DNA of 60,811 nucleotides, taken from contig JAFVCK010000072.1 in the NCBI GenBank assembly GCA_017479265.1, positions 1 through 60,811 on the forward strand, given 5' to 3'. How positions within the stretch are numbered: the stretch's first letter is position 1; every line of letters begins with the position of its first letter. The stretch comes from Bacteroidales bacterium. GTDB taxonomy: Bacteria; Bacteroidota; Bacteroidia; Bacteroidales; UBA932. Made by a program: the position numbers and the translations under genes. This document shows, in pieces, positions 1 through 60,811 of the stretch. The notes beneath the pieces are model-generated. The model ran no database searches, had not been told where the DNA came from, and saw only the letters and a list, made by a program, of their open reading frames with translations.

Positions 1-1
1 C

Positions 2-925
2 CTGGCCCTCGCCAATATCCTTGTCCATGAGGTTGACCCTCAGGCGATTACCATTGCCGAAGACGTGAGCGGAATGGCCGGTCTCGCGGCTCCTTTCAAG
101 GACGGGGGCGTGGGATTCGACTTCCGCATGGCCATGGGCATAGCCGACAAATGGATAAAGTGGATAAAGGAAAAGAGCGACGAGCAGTGGAGCATGGGCG
201 AACTCTGGTACGAGCTCACCAACAAACGCGCCGACGAGAAGACCATCAGTTACGCGGAGTGCCACGACCAGGCTCTTGTGGGTGACAAGACGCTGATATT
301 CAGGCTTATGGACAAGGAGATGTATTTCTCCATGAACACCGGCTCCCAGTCCCTCATAGTGGACAGGGGCATAGCTCTCCACAAGATGATACGCCTCGTG
401 ACCCTGGCGACCTGCGGCGGGGGCTACCTGAATTTCATGGGCAACGAGTTCGGCCATCCCGAATGGATAGACTTCCCCCGCGAAGGGAACGGATGGTCCT
501 TCAAGCATGCCCGCAGGCAATGGTCCCTCAGCGAGCCCGATTATCTGAGATACGGATATCTTCGCAATTTCGACGAGGCCATGATACACCTTGTCAAGGA
601 GGAAAACGTTTTATCTTCATGGCCCGTCCTGCTGACAGCCGACGAACAGAAGAAAATATTGATTTTCAGCAGGAAAAACTGTATCTTTGCATTTAATTTC
701 AATCCTGCGGAATCATTCGCGGATTACGGTTTCTCCGCCCCGGCGGGAGAATGGGAAGTGCTGATGGATTCTGACGAAAAGCGTTTCAACGGTTTCGCCA
801 GGATAAATCCCGGGGAGAAGCACCTGAGCCTGGAGGGCAGATGTCCCAACGGCAACCAGGGCTTCGACCATACCCTGAAACTGTATCTGCCCAGCCGCAG
901 CGTTATTGTATTGAAAAAGAAATAA
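2..925 (+). CDS. glgB: 1,4-alpha-glucan branching enzyme, GBE1-like (5' truncated)
   Basis: C-terminal 307 residues of a GH13 branching enzyme, which makes alpha-1,6 branches in glycogen; the frame is open to the window edge, so the start and N-terminal domains lie outside. Visible landmarks are AEDVSGM near the left edge, the HD pair in ECHDQALVGDKT, MNTGSQSLIVDRG, and NFMGNEFGHPEWIDFP followed by HARRQW. These match the eukaryote-like subfamily (GH13_8, GBE1 type) better than the classical bacterial GlgB. The closing beta domain ends in VIVLKKK. It is 8 bp upstream of the debranching enzyme and heads the glycogen operon. The family call is firm; the subfamily rests on remembered motifs. Confidence 0.93.
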   Translation: MALANILVHEVDPQAITIAEDVSGMAGLAAPFKDGGVGFDFRMAMGIADKWIKWIKEKSDEQWSMGELWYELTNKRADEKTISYAECHDQALVGDKTLIFRLMDKEMYFSMNTGSQSLIVDRGIALHKMIRLVTLATCGGGYLNFMGNEFGHPEWIDFPREGNGWSFKHARRQWSLSEPDYLRYGYLRNFDEAMIHLVKEENVLSSWPVLLTADEQKKILIFSRKNCIFAFNFNPAESFADYGFSAPAGEWEVLMDSDEKRFNGFARINPGEKHLSLEGRCPNGNQGFDHTLKLYLPSRSVIVLKKK

Positions 926-933
926 CATAGAAT

Positions 934-2880
934 ATGGCATTTCTCAAATTCAACAAGCAAGAACTCGTTAACCTGTCCTATTCGACCAGGAGGGAAATCC
1001 TCTGCGCGAACAAGACGGGAGCGTATTGCAACACTTCCATAGTGACCTGCAATACAAGGCGTTATCACGGCCTCCTCGGAGTGCCCGTGGATAACTTCGG
1101 CGGGCATAAATATGTCCTGCTGTCTGCTGTGGATGAGAGTCTGGTGGCATCAGGGAAGCCTTTCAACCTGGGTATCCACCGTTATGACGACATCTACGAG
1201 CCACGCGGCCACAAGTACATTGTGGATTTCAACGCCGACCCCGTACCGGAGATAGTGTACAAGGTGGGCGGCATAATTTTCGCCAAGAGCATCCTGCTTG
1301 TCCCCGACCGTGACCAGGTCATGATCAGATACGAGCTCAGGCAGGCTCCCTCCCAGGTAGAACTCCAGCTCAAGCCCTTCCTCTCGTTCCGAAGGATACA
1401 TGCACTTACCAAGCAGAACGACGAGGCCCGCACCGATTACAAGGAAATACGTAACGGCGTGTCCTTCAATCTCTACGAAGGCTTCCCGGACCTCAATCTC
1501 CAGATGAATTCGACCAAGGCTTCCTTCAAGTACGCCCCTTACTGGTACAACGGCATCACCTATTCCGACGAGTACCGCCGCGGCTTCGACTGCAAGGAAG
1601 ACCTCTTCGTCCCCGGATGGTTCTCCGTCATGATGAAGGAAGGCGACAGCGTCATTTTCTCCGCCTCAGTCACCGAGGTGGCCCCCCGCAACATGAAAAA
1701 GGTATTCGAGGACGGCGTTGCCAAGGCCGGCGAAATAGTCGATTTCCATGACCAGCTGGTACACTGCGCCGACCTGCTGAAGCGCGACCGCGCCGGACGC
1801 AAGCAGATAACTGCCGGATACTCGTGGCTTTACACCGGTCTTCTGAGAGAGACCCTGCGTGCCCTGCCCGGCCTCACCCTCTATGCCGACGGCGACATGA
1901 AGGAGTTCGAGGACATTCTCGACGACCTGATTGCCCACGAGCAGGAGAGGCTGCTGCACAGGACCACCCAGGTGGAGGCTCCTCTGACCCTGCCCTGCGC
2001 CCTGCAGAGCTACATTGAATTCGGAGCGGATGCCCGCAAGGTATGGAAGAAATACGGCGGCATCGTCAAGGATATCATAGAGAGTTACTCTCCCGGCCGC
2101 CGCGAGGAGGTCACCCTGCATCCCAACGGCCTGCTGTGGGCCCAGAAGGACAGGACGGCGCTTTCATGGATGAATGCCTACATTGACGGCGTGCCCGTCA
2201 CCGAAAGGGCCGGCTACCAGGTGGAGACCAATGCATTCTGGTACAATGCCCTGAGTTTCGCCATCGACATGGAGAGGCGTTTCTCCTCGCCTCGCAGCGC
2301 TTTCATAAGCAAGTGGACTCCGGTGCGCGACGAGTGCGCAAGGAATTTCCAGCCCACCTTCTGGTATCCCTCCGGCGGATACCTTGCCGACTACGTGGAC
2401 AACTCCGGTCAGAACCTGGACGTGCGTCCCAACCAGCTCTACGCCCTTTGGGTGCCGTATTCTCCTGTGGATGACGATGTTGCGTTCAGCGTCATACATG
2501 TCATAGACAGGGAGCTCGTCACCAAGAGGGGCATACGCACCCTCTCTCCCCGCGACGTGAAGTACAAGGGAGTGTACGAGGGCACCCAGACCGAGCGCGA
2601 CCTTGCCTACCAGCAGGGATGCGCCTGGCCTTTCCTGCTGGAGCCTTATATCGGGGTCTCCTTCAGAATCAAGGGCGTGGCATTCTACAAGAGGGCCGAG
2701 TGGCTTTGCGAGGGCTTCTTCAAGGAAGACCTGGGCAAGCACGGCGTAGGCGCATTCTCCGAGCTTTATGACGGAGACCCGCCCCACGAGCCGCACGGAG
2801 CCATTTCTTCGGCTCTGAGCACCGCAGCCCTGCTGTCGATAGACTTTATGATGAAACAAATCAGGGAGGAGTCGTTATGA
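934..2880 (+). CDS. Glycogen debranching enzyme (GDE_N plus GH133-like domain)
   Basis: A 648-residue cytoplasmic amylo-alpha-1,6-glucosidase that removes branch-point glucose during glycogen breakdown. The N-terminal domain (about 1-250) shows the typical REILCANKTGAYCNTS and TRRYHGLL motifs. The C-terminal (alpha/alpha)6 domain (about 270-640) contains NGLLWAQKD, VETNAFWYNAL, RPNQLYALWVPYSP and GCAWPFLLEPY. The ATG at 934 is 8 bp after the branching enzyme stop. The stop overlaps the next gene's start by 4 bp (ATGA), so they are probably translationally coupled. One oddity: the segment before VETNAFWYNAL reads SWMN, where I remember many relatives having TWMD, so a catalytic-region residue may differ. 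There is no signal peptide. Confidence 0.93.
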   Translation: MAFLKFNKQELVNLSYSTRREILCANKTGAYCNTSIVTCNTRRYHGLLGVPVDNFGGHKYVLLSAVDESLVASGKPFNLGIHRYDDIYEPRGHKYIVDFNADPVPEIVYKVGGIIFAKSILLVPDRDQVMIRYELRQAPSQVELQLKPFLSFRRIHALTKQNDEARTDYKEIRNGVSFNLYEGFPDLNLQMNSTKASFKYAPYWYNGITYSDEYRRGFDCKEDLFVPGWFSVMMKEGDSVIFSASVTEVAPRNMKKVFEDGVAKAGEIVDFHDQLVHCADLLKRDRAGRKQITAGYSWLYTGLLRETLRALPGLTLYADGDMKEFEDILDDLIAHEQERLLHRTTQVEAPLTLPCALQSYIEFGADARKVWKKYGGIVKDIIESYSPGRREEVTLHPNGLLWAQKDRTALSWMNAYIDGVPVTERAGYQVETNAFWYNALSFAIDMERRFSSPRSAFISKWTPVRDECARNFQPTFWYPSGGYLADYVDNSGQNLDVRPNQLYALWVPYSPVDDDVAFSVIHVIDRELVTKRGIRTLSPRDVKYKGVYEGTQTERDLAYQQGCAWPFLLEPYIGVSFRIKGVAFYKRAEWLCEGFFKEDLGKHGVGAFSELYDGDPPHEPHGAISSALSTAALLSIDFMMKQIREESL

Positions 2881-4169
2881 AAGTCCTGATGTTCGGATGG
2901 GAGTTCCCTCCCCATATCGCAGGAGGTCTGGGCACCGCCTGCTACGGAATAGTCAAAGGCCTGGCTTACAACGGGGTGGAGACCCTGTTCGTAATGCCCT
3001 CGGCCTCGGGTGACGAAGACCAGAGCGCAGCCACCATAATCAATGCCAGCGATGTCCCCGTGGACTTCGTGGAGGAGGCTGACGTTACGGATTTCCTGGA
3101 CAAGGTGAAATTCATCCACGTGGGTACCAACATGGTCCCTTACGTGGATCCGAGCGAGTTTACGGACCTCGTCGAAGAGGAACGCCGCCGCCAGGTCAAG
3201 GATTTCCGCATCCAGTACGGCCAGAAGTACAAGTTCTCCGGCAAGTACGGTGTCAACCTCATGGAAGAGGTGGCCCGCTACGCCCTCGTAGGAGGCACCA
3301 TAGCCCGCCGGCACAAGGACGAGTTCGACCTCATCCATGCCCATGACTGGCTGACCTATTATGCCGGCATAGCCGCCAAGAAGATGACCGGCAAGCCCCT
3401 TGTGGTCCATGTCCATGCCACTTCCTTCGACAGGGGCAGCGCCGAGAACATAGATGCCCGCGTTTTCGAGATAGAGAAGAACGGAATGCTTGCCGCCGAC
3501 AAGGTCATAACGGTGAGCGACCTCACGCGCAACATAGTGATTACCAAGTACGGAATAGACCCCGACAAGGTTGTCACCGTCCACAATGCCGTCGATTTCA
3601 GCGGCCGCGACGACCTCCAGGTCGAAAGGGGAGTGCGTGACAAGGTGGTCACCTTCCTAGGCCGAATCACCTTCCAGAAGGGCCCCGAATACTTCATCGA
3701 GGCGGCCGCGAAGGTGCTCAAGAGGACCAAGAACGTGCGCTTCGTGATGGCCGGCAGCGGCGACATGATGAACAGGGCCATACGCCACGTGGCGAGGCTC
3801 GGCATCTCGGACCGCTTCCACTTCACCGGCTTCCTTCGCGGAGCCGACGTGCAGAAGATGTTCGCGCTTTCCGATGTGTATGTAATGCCTTCAGTATCAG
3901 AGCCTTTTGGTATTTCCCCTCTGGAGGCCATGCGCACGGGCGTGCCCTCTGTGATATCCAAGCAGAGCGGTGCAGCCGAAGTGCTGAAGTACGCTTTCAA
4001 GGTTGATTTCTGGGATGTCGATGCAATGGCCGACCAGATTTACGCCCTGGTGGAATATCCCGCCCTCGCCTCTTTCGCTGCGGTGCAGGGTTACGACGAG
4101 GTGAACACCCTCAAATGGAACGGTGCCACCGCAAAGATGAAAAAGGTTTATGAATCAGTAATCAAGTGA
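2877..4169 (+). CDS. GT4-family glycosyltransferase, glycogen/starch-synthase-like
   Basis: A 430-residue GT-B glycosyltransferase, probably extending or priming alpha-glucan. The N-terminal GT5/GT4 start (FGWEFPPHIAGGLGTACYG) is the nucleotide-sugar synthase glycine-rich loop. LIHAHDWLTYYAG follows, and the C-terminal Rossmann domain has FLGRITFQKGPEY and SEPFGISPLEAMRTGVPSV, the EX7E retaining motif. The start at 2877 overlaps the debranching enzyme stop. With the GT3 domain of the downstream fusion gene, the operon carries two different candidate glucan synthases. The nucleotide donor (ADP- or UDP-glucose) cannot be read from sequence. Confidence 0.88.
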   Translation: MKVLMFGWEFPPHIAGGLGTACYGIVKGLAYNGVETLFVMPSASGDEDQSAATIINASDVPVDFVEEADVTDFLDKVKFIHVGTNMVPYVDPSEFTDLVEEERRRQVKDFRIQYGQKYKFSGKYGVNLMEEVARYALVGGTIARRHKDEFDLIHAHDWLTYYAGIAAKKMTGKPLVVHVHATSFDRGSAENIDARVFEIEKNGMLAADKVITVSDLTRNIVITKYGIDPDKVVTVHNAVDFSGRDDLQVERGVRDKVVTFLGRITFQKGPEYFIEAAAKVLKRTKNVRFVMAGSGDMMNRAIRHVARLGISDRFHFTGFLRGADVQKMFALSDVYVMPSVSEPFGISPLEAMRTGVPSVISKQSGAAEVLKYAFKVDFWDVDAMADQIYALVEYPALASFAAVQGYDEVNTLKWNGATAKMKKVYESVIK

Positions 4170-4176
4170 TAACATT

Positions 4177-5484
4177 ATGGCTAAGAAATCAATAACCCTC
4201 TATTTCCAGGTCCACCAGCCTGCGCGTCTAAGGTTATACCGATTCTTCGATATAGGCAAGGACTCCCATTATTATGACGACTTTGCCAACAGGACCATAC
4301 TGCGCCGCATAGCGCAGAAGTGCTATATCCCTATGAACCAGTTGCTTCTGGAGCTTATATCAAAGCACGGGGGCGATTTCAAGGTAGCGTTCTCCATTTC
4401 CGGAACGGCTCTCGAGCAGTTCGACCGCTATGCCCCCGAGGTGATAGATTCATTCAGGGCCCTGGCAGCCACCGGCAAGGTGGAGTTCCTAAGCGAGACC
4501 TACTACCATTCCCTCGCTTCCCTGGCCAATCCCCAGGAGTTCAAGCATCAGGTGCTCAAGCACAAGGCCTTGATAGAGGAGACCTTCGGCGTGACCCCCG
4601 TCACCTTCCGCAACACCGAGCTCATATACAACAACTCCATAGGGGAGCAGGTGGCGGAAATGGGCTTCAAGACCATACTGACAGAGGGTGCAAGGCACAT
4701 AATGGGCTGGAAGAGCCCCAATTACGTCTATGCCCATGACACCAATCCCGGCCTTAGGCTCCTGCTGCGCAACTACCGCCTCAGCGACGACATAGCCTTC
4801 CGTTTCTCCGACAAGGGCTGGGAGGACTGGCCTCTTACCGCGGAGAAGTACCTCGGGTGGCTCAAGGAGGCTGTCTCCGAAGGCGGCGACGTAATCAACC
4901 TCTTCATGGATTACGAGACCTTCGGCGAGCACCAGAGCCAGCAGAGCGGCATTTTCGACTTCTTCAGGTATCTCCCAGAGATTATTCTGAAGGACGGCAC
5001 CTTCGCCTTTACGACCCCTTCCGAGGCCGCCAGGAAGAACAAGCCGGTAGCCGACCTGGACGTGCCCGAGACCATTTCCTGGGCCGACGAGGAGCGCGAT
5101 GTCACGGCCTGGCTCGGAAACGAGCTCCAGCAGGATGCGTACAACAAGCTCTACGCCCAGTACGAGAAGCTCTCCCTGGTCAACGACGAGGCCCTGTGGA
5201 ACGACTTCGGCCATCTCCAGGAGAGCGACCATTTCTATTACATGTGTACCAAATTCTTCGCCGATGCGCAGGTACACAAGTATTTCAATCCCTATGATAC
5301 CCCCTACGAGGCCTTCATCAACTACATGAACGTCCTCAGCGATTTCATCATCAGGGTGAATGACGAGGTGTCCACCATGGATGCCCCCAGGGAGGAGCCT
5401 GCACCGGCCCCCGCTCCTGCGAAGAAAAAGACGGCCACGGCCAGGAAAACGGTAACAAAAAAGAGTACTGCAAAGAAAAAGTAG
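4177..5484 (+). CDS. GH57 alpha-amylase/glucanotransferase with basic tail
   Basis: A 435-residue GH57 enzyme acting on alpha-1,4-glucans inside the cell. Conserved blocks run in order: VHQPARLRLY near the N-terminus, SETYYHSLASL, FRNTELIYNN with probable nucleophile Glu148, and FMDYETFGEH with probable acid/base Asp245. After about residue 400 the domain ends in an acidic/proline stretch (PREEPAPAPAPA) and then a Lys/Ala/Thr-rich tail resembling histone H1 tails. The tail is not part of the catalytic fold and may bind glucan or polyanions. There is no signal peptide. It lies 7 bp after the GT4 gene and 3 bp before the synthase-phosphorylase fusion. Amylase versus 4-alpha-glucanotransferase is not decidable here. 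Confidence 0.9.
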   Translation: MAKKSITLYFQVHQPARLRLYRFFDIGKDSHYYDDFANRTILRRIAQKCYIPMNQLLLELISKHGGDFKVAFSISGTALEQFDRYAPEVIDSFRALAATGKVEFLSETYYHSLASLANPQEFKHQVLKHKALIEETFGVTPVTFRNTELIYNNSIGEQVAEMGFKTILTEGARHIMGWKSPNYVYAHDTNPGLRLLLRNYRLSDDIAFRFSDKGWEDWPLTAEKYLGWLKEAVSEGGDVINLFMDYETFGEHQSQQSGIFDFFRYLPEIILKDGTFAFTTPSEAARKNKPVADLDVPETISWADEERDVTAWLGNELQQDAYNKLYAQYEKLSLVNDEALWNDFGHLQESDHFYYMCTKFFADAQVHKYFNPYDTPYEAFINYMNVLSDFIIRVNDEVSTMDAPREEPAPAPAPAKKKTATARKTVTKKSTAKKK

Positions 5485-5487
5485 AGG

Positions 5488-8400
5488 ATGAAAGATAAGA
5501 TTTTTGCTCCGGACTACCTGTTCGAAGTAAGTTGGGAAGTATGTAACAAAGTAGGCGGAATATATACCGTCATAGCCACCAAGTCTCTGTACCTCAAGTC
5601 CCAGCTCGGACGCCATCATATACTGATTGGCCCCGATGTCTGGATGGATACTGGCGACAAGCCGGATTTCATAGAGGACAAGCACATGTTCAGCGGCTGG
5701 CGTCGTCAGGCTGCCTCCGAGGGACTGGGCGTGAGGATAGGCAAATGGAATGTGCCGGGCAAGCCCATAGCCATGCTGGTGGATTTCAAGCAGTTCATAA
5801 CCGGCCAGGACAAGATTCTTGGCGAATTCTGGGAGAGCTACGGAGTGGATTCCATCTCCGGCGACTGGGACTATCGCGAGAACGTCCTGTTCGGATATGC
5901 GGCCGGAAAGGTCATAGAGAGCTTCTGCCGTTACAATATGACAAGCTCCGAGAAGGTGGTCGCCCAGTTCCATGAGTGGCAGACAGGCTCGGGCCTTCTG
6001 TACCTCAAGAAAACCGAACTGCCCATTGCCACCGTGTTCACCACCCATGCCACCGTCGTGGGCCGCTGCCTTGCCGGCAACGGACTTCCGCTGTATGACA
6101 ACATGTCTTCCTACGACGGGGACGAAATGGCCGCCCGCTACGGGGTTGTGGCCCGCCATTCAATGGAGAAGATTGCCGCCGGGCGTTCCGATGTGTTCAC
6201 CACGGTCAGCGACATCACCTCCCGCGAGTGCGCCCAGTTCCTGCAGAGACCCGTGGACATAGTGACTCCCAACGGATTCGAAAACAGTTTCACCCCCTCC
6301 ACCGACGAGGAGTATGACACCAAGCGTACCGCCGCCAGGGCAAGGCTGATCGAGGTGGCTTCCGCCATGTCCGCCGAGCCTGTGGCCAAGGATGCCATAA
6401 TGATGTGCATAGGAGGCCGTTACGAGTACAGGAACAAGGGAATAGACGTGTTCCTCGATGCGCTCGGACAGCTTCAGGACGAGGGTTGGGACGGACGCGA
6501 AATCCAAGCTTTCATCATGGTTCCCGGCGGACACAACGGTCCCGACAGGGCCTTGGTATCCAAGCTTTTGCGAGGAGACAACGAGCATTACTCCACCCAG
6601 GTATCCCACAGCCTGATGTATCCCGAGACGGACACCATTACAAGACGGTTCCGCGAGCTGGGCCTCAACAATTCCCTCGGCGGCAAGGTGAAGGTATATT
6701 TCATTCCTTCATACCTTAACGGCGGCGACGGCATATTCAACCTCAGTTACTACGACCTGCTCGTGGGAATGGACCTTGCGATGTTCCCTTCCTATTATGA
6801 GCCATGGGGTTACACTCCTCTGGAGGCCGTAGCGTTCAAGGTGCCTACCTTCACCACCACCCTCGCGGGATTCGGCCTGTGGGTTAAGGACCGTTTCGCA
6901 GCCAAGGCCCATCCCGGCATTACCGTCTCCGAGAGGAACGATTCCAACTACCAGAATGTAGTTGACGATGTAAAGGCACGCATACGTGAAATCGCTTCCC
7001 TGGACCGTGACGGCCGCAAGGAATATATGGATTCAGCGCGCGAGGCCGCTTCCATAGCCCTTTGGGAGAACCAGATAGTATATTACAACAAAGCATATTC
7101 CCTTGCCCTCGAGAAGATTGGAGCAGGCAAGGGTGCATTCCCCAAATTCTCAGACGAAAGACAGATGAATTATCAGAAAATCGAAATCAACGCGCCTTCT
7201 TGGAAGAGTGTCATGGTGACACGCCACCTCCCCGAGGCGCTTTCCGGACTTGAAACTATTTCAAAGAACCTCTGGTGGTGCTGGAACGACTCCGCCAAAG
7301 CCCTGTTCAAGACAGTGGATGCGAAGGTATGGCACGACAGCGGCCACAACCCTGTCGCCATTCTGGACACCGTCAGCATCAAGAGGTTCGACGAACTTGC
7401 AAAAGACAAGACCTTCCTCGGACAGCTCTCTTCCGTGATGGCTGAATTCGACGAGTACATGGCCCTCAAGGCCAAGCGTACCGAGCCTTCTGTGGCGTAC
7501 TTCTGCATGGAATACGGCCTGGACACTTCGCTCAAGATATATTCCGGAGGACTCGGCATTCTCGCCGGCGACTACCTCAAGGAGACCAGCGACATGAATG
7601 TCAACCTCACCGCAGTGGGCCTTCTGTACCGCTACGGATACTTCACCCAGGTGCTTTCCGCACAGGGCGACCAGGTAGCCAGGTACGATGCGCAGGACTT
7701 CATGAAGATTCCCGCGGAGCCTGTTTATGACAAGGACGGCAACTGGATGACGGTCAGCGTGGCCTTCCCCGGAAGGACCCTCTACGCCCGTATCTGGAAG
7801 GTGGCCGTGGGCCGTACGGACCTCTATCTGCTGGACACCGATTTCGAGGCCAACCGCGACGAGGACCGCGCTGTGACCCATCAGCTCTACGGCGGCGACT
7901 GGGAGATGAGAATGAAGCAGGAACTCCTGCTCGGATTCGGCGGCGTACGTGCCCTGAGGGCCCTGGGCCTCAATCCTACCATCTACCATTGCAACGAAGG
8001 CCATGCCGCTTTCATAGGCCTTGAAAGGCTCCGCGAGTATATGCAGGAAGGCAGCCTGAGCTTCCCCGAGGCCATGGAACTGGTCAGGGCTTCGTCCCTC
8101 TTCACCACCCATACCCCCGTTCCCGCAGGCCACGACGCCTTCGACGAAGGTATCATGCGCAAGTACATGAGCGACATTCCCGGCCGTCTGAAGATCAGCT
8201 GGGAGGACTTCATGGCCCTCGGCAAGATCAACGCACTCGACGTGAACGAGAAGTTCTCCATGAGCTTCCTCGCGGCCAACATATCCCAGAACGTGAACGG
8301 TGTGTCAATGCTGCACGGCAAGGTCAGCCAGGACATTTTCGACCGCATGTATCCCGGATATCTGCCCGAAGAACTGCATGTGAGCTACGTCACCAACGGA

Positions 8401-9729
8401 GTACATTATCCCACCTGGGCTTCCAAGGAATGGAAGCAGCTGCACGCCAAGGTATTCGGTGAGCAGTTCAAGACCCACCACTACGACAAGAGCTGTTTCT
8501 CAGGCATTTACAATGTCTCCGACGAGGATGTCTGGGCAGTTCGCAAGCTCCTCAAGACAGACCTTATCCAGACTGTGAAGAAGCGCCTTTCGGACCCTGC
8601 CCTCGGCAGCCACTATTCACCTTCCCAGATTGTCACCATAAAGGAGACCCTCAGGGACGACGTGCTGACCATAGGCTTCGCCCGCCGCTTCGCCACCTAC
8701 AAGAGGGCGACCCTGCTGTTCAGCGACCTGGACCGCCTGGATGCCATTGTCAACAACCCCAAGATGCCCGTGCAGTTCATATTCGCCGGGAAGGCCCATC
8801 CCGCCGACCGTGCAGGACAGGACCTCATCAAGCGCATCGTGGACATCTCCAAGCAGGACCGTTTCATAGGCAAGATAGTCTTCGTGCCCGGATATGACAT
8901 CACCCTCGCCAAGAGGCTTGTCCAGGGCGTGGATGTGTGGATGAACAACCCTACCCGTCCCCAGGAGGCTTCCGGCACATCCGGAGAGAAGGCCGCGATG
9001 AACGGAGTCATGCATTTCTCCGTGCTCGACGGATGGTGGGTCGAGGGCTACAAGGAAGGAGCCGGCTGGGCCCTTCCCATGGAGCGCACCTACGACGACC
9101 AGAACTACCAGAACGAACTCGACGCCGCTACGATTTACGGCATACTCGAGAACGAAATAGCCCCTGTCTATTATGACATAGACTATCGTCTGGGCCGTTC
9201 TTCCCGCTGGATAGAATATATCAAGAATACCATAGCCCAGGTGGCATGCAACTTCACCACGAACCGTATGCTCACCGACTACTGCAATCAGTATTATATT
9301 CCTCAGTCTCAGAGGGTTGCATCCCTGGAGGCCGACGACTGCAAGATAGCCCGCGAGATTGCCGCATGGAAGAGGCGCGTGGAACGCGAATGGAAGAACA
9401 TAGACGTGGTCTCTTATTCCCGTCCTGACGATTCCTACACCCTCAGCCAGTCCAACCACATGCACAGCGTCGTGGAGCTCCATATCGGAGACCTGGACCC
9501 CGAAGACATAGGCGTGGAGATTCTCTTCTGCACCACCGATGTCCGCGGCAGCCTGCATATCCAGGACAAGTGCGAGTTCAAGCCGGTGAGTTATGAGGAC
9601 GGCGTAGCGCGTTACGAGGCTGATATCCTGCCCGAGCGCACCGGTATGTATCAGGTAGCTACCCGTATCTATCCTAAGAATTCGCTTCTGCCTCACCGTC
9701 AGGACTTCCCTCTGGTGACATGGCTGTAG
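5488..9729 (+). CDS. Fused glycogen synthase (GT3) and alpha-glucan phosphorylase (GT35)
   Basis: A single 1413-residue reading frame joins opposing enzymes. Residues 1-about 555 are a GT3 glycogen synthase of the eukaryote-like type: FEVSWEVCNKVGGIYTV, FTTHATVVGR, TPNGFE, and YYEPWGYTPLEA near residue 440. From about 565 a DUF3417-type segment (LPEALSGLETISKNLWWCW) leads into a GT35 phosphorylase with YFCMEYGLDTSLKIYSGGLG, HCNEGHAAF, TTHTPVPAGHD and the PLP-lysine region EASGTSGEKAAMNG. It would both build glycogen and release glucose-1-phosphate. No stop or frame change occurs between halves. The 3' end overlaps ribF by 10 bp. Confidence 0.93.
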   Translation: MKDKIFAPDYLFEVSWEVCNKVGGIYTVIATKSLYLKSQLGRHHILIGPDVWMDTGDKPDFIEDKHMFSGWRRQAASEGLGVRIGKWNVPGKPIAMLVDFKQFITGQDKILGEFWESYGVDSISGDWDYRENVLFGYAAGKVIESFCRYNMTSSEKVVAQFHEWQTGSGLLYLKKTELPIATVFTTHATVVGRCLAGNGLPLYDNMSSYDGDEMAARYGVVARHSMEKIAAGRSDVFTTVSDITSRECAQFLQRPVDIVTPNGFENSFTPSTDEEYDTKRTAARARLIEVASAMSAEPVAKDAIMMCIGGRYEYRNKGIDVFLDALGQLQDEGWDGREIQAFIMVPGGHNGPDRALVSKLLRGDNEHYSTQVSHSLMYPETDTITRRFRELGLNNSLGGKVKVYFIPSYLNGGDGIFNLSYYDLLVGMDLAMFPSYYEPWGYTPLEAVAFKVPTFTTTLAGFGLWVKDRFAAKAHPGITVSERNDSNYQNVVDDVKARIREIASLDRDGRKEYMDSAREAASIALWENQIVYYNKAYSLALEKIGAGKGAFPKFSDERQMNYQKIEINAPSWKSVMVTRHLPEALSGLETISKNLWWCWNDSAKALFKTVDAKVWHDSGHNPVAILDTVSIKRFDELAKDKTFLGQLSSVMAEFDEYMALKAKRTEPSVAYFCMEYGLDTSLKIYSGGLGILAGDYLKETSDMNVNLTAVGLLYRYGYFTQVLSAQGDQVARYDAQDFMKIPAEPVYDKDGNWMTVSVAFPGRTLYARIWKVAVGRTDLYLLDTDFEANRDEDRAVTHQLYGGDWEMRMKQELLLGFGGVRALRALGLNPTIYHCNEGHAAFIGLERLREYMQEGSLSFPEAMELVRASSLFTTHTPVPAGHDAFDEGIMRKYMSDIPGRLKISWEDFMALGKINALDVNEKFSMSFLAANISQNVNGVSMLHGKVSQDIFDRMYPGYLPEELHVSYVTNGVHYPTWASKEWKQLHAKVFGEQFKTHHYDKSCFSGIYNVSDEDVWAVRKLLKTDLIQTVKKRLSDPALGSHYSPSQIVTIKETLRDDVLTIGFARRFATYKRATLLFSDLDRLDAIVNNPKMPVQFIFAGKAHPADRAGQDLIKRIVDISKQDRFIGKIVFVPGYDITLAKRLVQGVDVWMNNPTRPQEASGTSGEKAAMNGVMHFSVLDGWWVEGYKEGAGWALPMERTYDDQNYQNELDAATIYGILENEIAPVYYDIDYRLGRSSRWIEYIKNTIAQVACNFTTNRMLTDYCNQYYIPQSQRVASLEADDCKIAREIAAWKRRVEREWKNIDVVSYSRPDDSYTLSQSNHMHSVVELHIGDLDPEDIGVEILFCTTDVRGSLHIQDKCEFKPVSYEDGVARYEADILPERTGMYQVATRIYPKNSLLPHRQDFPLVTWL

Positions 9730-10592
9730 CGGCTACAGGCTTCTTTGACGGTGTCCATCTCGGGCACCGTCAGGTTTTGAATACCCTTCTCCGTGAGGCC
9801 GGGTCCCGTGGAGAGGAGAGCATGGTCGTGACTTTCTGGCCCCATCCGAGGACTGTGCTCCAGGATGATGCCAGGAGGCTGAGGCTGCTGAACTCCCTTT
9901 CCGAGAAAAAGGACCTGCTTCTGGCTTCTGGCCTGCAAAGGGTTGAAGTTCTGGACTTTACGAAAGAATTCAGCCGTATGGACTCCGAGCGGTACCTGAC
10001 AATGTTGAGGGACTCCTTCGGGGTCAGTGCCGTAGTGCTGGGATATGACAACCGCATAGGCTCCGACCTTCTGCTGCCAGAGGACTCCGCCGCTATAGCC
10101 CGCAGCCTCGGCATGGATGCCGTCATAGTCCCGCCTGTTCCCGTCGGCGAGGGGGATGCCGCCATCAGTTCCACCAAGATACGCACGGCCCTCTGCGAAG
10201 GCCTCGTGGACCGGGCCGCCGCCATGCTCGGCTACACCTACATGCTTCACGGGGTGGTCGTCGCCGGCAACCGACTTGGCCGCACCATAGGTTTCCCCAC
10301 GGCCAACATGCAGCTTTACGAGCCCCTCAAGCAGCTCCCTGGCAACGGAGTGTATTGCGTTGACGTACAGGTGCTTGGAAGCCGTTTCAAAGGCATGTGC
10401 AACATAGGCGTGAGGCCAACTGTAGGGGGCGGGGCCATTACTATAGAGACCAACATCTTCGACTTCGACGAGGACATATACGGCCTTGACATAAGGCTGT
10501 CCTTCCTCCGCAAGATTCGCGACGAAAAGCTCTTCGGCTCCCTGTCCGAACTCCGTTCCCAGCTCGAATCCGACCGTTCCGTATGCATGTAG
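9720..10592 (+). CDS. ribF: Bifunctional riboflavin kinase/FAD synthetase
   Basis: A 290-residue enzyme converting riboflavin to FMN and FMN to FAD. The FAD synthetase domain starts almost at once with [11 protein letters not shown] (usually GNFDGVHxGH) and [11 protein letters not shown], then [10 protein letters not shown] near residue 160. The kinase domain has [22 protein letters not shown] and the [13 protein letters not shown] block. No in-frame start codon lies just upstream, so ATG 9720, inside the end of the phosphorylase gene, is chosen; the N-terminus is a few residues shorter than usual but retains the first strand. Products feed flavoproteins such as the Rnf complex downstream. 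Confidence 0.93.
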
Positions 10593-10616
10593 AGGGCCAT
10601 GGAGGCAGGACGTAAA

Positions 10617-10648
10617 TTTGGAAAACACGACAATGCTTGCTAAATTTG
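10617..10648 (+). promoter_or_regulatory. Bacteroides-type promoter for alaS
   Basis: TTTG at 10617-10620 (the -33 element), exactly 20 nt, then TAAATTTG at 10641-10648 (the -7 element). This fits the TTG-N20-TAnnTTTG consensus. Transcription would begin near 10655, giving a leader of about 45 nt before the alaS ATG at 10699. It also rules out translation starts upstream of the -7 box. A second TAAATTTG copy at 10613-10620 overlaps the -33 box. Confidence 0.75.
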
Positions 10649-10698
10649 CAAGATTTATAGAAAACAAGAGCAATTATTTCAAAACAGCTTCTAATAAA

Positions 10699-13314
10699 AT
10701 GACAGCAAAGGAAATACGCCGGAAGTATCTGGAATTTTTCGAGAGCAAGGGCCACACTGTGGTTCCTTCTGCACCAATGGTAATCAAGAACGACCCTACG
10801 CTGATGTTCACCAATGCGGGTATGAACCAGTTCAAGGACATATTCCTGGGCAACACGGCACCTAAGTTCAAGAGGGCTACCGACAGCCAGAAGTGCCTGA
10901 GGGTCAGCGGAAAGCACAATGACCTCGAAGCAGTGGGACATGACGGCCGCCACCATACCATGTTCGAGATGCTCGGCAACTGGAGTTTCGGCGACTATTT
11001 CAAGGCAGAGGCCATAGACTGGGCCTGGGAACTGCTCACGCAGGTGTACGGCATTGACAAGTCCATTCTCTATGCCACCGTTTTCGAAGGCTCTGAGGAG
11101 GACGGCACCGCCCTTGACACCGAGGCTCAGCAGGCCTGGCTCAAGCACATGAGCGCCGACCACGTGCTCCTTGGCAACAAGCATGACAATTTCTGGGAAA
11201 TGGGCGACACGGGTCCCTGCGGTCCCTGCAGCGAGATTCATATCGACCTTCGCAGCCCCGAGCAGAGGGCCAAGGTCCCCGGAGCCTCCCTGGTCAATAC
11301 CGACAACGACGAGGTCATAGAGATATGGAACCTCGTGTTCATGCAGTACAACCGCAAGGCGGACGGCCACCTTGAGTCCCTGCCTGCCAAGAACATAGAC
11401 ACCGGAATGGGCTTCGAGCGCCTCTGCATGGTGCTCCAGGGCAAGACCAGCAACTATGACAGCGACGTGTTCAGCGGAATGATAGCGAAGATAAGCGAGC
11501 TCTCCGGCCATGCCTACCACGAGTCTCCCAAGACAGAGGTGGCCATGCGCGTAGTTGCAGACCATATCCGCGCCATAGCGTTCTCCATCGCCGACGGCCA
11601 GCTGCCTTCCAACGTCAAGGCCGGTTATGTGATAAGGCGAATCCTGAGAAGGGCCGTGCGTTACGGCTATACCTTTCTCGGCTTCGGCGAGCCCTTCCTC
11701 TGCCGTCTGGTGGACCAGCTCGTCGCCGACATGGGCGAGGCCTATCCCGAGCTCGCCAGTCAGAAACAGCTGATAGAGAACGTAATACGCGAAGAAGAAG
11801 TAGCTTTCCTCCGCACCCTCGACAGGGGCATACGCCTCATGGACGACTGCATGGAGAAGAACCGTGAAGGCAAGGTCATCCCCGGCGATGCCGCGTTCCA
11901 GCTCTACGATACCTACGGATTCCCTCTCGACCTTACCGAACTGATTGCCTCCGAAAACGGCTTCACGGTCGATACCGAAGGCTTCAACGCAGAGATGGCA
12001 AAGCAGAAGGAACGTGCCCGCAGCGCCACCTCCAACGAGTTCGGCGACTGGCAGGAGTTCTTCCCCGGAGAAGAGGTGGAATTCACCGGCTATGATTCCC
12101 TGACCGAGCAGAATGTACGCCTTCTCAAGCAGAGGACGGTCAAGCAGAAGAACAAGGTATTCTACCAGCTGGTCTTCGACCGCACTCCTTTCTATGCCGA
12201 GATGGGCGGACAGGTCGGAGATACGGGATATATAGTATCCGCCTCCGGCGAAAAGATAGCCATACTCAACACCGTCAAGGAGAACAACCTTACCATACAT
12301 CTGGCCGAAAGGATTCCCGAGGATTGCAATGGGACTTTCACCCTGAGCGTGGATGAGCAGAGAAGGCTCAAGATTACCGCCAACCATACGGCTACCCACC
12401 TGCTGGACCAGGCCCTGCGCGAAGTACTCGGCACCCATGTCGAGCAGAAGGGTTCCTTCGTAGGCCCCGACTACTTCCGCTTCGACTTCTCCCATTTCTC
12501 CAAGATGACGGACGAGGAAATCGCCGCCACCGAAAAGAGAGTCAACCAGCTGATTCGCAGCAACTTCCCCCGTCAGGAAAAGCGTGATGCCACCATGGAG
12601 GAAGCCAACGCGATGGGCGCAATCGCACTCTTCGGCGAGAAATACGGCGACAGGGTGAGGGTGGTCCGTTTTGGCGATTCAGTGGAGCTTTGCGGAGGCA
12701 CCCATGCCGATGCTACCGGCCGTATAGGCTATTTCAAGATAGTCTCCGAAGGTGCCGTGGCTGCCGGCGTGCGCCGCATAGAGGCCGTGACCGGTGAGGC
12801 AGCCGAAGGCCTTGTGAACGGCTTTATAGAGACCCTGAGGTCCGCCCGCGCATTCTTCAACAACGTGCCCGACCTCACCGGAGCCATACGCAAGATGGTG
12901 GAGGAAAACGGCGCATTCAAGAAGGAACTCGAGACCTTCGCCAAGGAAAAGGCCCGCAATTTCGCAAAGGCCGCAGCCGAGCGTGCAGAGCAGATAGGCG
13001 GCGTAAAGGTGATGCGTTTCAGCGCCGATGCCGACCCTGCAATGGTCCGCGAGGCCGCCCTTCTGATGCAGAAGGAATTGTCAGGCTTTGTTTTTGCAGG
13101 TGCATTCGCCCATGAGGGCAAGCCCAACCTGGTGCTGATGTATTCGGCCGACCTGGTTGCCGCAGGCAAGAACGCAGGCAAGGACATCCGTGAGGCCGCC
13201 CGCTTCATCCAGGGTGGCGGCGGCGGACAGCCCGGTCTTGCAACTGCAGGCGGAAAGGATGTTTCCGGCCTTGACCGGGCCCTCGCAAAAATGGTTGAAC
13301 TGGCTACGGCGTAA
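10699..13314 (+). CDS. alaS: Alanyl-tRNA synthetase
   Basis: An 871-residue class II synthetase charging tRNA-Ala. The ATG at 10699 gives the standard N-terminus [19 protein letters not shown]; the frame is open further upstream but that region holds the promoter. Catalytic motifs include [14 protein letters not shown] and [14 protein letters not shown]. The editing domain carries NHTATHLLD and the [13 protein letters not shown] zinc-site motif. The C-Ala domain ends with [16 protein letters not shown], typical of the family. The stop TAA overlaps the first base of the following ATG at 13314 by one base, linking it to the permease-Fmt gene. Confidence 0.97.
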
Positions 13315-15752
13315 TGAAAAAACTCGACTGGTTCCTTATCAAGTCCTTCGTGGGTCCCTTCCTGGGGATTCTGGCGCTCGTCGTGTTCATCTTCATGATG
13401 CAATTCCTTTGGGTCTATATAGATGAACTCGTCGGCAAAGGTCTTGGCCTGAAGGTCATACTTGAATTCATGACCTGGGGCGGAGCCATAATGCTGCCTA
13501 TATGTCTTCCTCTGGCCACTCTTCTGGCAGGAGTGATGACCATAGGGCAGCTGTCCGAGAATTTCGAACTCATAGCCATAAAGTCGGCGGGCATTTCCCT
13601 GGCCAGGGTCATGGCCCCGCTGTTTTTCGTCAGCCTTTTCATTATCTCCGTAGGCGCGTTCTTCACTGCCAACAACATAGTCCCGGTGGCGTACAACAAG
13701 GTCTATACGCTCAGGGAGGACATTCTGCGCACCAACGAGGAAATCAACATCCCGGTAGGCTCCTTCTATGAAGGAATCGAGGGATATACCCTTCGCATAG
13801 AAGGCCGCAACAAGGAAACCGGCATGATGTACGGAGTGCAGGTCTATGACCAGACTTCCGGCAAGGCCGGCACCGCAGAAACCCTCGCCGACTCCGCCAT
13901 GATGTCCATTTCAAAGAACAAGGACTACCTCATTTTCCAGCTCTATGACGGCATTAGCTATCAGGAAGACAATACGATGAAGTACCAGGACACGACCATG
14001 AACCTCCAGCGGCTGCGCTTCTCAAGGCAGGAAATGATAATCCCTCTGAAGAACTACGCATTCAGCCAGCGTTCGGATGCCCAGTACGGCGACCAGACCA
14101 ACTCCAAGCGCCTGTCGCAGCTGCGCGTGGACAAGGACTCCCTGGACACGCACAAGGACTCGGTCGTGCGCATCCAGCTGGCCAATTACGCCACCGACAG
14201 GACTTTCCGCTACGGGACCCAGCTGGACACTTCCTTCCATAAGGAACTGGTGCCCTTCGAGTTCCCTTCATCCCTTACCTGGAAGAACCTGCAGGAGGAA
14301 AGGAAGGCGTACGAGGCCGCTGCTTCGCAGGCTCGAAGCAAAGTCTCTTCCCTGCGCAGCGCAGGCCACGACGTGGAACGCTACGACTACACCCTGCGAA
14401 GGACCAATGTCAACATACTGAAGAAATTCTCGGGGGCCCTGGCCTGCCTGATAATGTTCCTCATAGGTGTTCCCCTCGGTTCTTTCGTTACCCGCAAGTC
14501 GGGTATCGGAGTGGCTGCCATAGTTGCTGTGCTGTTTTTCGTAGTATATTGGGTAGTAGGCATTTCGGGCGAGAAACTCGCCCGCGACGGAGCCTCCAAC
14601 GCGGCCTTCGGAGTGTTCTTGTCCTCGGCGGTGCTGCTGCCGGCCGGACTGTACCTGTCCTGGAAGGCCATACATGACTCGGCCCTTCTGAAGACGGAGA
14701 ATTTCGGAGCCTGGTGGAGGAAAACAATATCTGTAGTGATGGGTTTTTTCAAGAAAACAAAGATTGTATATTTCGGTACGCCCGAGTTCGCGGTGGCTCC
14801 TCTGGATGCCCTCGTCAAGGCGGGTTACAAGGTGGCGGCTGTCGTGACCGTGGCGGACAAGCCGGTAGGACGCGGACAGCAGATGAGCCAGAGCGCGGTG
14901 AAAAAATATGCGGTGGAGCATGGCCTTCCCGTGCTGCAGCCTGAAAAGCTGAAGGACCCCGAATTCCTCTCCTCCCTGGCCGCCTTCAAGGCCGACCTAT
15001 TCGTCGTGGTAGCCTTCAGGATGCTGCCCCAGGAGGTGTGGTCAATGCCTCCCATGGGTACCTTCAACCTGCATGCGGCCTTGCTGCCTCAGTACCGTGG
15101 CGCGGCTCCAATCAACTGGGCCATCATCAACGGCGAGCGCATGACGGGCGTTACTACCTTCCTGATTGACAAGGATATAGATACCGGCAAGATTATTCTT
15201 CGCCAGGAATGCCGCATAGAAGACACCGACACTGCCGGCGACCTTCATGACAAGCTCATGCCTCTTGGCTCCGAACTGGTGATAACCACCGTCCAAGGCC
15301 TTATAGAAAAGAGCGTGGAGGTGAGGGTGCAGCGCAGTTTCATCCAGGGCTCGGAAGTGCTCAAAGCCGCTCCCAAGATACATGACGAACTGCGTCATAT
15401 CGACTGGGACGCACCCATGACGCAGGTGTACAATCTGGTCCGTGGCTTGAGCCCCTATCCCGCTGCATACACCAACCTCGTCTCTTCCGAGGGCGTGGCT
15501 ACCCAGCTGAAGGTGTTCGCCTGCGAGAAGGACCCGTCCCTGCACGGTGAGCCCGGGCAGTTGCTCTCGGACGGCAAGACCTATCTGGCGGTGGCCGTGG
15601 CGGACGGAGCCATACGCCTTACCGACATCCAACTTGCCGGCAAGAAGCGCATGGAGGTCAAGGCCTTCCTCGCCGGATTCCGCGAGCCTTGCTCATACAC
15701 TGCCGACAAGGGTACTTCAGCTGGCGAAATCGCCCGCGTGCGTGCCTTATGA
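13314..15752 (+). CDS. LptF/LptG permease fused to methionyl-tRNA formyltransferase
   Basis: An 812-residue open frame with two unrelated parts. Residues 1-about 470 are a YjgP/YjgQ (LptF/LptG) permease that helps move lipopolysaccharide out of the inner membrane: three N-terminal helices, a periplasmic beta domain (about 140-340), three C-terminal helices starting near 370. From about 478 (MGFFKKTKIVYFGTPEFAV) it is a full Fmt, which formylates initiator Met-tRNA: NLHAALLPQYRGAAPINW with Asn585 and His587, and Asp623 in DIDTGK; the C-terminal domain is complete. An in-frame ATG at 14739 could start free Fmt. A T-run at 14744-14749 lies at the junction, so a sequencing indel cannot be excluded. 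Confidence 0.88.
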   Translation: MKKLDWFLIKSFVGPFLGILALVVFIFMMQFLWVYIDELVGKGLGLKVILEFMTWGGAIMLPICLPLATLLAGVMTIGQLSENFELIAIKSAGISLARVMAPLFFVSLFIISVGAFFTANNIVPVAYNKVYTLREDILRTNEEINIPVGSFYEGIEGYTLRIEGRNKETGMMYGVQVYDQTSGKAGTAETLADSAMMSISKNKDYLIFQLYDGISYQEDNTMKYQDTTMNLQRLRFSRQEMIIPLKNYAFSQRSDAQYGDQTNSKRLSQLRVDKDSLDTHKDSVVRIQLANYATDRTFRYGTQLDTSFHKELVPFEFPSSLTWKNLQEERKAYEAAASQARSKVSSLRSAGHDVERYDYTLRRTNVNILKKFSGALACLIMFLIGVPLGSFVTRKSGIGVAAIVAVLFFVVYWVVGISGEKLARDGASNAAFGVFLSSAVLLPAGLYLSWKAIHDSALLKTENFGAWWRKTISVVMGFFKKTKIVYFGTPEFAVAPLDALVKAGYKVAAVVTVADKPVGRGQQMSQSAVKKYAVEHGLPVLQPEKLKDPEFLSSLAAFKADLFVVVAFRMLPQEVWSMPPMGTFNLHAALLPQYRGAAPINWAIINGERMTGVTTFLIDKDIDTGKIILRQECRIEDTDTAGDLHDKLMPLGSELVITTVQGLIEKSVEVRVQRSFIQGSEVLKAAPKIHDELRHIDWDAPMTQVYNLVRGLSPYPAAYTNLVSSEGVATQLKVFACEKDPSLHGEPGQLLSDGKTYLAVAVADGAIRLTDIQLAGKKRMEVKAFLAGFREPCSYTADKGTSAGEIARVRAL

Positions 15753-16399
15753 AAAGCGCAGTAATCATAGGAGCGGGGGACTTCCCGCGAAAGGACTATC
15801 CTTTGTACCTGGCGGAATCTGCCGACTATGTGGTGGTGTGCGACGGGGCGATTCGCTCCTGGGCACGCCGCTTCCCTTTACGCCGTCCCGATGCCGTGAC
15901 AGGGGACATGGACTCCATAAGCCCTGCTCTTCGCAGGCGCTTTGGGGATGTGCTGGTACAGGAGGACGAGCAGGAGACCAATGACCAGAGCAAGGCTCTG
16001 AGGCTCACCCTGGAGCGGTTCAAGGACATTGACTGCATACATATACTGGGGGCAACGGGCCGCCGCGAGGACCATACCATAGGCAATCTCTCCCTGCTCA
16101 TGGAATATGCCAGGCAGTACGGCCTTAGCGCGGAGTCCTCTCCTTCCCTTGATATGGTTAGCGACTGGAGCACGGCCTTTGCCGTCACCGGCAGCACTAC
16201 CCTGGCCGTCGGCGAGGGACGCAGCATATCCATATTCAGCCCTGACAACTCCCTGAACATCAAGTCGGAAGGTCTTGTGTGGCCTACGGACTCCGTAGTA
16301 TTCGACAACTGGTGGAAGGCCACCCTCAACAGGTCTTCGGCCCCTTTGGTTTCACTCACCTTTTCCCACCCTTCCCTGGCCCTTGTAATCCTCTCGTAG
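15749..16399 (+). CDS. Thiamine diphosphokinase
   Basis: A 216-residue thiamin pyrophosphokinase that makes thiamine diphosphate from thiamine and ATP. Seen in order: VVVCDGAIRSW, DAVTGDMDSI, ETNDQSKAL and ATGRREDHTIGN (substrate- and metal-binding blocks), then the C-terminal beta-sandwich with SISIFSPDN. ATG 15749 overlaps the stop of the permease-Fmt gene (ATGA) and gives the canonical start MKSAVIIGAGDFP. An earlier in-frame start would read through the fmt tail and is less likely. Confidence 0.92.
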   Translation: MKSAVIIGAGDFPRKDYPLYLAESADYVVVCDGAIRSWARRFPLRRPDAVTGDMDSISPALRRRFGDVLVQEDEQETNDQSKALRLTLERFKDIDCIHILGATGRREDHTIGNLSLLMEYARQYGLSAESSPSLDMVSDWSTAFAVTGSTTLAVGEGRSISIFSPDNSLNIKSEGLVWPTDSVVFDNWWKATLNRSSAPLVSLTFSHPSLALVILS

Positions 16400-16420
16400 A
16401 GGCAATTGCATAAAATTTGC

Positions 16421-16428
16421 TATATTTG
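16421..16428 (+). promoter_or_regulatory. Possible -7 promoter element before the M23 genes
   Basis: TATATTTG matches the Bacteroides -7 consensus TAnnTTTG and lies 6 bp before the ATG at 16435. No TTG sits at the right distance (the nearest, 16406-16408, is only 12 nt away). If used, the mRNA would be nearly leaderless. Weak evidence. Confidence 0.35.
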
Positions 16429-16434
16429 CAAATT

Positions 16435-17445
16435 ATGGCCGAACCCGGAAAATACAGGCTCAATCCCGAGACCCTTCTCTATGAAATGGAGAAGGTGCCT
16501 TTCCGTACCCGTTTCGGAAAGTTGCTGCTGGTGCTGCTGCTTGGCGCAGGCCTGTTTTTCGTGTATCTGTGGCTGTGGTCCTATGTGCTCGGCTGGGAAC
16601 TTCCCAAGACCACCGTGCTTCGAAAGCGCAATGCCGAATGGGTGTCGCGCATGGAGGAAATGAACCGCTGGATGGACCGCGCCGACGCCACCCTCGAAGG
16701 ACTCTCCCTGAGGGACAACAGGATATATCGCAACATATTCGGAATGAACGGGATAGGCGACGAGGTGAGGGAGTCGGGATTCAGCGGCACCAGCCGTTAT
16801 GACGAGCTCGACAGGGCGGGTGCAAGCCCCCTTCTGCTGGCGACCGCCAAGCGTATGGACGCGCTCACCAAGAAGGCCTATGTGCAGAGCCTTTCCTTCG
16901 ATGACGTGGCCGCCCTTTCCAAGAGGGCGGGAGACATGGCTTCCTGCATTCCCGCCATACCTCCGCTGATGACGGCCCCTGCTACATATCGCCTCTCCAG
17001 CCCCTTCGGATACCGTAGCGACCCTCTGAACGGCAGCACCAAGATGCATACGGGAATGGACTTCGCCTGCAAGCCGGGCAATTCCATATACGCCACTGGA
17101 GACGGCGTGATAGAGACCGTCCGATTCGAGCTTTTCGGATACGGCAATTCGGTGATGATAGACCACGGCTTCGGCTACAAGACCCGTTACGCCCACATGA
17201 AGACCATTTATGTCACCGAGGGCATGAAGATAAAGAGGGGAGAGTGCATAGGCGAGACGGGCTCCTCCGGCAGGGTGTCCGGACCTCATCTCCATTACGA
17301 AGTGTTCTACAGGGGCAATTTCGTCAATCCGGTCAATTACATGGACCTTTCCATGAGCGAGGAGGAATACAGGCGGATGGTCGAGAAGACCGCCGCCGAG
17401 TCTTCCAACCTGATGATAAGGCCTCACCAAAGGGTAAAGCTATGA
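16435..17445 (+). CDS. M23 family metallopeptidase, membrane-anchored (first of two)
   Basis: A 336-residue LytM-type peptidoglycan endopeptidase. A single membrane helix at about 24-46 (LLLVLLLGAGLFFVYLWLW) follows a short cytoplasmic segment. A helical region leads to the M23 domain (about 185-300) with zinc ligands in HTGMDFACK (HxxxD) and GPHLHYEVF (HxH), so it is probably active. ATG 16435 is preferred over an upstream ATG at 16417 because it gives the common MAEPGKYRLNPETL start and lies after the -7 box. It overlaps the next M23 gene by 4 bp. An alaS, M23, MerR order is common in Bacteroidota. Confidence 0.9.
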   Translation: MAEPGKYRLNPETLLYEMEKVPFRTRFGKLLLVLLLGAGLFFVYLWLWSYVLGWELPKTTVLRKRNAEWVSRMEEMNRWMDRADATLEGLSLRDNRIYRNIFGMNGIGDEVRESGFSGTSRYDELDRAGASPLLLATAKRMDALTKKAYVQSLSFDDVAALSKRAGDMASCIPAIPPLMTAPATYRLSSPFGYRSDPLNGSTKMHTGMDFACKPGNSIYATGDGVIETVRFELFGYGNSVMIDHGFGYKTRYAHMKTIYVTEGMKIKRGECIGETGSSGRVSGPHLHYEVFYRGNFVNPVNYMDLSMSEEEYRRMVEKTAAESSNLMIRPHQRVKL

Positions 17446-18347
17446 CGCGCTACGAATTCGACAGGGACAATTTCAGTTTCCGCAAGGTCACCACTTCCAT
17501 AGGCGGCCTGCTATGGCGCGTGTTCAAGTGGGTCGTAGCGAGTTTCTCCCTCGCCGCGGTAATCTATGCGGTGACTGCCGTTTTCATCAGCACCGATACC
17601 GAGCGCAAGCTCACCAGGGAGAACCGCATGTATGAGAAAGTATATGTGCAAATGCTTGAGAGGCAGGAACTTGTGTCCGAGAATATAGAAGGCCTCAAGA
17701 TGCGCGACGATGACATTTACGGAGAGCTCTTCCATACCAAGGCTCCAGAGGCCGACCCCGCCTCCCTTGTCTTTAGCAGGGACAGCGCCGGGGTATCCGC
17801 GGCCCTGCTTTTACAAAGGGCAGGGGTGGTGGAAGACAATTTCCTGGCCATATTCTCAATGCTGAAGGCCGGCGGGACTCCTCCCATGGGACTGCCCCTT
17901 GGGGAAATCACCTACGCCCAGACGGGAGCCGGCACGGGCAGCCGCATAAGTCCTTTCTACAAGGTGCAGGTGGCCCACGACGGCCTCGACCTTGTCGCGG
18001 CCCAGGGCGAGCCGGTCTTCGCTACGGGAGAGGGCACGGTGCAGGATGTCATTCATTCCGGCAAGGGCCTCGGGAACGTAGTGGAGATAGCGCACGCAGG
18101 AGGTTACGTCACCCGCTACTGCCACCTCGCCGACATAACCGTGAGCAAGGGCCAGAAGGTAAGGCAGGGCGGAAAGATAGGATACGTGGGCATTTCAGGC
18201 AATTCCTTCGCCCCCCATCTTCATTATGAAGTGAGGCATAACGGCTTGCCTGTCAATCCTATAGACTACCTGGCTGTCATGGTGGGCCCCGAGACGTACT
18301 CGGCCATGACGTATATGTCCGCCGTGACCCGTCAATCATTGGACTGA
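17442..18347 (+). CDS. M23 family metallopeptidase, membrane-anchored (second of two)
   Basis: A 301-residue relative of the preceding gene with the same plan: N-terminal MTRYEFDRDNFSFRK, a membrane helix at about 25-45, a coiled stretch, and a C-terminal M23 domain. Zinc ligands are present in AHDGLDLV and APHLHYEVRHNG. ATG 17442 overlaps the upstream stop (ATGA); longer in-frame starts lie inside the first M23 gene. The two probably arose by duplication and may have specialised. The product should face the periplasm and trim peptidoglycan cross-links. Confidence 0.9.
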   Translation: MTRYEFDRDNFSFRKVTTSIGGLLWRVFKWVVASFSLAAVIYAVTAVFISTDTERKLTRENRMYEKVYVQMLERQELVSENIEGLKMRDDDIYGELFHTKAPEADPASLVFSRDSAGVSAALLLQRAGVVEDNFLAIFSMLKAGGTPPMGLPLGEITYAQTGAGTGSRISPFYKVQVAHDGLDLVAAQGEPVFATGEGTVQDVIHSGKGLGNVVEIAHAGGYVTRYCHLADITVSKGQKVRQGGKIGYVGISGNSFAPHLHYEVRHNGLPVNPIDYLAVMVGPETYSAMTYMSAVTRQSLD

Positions 18348-18365
18348 AACCATAAAGAACCATAT

Positions 18366-18683
18366 ATGGAAAAATGCATTTATACCATAGGCGAGGCCGC
18401 CGGGATACTGGGGGAGAACCAGTCCCTGGTGCGTTTCTGGACCAACAGTTTCCCGAAACTGCTCAAGCCCATGCGCAACGCCAAGGGCAACCGCCTCTAT
18501 TCTCCCGAGGACATCGAGGTGCTCAAGCAGCTGCATCTTCTTATCAAAGGCAAGGGAATGACCCTGGAAGGAGCCGAAAAGGTGCTCATGGCCGACCGCA
18601 AGAGCGTTGAGGACAGGGTGAAGGCCCTGGATTCCCTCAAGGCCATACGTGCCCAGCTCCTGGAAATCAAGCAGGGACTATGA
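18366..18683 (+). CDS. MerR-family transcriptional regulator
   Basis: A 105-residue winged-helix protein: YTIGEAAGILGENQSLVRFW is the MerR helix-turn-helix, followed by NRLYSPEDIEVLKQLHLLI and a C-terminal dimerisation coil. There is no effector domain or cysteine cluster, so the ligand is unknown. It lies 18 bp after the M23 pair and overlaps the Nif3-like gene by 4 bp (ATGA). Its target cannot be told from the sequence. Confidence 0.88.
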   Translation: MEKCIYTIGEAAGILGENQSLVRFWTNSFPKLLKPMRNAKGNRLYSPEDIEVLKQLHLLIKGKGMTLEGAEKVLMADRKSVEDRVKALDSLKAIRAQLLEIKQGL

Positions 18684-19447
18684 AGGTGAGGGACATTCTC
18701 GCCGCTGTGGAGGAATTCGCTCCCCTCGGCGTGCAGGAAGGCTGGGACAACAGCGGCCTTCTGGTAGGTTCCCCGGATGACGAGGTCCACGGGGTGACCA
18801 TCGGTTTCGATGCCACCGCGGCCCTCATGGAGGATGCTCACAGCAGCGGCTGCGACCTTGTCATAGTCCATCATCCCCTCATTTTCGGAGGCCTCAAGAA
18901 GATAGACCCGGCGGACCCCGCCGGCGAGGCAATTTATGCCGCAATCAGGTATGGCATAGCTGTTTACGCCACCCACACACCGGCTGACAAGGTGCCCGGA
19001 GGAGTGAGCTGGGCCATGGCAGGAAGGCTGCCCCTTGTGAATGTCCGGGTGCTGGATGACGAAGGAGGAGTGGGCCTTGGCGTGGTCGGCGACCTTCAGA
19101 GCCCTCTGGGCGGAGAAGAGGCCGTGGCCATGGTAAAGGAGGCCTTCGGCCTTGCTGCCGTGCGCTGCTCGAAGCCCGTTGCGAAGGTGGACCGCATCGC
19201 CCTTTGCGGAGGTTCGGGCTCTTCCCTTATAGGCGCGGCCATGCGCAGCGGGGCCCAGCTGTTTGTCACAGGGGACATCACGTATCACAAGTTTTTCACT
19301 CCCAAGGGCTTCATGCTGATGGACATAGGACATTTCGAGAGCGAAAAAGACATAGTTGGCATTTTATTTAAGGTGATACGGAAAAATTTTCCTAACTTTG
19401 CAGTTCGCACTGCGTCCTCTCTGGAGAACCCCGTGCATTACATGTAA
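18680..19447 (+). CDS. Nif3-like dinuclear metal centre protein
   Basis: A 255-residue NIF3/YbgI-family protein, hexameric with a two-metal site in characterised members. Seen: GVQEGWDNSGLLVG, then VIVHHPLIFGGLKK (metal-binding HH), ATHTPADKVPGGV, and the C-terminal GDITYHKFF and DIGHFESE with further ligands. Some databases label the family GTP cyclohydrolase 1 type 2, but the true activity is unsettled. The start overlaps the MerR gene. Family membership is secure; function is not. Confidence 0.9.
   Translation: MKVRDILAAVEEFAPLGVQEGWDNSGLLVGSPDDEVHGVTIGFDATAALMEDAHSSGCDLVIVHHPLIFGGLKKIDPADPAGEAIYAAIRYGIAVYATHTPADKVPGGVSWAMAGRLPLVNVRVLDDEGGVGLGVVGDLQSPLGGEEAVAMVKEAFGLAAVRCSKPVAKVDRIALCGGSGSSLIGAAMRSGAQLFVTGDITYHKFFTPKGFMLMDIGHFESEKDIVGILFKVIRKNFPNFAVRTASSLENPVHYM
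19393..19400 (+). promoter_or_regulatory. Possible -7 element for the zinc-ribbon gene
   Basis: TAACTTTG matches TAnnTTTG inside the 3' end of the Nif3-like gene, about 65 bp before the next ATG. A TTTA at 19367-19370 stands 22 nt upstream as an imperfect -33 element. It could give the zinc-ribbon and dnaB genes their own transcript. Confidence 0.35.
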
Positions 19448-19465
19448 ATATACGTATATTGAAAT

Positions 19466-20275
19466 ATGGCAACCAAGAAAACAGTTAAAAAAGTCGAAAC
19501 TCCTATCGACCAGAGGGAGACATTCGTTTCCATCCGAAAGAATTTCGCCGAAACCGATGCCGAGGTCGGAGAGAAACTGCAGGTTCTCTATGCCCTGCAG
19601 AAGGCCGACACCGCAATAGACAAGATTCTACAGCTGCGGGGTGAACTCCCCGAGGAAGTGTCTGTCCTCCAGAAGGAAATAGCCGACCTCGAGGCTACCA
19701 ACGCCCGCATCGAGCAGTTCATCGAGGGTATGAACCAGACCATTGCGAACTGCAAGCAGGACATCATCGACTGCGATGCCCAGATAGCAAAATACCAGAA
19801 GCAAATAGAGAACATCGCCAACAGCCGCGAGTTCGACTCTCTCAACAAAGAGATTGAGAACCAGACGCTTCTGCGCCAGATTGCAGAGAAGCACATAGGC
19901 GAGGCAAAGGCCAAGACCGCCGAGGCCCGCAGCGACATGGAGTACAACAACGACATGATTTCCATCCGCAAGGCCGACCTTGATGCCAAGAATACGGAAC
20001 TGGCCGGCATAGCCCAGTCCACCTCCAAGGAGGAGACACGCCTGAGGAACGAGCGCGAGGAGCTTGCCTCCAAGATAGATGCAAGGACCATGAGCGCATA
20101 CGAGCGCATCCGCGCCAGCGTGAGGAACCACCTTGCAGTGGTGCCCGTGTACAATGGCAATGCCTGCGGAGGCTGCTTCAATGCCATCATTCCCCAGAGG
20201 CTTGTCGATATCGCTTCCGGCAAGAAGCTCATAGTCTGCGAGCACTGCGGACGTATCATAGTCAACGCCCAGTAG
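19466..20275 (+). CDS. Coiled-coil protein with C-terminal C4 zinc ribbon
   Basis: A 269-residue protein of the C4-type zinc-ribbon family that often sits beside nif3 in bacteria. Residues about 45-215 form a long antiparallel coiled coil. The C-terminus carries a four-cysteine ribbon: CGGC, about 23 residues, then CEHC before GRIIVNAQ. The Lys-rich N-terminus (MATKKTVKKVE) is probably disordered. The biochemical role is unknown; nucleic-acid or protein binding is inferred. It follows nif3 by 18 bp and precedes dnaB by 12 bp. Confidence 0.87.
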   Translation: MATKKTVKKVETPIDQRETFVSIRKNFAETDAEVGEKLQVLYALQKADTAIDKILQLRGELPEEVSVLQKEIADLEATNARIEQFIEGMNQTIANCKQDIIDCDAQIAKYQKQIENIANSREFDSLNKEIENQTLLRQIAEKHIGEAKAKTAEARSDMEYNNDMISIRKADLDAKNTELAGIAQSTSKEETRLRNEREELASKIDARTMSAYERIRASVRNHLAVVPVYNGNACGGCFNAIIPQRLVDIASGKKLIVCEHCGRIIVNAQ

Positions 20276-20287
20276 CATTACCGCCCT

Positions 20288-21793
20288 ATGCCCGACACAC
20301 CCCGCAGGAGCAAGAAGAACCAGGACGTCAGCCTTGACGCCCTCGGTCTTGAAATGGGCAACCGCCCGCCGCAGGCCCTCGATTTCGAGGAGGCCGTGCT
20401 CGGTGCGCTGCTCATAGAGCCCGGTTGCGTGGACGAGGCCATGGAGGAGCTCACTCCCTCCTGCTTCTACGACCCCCGTCACCGGACCATTTTCGAGGCC
20501 ATGGTCTCCCTTGTCAACGAGCATGTGGCACTGGACCTGCTGTCCGTGTCCCAGAAGCTCTCCTCGCTGGGCCAGCTGGACGAAGTCGGAGGTGCTGTCA
20601 CCCTGGCCGCCCTATCGCAGAAAATCGGTGCCGCCGCGCATATCGAGTATTATATCAAGATACTCAAGCAGAAGAACATACAGCGCGACCTGATTACCGC
20701 CTCATTAGACATTCTGAAGAATTCCTACGACGACTCAGTCAATGTGGACGACCTCATTGACATGTCCCAGTCCAAGATTTTCGCTGCCATACAGAACAGC
20801 GTCAAGAAGGATGTCCAGGAGATTGGTTCCGCCATACGCGCCGCCATGGACGACGTGGAGAAGGCGCAGACGCAGACGGGCCTGAGCGGTGTCCCTTCGG
20901 GCTACCATTCCATAGACAGGATAACCATGGGCTGGCAGCCTTCGGACCTTATCATCCTGGCCGCCCGTCCTTCCGTCGGTAAGACGGCTTTTGCCTTGAA
21001 CATAGCCAGGAACGCAGCCGTGGACCACAACATGCCCGTGGCCGTGTTCTCCCTGGAAATGCCCACCAAGCAGCTTGCCAAGCGTCTTATGACTTCCGAG
21101 TCGGGGCTTCCCGCCGAGAAAATCAAGGGCGGACAGAAGCTGGAGCCCTACGAATGGGACCAGCTGGAGTTCAAGCTCAAGGACCTGGCCAAGGCCCCCC
21201 TGTACGTGGACGACACCCCCAGCCTTCCCATAATGGAGTTCCGCACCAAGGTCAAGAGGCTTGTCAAGACCAAGGGCGTGAGGCTGGTGATTGTCGATTA
21301 TCTCCAGCTCATGCAGGGACCGGCCGAGCTTCGCGGCATGCGCGAGCAGGAAGTCGCCGCCATATCCCGTACCCTCAAGGCTACGGCCAAGGAGATGAAC
21401 ATCCCGATTATCGCCCTGTCCCAGCTTTCGCGTAACGCCGTCCAGCGTTCGGGCAGCAATGGAAAGCCCCAGCTGAGCGACCTTCGCGAGTCGGGAGCCA
21501 TAGAGCAGGATGCGGACATGGTGATTTTCGTCCATCGTCCGGACTATCTCGGACTTGCGGAAACACCTGACGGAAAGGAGACTACGGAGATTATAATAGC
21601 CAAGCACCGTAACGGCGAGACGGGAGAAATCCCCATGCGTTTCAAGAGCGAGCTGGTCAAGTTCGTGGAGATGGACGATACCCTCCTGAACCAGGCGAAT
21701 TCCTATATGTCACCTTCAAGCCCCACGCTGGACAACACTCCGGCCCCTTCCGGAGGCTACAATCCTTTCGAAGGAGCGTCAGGATTTGAATAG
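20288..21793 (+). CDS. dnaB: Replicative DNA helicase DnaB
   Basis: A 501-residue hexameric replicative helicase. The N-terminal primase-interacting domain starts with FEEAVLGALLIEP after a basic leader. The RecA-like domain has GYHSIDRITMGWQPSDL, the Walker A motif ARPSVGKTAFALNIA, FSLEMPTKQL, and Walker B VRLVIVDYLQLM. It ends with DLRESGAIEQDAD and IIAKHRNGETG, typical of the family. The P-loop is uninterrupted, so there is no intein. The disordered tail contains SPSSPTLDNTPAPSGG. Confidence 0.97.
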   Translation: MPDTPRRSKKNQDVSLDALGLEMGNRPPQALDFEEAVLGALLIEPGCVDEAMEELTPSCFYDPRHRTIFEAMVSLVNEHVALDLLSVSQKLSSLGQLDEVGGAVTLAALSQKIGAAAHIEYYIKILKQKNIQRDLITASLDILKNSYDDSVNVDDLIDMSQSKIFAAIQNSVKKDVQEIGSAIRAAMDDVEKAQTQTGLSGVPSGYHSIDRITMGWQPSDLIILAARPSVGKTAFALNIARNAAVDHNMPVAVFSLEMPTKQLAKRLMTSESGLPAEKIKGGQKLEPYEWDQLEFKLKDLAKAPLYVDDTPSLPIMEFRTKVKRLVKTKGVRLVIVDYLQLMQGPAELRGMREQEVAAISRTLKATAKEMNIPIIALSQLSRNAVQRSGSNGKPQLSDLRESGAIEQDADMVIFVHRPDYLGLAETPDGKETTEIIIAKHRNGETGEIPMRFKSELVKFVEMDDTLLNQANSYMSPSSPTLDNTPAPSGGYNPFEGASGFE

Positions 21794-21824
21794 CGGCACG
21801 TTTTTTGGCCTGTAATTCCGCGTT

Positions 21825-22649
21825 ATGAAAAGGATACTTACAATTTTGCTTGCGGTACTGCTCCCCATGGTGATGCAGGCCCAGTCGCTTCCCCTTCGCA
21901 AGGGCGGGGACAGTCTCCCTTTCAAAGGCGGAGAGAAGTTCACATACAAGCTTCACTACAAGCTCGGCCCTATCAATTCCGATGTGGCCCATGCCACCAT
22001 CAGCGTGGACAGCGTGACATATAATGGCCGAAAGGCCCTGTCCGCCAGGATTTTCGGCCAGACCGCCAAGTTCTACGACACCTTCTTCAAGGTGCGCGAG
22101 GACTTCCGCAGCACTTTCGACTACAATCTCCTTCCCCTGCACTTCTACCGTGACACCCGCGAGGGCAGCTGGTATTGCAAGAACGATGCACAGTATGTCT
22201 GGAACGGGGCTTCATCATACGCGAGGCTTACCGTAGAGAACAGTGCCGAGGAGCTGAATACCAAAGACATACCGCTCCAGCAAGGCACCTGCGACATCAC
22301 TTCCATGGTGTATATGATGCGCAACGCCGACATGGAGAAAATCTCCGAGGGCCAGTCCTTCACGGGCACCATGATGCTTGACGGGGCCACCTTCACCATG
22401 AGGATGACCTACAAGGGCACTGCACCCCTCAAGGACAAGACCCTGGGCACCGTGAATGTAATCAGGTGGTCGGTCAGGCTCAACGCCGGCGAGACCTTCG
22501 ACACCAAGGAGGACCTTATATTCATGTTCACCGCCGATGCCAACCGCATACCGGTGCGTTTCGAGGCTCCTTTCAAGTTCGGAGGAGTATCCGGCAGGCT
22601 GGTCGCCTACGAGGGCATAAAATATCCCGTCGCATACGGATTGAAATGA
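21825..22649 (+). CDS. DUF3108 domain protein, exported
   Basis: A 274-residue protein with a signal peptide (MKRILTILLAVLLPMVMQAQ) and then a beta-rich DUF3108 domain starting GGEKFTYKLHYKLGPINS. It is probably periplasmic or at the outer membrane; the family has no established activity. It ends in a 4-bp overlap (ATGA) with the RseC-like gene. In Bacteroidota this family is often near rnf or dnaB genes, as here, but no functional link has been shown to my knowledge. Confidence 0.82.
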   Translation: MKRILTILLAVLLPMVMQAQSLPLRKGGDSLPFKGGEKFTYKLHYKLGPINSDVAHATISVDSVTYNGRKALSARIFGQTAKFYDTFFKVREDFRSTFDYNLLPLHFYRDTREGSWYCKNDAQYVWNGASSYARLTVENSAEELNTKDIPLQQGTCDITSMVYMMRNADMEKISEGQSFTGTMMLDGATFTMRMTYKGTAPLKDKTLGTVNVIRWSVRLNAGETFDTKEDLIFMFTADANRIPVRFEAPFKFGGVSGRLVAYEGIKYPVAYGLK

Positions 22650-23056
22650 CGGAAGAGGTCTCACATAGCGGCATAGTCAAGTCTGTCGGTCCCGACAAGA
22701 CCATAGTGGGAATTGTCTCGCAGTCCGCCTGCGGCGCTTGTCACGCCAAAGGCTTGTGTTCGGCCGCCGAGGCCATGGAAAAAGACATAGAAGTGGCGAC
22801 AGTTCCCGGACTGGAGCCGAGAGATGAAGTAGAAGTGGTGCTGCAAGGGTCCCTCGGGCTCAAGGCAGCGCTTCTTTCTTATGCAGTTCCCGTGTTGCTG
22901 CTGCTGGTGGTAGTGGTGGCGCTGTCATATACCTCGCTCCATGAGCTGTGGACAGGCCTTATCGGCTTTGCCGTCGCAGGAGCCTGGTTCTGCGTGCTGT
23001 GGCTGCTGAGGGGCCGTTTTGAAAAAGAATATTCATTCGCAATAAGGAGGAAATAA
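22646..23056 (+). CDS. RseC/MucC-family membrane protein
   Basis: A 136-residue protein starting MTEEVSHSGIVKSVGPDKT. The N-terminal half holds a CGACHAKGLC cysteine cluster (residues about 32-41) that could bind iron-sulfur or redox-active metal. Two membrane helices follow (about 74-93 and 100-119), then a basic tail. RseC-like proteins accompany Rnf/Rsx operons and, in E. coli, help keep SoxR reduced. ATG 22646 overlaps the DUF3108 stop and it sits 11 bp before rnfB. A role in Rnf assembly or regulation is inferred from context. Confidence 0.87.
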   Translation: MTEEVSHSGIVKSVGPDKTIVGIVSQSACGACHAKGLCSAAEAMEKDIEVATVPGLEPRDEVEVVLQGSLGLKAALLSYAVPVLLLLVVVVALSYTSLHELWTGLIGFAVAGAWFCVLWLLRGRFEKEYSFAIRRK

Positions 23057-23067
23057 AACTAAAGCTT

Positions 23068-23991
23068 ATGAGTCAAACAATTATCTGGACCATCGTAATT
23101 ATCGCCGTGCTCGGACTTGTGCTGGCGCTGGTCCTCTGGTTCATCGCCGAGAAGTTCAAGGTGGTCGAGGACCCGAGGATAGACGAGGTCGAAAAGGTCA
23201 TGCCCGGTGCCAACTGCGGCGGCTGCGGATTTGCGGGTTGCCGCGCTTTCGCCGATTCCGCCGTCAAGGCTGAGAACCTGGACAACCATTTCTGCCCTGT
23301 CGGAGGCAACGACGTGATGCAGAAAGTGGCCGCCATTCTCGGTCACGAGGTCAAGGCCAAGGCTCCCCAGGTCGCCGTCGTGCGATGCAACGGTACCTGC
23401 GAGGCCCGTCCCGTGGTGAATGATTACGACGGAGCCGCTACATGCCGTGTCAAGGCCGCCCTCTACAGCGGTGACACCGGCTGCTCCTACGGTTGCCTCG
23501 GATGCGGCGATTGCGTATCGGCCTGCCAGTTCGGAGCCCTCTCGATGGACCCCGCGACCGGTCTTCCCGTGGTGGACGAGGAGAAATGTACAGCCTGCGG
23601 CGCTTGCGTAAAGGCCTGTCCCAAAGCCATTATCGAACTAAGGGCCAAGGGGCCGCGCGGAATGCGCATGTTCGTGAGTTGCGTCAACAAGGACAAGGGC
23701 CCGTCAGTCAAGAAGGCCTGCGCCAATGCCTGCATAGGCTGCGGTATATGCTTCAAGACCTGCACCCACGATGCCATAGTGTTCGACAGCAATGTGGCCT
23801 ACATCGACTATTCCAAGTGCAAGCTCTGCCGAGAGTGCGAGGCATTCTGCCCCACGGAGGCTATTCACGCCGTGAACTTCCCCAAGCCTCTTGACAAGGA
23901 TGCGGTGAAGGCAAGGGTGAACGAGCGCAAGAAAAAGGCTGCAGAAGCTGCCGCTGCCGCACAAACGACCGTAAAGGAGGACAAGCAATGA
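23068..23991 (+). CDS. rnfB: Rnf complex subunit B (ferredoxin-type)
   Basis: A 307-residue iron-sulfur subunit that takes electrons from ferredoxin into the Rnf complex. It has an N-terminal helix (about 4-26), then the 4Fe-4S domain with CGGCGFAGCRAF and the fourth cysteine in NHFCPVGG. A long multi-cluster region follows: CLGCGDCVSACQFGAL, CTACGACVKACPKAI, CIGCGICFKTCTHDAI and CKLCRECEAFCPTEA. The C-terminus is an Ala/Lys-rich tail. The stop overlaps rnfC by 4 bp (ATGA). It is longer than the gamma-proteobacterial RnfB because of the extra ferredoxin repeats. Confidence 0.96.
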   Translation: MSQTIIWTIVIIAVLGLVLALVLWFIAEKFKVVEDPRIDEVEKVMPGANCGGCGFAGCRAFADSAVKAENLDNHFCPVGGNDVMQKVAAILGHEVKAKAPQVAVVRCNGTCEARPVVNDYDGAATCRVKAALYSGDTGCSYGCLGCGDCVSACQFGALSMDPATGLPVVDEEKCTACGACVKACPKAIIELRAKGPRGMRMFVSCVNKDKGPSVKKACANACIGCGICFKTCTHDAIVFDSNVAYIDYSKCKLCRECEAFCPTEAIHAVNFPKPLDKDAVKARVNERKKKAAEAAAAAQTTVKEDKQ

Positions 23992-25364
23992 ACAGGACAT
24001 TTTCAATAGGCGGAGTACATCCCCACGATTCCAAGATTTCAAAGGATTGCGCCATAGAGGCCCTGCCCCTGCCGCCGACCGTATATATTTCAGTGGCACA
24101 GCACATCGGTGCTCCCGCCAAGCCCATAGTCGCCCCAGGTGACAAGGTCAAGGTCGGACAGCCCATAGCGGAGCCTGGCGGTTTCGTCTCGGCATTCATC
24201 CATTCTTCGGTGTCCGGTACGGTGAAATCCATCGCTCCCCGCGCCGACCTCGCCGGCAACAAGCAGATGTGCATAGAGATTGCCGTGGAAGGCGACGAGT
24301 GGTACGAGGGAATCGATACTTCCGACACTCTCAACACAGATTTCTCCGATGACAACAAGGAAATCATAGAGAAGATACGCCTCGGCGGAATAGTGGGTCT
24401 CGGAGGTGCTACCTTCCCCACCCATGTCAAGCTCAGCCCTCCTCCCGGAAAGGTGTGCGAGACTCTTATCATAAACGGCTGTGAGTGTGAGCCTTATCTT
24501 ACTTCCGACTACCGTACCCTCCTCGAGAAGGGTCCCCAGGTGGTCACAGGTACAGCCATACTCAAGCAGGCCCTCTCCGTCGATAAGGCAGTAATCGCCA
24601 TAGAGGAGAACAAGCCCCAGGCCATAGAGTACATAAACAAGCTCCTCTCCGACCTTCGCAAGGTCTCTTCCAAATACACCGGCATTACCGTAATGAGCCT
24701 TCGCAAGCGTTATCCCCAGGGAGGCGAGAAGCAGCTCATAGATGCCGTCATGCACCGTCAGGTCAAGTCCGGAGGACTGCCCATAGACGTTGGCGCGGTG
24801 GTGCAGAACGTGGGTACGGCGCTTGCCGTGTACGATGCCGTCCAGAAGCGCAAGCCTCTGATTGACAATACTATCACCGTGACGGGAGAGTGTTTCCCCC
24901 GTCAGGCCAACCTGCTTGTGAGGGTAGGTACTCCGCTGAGTTTCATCATAGACTATCTGGGGGGCATGCCCGCCGATGCGGCCAAGGTCATAAGCGGAGG
25001 TCCCATGATGGGCAAGGCCATATCCAACCTGGATGCAGCCACCCTCAAGGGGACTTCCTCCCTGCTGTTCCTTACCGAGAAACAGACGCGCCGCCGTCCC
25101 GAGAGCAGCTGCATACGCTGCGGACGCTGCGCGGATGCCTGCCCCATGGGCCTGGAGCCTTTCCTGCTGAACCGCCTCGCCCATGCCGGACTCACCGACG
25201 AACTCGAAAAGAATGCTGTACAGGACTGCATAGAGTGCGGTTGCTGCCTCTACAGCTGTCCTGCCAACATCCCCCTGCTGGACCATATCCGCCAGGCCAA
25301 GGGACAGGTCATGGGCATTATACGTGCAAGGGCCGCCGCCGCAAAGGCAGCCGCTTCCAAATAG
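23988..25364 (+). CDS. rnfC: Rnf complex subunit C (NADH-binding)
   Basis: A 458-residue peripheral subunit that binds NAD(H) and FMN. Seen: the N-terminal lipoyl-like barrel with HIGAPAKPIVAPGDKVKVGQ, the GGIVGLGGATFPTHVKL nucleotide/FMN loop, INGCECEPYLTSDYR and YPQGGEKQLI. Two C-terminal 4Fe-4S motifs follow, CIRCGRCADACPMG and CIECGCCLYSCPANIP. The start overlaps rnfB. An Ala-rich tail (RARAAAAKAAASK) ends the protein. It is a complete member of normal length. Confidence 0.96.
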   Translation: MNRTFSIGGVHPHDSKISKDCAIEALPLPPTVYISVAQHIGAPAKPIVAPGDKVKVGQPIAEPGGFVSAFIHSSVSGTVKSIAPRADLAGNKQMCIEIAVEGDEWYEGIDTSDTLNTDFSDDNKEIIEKIRLGGIVGLGGATFPTHVKLSPPPGKVCETLIINGCECEPYLTSDYRTLLEKGPQVVTGTAILKQALSVDKAVIAIEENKPQAIEYINKLLSDLRKVSSKYTGITVMSLRKRYPQGGEKQLIDAVMHRQVKSGGLPIDVGAVVQNVGTALAVYDAVQKRKPLIDNTITVTGECFPRQANLLVRVGTPLSFIIDYLGGMPADAAKVISGGPMMGKAISNLDAATLKGTSSLLFLTEKQTRRRPESSCIRCGRCADACPMGLEPFLLNRLAHAGLTDELEKNAVQDCIECGCCLYSCPANIPLLDHIRQAKGQVMGIIRARAAAAKAAASK

Positions 25365-25382
25365 ATTAAAAAGGTATCATAT

Positions 25383-26357
25383 ATGAGCAAATTATTGGTT
25401 TCACCATCTCCTCACATCCATGCGGACGTTTCCACAAGCGCCCTGATGCGTGACGTGGTGATAGCCCTGATACCCGCAGTGCTCGTTTCCGTTGTATTCT
25501 ACGGCTGGAGCGAGCTTCTGGTGCTGGGTGTCAGCGTGGCTTCATGCGTGCTTCTGGAGTATCTCGTTACCCGTTTCATGATGCACAAGCCTTCTACGAT
25601 AGGAGACCTTTCCGCCGTAGTCACGGGCTTGCTGCTGGCCATGAACCTGCCTTCCTCCACTCCCTGGTGGATAGTGTTCATAGGAGCGGTGGTCGCCATC
25701 TGCGTGGCAAAGCTCTCCTTCGGCGGACTGGGCCAGAACGTGTTCAATCCGGCCATTGCGGGTCGTGTTTTCCTGCTTATATCTTTCCCTATGCAGATGA
25801 CCACCTGGGAGGCCCCTCAGGGCCTTTTCGGAGCAGATGCCATTTCCGGCGCTACTCCTCTGGGACAGGTCAAGGAAGGCCTTCTGGCGGGCACCCCTCT
25901 TTCCGAGCTGGTCAATTCGGACTATCTTTCCATGCTGTTCACCAACATAGGCGGCAGCGCTGGTGAGATTTCCGCCCTGGCCCTGCTTGCTGGCTTTGTA
26001 TATCTGCTTTGCCGCAGGGTCATAAAGCCCCATGTCACCCTGTCCATCTGGGCGACCGTGGCTCTGGTGTCCCTGATATTCTCCCTTGCCGCTCCCGAGC
26101 GCTTCACAGGCCCCTTGTTCAACCTCCTTACCGGCGGTATGATACTGGGTTCCTGCTTCATGGCGACTGACTATGTCACCTCGCCCATGAGCGTTGTGGG
26201 AGGCATAGTTTACGGTATAGGCATAGGCTTCATTACCATGATGATACGTTACTTCGGCAGCTATCCCGAGGGCATGTCCTTCGCCATTCTGCTTATGAAC
26301 GCCGTGGTTCCTCTTCTGAACATGTGGTTCCACCAGAAAAAATACGGGAGGGCATAG
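25383..26357 (+). CDS. rnfD: Rnf complex subunit D
   Basis: A 324-residue membrane subunit with 8-10 helices, related to NqrB. SPSPHIHADVSTSALMRDV opens the protein, typical of RnfD. LGQNVFNPAIAGRVFLL and ISGATPLGQVKEG follow; the latter carries the SGAT flavinylation motif where FMN is covalently attached to Thr by ApbE. GSCFMATDYVTSPMS is near the C-terminus. It lies 18 bp after rnfC and 2 bp before rnfG. It forms the ion-translocating core with RnfA and RnfE. Confidence 0.95.
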   Translation: MSKLLVSPSPHIHADVSTSALMRDVVIALIPAVLVSVVFYGWSELLVLGVSVASCVLLEYLVTRFMMHKPSTIGDLSAVVTGLLLAMNLPSSTPWWIVFIGAVVAICVAKLSFGGLGQNVFNPAIAGRVFLLISFPMQMTTWEAPQGLFGADAISGATPLGQVKEGLLAGTPLSELVNSDYLSMLFTNIGGSAGEISALALLAGFVYLLCRRVIKPHVTLSIWATVALVSLIFSLAAPERFTGPLFNLLTGGMILGSCFMATDYVTSPMSVVGGIVYGIGIGFITMMIRYFGSYPEGMSFAILLMNAVVPLLNMWFHQKKYGRA

Positions 26358-26359
26358 CT

Positions 26360-26971
26360 ATGGCAGTACAGTCCAATCTCAAGAACATGGTCCTGTGCCT
26401 CTTCACCACCTGCCTCGTCTGCTCTGCGGTCCTGGCCGGGGTGTATGCCCTGACGGCGGCTCCCATAGCCCAGACCAACGCCCAGCTGCTCCAGCAGTCT
26501 GTCGGCGCGGTGCTCCCCGAGGGAGGCGAACTTTCTGAGGCCAAGGACCTCGAAGTCGGCGGCCAGCCCTCCGAATATTACATTCTCTCTGAAAACGGAC
26601 AGGACAAGGCATACGCCGTCAAATCCACTGTCGTGGGCTTCGGCGGTCCTCTCGTCCTGATGGTAGGCGTGACCGCGGACGGCAAGGTGTACAACACCTC
26701 CGTGCTCAGCCACACCGAGACTCCCGGACTGGGAGCCAAGTGTACTACCGACGAGGGCTTCATGGCCCAGTGGAAGGAGCTTGACCCCGCAGTCAAGATA
26801 CTCAAGGTCAAAAAGGACGGCGGAGACATAGATGCCATTACCGCTTCCACCATTACGTCCAGGGCCTATACCCTTGCCGTACAGAATGCCATCGATGCAG
26901 TCAAGGGCATGGGCGACGCTTCCACCGGAGCAAGTGTAAAACCAAAGGAGGAAATGGAAAATGAACAGTAA
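26360..26971 (+). CDS. rnfG: Rnf complex subunit G (FMN-binding)
   Basis: A 203-residue subunit: one N-terminal helix (about 11-31), then a periplasmic FMN-binding domain with SHTETPGLGAK. The attachment site normally reads S/T-G-A-T; here the aligned segment reads DAITASTITS, keeping the acceptor Thr but with Ala-Ser in place of Gly-Ala. ATG 26360 (MAVQSNLKNMVL) is chosen because upstream in-frame codons lie inside rnfD. It overlaps rnfE by 11 bp. Confidence 0.93.
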   Translation: MAVQSNLKNMVLCLFTTCLVCSAVLAGVYALTAAPIAQTNAQLLQQSVGAVLPEGGELSEAKDLEVGGQPSEYYILSENGQDKAYAVKSTVVGFGGPLVLMVGVTADGKVYNTSVLSHTETPGLGAKCTTDEGFMAQWKELDPAVKILKVKKDGGDIDAITASTITSRAYTLAVQNAIDAVKGMGDASTGASVKPKEEMENEQ

Positions 26972-27551
26972 ACTTCAGCTTATCACCAAGGGGTTCGTCA
27001 AGGACAACCCTACCTTCGTGCTCCTGCTGGGAATGTGTCCTACCCTGGCCACCACCACTTCGGCCATCAACGGACTCAGCATGGGTCTTGCCACTCTCTT
27101 CGTGCTGGTGCTTTCCAATATGGCCATTTCGGCCATAGCTCCCGTGGTTCCCGACAAGGTGCATATCCCCGTATATATCGTGGTAATAGCCACTTTCGTG
27201 ACCCTGCTCCAGTTCCTGATGCAGGCCTATACCCCCGGCATTTACGCCACCCTGGGACTCTTCATCCCCCTTATAGTGGTGAACTGCATAGTCCTCGGAC
27301 GCGCAGAAGCCTTCGCCTCCAAGCATTCTATAGGGGATTCCGCCCTTGACGGACTCGGAGTCGGACTGGGCTTCACCCTGTCCCTCACTGTCCTGGGCGC
27401 TGTCCGTGAAATCCTCGGCAGCCTCTCCATCTTCGGATGGAAGATACCCGGTACCGGCGACGGCATGCTCGCCTTCGTCATGGCCCCCGGCGCATTCATC
27501 TGCCTGGGATATCTTATGGTATTGTTCAACAAGTACTTAGCCAAGAAGTAA
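26961..27551 (+). CDS. rnfE: Rnf complex subunit E
   Basis: A 196-residue integral membrane subunit with six helices, homologous to NqrD. KGFVKDNPTFVLLLGMCPTL is the diagnostic N-terminus, and NCIVLGRAEAFASKH is the conserved mid-helix motif. With RnfA it forms an inverted pair holding an intramembrane iron-sulfur cluster. Start codon 26961 lies inside the end of rnfG, implying translational coupling. The stop is 1 bp before the rnfA ATG. Confidence 0.95.
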   Translation: MNSKLQLITKGFVKDNPTFVLLLGMCPTLATTTSAINGLSMGLATLFVLVLSNMAISAIAPVVPDKVHIPVYIVVIATFVTLLQFLMQAYTPGIYATLGLFIPLIVVNCIVLGRAEAFASKHSIGDSALDGLGVGLGFTLSLTVLGAVREILGSLSIFGWKIPGTGDGMLAFVMAPGAFICLGYLMVLFNKYLAKK

Positions 27552-27552
27552 T

Positions 27553-28152
27553 ATGGAAATCCTGCTTATAATAGTATCCGCGATATTCGTAAACAATATC
27601 GTTCTGGCCCAGTTCCTGGGAATATGCCCTTTTCTCGGGGTTTCCAACAAGCTCTCCACGGCTTCCGGCATGTCGCTGGCGGTTTGTTTCGTCATTACAC
27701 TTGCCACTCTGGTGACCTACCTTCTGAACAAGTATCTGCTTGTGCCCCTTGGACTTACCTTCCTGCAGACCATAGCCTTCATCCTGGTCATCGCGGCCCT
27801 GGTGCAGATGGTCGAAATAGTGCTCAAGAAGGTCAGCCCCTCCCTTTATCAGGCTCTCGGCATTTTCCTGCCCCTGATTACCACCAACTGCGCCGTGCTG
27901 GGCGTGGCCATCAACGTAGTCACCAAGGAGTTCACCTTCGGCCTGCCTTCACACATGCTGGGACTTGGCGAGGCCGTGCTCTACGCATTCGCCACATCCC
28001 TCGGCTACGGCCTTGCCATGGTTATTTTCGCCGGGCTGAGAGAGCATCTCGCCCTCAGCGATGTCCCCAAGCCCTTCAGGGGAGTGCCCATTGCCCTCAT
28101 TACCGTAGGTATTCTGGCAATGGCCTTCATGGGCTTCTCCGGTATTGCATAA
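27553..28152 (+). CDS. rnfA: Rnf complex subunit A
   Basis: A 199-residue integral membrane subunit with six helices, homologous to NqrE. FVNNIVLAQFLGICPFLGVS is the canonical N-terminal motif, with the mirror motif LITTNCAVLGVAI. ATG 27553 follows the rnfE stop directly. It is the last gene of rnfBCDGEA. The complex couples ferredoxin oxidation to NAD reduction with Na+ or H+ export. No clear terminator follows within the 34 bp before the next gene. Confidence 0.96.
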   Translation: MEILLIIVSAIFVNNIVLAQFLGICPFLGVSNKLSTASGMSLAVCFVITLATLVTYLLNKYLLVPLGLTFLQTIAFILVIAALVQMVEIVLKKVSPSLYQALGIFLPLITTNCAVLGVAINVVTKEFTFGLPSHMLGLGEAVLYAFATSLGYGLAMVIFAGLREHLALSDVPKPFRGVPIALITVGILAMAFMGFSGIA

Positions 28153-28186
28153 AAAACGGTGTATTAATAACTTAAATTCTATTTTC

Positions 28187-28651
28187 ATGAAAAAGTCAAT
28201 TATCCTTGCAGCCGTGGCTCTCTTGATAGGGATTGCTGCAAGCGCACAGCCCAAGGCCATAGGCCTTCGTCTTGGTTACTACAACGCTGTCTCATATGAG
28301 CATTATCTCGGAGGTGACAACTTCATCGAGGCCAACGGCGGTATCTACGGCAACTCCGGCGGTGTCTCCTTCTTCGCCGACGGTATCTACAACTTCACCA
28401 TCGCGCATCCCGACTGGACTCCCCGTGGAGAATGGGGTTTCTATGCCGGTCCCGGCCTCACTCTCGGCACATGGGCCAATGGGGGCAATGCCAGTTTCGA
28501 CATCGGCATTTGCGGACAGGTAGGACTGGAGTACACCTTCTGGTTCCCCCTGAACCTCTCTTTCGACCTTCGTCCCCGCTTTGGCTTCATCTCCAGGAAC
28601 TTCGACCCTCTGGTGCTGGTGCCTTGCCTGTCGGTGCGTTATGCGTTCTAA
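28187..28651 (+). CDS. Small exported beta-barrel-like protein (tandem paralog 1)
   Basis: A 154-residue protein with a signal peptide (MKKSIILAAVALLIGIAASAQ) and then alternating aromatic beta-strands: AIGLRLGYYNAVSYEHYL, GEWGFYAGPGLTLGTW, and the terminal LVPCLSVRYAF ending in Phe, as in outer-membrane proteins. It resembles small OmpX/OmpW-size barrels but I do not recognise a named family. The next gene has the same layout. ATG 28187 gives a clean signal peptide; an in-frame ATG at 28145 lies within rnfA. Function is unknown; outer-membrane location is inferred. Confidence 0.75.
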   Translation: MKKSIILAAVALLIGIAASAQPKAIGLRLGYYNAVSYEHYLGGDNFIEANGGIYGNSGGVSFFADGIYNFTIAHPDWTPRGEWGFYAGPGLTLGTWANGGNASFDIGICGQVGLEYTFWFPLNLSFDLRPRFGFISRNFDPLVLVPCLSVRYAF

Positions 28652-29141
28652 GAGAATAATTCTCGTATTGCTGATGGCTCTCGGCTTTGCTGTGGCGGCG
28701 CACGCCCAGTACCCGAGGGCCTTCGGCGTCAGGGGAGGCTACGGCCTTGAAGCCAGTTACCAGCACTGCGTCGGCGACCCTCATTTCATAGAGGTCGATG
28801 TGGGTCTGGACCTGGTGGGCCAGAGAGGCTTCCGTCTGACAGGCATAATGGACTTCGTGCTCTGGCGGCCCTACATGGGCAGGGTGGGCACATGGAGCCT
28901 TTATGCCGGCCCCGGAGTATCTACCGGATATGTCTATAACAGCAAGGATGCGCCCGAGCCGTCTTTCGTAGTGGCGGCCTGCGTGCAGCTCGGCCTGGAA
29001 TTCGCCCCCTGGACCCATTTTGCCATGGCGGCGGACCTGAGGCCCATGTACGGATGGGATTTCAGCAGCAAGACCTCCTATTTCCGGGGCGGCTTCTGGT
29101 ACGGTCTGATACCGAGCCTCTCTCTGAAGTACCTGTTCTGA
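28641..29141 (+). CDS. Small exported beta-barrel-like protein (tandem paralog 2)
   Basis: A 166-residue protein with a signal peptide (MRSKRIILVLLMALGFAVAAHA) followed by strands parallel to those of the upstream gene: AFGVRGGYGLEASYQHCVG, TWSLYAGPGVSTGY, and the terminal SLSLKYLF. The shared YE/SYxH and W-(G/S)-x-YAGPG signatures show a tandem duplication with divergence. ATG 28641 overlaps the end of paralog 1 by 11 bp, so the two are coupled. Function is unknown. Confidence 0.75.
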   Translation: MRSKRIILVLLMALGFAVAAHAQYPRAFGVRGGYGLEASYQHCVGDPHFIEVDVGLDLVGQRGFRLTGIMDFVLWRPYMGRVGTWSLYAGPGVSTGYVYNSKDAPEPSFVVAACVQLGLEFAPWTHFAMAADLRPMYGWDFSSKTSYFRGGFWYGLIPSLSLKYLF

Positions 29142-29184
29142 TACTGCGGGTTTGCAGATTTTATGGGACATTTGGTTGAAACAG

Positions 29185-29216
29185 TTTGGCAGTTTCGTCC
29201 GGATGTCCCATCTTTG
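29185..29216 (+). promoter_or_regulatory. Bacteroides-type promoter for the lipoprotein/LytTR operon
   Basis: TTTG at 29185-29188, exactly 20 nt, then CATCTTTG at 29209-29216, one mismatch from TAnnTTTG. Predicted transcription start is near 29223, about 50 nt before the preferred ATG at 29276. Confidence 0.6.
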
Positions 29217-29251
29217 CATCAAGGTATATACCGCAAGTTGGACATTAAATA

Positions 29252-29281
29252 CAGATGGTTATGAATCAGATGGTTATGAAA
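29252..29281 (+). repeat. Tandem 15-bp duplication around the start codon
   Basis: CAGATGGTTATGAA is present twice in a row (29252-29266 and 29267-29281; the last base of each unit differs). Each copy brings two ATG codons in the lipoprotein frame, so four candidate starts (29255, 29261, 29270, 29276) lie within 24 bp. The last, 29276, begins the normal-looking signal peptide. Confidence 0.85.
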
Positions 29282-31669
29282 AAGTCACGGTTTATTTCGG
29301 CAGTATGCGCCCTAATGGCGTTTGCGGCCTGTTCGGGAATCGACGTGAATGTCGATGATACTTCCGGTGGCTCATCCTCGAGTTCTTCGACCGAGGCCGG
29401 CATATCGTGGCCTAATGGCAGTTATTCCGCAGTCCTCGGTACTGAGTTCACCTCTCCCGTGCTCACCAACCCCCATTCCCTTCCGGTCAGTTATTCTTCC
29501 TCCGACAAGAGCGTAGCGACCATAGATTCAGAAGGCACGGTCAGCCTTGTGGCCGTCGGTACGACAGTCATTTCGGCAGCCTTCGCCGGCAATTCTTCAT
29601 ATCAGGCTTCCACTGTGACCTATACCCTTATGGTCACCGCCGACAGCGACGACAAGCAGGACGTGGAAATCTACTGGGACCTGGAAGACCTCGTGCTCTC
29701 CGTGACTATCGGGGATGATTTCACCTCTCCCTCGCTTGTGAACAGGGAGGGCGTGGCCGTTACCTATTCTTCTTCCAACACGGCCGTGGCTACGGTGGAT
29801 TCCGATGCCTCCGTGACCATTCTCTCTACGGGAAGAACGGTTATCAGCGCCACTTTCCTTGGCGACGACGATTACAATTCAGCCTCGGCCAGTTATACTC
29901 TCGTGGTTATGAAGCAGACTTCCGGCGAGGATGACGGAGCCGGCACTTTCTACATCGATTCTTCGGACAGCGAGACCTCCGAGGACAACGTGGGCAACAG
30001 CGAGTTTGACCGCACCATAAGCATAGTATGGTCATCCTCAGGCGTAACCGTGAGCGGTGACTACTACGGCTACGTCTCTGCCGACGGCGCGGATGTAGTG
30101 GTGGACAACCCCTCCGAGGAAAAGGTCATATACAATCTTTCCGGCACATCTTCCGCAGGCAGTTTCAAGCTCTATTCCGAGCGCAAGCAAGCCCTTGTGC
30201 TCGACGGACTTACGCTTACCAATCCTTCAGGCGCGGCAATCAATGTCCAGAGCAAGAAGCGCACCTTCGTGGTGGTCAAGGGCAGCAATACCCTCTCCGA
30301 CGGCTCTTCAGCCGCATACACGAGCGTATCCGACGAGGACTGCAAGGCGGTATTCTTTGCCGAGTCCCAGCTGGTATTCAGCGGTACGGGCAGCCTCACG
30401 GTCAACGCCATCAACGCACAGGGCAAGGCGGCCATAACTTCGGACGACTACATAAGGATGATGTCAGCCCCCAAGGTGACCATCGTCAGCGGCTCTTCAG
30501 CAGGGCACGGACTCCGCGGCAAGGACTATGTGCTGCTGGATGCGGGTACTCTCGATATAAGCGTCGCGGCGGCGGCCAAGAAGGGCATAAGCAGCGATGA
30601 TGTCGTTACTGTAAACGGAGGCACGGCCACTATCAAGGTCACCGGCGGCACCGCATACGACAGCGATGATTCCGAGTACAAGGGATGCGCCGGTATCAAG
30701 GCGGACAAGCAGTTCGTCATGACCGGCGGAAATGTCACCATAACGGCGACCGGTGCAGGCGGAAAGGGCGTGCGTGCAGGAAGTTACGACACTTCCTCGG
30801 GTGCGGACAACAACCTGCCCGACAGCAGGATATCCGGCGGAACACTTACCATCACTACTACCGGAAGCGAGCAGAACAGCGTCTCTTCCAAAGGCATAAA
30901 GATAGGCTTCAAGCACAGCAAGTCTTCCACAAAGGCCGACCCTTCGGTCAGTTGGGGCGGCGGTGGCGGTCCCGGTGGTGGCGGTCCCGGTGGCGGCGGC
31001 CCCGGAGGTGGTGGCGGCGGTTTCCCGGGCGGAGATGACAGCAGCAACTACGATTTCTCCGGCAACCTCATCATCTCGGGAGGTGTCGTGACTGTCAACT
31101 GCTCCAAAAGCGAGGCCATAGAGGCCAAGGGCGACATGACTATTTCCGGCGGCGAGGTATATGCCGTATCCAACGCAGACGATGCCGTCAACTGCCAGGG
31201 CGAAATGGACATCACGGGAGGTTATGTATATGCATATTCTTCGGCCAACGATGCCCTCGACTCCAACGGCGACATGAAACTCTCGGGAGGCTATGTGATG
31301 GCAGTCTCGACCGCAGGCAACGTAGAGAGGGCCCTTGATGCCAATACCGAAGGCGGATACAAGCTCTATATTGAAAGCGGAGCCACCGTAGTGGCCTACG
31401 GAGGTCTGGAGAGCGGTTATTCCGCATCCCAGAGCGTATATACTTTCAGTGCGACAGCAGGCGGCTGGAATGCCCTTGTCAATACCTCAGGCAGCACCAT
31501 AGCGGCCTTCAAGGCTCCTTCCGGAATATCCTCCTTCACTGTCAGCGCGCCTTCCCTGTCCAAGGGCAAGAAGGGTGTCAGCGTAGGCTCCACCACTTAC
31601 TGCGGCGGCATCTGGGCCACGAGCGGCATTTCCGGCGGTACTGAAGTCTCGTTCTCCGGCTCACGTTAG
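29276..31669 (+). CDS. Cthe_2159-like beta-helix lipoprotein with two Ig-like repeats
   Basis: A 797-residue surface or periplasmic lipoprotein: MKKSRFISAVCALMAFAAC ends in the lipobox cysteine. Two Big_2-type Ig-like repeats follow (about 41-121 and 132-212), sharing YSSSDKSVATIDS / YSSSNTAVATVDS and (V/L)xxGxTVISA. From about 240 to the end is a right-handed beta-helix of the carbohydrate-binding Cthe_2159 (DUF4353) type, with repeated GAINVQSKK-, GKAAITSDD- and DAVNCQGEMDITGGYVYAYS-like turns. A flexible Gly/Pro insert lies at about 560-585. Characterised relatives bind acidic polysaccharide and calcium. It is 2 bp upstream of the sensor kinase, so shared regulation is likely. No enzyme motif seen. 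Confidence 0.85.
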   Translation: MKKSRFISAVCALMAFAACSGIDVNVDDTSGGSSSSSSTEAGISWPNGSYSAVLGTEFTSPVLTNPHSLPVSYSSSDKSVATIDSEGTVSLVAVGTTVISAAFAGNSSYQASTVTYTLMVTADSDDKQDVEIYWDLEDLVLSVTIGDDFTSPSLVNREGVAVTYSSSNTAVATVDSDASVTILSTGRTVISATFLGDDDYNSASASYTLVVMKQTSGEDDGAGTFYIDSSDSETSEDNVGNSEFDRTISIVWSSSGVTVSGDYYGYVSADGADVVVDNPSEEKVIYNLSGTSSAGSFKLYSERKQALVLDGLTLTNPSGAAINVQSKKRTFVVVKGSNTLSDGSSAAYTSVSDEDCKAVFFAESQLVFSGTGSLTVNAINAQGKAAITSDDYIRMMSAPKVTIVSGSSAGHGLRGKDYVLLDAGTLDISVAAAAKKGISSDDVVTVNGGTATIKVTGGTAYDSDDSEYKGCAGIKADKQFVMTGGNVTITATGAGGKGVRAGSYDTSSGADNNLPDSRISGGTLTITTTGSEQNSVSSKGIKIGFKHSKSSTKADPSVSWGGGGGPGGGGPGGGGPGGGGGGFPGGDDSSNYDFSGNLIISGGVVTVNCSKSEAIEAKGDMTISGGEVYAVSNADDAVNCQGEMDITGGYVYAYSSANDALDSNGDMKLSGGYVMAVSTAGNVERALDANTEGGYKLYIESGATVVAYGGLESGYSASQSVYTFSATAGGWNALVNTSGSTIAAFKAPSGISSFTVSAPSLSKGKKGVSVGSTTYCGGIWATSGISGGTEVSFSGSR
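30956..31033 (+). repeat. 15-bp repeat coding a Gly-Gly-Gly-Gly-Pro insert
   Basis: In-frame units of about 15 bp (GGTGGTGGCGGTCCC and variants beginning at 30959, 30974 and 30989) encode GGGGP three times, followed by a longer glycine run and FPGGD. Slippage-prone repeats of this kind can vary in length between strains. Similar Gly-rich inserts occur in other Cthe_2159-type proteins. Confidence 0.85.
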
Positions 31670-31671
31670 AC

Positions 31672-32853
31672 ATGACACGCGAAGCCAAAATAGAAAACCT
31701 TATCTATCTCGTAATTGCGGGGGTGGCTCTGGCCGCTCCCGTAATCGGCGAGATTGTCCATAGCCACGCCTCCGACGGAGCCTTCCATTTCTCTGAGGTG
31801 CTCGGCGTATGGCTGAGGGAACTCCCGTTCTTCCTGCTTTTCGCCCTGCACAATTACCTGCTCTTTCCTCTGTTTCTTGGCGGCAGGCGCAAGCTTTATG
31901 TGGCGCTGGTAGTGCTGGCTCTTGCCCTTTTCGGAGGATATCTGGCCTTCCTTCGCCCTCTCCCGGAGAAGAAATTCCCCGCCATGGCCGATATGGAAGC
32001 GCCCGGTGTTCCGCCCTCCCACGGCATTGCACCGGACGGCCCCGGAGAGGCTATTCATGATGTGCCTCCCAAGCCAAAAGGCGGATTCTTTGGTGGTCAC
32101 CCCGTGCACCATCCTGAGGATAAGATTCCATACCGTCCCATACCGCCCAGTATATTGCTTTTCCTACTGGGCCTCGGAATGCTGGCTTTCAACATAGCCA
32201 TGAAGGTTTATTTCAAGTCCCTTTCCGACGCGCGGCGCGTGCAGGAGCTTGAAAAGGAGAACCTGCAGGACCAGCTTTCATACCTTCGATACCAGATTAA
32301 CCCTCACTTCTTCATGAACACCCTGAACAATATCCACGCCCTTGTGGACATTGACCCGGAGAAGGCGAAGGAGAGCATAGTGGAACTGTCCAAGCTCATG
32401 CGCTATATCCTGTACGAAGGCAGCAAGCCCGTTATCCCCCTGGAGAGGGAAGTGGATTTTCTCAAGCAGTACGTGTCGCTCATGCGCATGCGATATGCCG
32501 ACAGCATAGATATACAGGTGTCTCTTCCGGAGGCCGTTCCCGGCGCGGAAGTGCCCCCTCTGGTCTTCGTTTCTTTCGTCGAGAACGCCTTCAAGCACGG
32601 GGTGAGCTACGACAAGCCTTCTTTCATACATGTTGCCATGAAGGTGGACGGCGGCAGGTTGCTCTTCAAGTGCCGCAACAGCCGTTTTGCCGACATTGAC
32701 AAAAGCGGGGGAGTGGGCATGGACAATGTGCGCAAGCGCCTGGACCTCATGTACGGCAGCGATTATGTGATGGATATCGAGCAGCAGAGAGATTACTACA
32801 ATATTCTCGTATCAATACCATTGACTTATGATAAGAGTGATAGCGGTAGATGA
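31672..32853 (+). CDS. LytS/YehU-type sensor histidine kinase
   Basis: A 393-residue membrane kinase of the His_kinase (PF06580) class. Three N-terminal helices (about 10-92) and a fourth (about 160-180) flank a Pro/His-rich loop with HGIAPDG and HPVHHPED, possibly a metal or ligand sensor. The phosphoacceptor region is YLRYQINPHFFMNTLNNI, and the ATPase domain has FVSFVENAFKHGV and GGVGMDNVRKRL. The 3' end overlaps the response regulator by 26 bp. Co-transcription with the Cthe_2159-like lipoprotein suggests the pair controls cell-surface functions. Confidence 0.93.
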   Translation: MTREAKIENLIYLVIAGVALAAPVIGEIVHSHASDGAFHFSEVLGVWLRELPFFLLFALHNYLLFPLFLGGRRKLYVALVVLALALFGGYLAFLRPLPEKKFPAMADMEAPGVPPSHGIAPDGPGEAIHDVPPKPKGGFFGGHPVHHPEDKIPYRPIPPSILLFLLGLGMLAFNIAMKVYFKSLSDARRVQELEKENLQDQLSYLRYQINPHFFMNTLNNIHALVDIDPEKAKESIVELSKLMRYILYEGSKPVIPLEREVDFLKQYVSLMRMRYADSIDIQVSLPEAVPGAEVPPLVFVSFVENAFKHGVSYDKPSFIHVAMKVDGGRLLFKCRNSRFADIDKSGGVGMDNVRKRLDLMYGSDYVMDIEQQRDYYNILVSIPLTYDKSDSGR

Positions 32854-33553
32854 TGAGCCCCTGGCGCTGCGCCAGTTAGGGTCATATATAGCCAAGATTC
32901 CGTATTTTACCCTCGTGGCACCGTGCAAGAGCGCTCTCGAGGCCTCGGCGGTGCTGGAAAAGGAGCAGGTCGATGCCATGTTCCTGGATATCAATATGCC
33001 CGACCTCTCGGGGATGGACTTCGTGCATTCCCTGGCCAATCCTCCGCTGGTGGTGTTCACGACCGCATATTCGGAATATGCCGTAGAAGGCTACAAGGTG
33101 GAGGCCGTGGACTATCTGCTCAAGCCTTTTTCCCTGTCCGACTTCCAGGCTGCGGCGGCCAAGGTCAAGAAAATCTGCGACATGCGCGAGGCTGTGTCCG
33201 ACGTGTCCATGCCCGATGCAGACGACGCCCTCTTCTTCAAGACGGACTACAAGATAGTGCGTGTGGAACTTGGCTCAATAATCTATGTCGAGGGCATGAG
33301 CGAGTACCTCAAAATCCATGTCGCTACCCGTCCTGACCCTGTCGTAGTGCTCCTGAGCATGAAAAAGTTCGAGGAGAGACTTCCCTCGGACAAGTTCATG
33401 AGGGTGCATAAGTCCTACATCATCAATCTTTCCTGCATATCCGAGGTGTCAAAGAACCGCATACTTCTGCAGGGCGACGTATCCGTGCCTATAGGCGACA
33501 TCTACCGCCCCGCCTTTTCTGCCTGGCTGGACGGCAAGTTCCTCGGGAAATAG
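32828..33553 (+). CDS. LytTR-family response regulator
   Basis: A 241-residue regulator. The receiver domain (1-about 118) has VIAVDDEPLALRQL, phosphoacceptor Asp in AMFLDINMPDLSG and DYLLKPFSLSDF. The LytTR DNA-binding domain (about 135-240) shows IIYVEGMSEYLKIHV, LPSDKFMRVHKSYIINL and ILLQGDVSVPIGDIYR. Partner of the overlapping kinase. The gene ends 15 bp before a strong bidirectional terminator. Targets are unknown; the operon's own lipoprotein is a natural candidate. Confidence 0.94.
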   Translation: MIRVIAVDDEPLALRQLGSYIAKIPYFTLVAPCKSALEASAVLEKEQVDAMFLDINMPDLSGMDFVHSLANPPLVVFTTAYSEYAVEGYKVEAVDYLLKPFSLSDFQAAAAKVKKICDMREAVSDVSMPDADDALFFKTDYKIVRVELGSIIYVEGMSEYLKIHVATRPDPVVVLLSMKKFEERLPSDKFMRVHKSYIINLSCISEVSKNRILLQGDVSVPIGDIYRPAFSAWLDGKFLGK

Positions 33554-33568
33554 CCTCTTCAAGGCAAC

Positions 33569-33606
33569 AAAAAAGGAGGCCGACTCATTGAGTCAGCCTC
33601 CTTTTT
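33569..33606. terminator. Bidirectional intrinsic terminator
   Basis: Near-perfect inverted repeat: A-run, GGAGGC (33575-33580), GACTCA (33582-33587), then TGAGTC and GCCTCC, followed by TTTTT at 33602-33606. One C/A mismatch (33581/33595) interrupts the stem. It has T-tracts on both strands and lies between convergent operons, so it should stop the LytTR operon and the long minus-strand operon. Confidence 0.9.
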
Positions 33607-33622
33607 GATTCATAGCGTAATG

Positions 33623-34489
33623 TTACTTCTTGAAGGTCTTCTTTGCAACCTCGAAGTTGACTTCGAAATCAAAGTCGCCGGCATAGTACTTGGTCTCGTG
33701 GATGATACCGCCGGTAGCCTCGTCGAATTCATACTCGTAGGTAGCCTTGGAATCCCTGTCCTGCCACTTGGCCTCGGTGCAGACCTTGGCTGAGCTCCTG
33801 CCGAACAGACCTGTCTCATAGAACAGACGGCTCAGGCCGGCATCCTCGGAATAGGAGGTGTGGAGGTCTGCAACGTTGTCGGTGCTGTTGTACTTGTGCT
33901 CTTTGAAACGGTTTCCGTCGCGGCTCCATGTGAAGATGTTGCCGTTCTGTATTGCATATTCTGTCTTGGCTGCTCCGTCCTTGCTTGCCTTTGTCTGATA
34001 GCCGTCGGCATCATATTCGTAGGTCCATACAACTGCGGGATCCTCCGTATTGTTGGTCATCTTGGTGCAGAGGAACTTGTCATTGAGCTCGAGGCGGTAC
34101 TTGACAATCTCGTCGTCGTCCTCGGTAATCACATCGCAACCCTTGAAGTCATCATCGTAGTCGAAGATGTAGCTGTTGGTCTTGTCCGTGTTCTTGAGCT
34201 TGAGGACGCGGCCATACTCGTCATATTCGAACTCCCACCTGGTCTCACCAATCTTGACGGCTTTCCAGTCGTTCTCCTCGGGCCAGTCGCAGACTGCCTC
34301 AATATAAGCGGTCTTTACAACCTTCTCGATTGTAGCGGGTTCTGCAGAGGGCTCGTCAGAAGGCTTTGCAGGCTCCTCTGAAGGATTTGTTGAAGGGTCG
34401 TCGGAAGGCTTGATGACATCCTGGTTGTTCTTGTTGCAGCCTGTCATGAGAATTGCGGCAGCTGCGAGGAAAGTTAATACTTTTTTCAT
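33623..34489 (-). CDS. Lipoprotein of unknown function, YD-like repeats
   Basis: A 288-residue lipoprotein: MKKVLTFLAAAAILMTGC with lipobox Cys18, then a Ser/Pro/Glu/Asp-rich spacer (about 27-52) like that of the upstream esterase. The rest is beta-rich with repeated FEYDEYGRVLKL, YEYDADGYQTKAS and YEYEFDEATGGI motifs resembling RHS/YD repeats. I do not recognise a named family. It lies 12 bp after the esterase and ends just before the bidirectional terminator, so it seems to be the last gene of the ribosyl-scavenging operon. It may be a surface binding protein; that is inference only. Confidence 0.78.
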   Translation of the reverse strand: MKKVLTFLAAAAILMTGCNKNNQDVIKPSDDPSTNPSEEPAKPSDEPSAEPATIEKVVKTAYIEAVCDWPEENDWKAVKIGETRWEFEYDEYGRVLKLKNTDKTNSYIFDYDDDFKGCDVITEDDDEIVKYRLELNDKFLCTKMTNNTEDPAVVWTYEYDADGYQTKASKDGAAKTEYAIQNGNIFTWSRDGNRFKEHKYNSTDNVADLHTSYSEDAGLSRLFYETGLFGRSSAKVCTEAKWQDRDSKATYEYEFDEATGGIIHETKYYAGDFDFEVNFEVAKKTFKK

Positions 34490-34501
34490 GATGTTTGTTG
34501 A

Positions 34502-36043
34502 TTAAAAAGTGAATAATGATTTGTTTGTTTCTATACATCTGAGGGCATCTTCGGCAAAGTTGCCGGTGCCCTTTATAACTCTGTATTCGAAGGCTGCTCC
34601 GCTGCGCTTGCAAGATTTATACAGCGCTCCGCTGCCAAGGTAGAACGGTCCGTTGTCAGTGTTGAGTATCAGGTACTTCTGGCCCTTTTCGGTGGCAACG
34701 TCTTCTCCAAGGTCGGGGGCTATAAAGTACATTTTGTCAAAGCTCCCGCTCATGGCCATAATCTCCCCGGCCGCTGCCGTCAGACCAAAGGCCTGTGCTT
34801 TGCCTCCTTCATAGACGGACGAGTAGAAGGCAACCCAGTCCTGCAGGCTCTTTTCTTTAAGGTCGCAGGGAAGCAGGGCGCAATCCTTCGCCGAGGCGGC
34901 CCTGCTGAGCTCTGCAATCAAGGCGCTGCCGTCGGCATCCTTGAATGCCACATAGACAATGGTCCCGTCCTTTGAGAAACTTTCGGACACGTAAGCTCCA
35001 TTGGAATCGAATTCAACCTCAGGCACCTGAGGCGCAGTGATGTCCCTTCCGGGCCACTCCTGTCCGCCGTCCATATAGTATGCGAACATGGGCAGGACCT
35101 CAGTCAGGGCAGTCATCCAGTATGTGGACGTATGTCCGCCGTTGCCCACCCTGTATTCGTGCTTGAAAGCGCGGTCGCGCATGACTACGTGGAGGGAATC
35201 TCCGGCTATGAGGAGCTGCTCTTCGTCATCTCCGCAGGTGAAATACCATTTGACGGTCTCGAGGGACTCCCTGTTTGCATCGTTGAACACATAGTAGGGA
35301 CAGTGCTGCTTGTAATAGTCCGTCAGCCTGCCTTCTCCCTTCTCGTCCTTGCCTCCGAACAGGCTGCCCCACTGGCTTCTCCACCCTGAACCTTCAGTCA
35401 TATATTGCCGGTCGGTCCTGAAAGACATGGAAAGCGGGGCGCTGCACAGGAACAGTTCCGGATGCTTGGCCGCCAGTACATAGGCTCCGAAACCTCCCAT
35501 GGAATAACCGGTTATGCTGCGGTGCCCTTTGTCGGCCAAAGTGCGGAAAGATGCGTCAATGTGCGGTATGAATTCCTCTGCGAACATGTCCATGTAATTG
35601 AATGAACCATCGTATTTGTTGACATAATAACCCTGGTATCCGTAGGGGAAGACATATATCATTTCCCTCATGCCGCCGCCCTCCAGGGCTTTGATCCTGT
35701 CGGCTGCATGGAGCCAGTCCCCGTTCCAGGAGTTGTTGTCGTCTCCATAGCCGTGCAGCATATATACTACGGGATATCTTTCCGTGGAGTTCTGCTCGTA
35801 GCCCTCGGGAAGGTAAACAGAATACTTGAGGTCCGTATCCAGTATGTCGCTGTGAAACACCAAGTCCTTGTTGTATCTGGTGAACTTGGCAGGCTCCTGC
35901 GAAGGCTCCTGCGATGCTTCTGCGGGCTCCTCGGAAACATCCTTGGGGTCGGAAGATGACTCTGTGACGGAGGGCTTCCCGCAGCCGCAGGAGGCTATGA
36001 GCATGAATGCCGTCAGGGGCAATATGAACTTGGCTTTTCTCAT
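34502..36043 (-). CDS. Lipoprotein esterase of the CE1/esterase-D type
   Basis: A 513-residue secreted alpha/beta hydrolase. The signal sequence ends LIASC (Cys19), followed by a PSEEP-like spacer (about 30-52). The hydrolase domain (about 60-345) has YPVVYMLHGYGDDNNSW (oxyanion region) and nucleophile Ser181 in GYSMGGFGAY; the probable catalytic His is in NGGHTSTYW. A further 165-residue C-terminal region is unrecognised. ATG 36043 overlaps the upstream ADP-ribosylglycohydrolase stop by 4 bp. In this context it may remove acyl esters, or ester-linked ADP-ribose, from the substrate; that is inference. Confidence 0.85.
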   Translation of the reverse strand: MRKAKFILPLTAFMLIASCGCGKPSVTESSSDPKDVSEEPAEASQEPSQEPAKFTRYNKDLVFHSDILDTDLKYSVYLPEGYEQNSTERYPVVYMLHGYGDDNNSWNGDWLHAADRIKALEGGGMREMIYVFPYGYQGYYVNKYDGSFNYMDMFAEEFIPHIDASFRTLADKGHRSITGYSMGGFGAYVLAAKHPELFLCSAPLSMSFRTDRQYMTEGSGWRSQWGSLFGGKDEKGEGRLTDYYKQHCPYYVFNDANRESLETVKWYFTCGDDEEQLLIAGDSLHVVMRDRAFKHEYRVGNGGHTSTYWMTALTEVLPMFAYYMDGGQEWPGRDITAPQVPEVEFDSNGAYVSESFSKDGTIVYVAFKDADGSALIAELSRAASAKDCALLPCDLKEKSLQDWVAFYSSVYEGGKAQAFGLTAAAGEIMAMSGSFDKMYFIAPDLGEDVATEKGQKYLILNTDNGPFYLGSGALYKSCKRSGAAFEYRVIKGTGNFAEDALRCIETNKSLFTF

Positions 36044-37548
36044 TTTGCATCATAAACAACCATCTCGGAGCAGTATATGTGATAGTCGGGATGGGGGTTT
36101 TCCAACTTGAGCGTCAAGGTATGCTTTCCGCTGCCGAACTCATAGCCGGAGAATACTTCGTATTTACGTTTGATATAATCTATGGGCATTTTGAATGTCT
36201 CGACTTCCTTGCCATCGACAGAAGCGGTGACAGTGGCAACGTAGCTGTCATCCGCATGACCGCTCATGCGTACGAAGCCTTGGACAACGACTCCGCATCC
36301 GTCGAATGTGAGATCAACCTTATCTGTGAAAGCTTTTTTCAGCACTCTTTTCTCAACAGGAAGCAGCCCCTCGAAACTCTGCTCATAGCGCACTGTCCGG
36401 GGTTCCTGTATTGTAAAGATGCATTTTTCGTCCTTATTGCTGCACAAAGCTTTGTAGATTAATTCATAATTCGCTTCGCATACCTGGTCCAGGCTGAGGC
36501 TCGTGTATGGGAAAGGAATGTCCTTTATCCTCTCCGCACCCTTCTTCCACTCCTGTGGAATGGCATCATATCCGTACATCACGCCCAGAATTCCGGCAGC
36601 CGAAGCCGGGTTGCAGTCCGAGTCGTTGCCGCAGCGGGTAGCAATGTCCATGGTACGGGCGAAATCGCCGTTTCCGTAAAGCAGGCCAATGACTACAAAG
36701 GCCGAATTGATAGTTGCATCTATGTCAAAGCCGTTCCACACGCCTTCAGGGCAGCCTATGTCGTTGCTATGGCGGTTGGTCACTTCGAACCAGCACTGCT
36801 GCCAGTTGTCGGGGTAGAGCTTGTGGTACTTTATGACATCGGCGATGGTGCTGTGGAACTTGGTCCCTTCGGGGATGGTCCTCAGAGCCTGGTCAACGAG
36901 CAGCGGAATATCTGTGCAGACATAAGCGAGGCTGTAGAGTGCGCTTATGAAAACGCCTCCGTACCATCCGTCACCGTAGTTCATTATATGTCCTATCCTG
37001 TCGCACACCTCCACGGCATCGTTGACCCTGCCGGGGTAGAGCATTCCGATGAAGTCTGCTTCTATCTGGAAATCAATGTCATCCGCATGAGGGTTGTATT
37101 TCCAGTAGCCGGATTCGGGGGCTCCGCGGCCGTTGAGGATATTGTAACGTGCCGCCTGGTTTGCATGCCAGAGCTTGTAGTCCGCATTTGCGAAAGCGTC
37201 GGCATACAGCTCCACGGGTGCGTCCAGACCGTTTTTCATCATTATTTCGAGGAAGGTCAGGTCCATGTACACGTCATCATAGAGGCCGGGGTCTTCGATG
37301 AAGGTGTCATAGATATAGTCGTCATACCAGGGAATCGGTATTTCTTCGGGAATCAGTCCGCCTTTGTACTTGAACTCGGTGGGGCCGCCGTATGTGCAGC
37401 CTATGGTTTGTCCGTACCAGCCGCCGCGTATCTTGTCCATCAGCACCTGGGGTGTAAGTTCAACGGTGGTGCCATATGGAATCGTGGCTGTCCTGGTGCA
37501 GGACAATGCGGTAAGCAGCACAGCGGCTGCGATCATGGTCTTTCTCAT
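36040..37548 (-). CDS. ADP-ribosylglycohydrolase-family lipoprotein (paralog C)
   Basis: A 502-residue lipoprotein: MRKTMIAAAVLLTALSC gives Cys17. The ADP-ribosylglycohydrolase (ARH/DraG) fold spans about 33-390: MDKIRGGWYGQTIGCTYGGP, DDVYMDLTF (91-99) and GNDSDCNPASAAG carry the likely metal ligands. Canonical members have DDDT at the first site; here it is DLT, so one Asp is replaced. About 110 C-terminal residues form a beta domain. ATG 37548 sits 2 bp after the next upstream gene; longer in-frame starts lack a signal peptide. Closest to paralog B beside it. The exact substrate is unknown; bond type is inferred from family. Confidence 0.87.
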   Translation of the reverse strand: MRKTMIAAAVLLTALSCTRTATIPYGTTVELTPQVLMDKIRGGWYGQTIGCTYGGPTEFKYKGGLIPEEIPIPWYDDYIYDTFIEDPGLYDDVYMDLTFLEIMMKNGLDAPVELYADAFANADYKLWHANQAARYNILNGRGAPESGYWKYNPHADDIDFQIEADFIGMLYPGRVNDAVEVCDRIGHIMNYGDGWYGGVFISALYSLAYVCTDIPLLVDQALRTIPEGTKFHSTIADVIKYHKLYPDNWQQCWFEVTNRHSNDIGCPEGVWNGFDIDATINSAFVVIGLLYGNGDFARTMDIATRCGNDSDCNPASAAGILGVMYGYDAIPQEWKKGAERIKDIPFPYTSLSLDQVCEANYELIYKALCSNKDEKCIFTIQEPRTVRYEQSFEGLLPVEKRVLKKAFTDKVDLTFDGCGVVVQGFVRMSGHADDSYVATVTASVDGKEVETFKMPIDYIKRKYEVFSGYEFGSGKHTLTLKLENPHPDYHIYCSEMVVYDAK

Positions 37549-37550
37549 GC

Positions 37551-39161
37551 TCAGTTGTGATAATGGCTGTCTGTATTGCAAATGCTGCTGTAATACTGTA
37601 TTGCGTTGATTCTCAGCAGATAGGTCTTGGGGTCCGGATTGCGCCATACCATCTTTACATGGTGTCTGCCTTCCGGCAGCAGATACTTCCATGCAGGCTC
37701 AAGCTTGCGGGAAGTGCCCTTCATGGGCAGTACCGACACCTGGTCCAGAACACCGTCTATCCAGACTTCAATCTCCGCGACATAGTCGTCGTTTTCCTCG
37801 GCGAGGGCGAATACTTCGCTTCCGACGTGCTTCTTGGAGACCCTGGAAGCGTAATCGGCGCTTATTCCGCGCAGGCATACCAAGTTGCCCCATATCACAA
37901 AGCCGTTTCCGCTGAAGTCGAACTCATATTCCTTGTCCATCCATTCGTCCTTCTGGTCGCGGTACAGAGGCCATGTATCGGTGAAATTCTGCTCCAGAGG
38001 CAGCACGTCCGGCTTTGACACGGGAATGCTCACTTCATTTTCCGAGACCTTGCCGCCGTTCTTTTCAATCAGTTCAAGGGCGTGGCGGAAAGAATACTCC
38101 GAACCCTTGGCGAGGGATACGTCCGTGCCCTCGAAGTCCAGGTCCCAGATTTCCATGACGGGATTTTTCCAGAATTCCGGAATGCCTTTGAGACCGAGCA
38201 CAGCTCCAAGCACGCCTCCCACCGTAGCGGGATTGCAGTCGGAATCCTGTCCGCAGCGTGTGGCTATTTCGAGAGACTTCCCGAAGTCGCCGCCGCCGTA
38301 CAGCAGGCCCATGGCTACGTATGCGGAATTGATTTTTGCATCGATGTCGAAACTAAGGTACACTCCCTTCGGGCAGCCGAAATCATTGCCCCACTTTTTC
38401 AGTATCTCGAACCAGCTCTGCTTCCAGTCGCCGGGGTAACGCTTATGCAGCACGCGCACGTCGTTGACGCATTGCCAGAACGTGCTCTCCTGCGGAATGC
38501 CCTCGAGGGCCATGTCCAGTATCTTCGCCGGGTCGTTTTCCACGAAGGCCGCACTGTAAAGTCCTGATACGAAGGCTCCTCCGTAGAATCCGTCTCCGCT
38601 GTTCATTATGTGTCCTACCCTTGAGGCAATCTCCAGTGCCTGGTTCAGCATTCCGGGGGACATCATGCCGATGAAATCGGCTTCAATCTGGAAATCCAGG
38701 TCATCTGCGTGAGGGTTGTTGAGCCACAATCCGGATTCTGGAGGCATTATTCCATGCCTTATGTTGTAGCGGCCGGCCTGGTTGGCATGGGCAAGGTGAT
38801 AGGGGGCGTATGCAAAGCGCATCGCCAGGGAATCGCTGCTCACGTCCAGCCCCATCTGCTCGAAAGCTTCGGCAAATGTAAGGTCATTGTATATGTCGTC
38901 GAACAAGCCGGGCTTGCGGTCCCACCAATGTTTGACATAGCCTTCACCCCAGGATATGGGCTGCTGGTCGGGAATGAGCGTGCCGCAGTATTTGAATTCG
39001 GTCGGTGCGCCATATACTACTCCTATGGTCTGGCCGGCCCATCCGCCCATTATCTTGTCCATCAGCACATCCTTCGAAAGGGTGACTTCCGAAGGGAGGG
39101 CCTTTGGCGACGAGCAGGATGCAAGCCCTATCAGCAGGATTATCAACTTACTGTGCTTCAT
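37551..39161 (-). CDS. ADP-ribosylglycohydrolase-family lipoprotein (paralog B)
   Basis: A 536-residue lipoprotein with lipobox LASC (Cys16). Its ARH-type domain has MDKIMGGWAGQTIGVVYGAP, DDIYNDLTF (88-96), NPHADDLDFQIEADFIGM and GQDSDCNPATVGG with Asp306 and Asp308. It shares these variant motifs with paralog C, so the two form a subgroup distinct from paralog A. A C-terminal extension with RHHVKMVWRNPDPKTY resembles a carbohydrate-binding beta-sandwich. ATG 39161 overlaps the end of paralog A by 14 bp. It is probably outer-membrane anchored and acts on imported or surface-bound ribosylated material. Confidence 0.87.
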   Translation of the reverse strand: MKHSKLIILLIGLASCSSPKALPSEVTLSKDVLMDKIMGGWAGQTIGVVYGAPTEFKYCGTLIPDQQPISWGEGYVKHWWDRKPGLFDDIYNDLTFAEAFEQMGLDVSSDSLAMRFAYAPYHLAHANQAGRYNIRHGIMPPESGLWLNNPHADDLDFQIEADFIGMMSPGMLNQALEIASRVGHIMNSGDGFYGGAFVSGLYSAAFVENDPAKILDMALEGIPQESTFWQCVNDVRVLHKRYPGDWKQSWFEILKKWGNDFGCPKGVYLSFDIDAKINSAYVAMGLLYGGGDFGKSLEIATRCGQDSDCNPATVGGVLGAVLGLKGIPEFWKNPVMEIWDLDFEGTDVSLAKGSEYSFRHALELIEKNGGKVSENEVSIPVSKPDVLPLEQNFTDTWPLYRDQKDEWMDKEYEFDFSGNGFVIWGNLVCLRGISADYASRVSKKHVGSEVFALAEENDDYVAEIEVWIDGVLDQVSVLPMKGTSRKLEPAWKYLLPEGRHHVKMVWRNPDPKTYLLRINAIQYYSSICNTDSHYHN

Positions 39162-41112
39162 AGAATTGCAGTTCTGTGATGGAAATGAAAGATGTAACGT
39201 TCTTGGTGTATTTGTTCCAATGTACTTCCACTTTGTCATTGCCTGTTATGCGCATGGCCGTGGTGGTTACGGGCTCGAAGCGGAACAGGAACTCTCCGTT
39301 GTGCGGCTGGATGAAAACGGCATCGCTCTCGGGAAGGGCCGGGCTGATGGATGCCTCTATGGGCTGCCACGCTCCAGCCTCATCCATATACTCCAGATGC
39401 ATGTCGCTGTACCATCCGCCGAATTCTTCGAGAGTTCCGTAGTGGAATGCCGCCATGTTGACGGTGACGCTCTTGTCCCATCTGTATCCGAAATAATCCT
39501 GCTTGGGAGCGTTGCTCTTTTCCGAGAGGGAATAGAACGATGCTCCGGGACCTTCAAGTATGCCGTCGTTGATTACCTCTACGCCCTTTGCCCTGTAGGA
39601 CTTTCCGATTGTAGTCCAGCAGGAATCCAGGGTGGCATTGTCAGTCGTGCGGGAAAGAGCCAGTATTTCGGCCGCCTCGGGAGCGAGGTTGCGACCCCTG
39701 ACGATAAGGTTGAAATCCTTGATGATTGTGGTCTTCCCGTCGCTGAGGCTGAGGGTTATGGCAAAGTCGCCGACCTGGTCGGTTGTGCCGTGAAGGCGGC
39801 TTCCTTCCAGTTTCAATCCTTCAGGGAGACTGCCTCCGGTGAGGCTCCAGCGGTAATCCCTGTTCGTTACGCAGGCGAAGTCATAATCAACCGCCTCTCC
39901 CCGGATAATTCTTGGCTGGGGACCGATGCAGAACTCCAGAGGTGCATGGAAAACGGCCTTGGTGTTTATCCTGTAGTATTTTTCGCCATTTTCCTCGCGT
40001 ACTGATCCGCCACGGGCGATTATGATTTTTTCGGCCAGGTCCACGGTCCTTTCAATGAGGTCTTCTATGGAAGCGTCCGGCATGTCATAGCGCGTGACGT
40101 TTATGTACCTGTCGTTGAAAGGCTTGGTCCAATGCTCGAAAGGCATGCTTCTTTCCAGAGGAACGGAACCTACTCCGTTGATTACTCCGAGCAGGCCGCA
40201 GATTGTCGCGGTCTGGTTGTCGCAGTCGAATCCCAGGGCGCAGCCTATGTTGAGGGTCTTCTCTATGTCACCTTCGCCGTAAAGCAGTGACAGTATGCCC
40301 ATTGCTCCGTTGAGGTCAGCATTCCAGATAGCCTTGGTGGCATCCGGCTCGTTGAAATACAATTCTTCGGCTATGACCTTTCTCGCAGGCTTCCAATCCC
40401 GGGGATTCTGCCTGTGGAGTTCAATGCATTCGTCGATTATGCCGCGGAACCTGTCATTCTTCGGAAGGTATTCCTTTGCATGACATATCAGGGTGGGGAT
40501 GTCCTTCTCGAAGAATGCCTCGGAATACATGACGCCGTAAACTACGGTAGGGGACGTGGCCCAGTCGTCGGAGGTTATGCGTGCCGCCCAGTCGGAAATT
40601 CCGGCTGAATAAGCAGGCATGCCGGGAGCGGTGTAGGCCCATATCTCGTTAATGAGTTGAGGGTCAATCTGGAACCAATGGGGATTGTAGCGTTTGTCTC
40701 CTGTGAAAGGAGGGGTCAGGCCGTGATGCATCAGACCGAGGGCGGCGCGGTTGGCAAGCCATACCCTGTCCCGGATATGGTACATCCAGCCTTCCTTGAC
40801 CTGGGCGTAGGTAGGGTCTATGCCGTATTTCTCCATCATCAGCAGATAGAGGTATTCGACATCGGTATCGTCATCCGAGAAGGCTCCGTCCACCTCCGTC
40901 ATCTTGCGCAGGGCCTTGTTCCATACGAAGGGGCCTTCTCCGGGCTCGTCCACGAACTTGTTCTCATACTCCAGTCCGTAGATATTGCCCACCATCTGGC
41001 CTATCCAGGCACCGGCAATCTTGTCTTTAAGTTGCGTACGGCTTATCTCCTTGTACTTGCCGCTGCAAGAGACGGCCAGCAGGAGCACTGCCATATAAAG
41101 TATCCTTTTCAT
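39148..41112 (-). CDS. ADP-ribosylglycohydrolase-family lipoprotein (paralog A, canonical motif)
   Basis: A 654-residue lipoprotein, Cys16 in LLAVSC. The ARH-type domain retains the canonical first metal motif SDDDTDVEY (Asp80-82, Thr83) and GFDCDNQTATICG (Asp296, Asp298), with GAWIGQMVGNIYGLEYE at the N-terminus. After about 390 come an Ig-like segment (YRWSLTGGSLPEGLKLEG, typical of putative-Ig domains) and a C-terminal discoidin/F5-8-like module (ASFYSLSEKS to ITELQFYEAQ). The start overlaps the SusD stop (TAATG). It is the most likely true ADP-ribose hydrolase of the three. Confidence 0.88.
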   Translation of the reverse strand: MKRILYMAVLLLAVSCSGKYKEISRTQLKDKIAGAWIGQMVGNIYGLEYENKFVDEPGEGPFVWNKALRKMTEVDGAFSDDDTDVEYLYLLMMEKYGIDPTYAQVKEGWMYHIRDRVWLANRAALGLMHHGLTPPFTGDKRYNPHWFQIDPQLINEIWAYTAPGMPAYSAGISDWAARITSDDWATSPTVVYGVMYSEAFFEKDIPTLICHAKEYLPKNDRFRGIIDECIELHRQNPRDWKPARKVIAEELYFNEPDATKAIWNADLNGAMGILSLLYGEGDIEKTLNIGCALGFDCDNQTATICGLLGVINGVGSVPLERSMPFEHWTKPFNDRYINVTRYDMPDASIEDLIERTVDLAEKIIIARGGSVREENGEKYYRINTKAVFHAPLEFCIGPQPRIIRGEAVDYDFACVTNRDYRWSLTGGSLPEGLKLEGSRLHGTTDQVGDFAITLSLSDGKTTIIKDFNLIVRGRNLAPEAAEILALSRTTDNATLDSCWTTIGKSYRAKGVEVINDGILEGPGASFYSLSEKSNAPKQDYFGYRWDKSVTVNMAAFHYGTLEEFGGWYSDMHLEYMDEAGAWQPIEASISPALPESDAVFIQPHNGEFLFRFEPVTTTAMRITGNDKVEVHWNKYTKNVTSFISITELQFYEAQ

Positions 41113-42692
41113 TACTCTTTGTCGTTAGGGCTGGAATAACCTGGATTCTGCTTGAGGTTGGGGTTGGCTCCACGCATCTCCTCGGGGATGGGCAGCAGGA
41201 GTTCTCGCTCCTCTCCGGCCTCTTTGCACCACCATTTGTCCAGATATTTTCCAAATCGTATGAGGTCCTGCCTTACCCAGCCTTCAAGGCACAGTTCGTG
41301 CTGGCGCTCGATAAGGAAATTGTCAAGCGTAAGGTCCGCTGCCGTCATGGGTGAAAGGCCTGCACGGGAGCGTATCTGCTGGAATTCGGGCACTGCCGCG
41401 GCTTCTCCTTCCTTGCCCTGGCGGATGAGGCATTCCACGTACATCAGGACCACGTCCGAGTAGCGCATGGTTATGAAGTCGTTCTCCATGCTGACGCTGT
41501 ATCCTGTCTGGCTGCCGTCGGTCTGGTATTCCCATTTGATAATCCTGGCTCCGTCCTTTCTGGCAAGACCCTTGGTGTACTTGTCTTCAGCAATGTCGAT
41601 ATCCTCGAGTATGTAGTCCTGATAAACGGGCTCTCCCTTGCGGTTCACTCCAACCGCTATTCTCCAAGGATTGCCGCTCAGGTCATATACCTGGCCGAAC
41701 AGCCATGTGTCACTCTTGCGCTTGTCGGCGGGGTCGTAGGTGGCCATGAAATCCGGCTGTCCTATGAAAGAACCGTTCCATGTGCCGCTGACGTTCCATA
41801 TCTTTTCGCAGTCGGCGTTGAGAGTGAAGCACCATACATAGAACGCATTGCGGTCAGAAGTCGTAATTCCGGTGCTGTACGGAATGGCGAAAATGGCCTC
41901 GGTCGAGTTCTCGTTATGCACGGCGAAATTCTCCTTGTATGTGTTTGTAAGCTTGAAGTGTCCGCTTTCCATTATGCTCTTGCACTCCTGAGCCGCCTCA
42001 GCCCACATTTCCTGACCGGTCCACACCTTGGCGTTGAGATACATCTTGGCAAGGAGGAAGTGGGCCATGTCGCGTGTTGCCCTGCCGTAGGTGGCGGCAG
42101 AAGGCGTTTCGGGCAACATGTCTATGTTGTCTTTCAGCTCTTTCACTATGAAATCGAACATGAAAGCCCTGTCCTTGACCTCGGGATATCCTGTCTGCGA
42201 CTTGTCAACCGAATAGGGAACGTTGCCCCAGCAGTCAATCGCCATCATGTAGCAATATGCCCTCAAGGTCTTCATCTCCGCTATGATGGACTTTTTCGCA
42301 TCGTTCATCTCTCCGGAATGCTCGACCTCGTAAATGACATCGTTGCAGCCTGCAATGGTATTGAAGCAGAATTCCCATGCGGTGCGGATCAGCTTGTTGT
42401 TGGTCTGCATGCGGTGGGTCTGGAGCTCACGGTAGCGAGGCTCCGTCCAACTTCCGTTGTAGGAACGGGGCACGGCCATTTCGTTGCCGAGCTGCAGGAC
42501 CATGGTCCACATGCTCTGTTCCACGGCCCAGTTCTGAAGCAGGGTGTACGGGCGGGCGCTGTATATCTTCAACTGGCTCTCGTTGCTGAAGAATTCCTCC
42601 TTTGGCAACTGGGAGAAAATGGTCTCGTCAAGATTGGTGCAGGCGGGCATTGCCAGCATCGTCATCACGATAAGTATCAGTATCTTTTTCAT
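41112..42692 (-). CDS. SusD/RagB-family surface lipoprotein
   Basis: A 526-residue SusD-like lipoprotein forming the lid of the SusC channel. The signal sequence ends MLAMPAC (Cys18), followed by TNLDETIFSQLPKEEFF, typical of the family. An alpha-helical TPR core shows FNTIAGCNDVIYEVE, AEMKTLRAYCYMMAIDCWGN and ARDMAHFLLAKMYLNA-like positions. The C-terminus has FLIERQHELCLEGWVRQDLI, the usual RagB ending. It lies 12 bp after susC. The ligand is probably a ribosylated glycan or nucleotide derivative, judged from neighbours only. Confidence 0.95.
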   Translation of the reverse strand: MKKILILIVMTMLAMPACTNLDETIFSQLPKEEFFSNESQLKIYSARPYTLLQNWAVEQSMWTMVLQLGNEMAVPRSYNGSWTEPRYRELQTHRMQTNNKLIRTAWEFCFNTIAGCNDVIYEVEHSGEMNDAKKSIIAEMKTLRAYCYMMAIDCWGNVPYSVDKSQTGYPEVKDRAFMFDFIVKELKDNIDMLPETPSAATYGRATRDMAHFLLAKMYLNAKVWTGQEMWAEAAQECKSIMESGHFKLTNTYKENFAVHNENSTEAIFAIPYSTGITTSDRNAFYVWCFTLNADCEKIWNVSGTWNGSFIGQPDFMATYDPADKRKSDTWLFGQVYDLSGNPWRIAVGVNRKGEPVYQDYILEDIDIAEDKYTKGLARKDGARIIKWEYQTDGSQTGYSVSMENDFITMRYSDVVLMYVECLIRQGKEGEAAAVPEFQQIRSRAGLSPMTAADLTLDNFLIERQHELCLEGWVRQDLIRFGKYLDKWWCKEAGEERELLLPIPEEMRGANPNLKQNPGYSSPNDKE

Positions 42693-42704
42693 AAGTATGC
42701 CATA

Positions 42705-45602
42705 TTAGAAGGTCAAAGATGCTCCAAGAGTGAATACCCTTGTGCGGGGATAATAGGTAAGAGGTGCGATACCGGGTGCCAGACCGCCGAGAGAAACTTC
42801 CGGGTCCACTCCCGTGTATCCTGTAAGTATGAACACGTTCTGCGCCGTAGCATAGAAGCGAAGTCCCTTGAGGTACTTGTTGTTCATGGGAACGTCATAC
42901 GAGAATGAGATATTGTCCAGCTTGAGGTAGGTGGCATCCTCCAGATACTTGGAAGAATACACTACGCTGCCCGTAAAGGTCTGGTCGTTGAGCCATGTGT
43001 TCTGTATGTTCTGCATTCCTAGGTTGGTCAGGTTCTCATAGACACCCCTCATCTGGTTGAGGACCTTGCCGCCTATGGAAGCACGGAGGGTTGCGCTGAG
43101 GCTGAACCTTCCGTAGCGCAGGCTGTTGCTAAATCCGAGGTCCACTGCGGGGAACGCACTGCCCAGAGGGACCCATTCGTTCTCGTCCTCGGTTGAAATT
43201 ACGGCATTGCCGGTTTCGTCAACTCCTTGATAGACAGGGCCGTAGAAACTACCAAGGCTCTTGCCCTCGGTGAGGCGCTGCGTATAGGCTCCAAGGGGAG
43301 TGTTGACCCATCCTATGCGGTAGTCCTGGTCCTTGAATTCCTCGTTGGTGAACTTGACGAGCTTGTTCTCATTGTGAGACAGGATGAACGTCGCATCCCA
43401 CTCGAACTTCTCCGTCTTGACGGGTATTGCGTTGATAGTCACCTCTATACCGCTGTTGCTGATGGAACCGACATTGGTGAACAAGGTCTTGTAGTCGTAT
43501 GGAGGCACAGGCACTGCATAATGATACAGCAGGTCTGTCGTGAGGCGGTAATAATAATCTATGGTACCGCTCAGACGGCCGTTCAGTACCGACCAGTCTA
43601 TACCGACATTGAACTCTGATTTCTTCTCCCAGCCGAGGTCGGGGTTGGCATTGTTGGCAGGTACATAGGTGTTGTACCATTTGCCTCCCGAGTAATATTT
43701 TCCGCTGGTAGCCATGAGCAGCAGTGACTGGTAGTTGCTGAAATCCTGGTTGCCGGTAACACCGTATCCGGCCCTTAGCTTGAGTTCGTCCAGCCATTTC
43801 ACATTCTTCATGAACGGCTCCTGGGAGATGCGCCAGCCGAGGCTTACGGCAGGGAACCATCCCCATTTGTGGTTCTTTCCGAAGCGGGAGGAACCGTCAC
43901 GCCGCAGGGATACCGACGCAAGGTAACGGTCTGCATAATTGTACATTACGCGGCCGAAGAATGCAATGTAACGGCTCCTGCTGCGCTCGGAGTCCATTTC
44001 TGCCATGCCATCCTGCAGGGCGTATCCGGAGCCTATGTTGTCCGTTCCGAAGAGGTCGGTGTCGAAGCTGTAGTTGTCCATGAACGAGGAGCGGTCGTTC
44101 CTCTCCTGCCAAGTGTAGCCCAGAATGGCCTGCAAGCCATGGTCTCCGAAACTGTTGGAATACTGCAAGGTGCTCTCGAACTGGAGGTTGCTGCCTGATG
44201 AATTGCTTATCTCGGCTGTTCCCATCCTTCCGGTTTCGCCCGGATAGAAGCGGGTCTTGTAGTCACGGCTTTCGTAGCGCTCGCTGTTGTAGCTGATGAA
44301 GTTGTCCCACTTCAAACCCTTGACAGGCTTTATGTTGAGGGTTGCACGTCCGTTCACGCCCATAATGTCTATGTCGGTCTCTCCCGTTCGCTCGTTCAGC
44401 ATGGCTACAGGGTTGTAGTAGTCCATTGCAGAAATGGTGAAATATCCTCCGTTGTCCGTGTCGTTCTCATCATAGACAGGCTCGGTGGGGTTGTGGAAGA
44501 AGGCCTGGCGGAAAAGTCCCTGGCGGGTTCCGTTATATTTGCGTTTGCCGTAGGAGAGGTTGTAGTCGAATGTCAGCCAGCCCTCTATGGCCTCCTGATG
44601 GATATTGGTCTTGAAGAGGTATTTGTTGGCATCGTTCCTTTTCAGCATTCCCTGGTTCTGCTCGATGTTGATGACAGTACGGTGGGAGAACTTCTGGCTG
44701 CCGCCTGCTATTGCAAGGCTGTGGCGGTGGCTGACAGGAGTGCGGGTAATCTCCTTGAACCAGTCGGTTTCGGCTCCGTACAGGTAGGCTTCGGGACCGC
44801 TTACGTGTACTTCCACTGCATCGCGGAACTGGCTGGGAGTCAGCGGAACTGCCCTTGACAGCACGGTCTGGACGGATACTTGTCCGTCATATTCCACTGT
44901 GGTGCGTCCGGTCTTTGCTCTCTTTGTGGTAATGATGATGACACCGTTGGTGCCCCTCGTACCGTAGATGGCGGCAGCGGAACCGTCCTTGAGCACGTCC
45001 ATGGATTCCACTTCCTGGAAGTTGATGCTGTTAAGGTCGGCATCTACCACTCCGTCTATGATGATGAGAGGTCCCTGACCTGCGCTGAGGGTGTTGGTGC
45101 CTCGGAGCAGGATTTCGAAAGAACCGTTAGGGTCGGCTCCGTTGGGATTGGTTATGGTCAGGCCGGCCACCTTGCCCTGCAACATTCCTGCAGGGGAGAG
45201 GAAGGCTCCCTTGTCGAAGTCTTCGCTGCGAAGGCTGGTCACTGAACCTGTCACTTCCTTCTTGGTCGTAGTACCGTAACCGATTGCCACGGCCTCGTTC
45301 AGCATGGTAGCTGCGGAAGGAGTCATGTTGACCGGGTATGACGTGGCATCGCCTACGGTGAATACGAAATCATCGTAGCCGAGGAAAGAGACGGTGACTG
45401 TGTCGCCCTTCTTGGCATTCAGGGAATAGTTGCCCCTTTCGTCGGTGAGGGCGTAAGTGCCTCCTCCGCTCACAAGGGATGCTCCCACGAGGGGCTCTCC
45501 CTTTTCATCGGCCACCTTGCCGGTGATTCGTCCCTGGGCGAAGGCCACGAGGCCGACGCACAGGAGGACTATGCTTGCCGATAGTTTGAACAAATGTTTC
45601 AT
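42705..45602 (-). CDS. SusC/RagA-family TonB-dependent outer-membrane transporter
   Basis: A 965-residue TonB-dependent channel. Signal peptide MKHLFKLSASIVLLCVGLVA, then a carboxypeptidase-regulatory-like domain (GRITGKVADEKGEPLVGASL, about 24-95). The plug follows, with SusC signatures AVAIGYGTTTKKEVTGSV, MLQGKVAGLTITNPNG and SAAAIYGTRGTNGVIIITT. The barrel ends YPRTRVFTLGASLTF with terminal Phe. ATG 45602 gives the signal peptide; the same frame stays open upstream through the antisense of the permease gene, which is not real coding. It pairs with the downstream SusD. Confidence 0.96.
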   Translation of the reverse strand: MKHLFKLSASIVLLCVGLVAFAQGRITGKVADEKGEPLVGASLVSGGGTYALTDERGNYSLNAKKGDTVTVSFLGYDDFVFTVGDATSYPVNMTPSAATMLNEAVAIGYGTTTKKEVTGSVTSLRSEDFDKGAFLSPAGMLQGKVAGLTITNPNGADPNGSFEILLRGTNTLSAGQGPLIIIDGVVDADLNSINFQEVESMDVLKDGSAAAIYGTRGTNGVIIITTKRAKTGRTTVEYDGQVSVQTVLSRAVPLTPSQFRDAVEVHVSGPEAYLYGAETDWFKEITRTPVSHRHSLAIAGGSQKFSHRTVINIEQNQGMLKRNDANKYLFKTNIHQEAIEGWLTFDYNLSYGKRKYNGTRQGLFRQAFFHNPTEPVYDENDTDNGGYFTISAMDYYNPVAMLNERTGETDIDIMGVNGRATLNIKPVKGLKWDNFISYNSERYESRDYKTRFYPGETGRMGTAEISNSSGSNLQFESTLQYSNSFGDHGLQAILGYTWQERNDRSSFMDNYSFDTDLFGTDNIGSGYALQDGMAEMDSERSRSRYIAFFGRVMYNYADRYLASVSLRRDGSSRFGKNHKWGWFPAVSLGWRISQEPFMKNVKWLDELKLRAGYGVTGNQDFSNYQSLLLMATSGKYYSGGKWYNTYVPANNANPDLGWEKKSEFNVGIDWSVLNGRLSGTIDYYYRLTTDLLYHYAVPVPPYDYKTLFTNVGSISNSGIEVTINAIPVKTEKFEWDATFILSHNENKLVKFTNEEFKDQDYRIGWVNTPLGAYTQRLTEGKSLGSFYGPVYQGVDETGNAVISTEDENEWVPLGSAFPAVDLGFSNSLRYGRFSLSATLRASIGGKVLNQMRGVYENLTNLGMQNIQNTWLNDQTFTGSVVYSSKYLEDATYLKLDNISFSYDVPMNNKYLKGLRFYATAQNVFILTGYTGVDPEVSLGGLAPGIAPLTYYPRTRVFTLGASLTF

Positions 45603-45613
45603 ATTCTTGAAGC

Positions 45614-46630
45614 TCAATTGTTTCCTGCCACTACTATGCAGGCGAGGCCTGCTATGAAGAGAGCGAACATTACGCCCAGGAGACCATATACCTTCTTGTC
45701 GGAGCCCTTGAATTCTTTCCATACGAAAACGCCCCAAATAGCCGCTATCATAGGAGCTCCCTGGCCGAGGGCATAGGATACGGCGGCACCTGCCTTCCCG
45801 GAGGCAATGTAGCTGAATGCCGTTCCAAGGCACCAGATTGCACCTCCGAGCATACCCACGAGATGGGTCTTGGCACTGCCCTTGAAATACTGCGAATATG
45901 TAACGGGCTCGCCGACGAAAGGCTTGCGCATTACAAGGGTGTTGAAGCAGAAGTTGCTGAGCAGCACGCCGATGGAGAAGATGAATATTGCCGTGTAGGG
46001 AGTGACTTTGCCGGCTGCGGGATTTGCGAAATTCTCGCCGTCCATTCCCTTCTGTACAAGGAAGAAGAAAAGGGACATCAGAACGCCTGCGCACACTGCC
46101 AGCAGGATGCCCTTCTTTGAAGAGGAGTTGTCCTCGTTGGAGGAGCCGGCCTTCTTGCCGGAGGCTATGCCGTTGCAGATTATTGCCACTACCACCAGGG
46201 CCACTCCGAGGAACAGCAGGGTAGGGTCACCCTTGGAAACGCCTCCGAAATAGTTGAAGAACACGCCCAGTACCAGAGCCAGGCCTACTCCCAGAGGGAA
46301 TGCTACAGACATTCCGGCGAGAGCCGTCGAAGCGGAAAGCAGTATGTTCGAAGCGTTGAATATGATACCGCCCAGGGCCACCCATCCGAGGCTTGCGAGG
46401 CTCGCTTGTGAAAGGTCTTGGAGGAAAGGACGGCCTTCGCTGCCTATGCTGCCCATCGTGAAGCAGAGCAGAAGGGCGAAAAGGACCATTCCTATCACAT
46501 AGTCCCAGTAAAAAAGCTCATATCTCCAACTCTTTGCTGCAAGTTTCTGTGTATTTCCCCAGGAACCCCAGCAGAGCATTGTAACCAGGCAGAATACGAC
46601 TGCGAGTGTGTAACTGTGAACGATGAACAT
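45614..46630 (-). CDS. GRP-family sugar permease (probable ribose uptake)
   Basis: A 338-residue inner-membrane protein with about ten helices, of the DMT-superfamily GRP/RhaT type. The N-terminus MLCWGSWGNTQKLAAKSWRYE is characteristic. A central Lys/Ser/Asp linker (about 152-166) splits two five-helix halves; the second contains GGAIWCLGTAFSYIASGKAG. It lies between ribokinase and susC in the same operon, so it should move the ribose-containing product, most likely ribose, across the inner membrane. Homologous permeases occur in rus ribose-scavenging loci of Bacteroides, as I recall. Substrate is inferred. Confidence 0.87.
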   Translation of the reverse strand: MFIVHSYTLAVVFCLVTMLCWGSWGNTQKLAAKSWRYELFYWDYVIGMVLFALLLCFTMGSIGSEGRPFLQDLSQASLASLGWVALGGIIFNASNILLSASTALAGMSVAFPLGVGLALVLGVFFNYFGGVSKGDPTLLFLGVALVVVAIICNGIASGKKAGSSNEDNSSSKKGILLAVCAGVLMSLFFFLVQKGMDGENFANPAAGKVTPYTAIFIFSIGVLLSNFCFNTLVMRKPFVGEPVTYSQYFKGSAKTHLVGMLGGAIWCLGTAFSYIASGKAGAAVSYALGQGAPMIAAIWGVFVWKEFKGSDKKVYGLLGVMFALFIAGLACIVVAGNN

Positions 46631-46642
46631 GATTATCTGATT

Positions 46643-47548
46643 TTATTGGTTTTCAATTTCTTTTCTGTATGGTATCGAAGCCTGTGCTCCCATTCTCTGT
46701 ACCGTAAGGGCCGATGCCTTGGTGGCGAAAACGGCGGCTTCCTCAAGCGTGCGGCCCTCGGAAAGGGCTACGCACAGGGCTCCGCAATAAGTGTCTCCTG
46801 CGGCGGTGGTATCTATTGCCTTCACCTTACAGGCCTCAACGGTCTTGCAGCCGTCGCCTGTGACTATGAGCGAACCTTTGCTGCCCATGGTGACTATTAT
46901 GTCTTTCACTCCCTTGGCTTTCATGGCACCGGCAGCCTTTGCGGCGCTGTCTGCGTCCTCTACCTTGATGCCGCTGAACCTTGACAGTTCGGTCTCGTTG
47001 GGAATGAACAGGGTAATATGCCTGAACAACTCTTCAGGAAGGTCGCATGCCGGTGCAGGATTGAGCACGACGGTTGCGCCGGCCGCGTGTGCAATCTCGG
47101 CGGCTTTCATTACGGCGGGGACGGGAGTTTCCAATTGCAGGAGCACTATTTCGGCACCTTCCAGGGCATCCCTGATGGACTCGATGTCTTCGGGCCTTAC
47201 ATCGGAATTGGCCCCCGATGCTACCACGATGCAGTTCTCCGCATTGCTGTCAACCGAAATGAGGGCTACGCCGGAGGGTTTGTCAGAACGCTTGGCAAGG
47301 CTGATGTCCATACCTTCCTGCTCGTAGCTTTTCAGTGCATTGTCTCCGAAAATGTCCTTTCCGACTTTGCAGAAGAAAGAAACGTCACCGCCCAGCCTTT
47401 GTGCCGCAACGGCCTGGTTTGCACCTTTTCCGCCACCTCCCATGGTGAATTCTCCGCCAAGTACGGTCTCGCCCGGGACGGGCAGTTTTGCTGTTTTTAC
47501 AGTCATGTCGGTATTGCTGCTTCCGACAACCAATATCTTATGTATCAT
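46643..47548 (-). CDS. rbsK: Ribokinase (PfkB family)
   Basis: A 301-residue kinase that phosphorylates D-ribose to ribose-5-phosphate. Motifs: VVGSSNTDMTVKTAKLPVPG and GGGGKGANQAVAAQRLGGDV (PfkB signature 1, strongly ribokinase-like), NPAPACDLP, NETELSRFSG, and signature 2 DTTAAGDTYCGAL with the catalytic Asp. First gene of the minus-strand operon, 12 bp before the permease and divergent from the LacI gene. It indicates that the pathway's sugar is ribose or a close pentose. Confidence 0.94.
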   Translation of the reverse strand: MIHKILVVGSSNTDMTVKTAKLPVPGETVLGGEFTMGGGGKGANQAVAAQRLGGDVSFFCKVGKDIFGDNALKSYEQEGMDISLAKRSDKPSGVALISVDSNAENCIVVASGANSDVRPEDIESIRDALEGAEIVLLQLETPVPAVMKAAEIAHAAGATVVLNPAPACDLPEELFRHITLFIPNETELSRFSGIKVEDADSAAKAAGAMKAKGVKDIIVTMGSKGSLIVTGDGCKTVEACKVKAIDTTAAGDTYCGALCVALSEGRTLEEAAVFATKASALTVQRMGAQASIPYRKEIENQ

Positions 47549-47625
47549 AGCGAAACTGTTTTTCTTCTTGCTAATTTACCCGACTTTTTCTTCGGGTGCT
47601 CGAGTTTTGACAAAAAATAACTATA

Positions 47626-47673
47626 AAAACGTTAAATTTTTTGCACAAATTATTAACTTTGTTGCGCAAACAA
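47626..47673 (+). promoter_or_regulatory. Promoter region and possible LacI-type operators
   Basis: TAACTTTG (47654-47661) is a good -7 box for the LacI gene, with an imperfect TTA 19 nt upstream. Two CG-centred inverted repeats flank it, as LacI-family operators do: AACGTT at 47628-47633, overlapping the -33 position, and TTGCGCAA at 47662-47669 within a wider imperfect palindrome, just after the -7 box. Binding there could shut off both divergent transcripts. A minus-strand promoter for rbsK is not clear. Confidence 0.5.
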
Positions 47674-47682
47674 TGATGCTCC

Positions 47683-48681
47683 ATGAAAACGGAAACACTA
47701 AGAAGCATTGCTCAAAGGACGGGTTATTCCATGACGACGGTGTCTCGCGTAATCAGCGGGAAATCCGATAGATATAGAATCAGCTCCGCTGCAAGGGAAA
47801 AAATAATGGTGGAAGTTAGACGATGCGGATATACTCCGCTTTCCGTTGCGCAACATTTGCGCAAAACCAAGACGGGGCTTATCGGCCTTTTGCTGCCTTC
47901 CGTGTCCAACCCCTTCTTCGCGGACATGGCTTCCGTGATTATCACCGAACTGCATAAAAGACACTATACTACTATCGTGATGGACACGATGGAGGATGAT
48001 GAGAACTTTCTTGACTGCCTCAAGTCCATGGTCGCCCGTCAGGTGGAGGGGATAATAGCGGTGCCTTGCGGCTCTGACGGGACCATGGTGGAGAAAGTCA
48101 ACGAGCATACGCCTGTGGTCCTCGTGGACCGCTTCTATGAAAACACCTCCCTGTCCTTCGTCACCACCAACAACTATCAGGGCAGCCTCGATGCAACCCG
48201 TTATCTGATAGATTCGGGGCACAGGAGGATAGCCTGCATACAAGGAGCTACATCCTCCATGCCTAACAAAGAGAGGGTGAAGGGGTATCTGGATGCAATG
48301 AAGGCGGAAGGCCTGTCCGAGCATATCTCGCTGTCCGGCAGTGAGTTCTCCATTCGTAACGGCTATCTGGAGACCAAGTTGCTTCTTTTCGGGGAAAATC
48401 CGCCGACAGCTATCTTCGCGCTCAGCAACACCATACTTCTGGGGGCCTTGAAGGCGATAAGGGAGTCGCGGCTCGACATCCCCGGGGACATCGCCCTCGT
48501 CACTTTCGACGACAATCTCTACATGGATTATATGACCCCTGTCATTTCCCGTATCAGCCAGCCTGTCGTTGACATGGCTTCCCTTGCATCCAAGCTGCTT
48601 CTGGATGCACTCGAATCACCTTCCGCCGGTGTCACGCAGCTTCGCCTTTCTCCTTCCCTTATCAAAGGGGAATCCGTCTAG
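47683..48681 (+). CDS. LacI-family transcriptional regulator
   Basis: A 332-residue regulator. The N-terminal helix-turn-helix and hinge (TLRSIAQRTGYSMTTVSRVI, then YTPLSVAQHLRKTKTGLIGL) precede a periplasmic-binding-protein-like effector domain with SVSNPFFADM, VVLVDRFYEN, DSGHRRIACIQG and ALVTFDDN. Divergently placed from the ribokinase-led operon across 134 bp. Expected to repress it until a ribose-type inducer binds. It converges on the next gene with a single base between stops, so there is no room for a terminator. Confidence 0.93.
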   Translation: MKTETLRSIAQRTGYSMTTVSRVISGKSDRYRISSAAREKIMVEVRRCGYTPLSVAQHLRKTKTGLIGLLLPSVSNPFFADMASVIITELHKRHYTTIVMDTMEDDENFLDCLKSMVARQVEGIIAVPCGSDGTMVEKVNEHTPVVLVDRFYENTSLSFVTTNNYQGSLDATRYLIDSGHRRIACIQGATSSMPNKERVKGYLDAMKAEGLSEHISLSGSEFSIRNGYLETKLLLFGENPPTAIFALSNTILLGALKAIRESRLDIPGDIALVTFDDNLYMDYMTPVISRISQPVVDMASLASKLLLDALESPSAGVTQLRLSPSLIKGESV

Positions 48682-48682
48682 C

Positions 48683-49717
48683 CTACCACTGGCTGATTTC
48701 GCCGTAGATGGGGCAGCTGACCTTTACGTTCACCGGCTGTCCTTTCACCAGCTGCGGGGCCCACAAGTCCAGATGTGAAATATTGTCCAAGATAACCTTG
48801 TCAAGGCCGGGGAGGTTGGAGGGGCGCACGATCTGCACATTCTTCACGGTGCCCAGTGGAGTAATCTCGAACTGCACCACAGCGCGGCCTTTGCCGGGGC
48901 GGGCTTCCTTTCCTTTAAGGTCGGTGATGGAACTGTATGCGTTGAATGTGTCGGAGAAATTCTTGATATCTTTACCGTTGTAGATGGCCTGTACGCCTTC
49001 CTGGCCGGACGTGACTGTCCTGAATTCATATTCCTCCAGACCGGAGTCCATGACGCGGAACCAGCGCTCCGGAGACAGAGGGGTTTCCTCGGTGTGGTAC
49101 ACCACGTTGATGTAGGGGACATCGGAGAGATTCAGGTCGTGGTCCAGATTGTACAGCTCACCTATTGTCGTCTGGTAAGATAGGTCAAACACGACGCAAT
49201 CGAAGTTGTTGGTCCATTCCGTCACGGCGTTTGCTTTGTCGTGGGGCGTGCGCAGGTACATCTTGATGCGGGTAATGTTGTAGGCATAGTCGTCCGGGGC
49301 CGCACCTCTCAGAAAGAAGTCCGAATGATTGTCGTTATCATTGAAGAAAGTGGCTGTCTTGGCCTTTTTCAGCAAGTCGAATTCTATGAAATTGCCGTGA
49401 TAGGCCATCTTGGGGCCGTATGAACGGGGAAAATCTTTGTTTCTCCTGGGGTTCAGGAACACCACGCCCGATGTGCAGCTGCCCTGGATTATGGATTGCA
49501 GGTCATTGACAAGACCTATGGGTGTATCAAAGGAGACATATACAAAAATGTCCTGAAAGTCGGTCTGGGCTTTCTCCAGAATGGTTCCAGCTTCGTGGAT
49601 GTCAATGGTCTTCCCCTCGAAGGTGATTTTTTCTCCGTCCACCCGGAAGGCGCAGACCTGGGCAAAGGCTGCCTGTGCAACGAGCACGGCGGCAATAATG
49701 CTGATAATCTTTTTCAT
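48683..49717 (-). CDS. Exported protein with TonB C-terminal-type domain
   Basis: A 344-residue protein with signal peptide MKKIISIIAAVLVAQAAFAQ. The first 240 residues are not recognised. The last 90 or so form a TonB-CTD-like domain (GRAVVQFEITPLGTVKNVQI, LDKVILDNISHLDLWAPQLV, VNVKVSCPIYG). There is no Pro-rich linker, and the cleavable-looking signal peptide ends in AFAQ, so it is probably free in the periplasm rather than an ExbBD-coupled TonB. Function is unknown; peptidoglycan binding or a scaffold role is possible. Confidence 0.75.
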   Translation of the reverse strand: MKKIISIIAAVLVAQAAFAQVCAFRVDGEKITFEGKTIDIHEAGTILEKAQTDFQDIFVYVSFDTPIGLVNDLQSIIQGSCTSGVVFLNPRRNKDFPRSYGPKMAYHGNFIEFDLLKKAKTATFFNDNDNHSDFFLRGAAPDDYAYNITRIKMYLRTPHDKANAVTEWTNNFDCVVFDLSYQTTIGELYNLDHDLNLSDVPYINVVYHTEETPLSPERWFRVMDSGLEEYEFRTVTSGQEGVQAIYNGKDIKNFSDTFNAYSSITDLKGKEARPGKGRAVVQFEITPLGTVKNVQIVRPSNLPGLDKVILDNISHLDLWAPQLVKGQPVNVKVSCPIYGEISQW

Positions 49718-49827
49718 GGTTTGTTTATTACAAGCCCGAAAGTAATTATTTTTTGCGAATTGGAGGGTTGTTAAAAATAACTAAAATGCCCTCCGGCCGC
49801 ATAATTAGTGAAAACTAACCATGCCGC

Positions 49828-50970
49828 CTAGAACAGTTTCTGGAGGAAGTGGTGGAGGTAAATCTTCCAGTTGATCCAGTTGTGGTCGCCGGAAGTCTCC
49901 ATGTACTCGTAGGGATGACCGGCGGTATCCAGCCTCTGCCTGTGCGAAACATTGTCCTGGTACAGGAAATCGTCCTTGCCTATACCTATGAAATAATAAG
50001 GCTTTGCCGCGAACTGGGCTACGAGCTTTGCGTCGATGTCCTGATAGACGGGGGAATCGCTGCGCGGGGTAATGGCGGCGGAGAACAGACCCACATAGCC
50101 GAACATCTTGGGATTGTTGGCCGATATGTACAGGGTGTGGTATCCTCCCATGGAGAGGCCGCAAATCGCCCTTGAGGACTGCTTGGCGATGGTACGGTAG
50201 CGCCCGTCTATGAACTTGACCACCTCGGGGAATGACTCCTCGAAGGAGCCCTCCATGGTCTGGGGCAGGTTGTAATTAGGCTTGTCATAGCCTCTTGCGC
50301 TCTCTCCGGGAGCGGCATCCACCGAAATGTTGCCGTTGGTGAACACGGCTATGGCCGGCTTGCAACGCCCGTCGGCGATAAGGTTGTCAAGTATCTGGCA
50401 GGCACGGCCTTGCGTTACCCAGGCTTCCTCGTCCCCGCCCATTCCGTGGAGTATGTACACCACGGGATATTTCTTTTTTGAGGTCTCGTATCCGGCCGGA
50501 GTATAGACTGTCATGCGTCTGTCGAACCCGGCTTTGTCGCTGTGGTACCACACCTTGGAGACGGTGCCGTGCGGTACATCCTTCACCACGAAGTCATCCG
50601 ACAGGCCGCCCTTTACCAGCAGCACGCTGAACAGGTAGTTGACGTCGCGTATCACCCAGGGGTTGAGGTCGTCTATGACCCTGCGGCCGTCCACCACGTA
50701 ATTGTAATAATACATCTGGGGCGATACGGGGGCCGGGGTTACATATTCGAAGGCTCCGGGGGCGACTTCCTCCATCTGGGCCCGTCCTCCATTTATGCAT
50801 CCGCCCTCCACGACTACGCTGACCGCCTTTGGGTTGTAGTAGCGGAAGGTTACCGTGCCGTCATCCTGGATGTCGGGGGATGCGGGAGGCGTGCTGACTC
50901 TCTTCATGTTCTGCTGTCCGAGGGCAGTGAGGCTGATGGCTAATGCCATGAGTGTGAATAGTTTGCGCAT
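49828..50970 (-). CDS. Secreted esterase with N-terminal E-set domain
   Basis: A 380-residue CE1-type esterase. Signal peptide (MRKLFTLMALAISLTALGQ), then an Ig-like E-set domain (about 35-125; VTFRYYNPKAVSVVVEGG, YYYNYVVDGRRVIDDLNPW) as found before glycan esterases. The hydrolase has YPVVYILHGMGGDEEAW, nucleophile Ser273 in GLSMGGYHT and the likely His in TSGDHNWINW. Probable substrates are feruloyl or acetyl esters on plant glycans; not determined. It precedes the TonB-CTD gene by 110 bp and follows GtrA by 10 bp on the same strand. Confidence 0.9.
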   Translation of the reverse strand: MRKLFTLMALAISLTALGQQNMKRVSTPPASPDIQDDGTVTFRYYNPKAVSVVVEGGCINGGRAQMEEVAPGAFEYVTPAPVSPQMYYYNYVVDGRRVIDDLNPWVIRDVNYLFSVLLVKGGLSDDFVVKDVPHGTVSKVWYHSDKAGFDRRMTVYTPAGYETSKKKYPVVYILHGMGGDEEAWVTQGRACQILDNLIADGRCKPAIAVFTNGNISVDAAPGESARGYDKPNYNLPQTMEGSFEESFPEVVKFIDGRYRTIAKQSSRAICGLSMGGYHTLYISANNPKMFGYVGLFSAAITPRSDSPVYQDIDAKLVAQFAAKPYYFIGIGKDDFLYQDNVSHRQRLDTAGHPYEYMETSGDHNWINWKIYLHHFLQKLF

Positions 50971-50980
50971 ACAAGTGATG

Positions 50981-51382
50981 TTATTTGGCGTTGTCTATCT
51001 GGTTTCTGTACACCACGTATTTCTGATAGAGGAATTCGGTGGTGAGATTGAGTATCATGTTGATTGCCAGGGGAATGTATTCGTTCCATCCGAGGGTGCC
51101 CGCGAGATAGTGCTCGAGCAGGGTTGTCAGCGGGGTGAATACGGCGTAATACAGGGCGACCAGCAGCATGGCCTTGGGTACGTTGGCTGCGCTGCGGAAG
51201 GTGAATTTGCGGTTGAGGGTGAAGTTCCACAGCACGCTGAGCACGAGGGCAAGCAGGTAGCATAGCCAGTAGGGCCAGTGGAACACTTCGTCGAAGAGGG
51301 CGAATGACAGCACTTGTATTATTCCGGCAGAGGCCGAAAACAACACGAATTTCCCGAATCTCCAGTATTCTTTCTTCTCCAT
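50981..51382 (-). CDS. GtrA-family membrane protein
   Basis: A 133-residue protein with four membrane helices (KFVLFSASAGIIQVLSFALF; WLCYLLALVLSVLWNF; LLVALYYAVFTPL; about 104-124). LSVLWNFTLNRKFTF is the GtrA signature. The family helps move lipid-linked sugars in polysaccharide synthesis. ATG 51382 is selected: a longer frame uses a TTG at 51406 that overlaps the -7 promoter box (51404-51411). It is adjacent to the CE1 esterase on the same strand. Confidence 0.88.
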   Translation of the reverse strand: MEKKEYWRFGKFVLFSASAGIIQVLSFALFDEVFHWPYWLCYLLALVLSVLWNFTLNRKFTFRSAANVPKAMLLVALYYAVFTPLTTLLEHYLAGTLGWNEYIPLAINMILNLTTEFLYQKYVVYRNQIDNAK

Positions 51383-51403
51383 TTTCCTTGAAATAAATTC
51401 TCT

Positions 51404-51411
51404 CAAAGATA
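51404..51411 (-). promoter_or_regulatory. -7 promoter element for gtrA and downstream esterase
   Basis: On the minus strand this reads TATCTTTG, a perfect TAnnTTTG match, 21 bp upstream of the ATG at 51382. A correctly spaced TTG is not seen (the nearest is 12 nt away). It helps decide the start codon of the GtrA gene. Confidence 0.5.
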
Positions 51412-51466
51412 GTTTTTATTTTGCAATTATTTGTAAATTCGCGGAAAAATCAGCTTCTCAGACTCA

Positions 51467-52549
51467 ATGGAACAACTTCAGAACAGAATCATGGCAGATG
51501 CGTTGACTTTCGACGATGTTCTGCTCGTCCCCTCGTATTCGCAGGTCCTGCCCAGGGAAGTATCACTTAAAACGCGGTTCTCCAGGAACATAAGCCTCGA
51601 TGTGCCCTTCGTCTCGGCGGCCATGGACACCGTCACCGAGAGCGCCATGGCCATTGCTCTGGACAGGGAAGGCGGCATAGGCGTGATTCACAAGAACATG
51701 GACATAGCCTCCCAGGCGGCCCAGGTGGCTCTGGTACATTCGCAGGGCAGCAAGGTGGCGGCCGGAGCAGGTATCACAGCAGATATTCTGGATAGGGTCG
51801 GAGCCCTTGTGGAAGCGGGAGTGGATGCCATAGTGCTGGATTCCGCCCACGGCCATTCCAAAGGGGTCATCGATGCCCTGAAGGCCGTCAAGGGGGCTTT
51901 TCCCGGAGTTGACGTGGTGGTAGGCAACATAGCGACGGCCCCCGCCGCCCGCGACCTGATAGCGGCCGGAGCGGACGGATTGAAGGTAGGCATAGGTCCC
52001 GGTTCCATCTGCACCACCAGGATAGTGGCCGGCGTGGGAGTGCCCCAGCTCACCGCCATTTCCATGGTCGCCGTGGCCGCCTGCGGCAGCGGAGTGCCCG
52101 TAATCGCGGACGGAGGCCTCAGGTATTCCGGCGACATAGTCAAGGCCCTTGCTGCGGGAGGCGACTGCGTGATGTGCGGCTCCCTCTTCGCTGGCACGGA
52201 CGAGGCTCCGGGCGATGTGGAAGAGATAGACGGACGCAAATGGAAGTCCTACAGGGGAATGGGCTCCGTGGATGCGATGCAGGCCGGTTCCGCCGACAGG
52301 TATTTCCAGAAGAACGCCAAGAAACTGGTCCCCGAAGGCGTAGTGGCCCGCACCCCGTACAAGGGTTCCGTATCCGAGGTCATATACCAGCTCTCCGGAG
52401 GCCTCCGCTCGGGCATGGGATATTGCGGAGCCCCCGACATAGAGGCCCTGCACGGTGCGTCTTTCGTCCGGATCAGCACCAACGGCGTAGCCGAGAACCA
52501 TCCCCACGACGTAGTGATTGCAAAAGAAGCCCCCAACTATCACAGATAA
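51467..52549 (+). CDS. guaB: IMP dehydrogenase lacking CBS domains
   Basis: A 360-residue oxidoreductase converting IMP to XMP, the first step to GMP. It has [36 protein letters not shown], catalytic Cys182 in [38 protein letters not shown] and the flap [14 protein letters not shown]. Most bacterial GuaB proteins are about 490 residues, with two CBS domains inserted after the KNM segment. Here [20 protein letters not shown] passes straight to KVAAGAGI, so the roughly 120-residue module is cleanly absent while the barrel is intact. That removes the usual site of purine-nucleotide regulation. Its stop overlaps the guaA start (TAATG). Confidence 0.95.
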
Positions 52550-54072
52550 TGGAAAAGATACTGATACTTGACAGCGGCTCGCAATATACCCAGCTGATAG
52601 CCAGGAGGATACGCGAGACGGGAGTCTATTGTGCAATCCATCCCTGGAACAAATGCCCGGACCTGGACGGGGACGTGAAGGGAGTAGTGCTCTCCGGAAG
52701 TCCCGCCTCTGTGACTGACGGGGATGCTCCGCGCCTGCCCCTTGAGAGGCTTCGCGGCGCTGTGCCCGTGCTCGGAATCTGCTACGGGGCCCAGTACATG
52801 GCCTACGCCGCAGGCGGGCAGGTCGCGCCGGGAGCCCGCCGCGAATACGGCAGGGCGCAGATGCATATCGTGGAGAGGGACCCTCTTTTCGAGGGCATGA
52901 AAGACCGCTCCGTGGTGTGGATGTCCCATGGCGACACCATACTACGCTATCCTGAAGGCTTCAAGGTGCTGGCATCCACCGACGATGTGGTCTGCGCGGC
53001 ATACAGGGTGGAAGGCAGCGACATCTGGGGCATACAGTTCCATCCCGAGGTACACCACAGCGAGGAAGGCTCCCTGCTGCTGCGTAACTTCGTCTGCGGG
53101 ATATGCGGCTGCAAAGGCGACTGGACCCCGGAGAATTTCATAGAAAGCGCGGTTGCCTCCCTGCGGGCCACCATAGGCCCTGACAAGGTCATTCTCGGAC
53201 TTTCGGGAGGTGTAGATTCATCCGTGGCAGCCCTTCTCCTGCACAGGGCCGTGGGGGACCGTCTGCACTGCATATTCGTGGATTCCGGCCTCATGCGCAA
53301 GGACGAGTTCTCCTTCGTGCTGGAATCATACAAGGGCATGGGCCTCAATGTCAGGGGAATACAGGCTTCGGAACGTTTCCTGCGGGACCTCGCCGGGGTG
53401 ACGGAGCCCGAGGCCAAGCGCAAGATAATAGGCCGGGATTATATAGAGGTATTCAACGAGGCCGCGGCCGAAATCTCCGACGTCCGCTGGCTGGCCCAGG
53501 GCACCATATATCCCGATGTCATAGAGTCTGTTTCCGTGGGCGGCCCGTCCATGACAATCAAGAGCCACCACAATGTGGGCGGGCTTCCCAAAGACTTGAA
53601 ATTCAAGATAGTAGAGCCTCTTCGCCTGCTGTTCAAGGACGAGGTCAGGCGCATAGGCAAGGCCCTCGGACTCGACCCTGCGATACTGGGCCGCCATCCT
53701 TTCCCGGGCCCCGGGCTGGGCATAAGGGTGCTGGGCGAAGTGACCCGCGAGAAGGTGGCCATGCTGCAGGAGGCCGATGCCATATTCATAAACGCCCTGA
53801 AGGCTGCCGGCCTGTATGACAAGGTCTGGCAGGCAGGGGCCATTCTGCTGCCCGTGCAGAGCGTAGGTGTAATGGGCGACGGACGCACTTACGAAAGGTG
53901 CGTAGCCCTTCGCGCCGTGTGTTCCGTGGACGGAATGACCGCCGACTGGGCGCACTTGCCGTGGGATTTCCTCGCCTCCGTCTCCACCGAAATCATAGGC
54001 AGGGTGAGGGGGGTCAACAGGGTGGTATATGACGTATCTTCCAAGCCGCCGGCAACCATAGAATGGGAATAG
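52549..54072 (+). CDS. guaA: GMP synthase (glutamine-hydrolysing)
   Basis: A 507-residue enzyme converting XMP to GMP. The class I amidotransferase domain has [27 protein letters not shown], nucleophile Cys78 in [11 protein letters not shown] and the His/Glu pair in [10 protein letters not shown]. The ATP-pyrophosphatase domain has the P-loop [11 protein letters not shown] and [11 protein letters not shown]; the C-terminal dimerisation domain contains [16 protein letters not shown] and ends [15 protein letters not shown] 52549 overlaps the guaB stop. A longer in-frame start inside guaB is not used. Confidence 0.97.
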
Positions 54073-54090
54073 TCCCATAACAAAAAAGTT

Positions 54091-54126
54091 AAGGCCAAGG
54101 GCTCTGAAATGGGGCCTTTGGCCTTT
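54091..54126 (+). terminator. Probable terminator after guaBA
   Basis: AAGGCCAAGGGCTC (54091-54104) pairs with GGGCCTTTGGCCTT (54112-54125) over 14 bp with two G-U pairs, and a loop of about seven nt. A TTTATA tract follows at 54124. The T-tract is short, so efficiency is uncertain. Confidence 0.65.
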
Positions 54127-54197
54127 ATAAGTATCTGATAATCAAGCATTATGTTCTCTATGAATATGGTTGTTGATAACTTTTTTCGTCAAAAACC

Positions 54198-54228
54198 TAT
54201 GAAACGCTGATTTTAAGTCCTAACTTTG
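54198..54228 (+). promoter_or_regulatory. Probable promoter for nrdDG
   Basis: TAACTTTG (54221-54228) is a good -7 element; TATG at 54198-54201 stands 19 nt upstream as an imperfect -33. The start would be near 54235. The leader then opens with a short GC-rich hairpin, CGCCC at 54236-54240 and GGGCG at 54248-54252, before the ATG at 54284. Confidence 0.5.
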
Positions 54229-54283
54229 TTACCCGCGCCCCCCGGAAGGGCGGCATTTTAAAACCGATAACCTTTTAGCATTT

Positions 54284-56491
54284 ATGGTAAAGCACGTAGT
54301 GAAGAGGGACGGACGTCTCGTCGATTTCAACAACCAGAAGATTGTCGCCGCTATCCTCAAGGCGATGGATGTCACCGAAGACGGTGAGGACATAGTACTT
54401 GCCGCCAGGATTGCGGATGCCATTTCCAAACTGGACAAGGACAGCATGAGCGTCGAGGAAATCCAGGACTGCGTCGAGATGGAGCTGATGAAGAGCCCCC
54501 GCAAGGAGGTGGCTCGCAAGTACATAGCCTACCGTAACAAGCGCAACCTCGCCAGGAAGGCCAAGACCACCGAAATCTTCGAGGATATCATCAACGCCCA
54601 GGCCAACGACATCACCCGCGAGAACGCCAACATGAATGCCGACACTCCTGCCGGCATGATGATGAAGTTCGCTTCCGAGGCTACGAAGGCTTACGTTGAC
54701 GAGAGCCTGCTTTCCGACGACGTGCGCGAAGCCGTGATGGGCAACTATATCCATATCCACGACAAGGATTATTATCCCACCAAGTCCCTGACCTGCATAC
54801 AGCATCCCCTTGACCTCATCCTCAACCACGGTCTCAAGGCCGGGCACGGGGAGTCGCGTCCCGCCAAGAGGATAGAGACGGCCAGCGTGCTTGCCTGCAT
54901 ATCCATGGAGACGGTGCAGAACGAAATGCACGGCGGCCAGGCCATTCCCGCATTCGACTTCTACCTGGCTCCTTTCGTGCGCAAGACCTACGAGGAGGAG
55001 GTTGACAACGTGTCCGCCATGGAGAACAAGGACTATTCCGCCCTCAAGGACAGGAAGTTCGACGACTATCTCAAGCGCGACCTCGTCGGCCTGCAGGGCG
55101 AGGAAAGGGCCGTGCAGCATGCCATGAACCGCACAGTGGCCCGCGTACATCAGGCAATGGAGGCTTTCGTCCACAACATGAACACCATTCACAGCCGTGG
55201 CGGCAACCAGGTGGTGTTCTCCTCAATCAACTATGGCACAGATACTTCCGCCGAAGGCCGCTGCGTCATACGAGAGATTCTCAACACGACTTACGAGGGC
55301 GTGGGCAACGGCTCCACCGCCATATTCCCCATACAGATATGGAAGAAGAAAAAGGGCGTGAGCTATCTGCCCGGCGACCCCAACTACGACCTTTACAAGT
55401 TCGCCTGCAGGGTCACCGCCCGCCGTTTCTTCCCCAATTTCCTGAATCTTGACGCTACCTTCAACCAGAGTCCCGAATGGGACCCCGAGGACCCCAGGCG
55501 CTATGTCCACGAGGTGGCTACCATGGGCTGCCGTACCAGGGTGTTCGAGAACCGTTTCGGCCCCGTCACTTCAATCGGCCGAGGCAACCTTAGTTTCACC
55601 ACGGTCAACATAGTGAAGCTGGCCATAGAATGCATGTCCATCACCGACAAGGAAAAGAGGATAGCCGAGTTCTTCAGCAAGCTTGAAAAGATGCTGGACA
55701 TTGCCGCCAGGCAGCTCGACGAGCGCTTCCAGTTCCAGAAGACTGCCCTCAAGAAGCAGTTCCCCCTGCTCATGAGCGGCCTGTGGCTCGGCAGCGGCAA
55801 GCTCGAGGACAACGACACCGTGGAGAGCGTCATCAACCAGGGCACCCTCGGAATAGGCTTCATAGGACTGGCCGAATGTCTCATAGCCCTTGTGGGCAAG
55901 CACCACGGCGAAAGCGAAGAGGCCCAGACCCTGGGACTCCGCATCGTGACCTACATGCGCGAAAAGATAAACGGCTACTGCGAGAAGTACCAGCACAACT
56001 ACAGCGTGCTCGCCACCCCTGCCGAGGGCCTCTCCGGCAAGTTCACCAAGCGCGACCGCAAGACTTTCGGAGTGCTCCCCGGCATTACCGACAAGGATTA
56101 TTATACCAATTCCAACCATGTTCCGGTGTACTATCACTGCACTCCAGAGCACAAGGCCCGCATAGAGGCTCCCTATCATGAACTGACCCGGGGAGGACAT
56201 ATATTCTATGTGGAAATCGACGGCGACGCCACCCACAATCCCGAGGCCATAATGAACATAGTGGACCTCATGGACAAGTACAACATAGGCTACGGCAGCG
56301 TCAACCACAACCGCAACCTCTGTCTGGACTGCGGCTACGAGGATGCCACCGAGAACCTCGAGGAATGCCCCCACTGCCACGGCAAGCACATAGATACCCT
56401 GCAGCGTATCACAGGATATCTGGTCGGCACCACAAATCGCTGGAATTCAGGCAAGCTGGCCGAACTTGCCGACCGTGTAGTCCACAAGTGA
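54284..56491 (+). CDS. nrdD: Anaerobic ribonucleoside-triphosphate reductase
   Basis: A 735-residue class III ribonucleotide reductase making dNTPs without oxygen. The ATP-cone domain (about 1-92; VKHVVKRDGRLVDFNNQKI) allows allosteric control by ATP/dATP. Then come KDYYPTKSLTCIQHPLDLIL, GGQAIPAFDFYLAPF and the barrel with TMGCRTRVFENRFG. The zinc site (CLDCGYE with CPHCHG) precedes the glycyl-radical loop QRITGYLVGTTNRWNSGK, in which Gly711 is the radical residue. It overlaps nrdG by one base (TGATG). Presence of this enzyme fits an anaerobic lifestyle. Confidence 0.96.
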   Translation: MVKHVVKRDGRLVDFNNQKIVAAILKAMDVTEDGEDIVLAARIADAISKLDKDSMSVEEIQDCVEMELMKSPRKEVARKYIAYRNKRNLARKAKTTEIFEDIINAQANDITRENANMNADTPAGMMMKFASEATKAYVDESLLSDDVREAVMGNYIHIHDKDYYPTKSLTCIQHPLDLILNHGLKAGHGESRPAKRIETASVLACISMETVQNEMHGGQAIPAFDFYLAPFVRKTYEEEVDNVSAMENKDYSALKDRKFDDYLKRDLVGLQGEERAVQHAMNRTVARVHQAMEAFVHNMNTIHSRGGNQVVFSSINYGTDTSAEGRCVIREILNTTYEGVGNGSTAIFPIQIWKKKKGVSYLPGDPNYDLYKFACRVTARRFFPNFLNLDATFNQSPEWDPEDPRRYVHEVATMGCRTRVFENRFGPVTSIGRGNLSFTTVNIVKLAIECMSITDKEKRIAEFFSKLEKMLDIAARQLDERFQFQKTALKKQFPLLMSGLWLGSGKLEDNDTVESVINQGTLGIGFIGLAECLIALVGKHHGESEEAQTLGLRIVTYMREKINGYCEKYQHNYSVLATPAEGLSGKFTKRDRKTFGVLPGITDKDYYTNSNHVPVYYHCTPEHKARIEAPYHELTRGGHIFYVEIDGDATHNPEAIMNIVDLMDKYNIGYGSVNHNRNLCLDCGYEDATENLEECPHCHGKHIDTLQRITGYLVGTTNRWNSGKLAELADRVVHK

Positions 56492-56997
56492 TGACCCTCC
56501 GCATACTCGACATAGCGCATCAGACAATGGCCGACGGGCCCGGTTTCCGAACGTCCATATACTGCGCGGGCTGCGCCCATCACTGCCCGGGCTGCCACAA
56601 CCCCCAGTCCTGGGACTTCGGGGGAGGCAGCGAAATGACTGTGGACCAGCTGCTTGACATAATCAAGGCCGATTCCATGAGCAATGTGTCATTCTCCGGC
56701 GGCGACCCTTTCTACCAGGCAGAGGGCTTCACGGAACTGGCCAGGCGCATAAAGCAGGAGACGGGCAAGACCATCTGGTGCTGGACGGGATTTACACTGG
56801 AGCAGATTCAGGCCGACCCCCGCCTTGCCGCCATGCTTCCCTGGCTGGATGTCCTGGTGGACGGTCCTTTCATAAAGTCCCAGAGGGACACGACCCTGCT
56901 TTTCCGCGGCAGTCCCAACCAAAGGATAATCTATCTGCACGGTGCTCCTCCCGTGGATGACATACCCGGAACAGTGCCGCTGGTGCCTCTTCGGTAG
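56491..56997 (+). CDS. nrdG: Anaerobic ribonucleotide reductase activating protein
   Basis: A 168-residue radical-SAM enzyme that puts the glycyl radical on NrdD. CAHHCPGCHNPQSWDF carries the CxxxCxxC 4Fe-4S motif; NVSFSGGDPFYQAEG is the GGDP-type SAM-binding motif. It ends with DVLVDGPFIKSQRD and FRGSPNQRIIYL, usual for NrdG. ATG 56491 overlaps the nrdD stop; longer in-frame starts lie inside nrdD. No clear terminator follows in the next 80 bp. Confidence 0.95.
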   Translation: MTLRILDIAHQTMADGPGFRTSIYCAGCAHHCPGCHNPQSWDFGGGSEMTVDQLLDIIKADSMSNVSFSGGDPFYQAEGFTELARRIKQETGKTIWCWTGFTLEQIQADPRLAAMLPWLDVLVDGPFIKSQRDTTLLFRGSPNQRIIYLHGAPPVDDIPGTVPLVPLR

Positions 56998-57023
56998 GGT
57001 CTCCCCAAGATTTTTCCTAAAGA

Positions 57024-57055
57024 TTTCGTAAATCCAAAGTATTTGATTATCTTTG
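57024..57055 (+). promoter_or_regulatory. Bacteroides-type promoter for the small ORF and PPTase
   Basis: TTTC at 57024-57027, 20 nt, then TATCTTTG at 57048-57055 (perfect -7). Expected start is near 57062, about 18 nt before the ATG of the small ORF at 57080. Confidence 0.6.
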
Positions 57056-57079
57056 CAGACGAAATTTTAGGAAATATAT

Positions 57080-57295
57080 ATGGAGCCTCCCAGTCCAACA
57101 AACGCTGATCAAGCAAACAAAGCGGATCGAATCTCTGACGACCCGTTATTGCAGGACATATTCTCCGATACATTCCTCGTAGTTACCCGCCCCGCCGGCG
57201 AAGACGACCCGGGCGAGGGAAATTGGACTGTCTGCGCCTATTCGGCACGGACGGGGCTTTCGTACCTTGGGAAATCAAGTTCCATATCATCATAA
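57080..57295 (+). CDS. Small hypothetical protein upstream of PPTase
   Basis: A 71-residue ORF with a well-placed promoter and a stop 6 bp before the phosphopantetheinyl transferase start, so it looks like the first gene of a two-gene operon. The N-terminal third is polar and acidic (NADQANKADRISDDPLLQDI); then a hydrophobic strand (FSDTFLVVTRP) and a Ser-rich end. I recognise no domain, helix or signal. It could be a true small protein, or a translated leader that controls the next gene. Confidence 0.45.
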   Translation: MEPPSPTNADQANKADRISDDPLLQDIFSDTFLVVTRPAGEDDPGEGNWTVCAYSARTGLSYLGKSSSISS

Positions 57296-57301
57296 CCATC
57301 T

Positions 57302-57937
57302 ATGGCACTTTATCTTAAAAAAGAACTCGACAACGAAGCAACCGTAGCGGTCTGGAAGATAGAAGAGACCGAGCAGCAACTGGTAGAACTCAGTTCCACC
57401 CCCTCCGACGAAATGGAGGAGATATCCTTCCTCGGCAGCGAATCGCTGCGCAAGCAGAGGCTGGCCGTGCGTGCGCTCCTCAATGAACTCTTCGACGAGA
57501 AGGTGTACCTCAGCCACCACGACAACGGCAAGCCCTATCTGGAGAACATGGTCACCAACATCAGCATCACCCATACCAACAAGTACGTGGCCGTCATACT
57601 CCACGACGAGGAGGATGTGGGCATAGACATAGAGTCCCTCGACCGTGATTTCTCCGCAGTGGAGAAGAAGGCCCTCAGCGAGGACGAAATAGATGACCTC
57701 GACGACGACCGCCGCAACGAGCAGCTGGCCATCTACTGGTGCGCCAAGGAAGCCATTTTCAAGAGGGTGTCCGCATATAACGTTGACTTCGCCGAGCAGA
57801 TAGAGGTGGACCGTTTCCACCCCAGGGGCGAGGGCGAGCTGGATGCCACCTTCACCAACAAGCGCGGTTTCGAGGAGGAATTCGAGCTTCAGTACATTAC
57901 CTTCGACCGCCATGTGCTGGTCTGGGTTGTAGGTTAG
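57302..57937 (+). CDS. 4'-phosphopantetheinyl transferase superfamily protein
   Basis: A 211-residue Sfp/AcpT-type enzyme that loads phosphopantetheine from CoA onto a carrier protein. It shows HHDNGKPYLEN, NISITHTNKYVAV, the metal-binding DVGIDIESLDRDF and IYWCAKEAIFKRV (WxxKEAxxK motif). All key acids and the KEA lysine are present, so it is probably active. The carrier (fatty-acid ACP or another) is not adjacent. The next gene, mdh, starts 33 bp downstream. Confidence 0.92.
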   Translation: MALYLKKELDNEATVAVWKIEETEQQLVELSSTPSDEMEEISFLGSESLRKQRLAVRALLNELFDEKVYLSHHDNGKPYLENMVTNISITHTNKYVAVILHDEEDVGIDIESLDRDFSAVEKKALSEDEIDDLDDDRRNEQLAIYWCAKEAIFKRVSAYNVDFAEQIEVDRFHPRGEGELDATFTNKRGFEEEFELQYITFDRHVLVWVVG

Positions 57938-57970
57938 TCAACAATCTGTAAATCATAAATTTATTTGAAA

Positions 57971-58957
57971 ATGAATTTTCTTACAAATGACAAATTGGTC
58001 ATAGTCGGTGCAGCCGGCATGATCGGTTCCAACATGGTACAGACCGCCTGCATGCTCGGTCTCACCCCCAATATCTGCCTTTACGATATTTTCGAGCCCG
58101 GCCTCAAGGGCGTGCTGGCAGAGATGGACCATTGCGCTTTCCCCGGCGTGAACCTTACTGCAACAATAGACCCTGCAGTCGCTTTCAAGGATGCTAAATA
58201 TATCATCTCCTCCGGCGGCGCACCCCGCAAGGAAGGCATGACACGCGAAGACCTGCTCAAGGGCAACTGCCAGATTGCAGCTGAATTCGGTGACAATATC
58301 AAGAAGTACTGCCCTGACGTACGTCACGTCGTGGTTATATTCAACCCCGCAGATGTCACGGCTCTTACGGCTCTTATCCACTCCGGACTGAAGCCCGGGC
58401 AGCTGACCTCCCTCGCCGCCCTCGACAGCACCCGTCTGCAGGAGGCTCTCGCACAGGAGTTCGGCGTACAGCAGTGCAAGGTGACCGGCGCCCATACTTA
58501 CGGCGGTCACGGAGAGGCAATGGCAGTGTTCGCCTCCCAGGTCAAGATTGACGGCAAACCCCTGAGCGAAATGGGTCTTTCCACCGAAAGGTTCGAGGAA
58601 ATCAAGCACAACACCATCCAGGGCGGAAGCAACATCATCAAGCTTCGCGGCCGGTCCTCTTTCCAGAGCCCTGCATACAACGCGGTCAAGATGATAGAGG
58701 CTGCAATGGGCGGTGAGAAATTCACCTGGCCTGCAGGTACTTATGTCAATGAGGGCAAGTATCGCAATGTCATGATGGCAATGCCTACCGTGATCGATGC
58801 TACCGGCGCTCACTTCTGCGCTCCCGAAGGCACTCCCGAGGAAATCGCCGCTCTCGACGCTTCCTACGAGCACCTCTGCAAGATGCGTGACGAAATCATC
58901 TCCCTCGGCATCATCCCCGCTGTGGCGGACTGGAAGAAGGAGAATCCTAATCTGTAA
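57971..58957 (+). CDS. mdh: Malate dehydrogenase
   Basis: A 328-residue NAD-dependent LDH/MDH-family enzyme interconverting malate and oxaloacetate. The Rossmann loop is VGAAGMIGSNMVQTA; Asp in LYDIFEPGL binds the NAD ribose. Substrate-binding Arg lie in GGAPRKEGMTREDLL; the Asp/His catalytic pair is in LAALDSTRLQEAL and TGAHTYGGHGEAM. ATG 57971 is chosen; a TTG six bases earlier is weaker. A strong terminator follows. In Bacteroidota it serves the reductive branch to succinate. Confidence 0.93.
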   Translation: MNFLTNDKLVIVGAAGMIGSNMVQTACMLGLTPNICLYDIFEPGLKGVLAEMDHCAFPGVNLTATIDPAVAFKDAKYIISSGGAPRKEGMTREDLLKGNCQIAAEFGDNIKKYCPDVRHVVVIFNPADVTALTALIHSGLKPGQLTSLAALDSTRLQEALAQEFGVQQCKVTGAHTYGGHGEAMAVFASQVKIDGKPLSEMGLSTERFEEIKHNTIQGGSNIIKLRGRSSFQSPAYNAVKMIEAAMGGEKFTWPAGTYVNEGKYRNVMMAMPTVIDATGAHFCAPEGTPEEIAALDASYEHLCKMRDEIISLGIIPAVADWKKENPNL

Positions 58958-58980
58958 TTGATTATTGCTCAATATTTTAA

Positions 58981-59009
58981 GGGACAGGCCAATCGGTCTG
59001 TCCCTTTTT
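58981..59009 (+). terminator. Intrinsic terminator of mdh
   Basis: GGGACAGGCC (58981-58990), loop AATC, GGTCTGTCCC (58995-59004): a 10-bp stem with one G-U pair, then TTTTT. It ends at the stop codon of the convergent acyltransferase gene. Confidence 0.92.
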
Positions 59010-60203
59010 CTATCCGACTATGTATTTGCCGAGCCGTGGTATCTTCTGCAGCAGCACGCAGGCCACGGCTGTCAGCACATAACTTATAAGGGCCGTGCCT
59101 ACAATCTGCACGGGAGTGGTCCAGATGCCCAGCACTCCGTCGCCTCCGAGCCCGAGCGACTCCCTCAGCCAGGCTGAAACCAGGCCCAGTATCACCATGT
59201 GGCTCAGGTACATGCCGTATCCGGCCTTGGAAACGGGCAGCACTATGGTGCGGTAGAATCCGCCTTCGCCCTGAATCTTTCGCATTACCAGTATCCAGCC
59301 TATAGCCATGAGCGTCACTCCTATGGAGTCGTTCAGCCATGGGGTCTCCCATATAGCGGCCAGTCCGACCGGACCTTCAATAGGGAACACTCCGCCAGCG
59401 TCTGCATTGACCCTGCGCAGGAAGCCGAAAACGCCTATGCAGAAGCCTGCGGTGAATACTGGGAGGGCTATTGCCAGGGTCCTGCCCCAGGACAGAGTGC
59501 CGACGAATTTGCGGAAGTACAGCCCGAGCAGCAGATAGCCTATGAAGCCGCTGATGTAGTAGAACAGTCCGTAGGTATTCCAGCTGGCCTCGCCCCATAG
59601 GGGATATTTGGCCGGATTGGGAATGCCCGAAGGACCGTAAATCACGGGAGCGGCACCGCCCAGCCATTCACGCAGTAGCGGTATCATGGTGGTAAACAGC
59701 CAGATGCCGAGGTATATCTGCAATTCCCTCTTGCCGACCTTTTCCGCCCAGGGCGAGAGCAGCGGCATTATCAGATATATACCTATCAGCATATAGACGA
59801 ACCACAGATGCCCGGCCGCATAGTTGAAGTTCCAGAGCAGGTCCTTGAAATTCTGCACCGGCTCGCCCCAGACAAGGGCATAGACTATGGTCCAAATCAC
59901 GAAGGGAATGAGTATGCGGGATGCTCTCTTGCGGAAGAAAGTACCTGTGTCATAATGCAATGGAAACTGGAGATAGCTCGAGGCTATGACAAACAGCACT
60001 ACGGCCGCCCTTGAGAATACGTCCATTACCGCGGCCCACACCGCATCCGAAGCGGTGAGTATCCTGGAGCCTTCGCCGCCGAGGTAGAAAGGTTCGGTGC
60101 TGTGGGTCAGCATCACAAGGAAACAGGCCGTTATGCGCAGCCAGTCTATCCAGACTTCCCTTTTGCCGTTGATTTGTTCCATCTCTGAATATTTTTTGTT
60201 CAT
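59010..60203 (-). CDS. Membrane acyltransferase (acyltransferase 3 family)
   Basis: A 397-residue protein with about ten membrane helices of the OafA/WecH-like acyltransferase-3 family, which acylates exported sugars. The signature WIDWLRITACFLVMLTHS is near the N-terminus, with the catalytic-type His, then FRKRASRILIPFVIWTIVY and AAGHLWFVYMLIGIYLI. Late helices contain GYGMYLSHMVILG. Candidate starts are 60218, 60203 and 60182; 60218 falls inside the terminator stem of eno, so 60203 (MNKKYSEMEQ) or 60182 is more likely. The acceptor is unknown. Confidence 0.87.
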   Translation of the reverse strand: MNKKYSEMEQINGKREVWIDWLRITACFLVMLTHSTEPFYLGGEGSRILTASDAVWAAVMDVFSRAAVVLFVIASSYLQFPLHYDTGTFFRKRASRILIPFVIWTIVYALVWGEPVQNFKDLLWNFNYAAGHLWFVYMLIGIYLIMPLLSPWAEKVGKRELQIYLGIWLFTTMIPLLREWLGGAAPVIYGPSGIPNPAKYPLWGEASWNTYGLFYYISGFIGYLLLGLYFRKFVGTLSWGRTLAIALPVFTAGFCIGVFGFLRRVNADAGGVFPIEGPVGLAAIWETPWLNDSIGVTLMAIGWILVMRKIQGEGGFYRTIVLPVSKAGYGMYLSHMVILGLVSAWLRESLGLGGDGVLGIWTTPVQIVGTALISYVLTAVACVLLQKIPRLGKYIVG

Positions 60204-60207
60204 AAAC

Positions 60208-60243
60208 AAAAACTGCATTCCGGGGACGAGCCTCGGGATGCAG
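60208..60243 (-). terminator. Intrinsic terminator of eno
   Basis: On the minus strand a 13-bp stem (two G-U pairs; arms 60231-60243 and 60213-60225) with loop CTCGT is followed by TTTTT (60212-60208). It lies 22 bp after the enolase stop and just upstream of the acyltransferase, so that gene needs its own promoter or read-through. Confidence 0.9.
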
Positions 60244-60265
60244 CCTTTAATACGGTCGGAAACGC

Positions 60266-60811
<546 letters not shown>

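Follow-up and report, generated by a model that had tools for sequence, protein, structure and literature searches.

What is a Bacteroidales bacterium likely to gain from three different lipoproteins of the ADP-ribosylglycohydrolase family that are encoded in a row together with a ribokinase and a SusC/SusD pair? The locus (33623..48681) lies in a window of 60,811 nt, which is the whole stretch of DNA that was analyzed (Bacteroidales bacterium [UBA932], assembly GCA_017479265.1, contig JAFVCK010000072.1). Matches to Pfam and NCBIfam profiles revealed nine genes in one tight minus-strand operon, in the order ribokinase, GRP-type permease, SusC, SusD, RGH_A, RGH_B, RGH_C (A, B, and C below), CE1-like esterase, and DUF4595 lipoprotein, with a LacI gene opposite (Table 1); all genes named in the initial annotation were present. 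The open reading frames called for SusC, B, and C begin too far upstream, and the likely starts are 45602, 39161, and 37548. Once the gene starts had been moved to the signal peptides, the intergenic distances, read from the DUF4595 gene toward the ribokinase gene, were 12, -4, 2, -14, -1, 12, 11, and 12 bp, in line with the overlaps or gaps of at most 12 bp described before. The nearest PDB sequence to the esterase was that of ferulic acid esterase 7xrt (E 3e-37). The product of the last gene, which had been described as a small lipoprotein, is a DUF4595 protein of 288 amino acids. Its gene is weakly conserved across related loci, and the protein possibly serves as a surface binding protein. 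Neither Rfam families at the gathering score nor tRNAs (ARAGORN) were found in the window.

Table 1. Features of the locus, with positions in the window
Feature	Position	Strand	Basis and remarks
LacI-family regulator, RbsR-like, divergent from operon	47683..48681	+	Pfam LacI, Peripla_BP_3; NCBIfam RbsR
Candidate LacI operator TTTGTTGCGCAAACAA	47658..47673		Imperfect palindrome; inferred
Ribokinase RbsK	46643..47548	-	TIGR02152
Inner-membrane sugar permease, GRP/RhaT/ureide-permease superfamily	45614..46630	-	PF07168, PF07857, PF06800, all above cut-off
SusC-type TonB-dependent outer-membrane transporter	42705..45602	-	TIGR04056, 711 bits; start revised
SusD-type lipoprotein, surface location expected	41112..42692	-	PF07980, PF14322
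RGH_A, ADP-ribosylglycohydrolase-family lipoprotein, 654 aa	39148..41112	-	PF03747; SDD and DxD, without G..MR loop
RGH_B, ADP-ribosylglycohydrolase-family lipoprotein	37551..39161	-	PF03747; FDD for TDD, NPHADDLDFQIEADF motif, without G..MR
RGH_C, ADP-ribosylglycohydrolase-family lipoprotein, B paralogue	36040..37548	-	PF03747; YDD for TDD, without G..MR
CE1-like esterase lipoprotein, Pro/Ser/Glu-rich linker	34502..36043	-	PF00756
DUF4595 lipoprotein, 288 aa, acidic linker	33623..34489	-	PF15283

The reading that we favor, with a probability of about 0.6, is that of a ribose-scavenging locus of the polysaccharide utilization locus (PUL) type and a variant form of the rus loci known from Bacteroidetes, in which the hydrolases would free ribose from a riboside. 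The ribokinase scored 356 bits with the curated equivalog model TIGR02152 (cut-off, 299.65) and was the sole match in the assembly at an E value of ≤1e-40. For the LacI protein, RbsR was the best NCBIfam match, at 208 bits and thus under the cut-off of 382. A spacing of 9 bp separates the candidate operator TTTGTTGCGCAAACAA from the start codon of lacI; the operator sequence matched the window a single time at up to 3 mismatches, with 0.26 matches expected. Of 20 related loci that were inspected, 11 had a second palindrome, GCGCAATCGTTTGCGC, which is unlike TTTGTTGCGCAAACAA, in the region between lacI and rbsK. The arrangement recurred elsewhere: A, B, and C were all present in 37 of 43 related loci (these and the other locus sets overlap at least twice, L043 with L120 and L045 with L204), and the complete nine-gene set was present in 25. 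The 37 A-B-C loci contained ribokinase in 32 cases, the permease in 30, SusC in 34, and SusD in 35. The initial annotation had proposed a search for this gene order in related genomes, and its conservation in so many of them excludes a chance arrangement. The permease was not found in four A-B-C loci (L012, L015, L036, and L040), where the ribokinase gene runs directly into susC, and ribokinase was not found within the stretch examined in A-B-C loci L208 and L209, the former of which has pheS in its place.

Linkage of these hydrolases to ribokinase was then counted in 61 genomes, comprising the order-level and phylum-level draws and the window's own genome. Taking an adjoining B-C pair as one place and leaving out matches under the cut-off, places of RGH_A only (G747, G825, G908, G915, G332:C146, and G457:C132), and the ribokinase (one of 46 over the cut-off) and nucleoside hydrolases of G747, we found that 27 of 45 ribokinases, the window's own included, had a B/C-type hydrolase no more than 10 kb away and that 27 of 65 B/C places had a ribokinase within this distance. 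The remaining 38 places count against the ribose reading. Similarly, a survey of the window's family (199 genomes) yielded 38 over-cut-off ribokinases, of which 21 had a PF03747 match no more than 10 kb away; the 17 without such a match nearby again speak against ribose. In loci with a ribokinase or permease, 11 of 31 otherwise unassigned operon neighbors of single RGH genes were nucleoside hydrolases; the 11 come from 8 loci, with 4 from L150. Ribose as the sugar is well supported, because the kinase passes the curated cut-off, ribokinase is linked to the hydrolases, and nucleoside hydrolases occur among the neighbors. Neighbors of B/C genes without ribokinase included GH94, GH3, GH31, GH92, melibiase, and fucosidase genes (these are among the first 25 of 95 families, and PF01156 may be among the rest), and sulfatases and rhamnosidases were also present in some ribokinase loci. 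Given these neighbors, the lipoprotein family may not be specific for ribose. The alignment of neighbor proteins covered 71 of 80 proteins; the comparison of B and C proteins left out A proteins and those shorter than 350 or longer than 1,000 amino acids and used the presence of a ribokinase or permease in the locus as its label.

The ribokinase, the permease, and the nucleoside hydrolases that recur as neighbors support both ribose scavenging in general and the similarity to rus loci that had been suggested for this operon. The rus locus of Bacteroides thetaiotaomicron (BT2804), which we take to span BT2803-BT2809, likewise brings together a ribokinase, a SusC/SusD pair, and a DMT-type permease. 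As listed in PMC10434189, it consists of a ribokinase, a TonB receptor, SusD, a DUF4969 protein, a nucleoside hydrolase, and a permease. The founding rus paper, by Glowacki in 2020, is reported to mention ADP-ribosylglycohydrolases in certain rus variants. A nucleoside hydrolase is not known to be required in every variant. The locus studied here has the ribokinase, SusC/SusD, and sugar permease of a rus locus and no nucleoside hydrolase; three PF03747 lipoproteins, an esterase, and a DUF4595 protein are found where B. thetaiotaomicron has the DUF4969 protein and the nucleoside hydrolase. By annotation, an ADP-ribosylglycohydrolase, a permease, and a ribokinase also adjoin each other in Staphylococcus, in a comparable module; by its description in PMC3637587, that cluster differs in having a purine/uracil-type permease, and SusC/SusD are not named there. 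The E. coli genes yegT-yegU-yegV, as annotated, similarly encode a transporter, an ADP-ribosylglycohydrolase-family protein, and a sugar kinase in a row. Among the literature matches listed, we recognized no paper on PF03747 lipoproteins in ribose loci.

Does the absence of a nucleoside hydrolase mean that A, B, and C do its work? PF01156 had no match in the locus or in the assembly, which is 89% complete, and none in 8 of 10 order-level genomes having A, B, and C. The regulator-kinase-permease core is, moreover, shared with nucleoside hydrolase loci from within the family, including some from the same genus, and both observations would fit A, B, and C as nucleosidases that replace PF01156 enzymes in genomes without them. 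The ribokinase tree, for which 14 of loci L004-L046 were used, not all, contained one supported set of 21 rows, with 14 A-B-C loci and 5 nucleoside hydrolase loci among them; the 11 rows labeled NHonly in this tree include two loci, L221 and L222, in which neither a nucleoside hydrolase nor an RGH gene is seen. However, six loci (L203-L207 and L210) have a nucleoside hydrolase homologue next to ribokinase or lacI at the operon head (confirmed with Pfam for the one copy checked, that of L203), and the five sister-genus loci L203-L207 carry A, B, and C in full, while L210 ends after A; loci L203-L222 were picked for a known ribokinase or nucleoside hydrolase and are examples, not a sample. A-B-C and a nucleoside hydrolase therefore occur in one locus and are not simple substitutes. 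A rule that A-B-C genomes are without the enzyme proved false for the same reason, and the absence noted in the initial annotation holds for this genome but not for the locus in general. Nucleosides are, in addition, beta-linked. This conflicts with the selectivity of the characterized ARH enzymes for alpha-1'' linkages, as stated in PMC7050489, and the esterase would be superfluous for such a substrate. We thus consider nucleoside scavenging unlikely.

The three lipoproteins themselves, whose N-terminal signal peptides all end in a lipobox-like cysteine, exceeded the PF03747 cut-off (135.7, 126.5, and 91 bits), and the 2.04-Mb assembly contained no other PF03747 matches. With ARH1, ARH3, and DraG they share the family and the metal-binding Asp pairs; they differ in the loss of the G..MR loop and, for B and C, in the change of TDD to (F/Y)DD. 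RGH_A retains SDD and DxD, whereas B and C retain DD and DxD without the Thr/Ser. E. coli YegU, in contrast, has TDDT, GGDTDT, and the loop, and its catalytic domain begins at the start of the protein, without a lipoprotein-like leader. The loop occurred in all 17 ordinary family members examined (YegU and 16 of 18 YegU-matching frames from 21 loci, L047-L067, two having been dropped for length; selection by likeness to YegU may favor its loop), of which a narrower loop pattern caught 6. It was missing from the window's own A, B, and C and from 106 of 107 lipoproteins of the A/B/C type (19 of 20 A, 30 of 30 B, and 57 of 57 C), as counted in order-, phylum-, and family-level loci L120-L199, to which the counts of metal motifs add L004-L046. 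In its place, the lipoprotein branch has an NPH...(F/Y)QI(D/E) motif. Alignment of profiles with that of ordinary members was weak for A (32.9) and, for B/C, was confined to the C-terminal DxD motif (probability, 95.5); against PDB, the B/C profile gave one weak match at an E value of ≤0.01, spanning 50 positions, and the A profile gave none at ≤0.1.

These motifs bear on a substrate that the initial annotation had suggested, namely, ADP-ribosylated protein, poly-ADP-ribose, or NAD-derived material, from which A, B, and C would take off ADP-ribose for import and use. The PF03747 scores, the conserved Asp pairs of the metal center, and the ribokinase would agree with this idea. By our mapping onto PMC6309922, however, the lost loop would hold the Asn/Cys-Gly of ARH3 and ARH1, and that source places the glycine at the pyrophosphate. 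No Nudix, pyrophosphatase, or nucleotidase family was detected among the ten proteins scanned, the two 5'-nucleotidase-family matches of the assembly sit on other contigs, and ADP-ribose would not supply free ribose to the permease. An ADP-ribose substrate is therefore quite unlikely, and A, B, and C are probably plain ribose-releasing hydrolases rather than ADP-ribose enzymes. Against the favored reading counts that B and C lack the Thr adjoining the metal-binding Asp pair; according to PMC6309922, two ARH enzymes became inactive when one Mg ligand was lost. Glycan use, in which A, B, and C would release ribofuranose or a different furanose from acylated plant or microbial polysaccharides, would suit the combination of SusC/SusD with a CE1-like esterase and the glycoside hydrolase, sulfatase, rhamnosidase, and esterase genes adjoining family members, but is quite improbable, as no further glycoside hydrolase family was found in the operon and the kinase and regulator indicate ribose, not another pentose.

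Cutting had been proposed to occur at the cell surface, followed by import. An acidic export motif of the LES type after the acylated cysteine has been described (PMC5080379), and among proteins with a recognized lipobox, at least two acidic residues at positions +2 to +8 were present in 29 of 32 SusD proteins, which served as the positive control, compared to 1 of 36 A, 3 of 35 B, and 1 of 41 C proteins. The proposed order is thus probably wrong, since A, B, and C carry no export-like acidic signal and SusD does; their mature N termini suggest that they face the periplasm. In 4 of 43 loci, A and B formed a single reading frame with no second signal, and, judged from these fusions, they probably act together. 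In the ribose-scavenging reading, SusD and SusC would capture and then import a ribose-bearing compound, from which the esterase would strip acyl groups, and A, B, and C, anchored on the periplasmic side, would hydrolyze ribofuranosyl bonds to yield free ribose. The permease would move ribose across the inner membrane, ribokinase would convert it to ribose-5-phosphate, and the RbsR-like LacI repressor may sense either of the two.

The locus appears to serve rumen and related bacteria for the uptake and cleavage of ribose-bearing compounds and for burning the ribose. More tentatively, and with the odds somewhat against it, the lipoprotein branch could represent a new family of extracytoplasmic ribofuranosidases, i.e., a new glycoside hydrolase family, that reaches a ribofuranose-bearing nutrient in the rumen and elsewhere, with A-B-C as its multienzyme specialist form. 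Enzymes of the A/B/C type recur in many Bacteroidota, and naming them after Pfam as ADP-ribosylglycohydrolases invites wrong guesses on ADP-ribose signaling, while the loop and the genomic context point to plain ribose release. If this is true, a new class of ribosidases would be added, and ribose-bearing compounds in the rumen would merit an uptake system of their own.

The operon occupies the minus strand of the window, which is contig 18 of a 2.04-Mb assembly (89% complete). The genes listed in the initial annotation were all present: ribokinase, GRP-type permease, SusC, SusD, three lipoproteins of the ADP-ribosylglycohydrolase (RGH) family PF03747 (A, B and C), a CE1-like esterase and a DUF4595 lipoprotein, in this order, with a LacI gene on the opposite strand. 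With starts corrected, the intergenic gaps from the ribokinase to the DUF4595 gene were 12, 11, 12, -1, -14, 2, -4 and 12 bp, in keeping with the gaps of at most 12 bp or overlaps described there. A, B and C were the only PF03747 matches in the whole assembly, and the operon ribokinase was its only TIGR02152 match at E <= 1e-40. A candidate LacI operator was located between lacI and rbsK; in relatives, another, conserved palindrome was found in this gap in 11 of 20 loci examined, a few gaps being shortened by frame ends. A second PF00756 esterase and a TonB C-terminal domain protein, encoded directly behind the LacI gene, were not seen in the conserved order of related loci. Directly past the operon 3′ end lies a His_kinase sensor/LytTR response regulator pair, preceded by an 804-aa gene with a Cthe_2159 carbohydrate-binding match.

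Coordinates of the operon, its surroundings and features of related loci
Feature	Sequence	Coordinates	Strand
Operon (ribokinase to DUF4595 gene)	window	47548 down to 33623	-
Candidate LacI operator, gap lacI-rbsK	window	47658-47673	
Second PF00756 esterase and TonB C-terminal domain protein	window	49828-50970 and 48683-49717	- and -
His_kinase sensor/LytTR response regulator pair	window	31672-33553	+
804-aa gene, Cthe_2159 match	window	29255-31669	
Fused A-B frames	L031, L032, L033, L034	about 8010-11611	
Ribokinase-permease-nucleoside hydrolase locus	L215	4654-7644	

Four lines of evidence indicate that the locus is concerned with ribose. First, a curated model identifies the operon kinase as a ribokinase. 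Second, a profile search for relatives of B and C had hits in 50 of 393 genomes at order level and 13 of 395 at phylum level (61 in all, the window's own genome and G302 being counted in both draws), and a ribokinase lay within 10 kb of 27 of the 65 sites of a B/C-type gene or B-C pair; conversely, of 45 ribokinases counted across the 61 genomes, 27 were within 10 kb of such a site, our own rough yardstick for chance being 20 kb out of about 4 Mb in each case. In the window's family (199 genomes), a PF03747 match lay no more than 10 kb from 21 of the 38 over-cut-off ribokinases. Third, unassigned proteins encoded next to single RGH genes were scanned in loci that also have a ribokinase or permease, and nucleoside hydrolases were the commonest type among them (11/31); they came from 8 loci, 4 of the 11 from L150. 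By a second route, a PF01156 match was found within 10 kb of 8 of the 65 sites. Fourth, a nucleoside-hydrolase homologue heads a complete A-B-C operon in five sister-genus loci (L203-L207) and the operon of a sixth locus (L210), whose fetched part stops after A; Pfam confirmed this identity in one of the six. The initial annotation's statement that a nucleoside hydrolase is absent thus held for the window, since no PF01156 protein was found in the 89%-complete assembly, but not for the sister genus.

Within the family, a further nine loci (L212-L220), of which five belong to the genus of the window, encode a nucleoside hydrolase together with a ribokinase and a permease of matching type; all except one also have LacI, and no RGH genes were present in the stretches fetched. 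In L215, which is from the window's genus, a GH106-type rhamnosidase gene follows the locus, and L216, of the same type and genus, has a 997-aa frame at the corresponding position. In the ribokinase tree, 14 A-B-C loci grouped with 5 nucleoside-hydrolase loci, L190 and L222 in a set of 21 rows that was supported (SH-aLRT 97, quick method). In the RGH tree (89 rows), linkage to ribokinase or permease required 14 changes versus 29 expected by shuffling; it is therefore clustered, yet recurs in distant branches.

Other observations argue against ribose as the sole theme of these genes. No ribokinase was found near 38 of the 65 B/C sites, and no PF03747 match near 17 of the 38 family ribokinases. 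In a scan of 71 proteins beside RGH genes without ribokinase, the matches listed included GH94, GH3, GH31, GH92, GH47, alpha-galactosidase and alpha-L-fucosidase; they were scattered, with none of the listed families in more than 3 of the 71. A few ribokinase loci (L130, L132 and L158) hold sulfatases and possibly represent sulfated glycan loci linked to ribose; genes for alpha-L-rhamnosidase and acetyl xylan esterase are additionally found in L130 and L132. In the fetched stretches of two A-B-C loci, L208 and L209, no ribokinase was seen; in L208, pheS occupies its place.

The initial annotation had named ADP-ribose and ADP-ribosylated material among the possible substrates, which is probably not the case. 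All 17 ordinary PF03747 members compared (E. coli YegU plus 16 from the window's bacterial family) have the core G..MR of a G(N/C)G..MR-type loop, which was found in 1/20 A, 0/30 B and 0/57 C proteins and is missing from all three window proteins. The bound ribose is described as having the Asn of ARH3 or the Cys of ARH1 at its C4''/C5'' side, with the following glycine touching the pyrophosphate (PMC6309922); we infer that the N/C-G positions of the loop correspond to these residues. Where the loop would be, A, B and C instead carry a distinctive motif, NPH...(F/Y)QI(D/E), with exact FQI[ED] in 41/57 A, 66/68 B, 82/96 C and 0/17 ordinary proteins. The metal centre is partly retained, with the Asp pair and DxD motif in nearly every protein. 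The Thr/Ser form (TDD/SDD) occurs in 55/57 A, 3/68 B and 0/96 C proteins, with (F/Y)DD instead in B and C, so that these two may hold metals differently or have a changed chemistry. No pyrophosphate-splitting family was found in the operon.

The same gene order recurs in related genomes, as the initial annotation had suggested checking. A scan with B gathered 43 loci in named genomes, the nearest being from uncultured Bacteroidales, whose record titles mostly point to rumen or other forestomach samples. A, B and C occurred together in 37 of the 43 and the full nine-gene set in 25; several incomplete loci sit on short contigs, e.g., L008 (4.7 kb) and L041 (3.0 kb). The real exceptions, L042 and L043, have only an esterase and one RGH gene; in these sediment-type Bacteroides, the esterase directly precedes a single B/C-type gene, the smallest such pair seen. 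Permease was not found in four A-B-C loci (L012, L015, L036 and L040), in which lacI and the ribokinase gene are co-oriented. The whole operon occurs twice (loci L187 and L188), on two contigs of the single assembly G156, either through strain mixture or true duplication. In 4 of the 43 loci, A and B are fused in a single open frame of 1183-1200 aa, whose B part lacks a separate signal peptide; G118 holds a further 1178-aa frame with two PF03747 matches. Because neighbours are fused in the same order, this arrangement argues for joint action of A and B in one compartment.

Surface lipoproteins of this phylum are described as carrying an acidic signal right after the lipidated cysteine (PMC5080379). 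Scored as at least two acidic residues between +2 and +8, it was found in 29/32 SusD proteins, the positive control, in 16/27 DUF4595 proteins and in 10/30 esterases, and was rare in the hydrolases (1/36 A, 3/35 B and 1/41 C). This pattern suggests that SusD and the DUF4595 binding protein, and perhaps the esterase, are at the surface, and that A, B and C are periplasmic. Import would then precede cutting, the reverse of the order first proposed.

The defining rus paper reportedly describes many variants of these Bacteroidetes ribose-utilization loci, some with ADP-ribosylglycohydrolases, and we therefore rate the window locus a rus variant, not a new kind. Its likeness to Bacteroides rus loci, recognized from the start, extends to a shared gene core, by which it appears to belong with them and to work like them. 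Two points look new if that paper lacks them: the conservation of a set of three paralogues, and the evidence for loss of the ordinary ADP-ribosylglycohydrolase loop in these lipoproteins. The B. thetaiotaomicron locus is described as comprising ribokinase, TonB receptor, SusD, DUF4969, nucleoside hydrolase and permease (PMC10434189), and ribose-utilization systems as gene clusters for nucleotide and nucleoside use (PMC11699363). A transporter-PF03747-kinase module is also annotated in Staphylococcus (PMC3637587) and present in E. coli. In our working model, the esterase would trim an acylated or otherwise decorated riboside outside the cell, SusCD would import it, and A, B and C would release ribose once it is in the periplasm, for entry into the pentose phosphate pathway by way of the permease and ribokinase; the LacI protein (best match RbsR) would sense the state.
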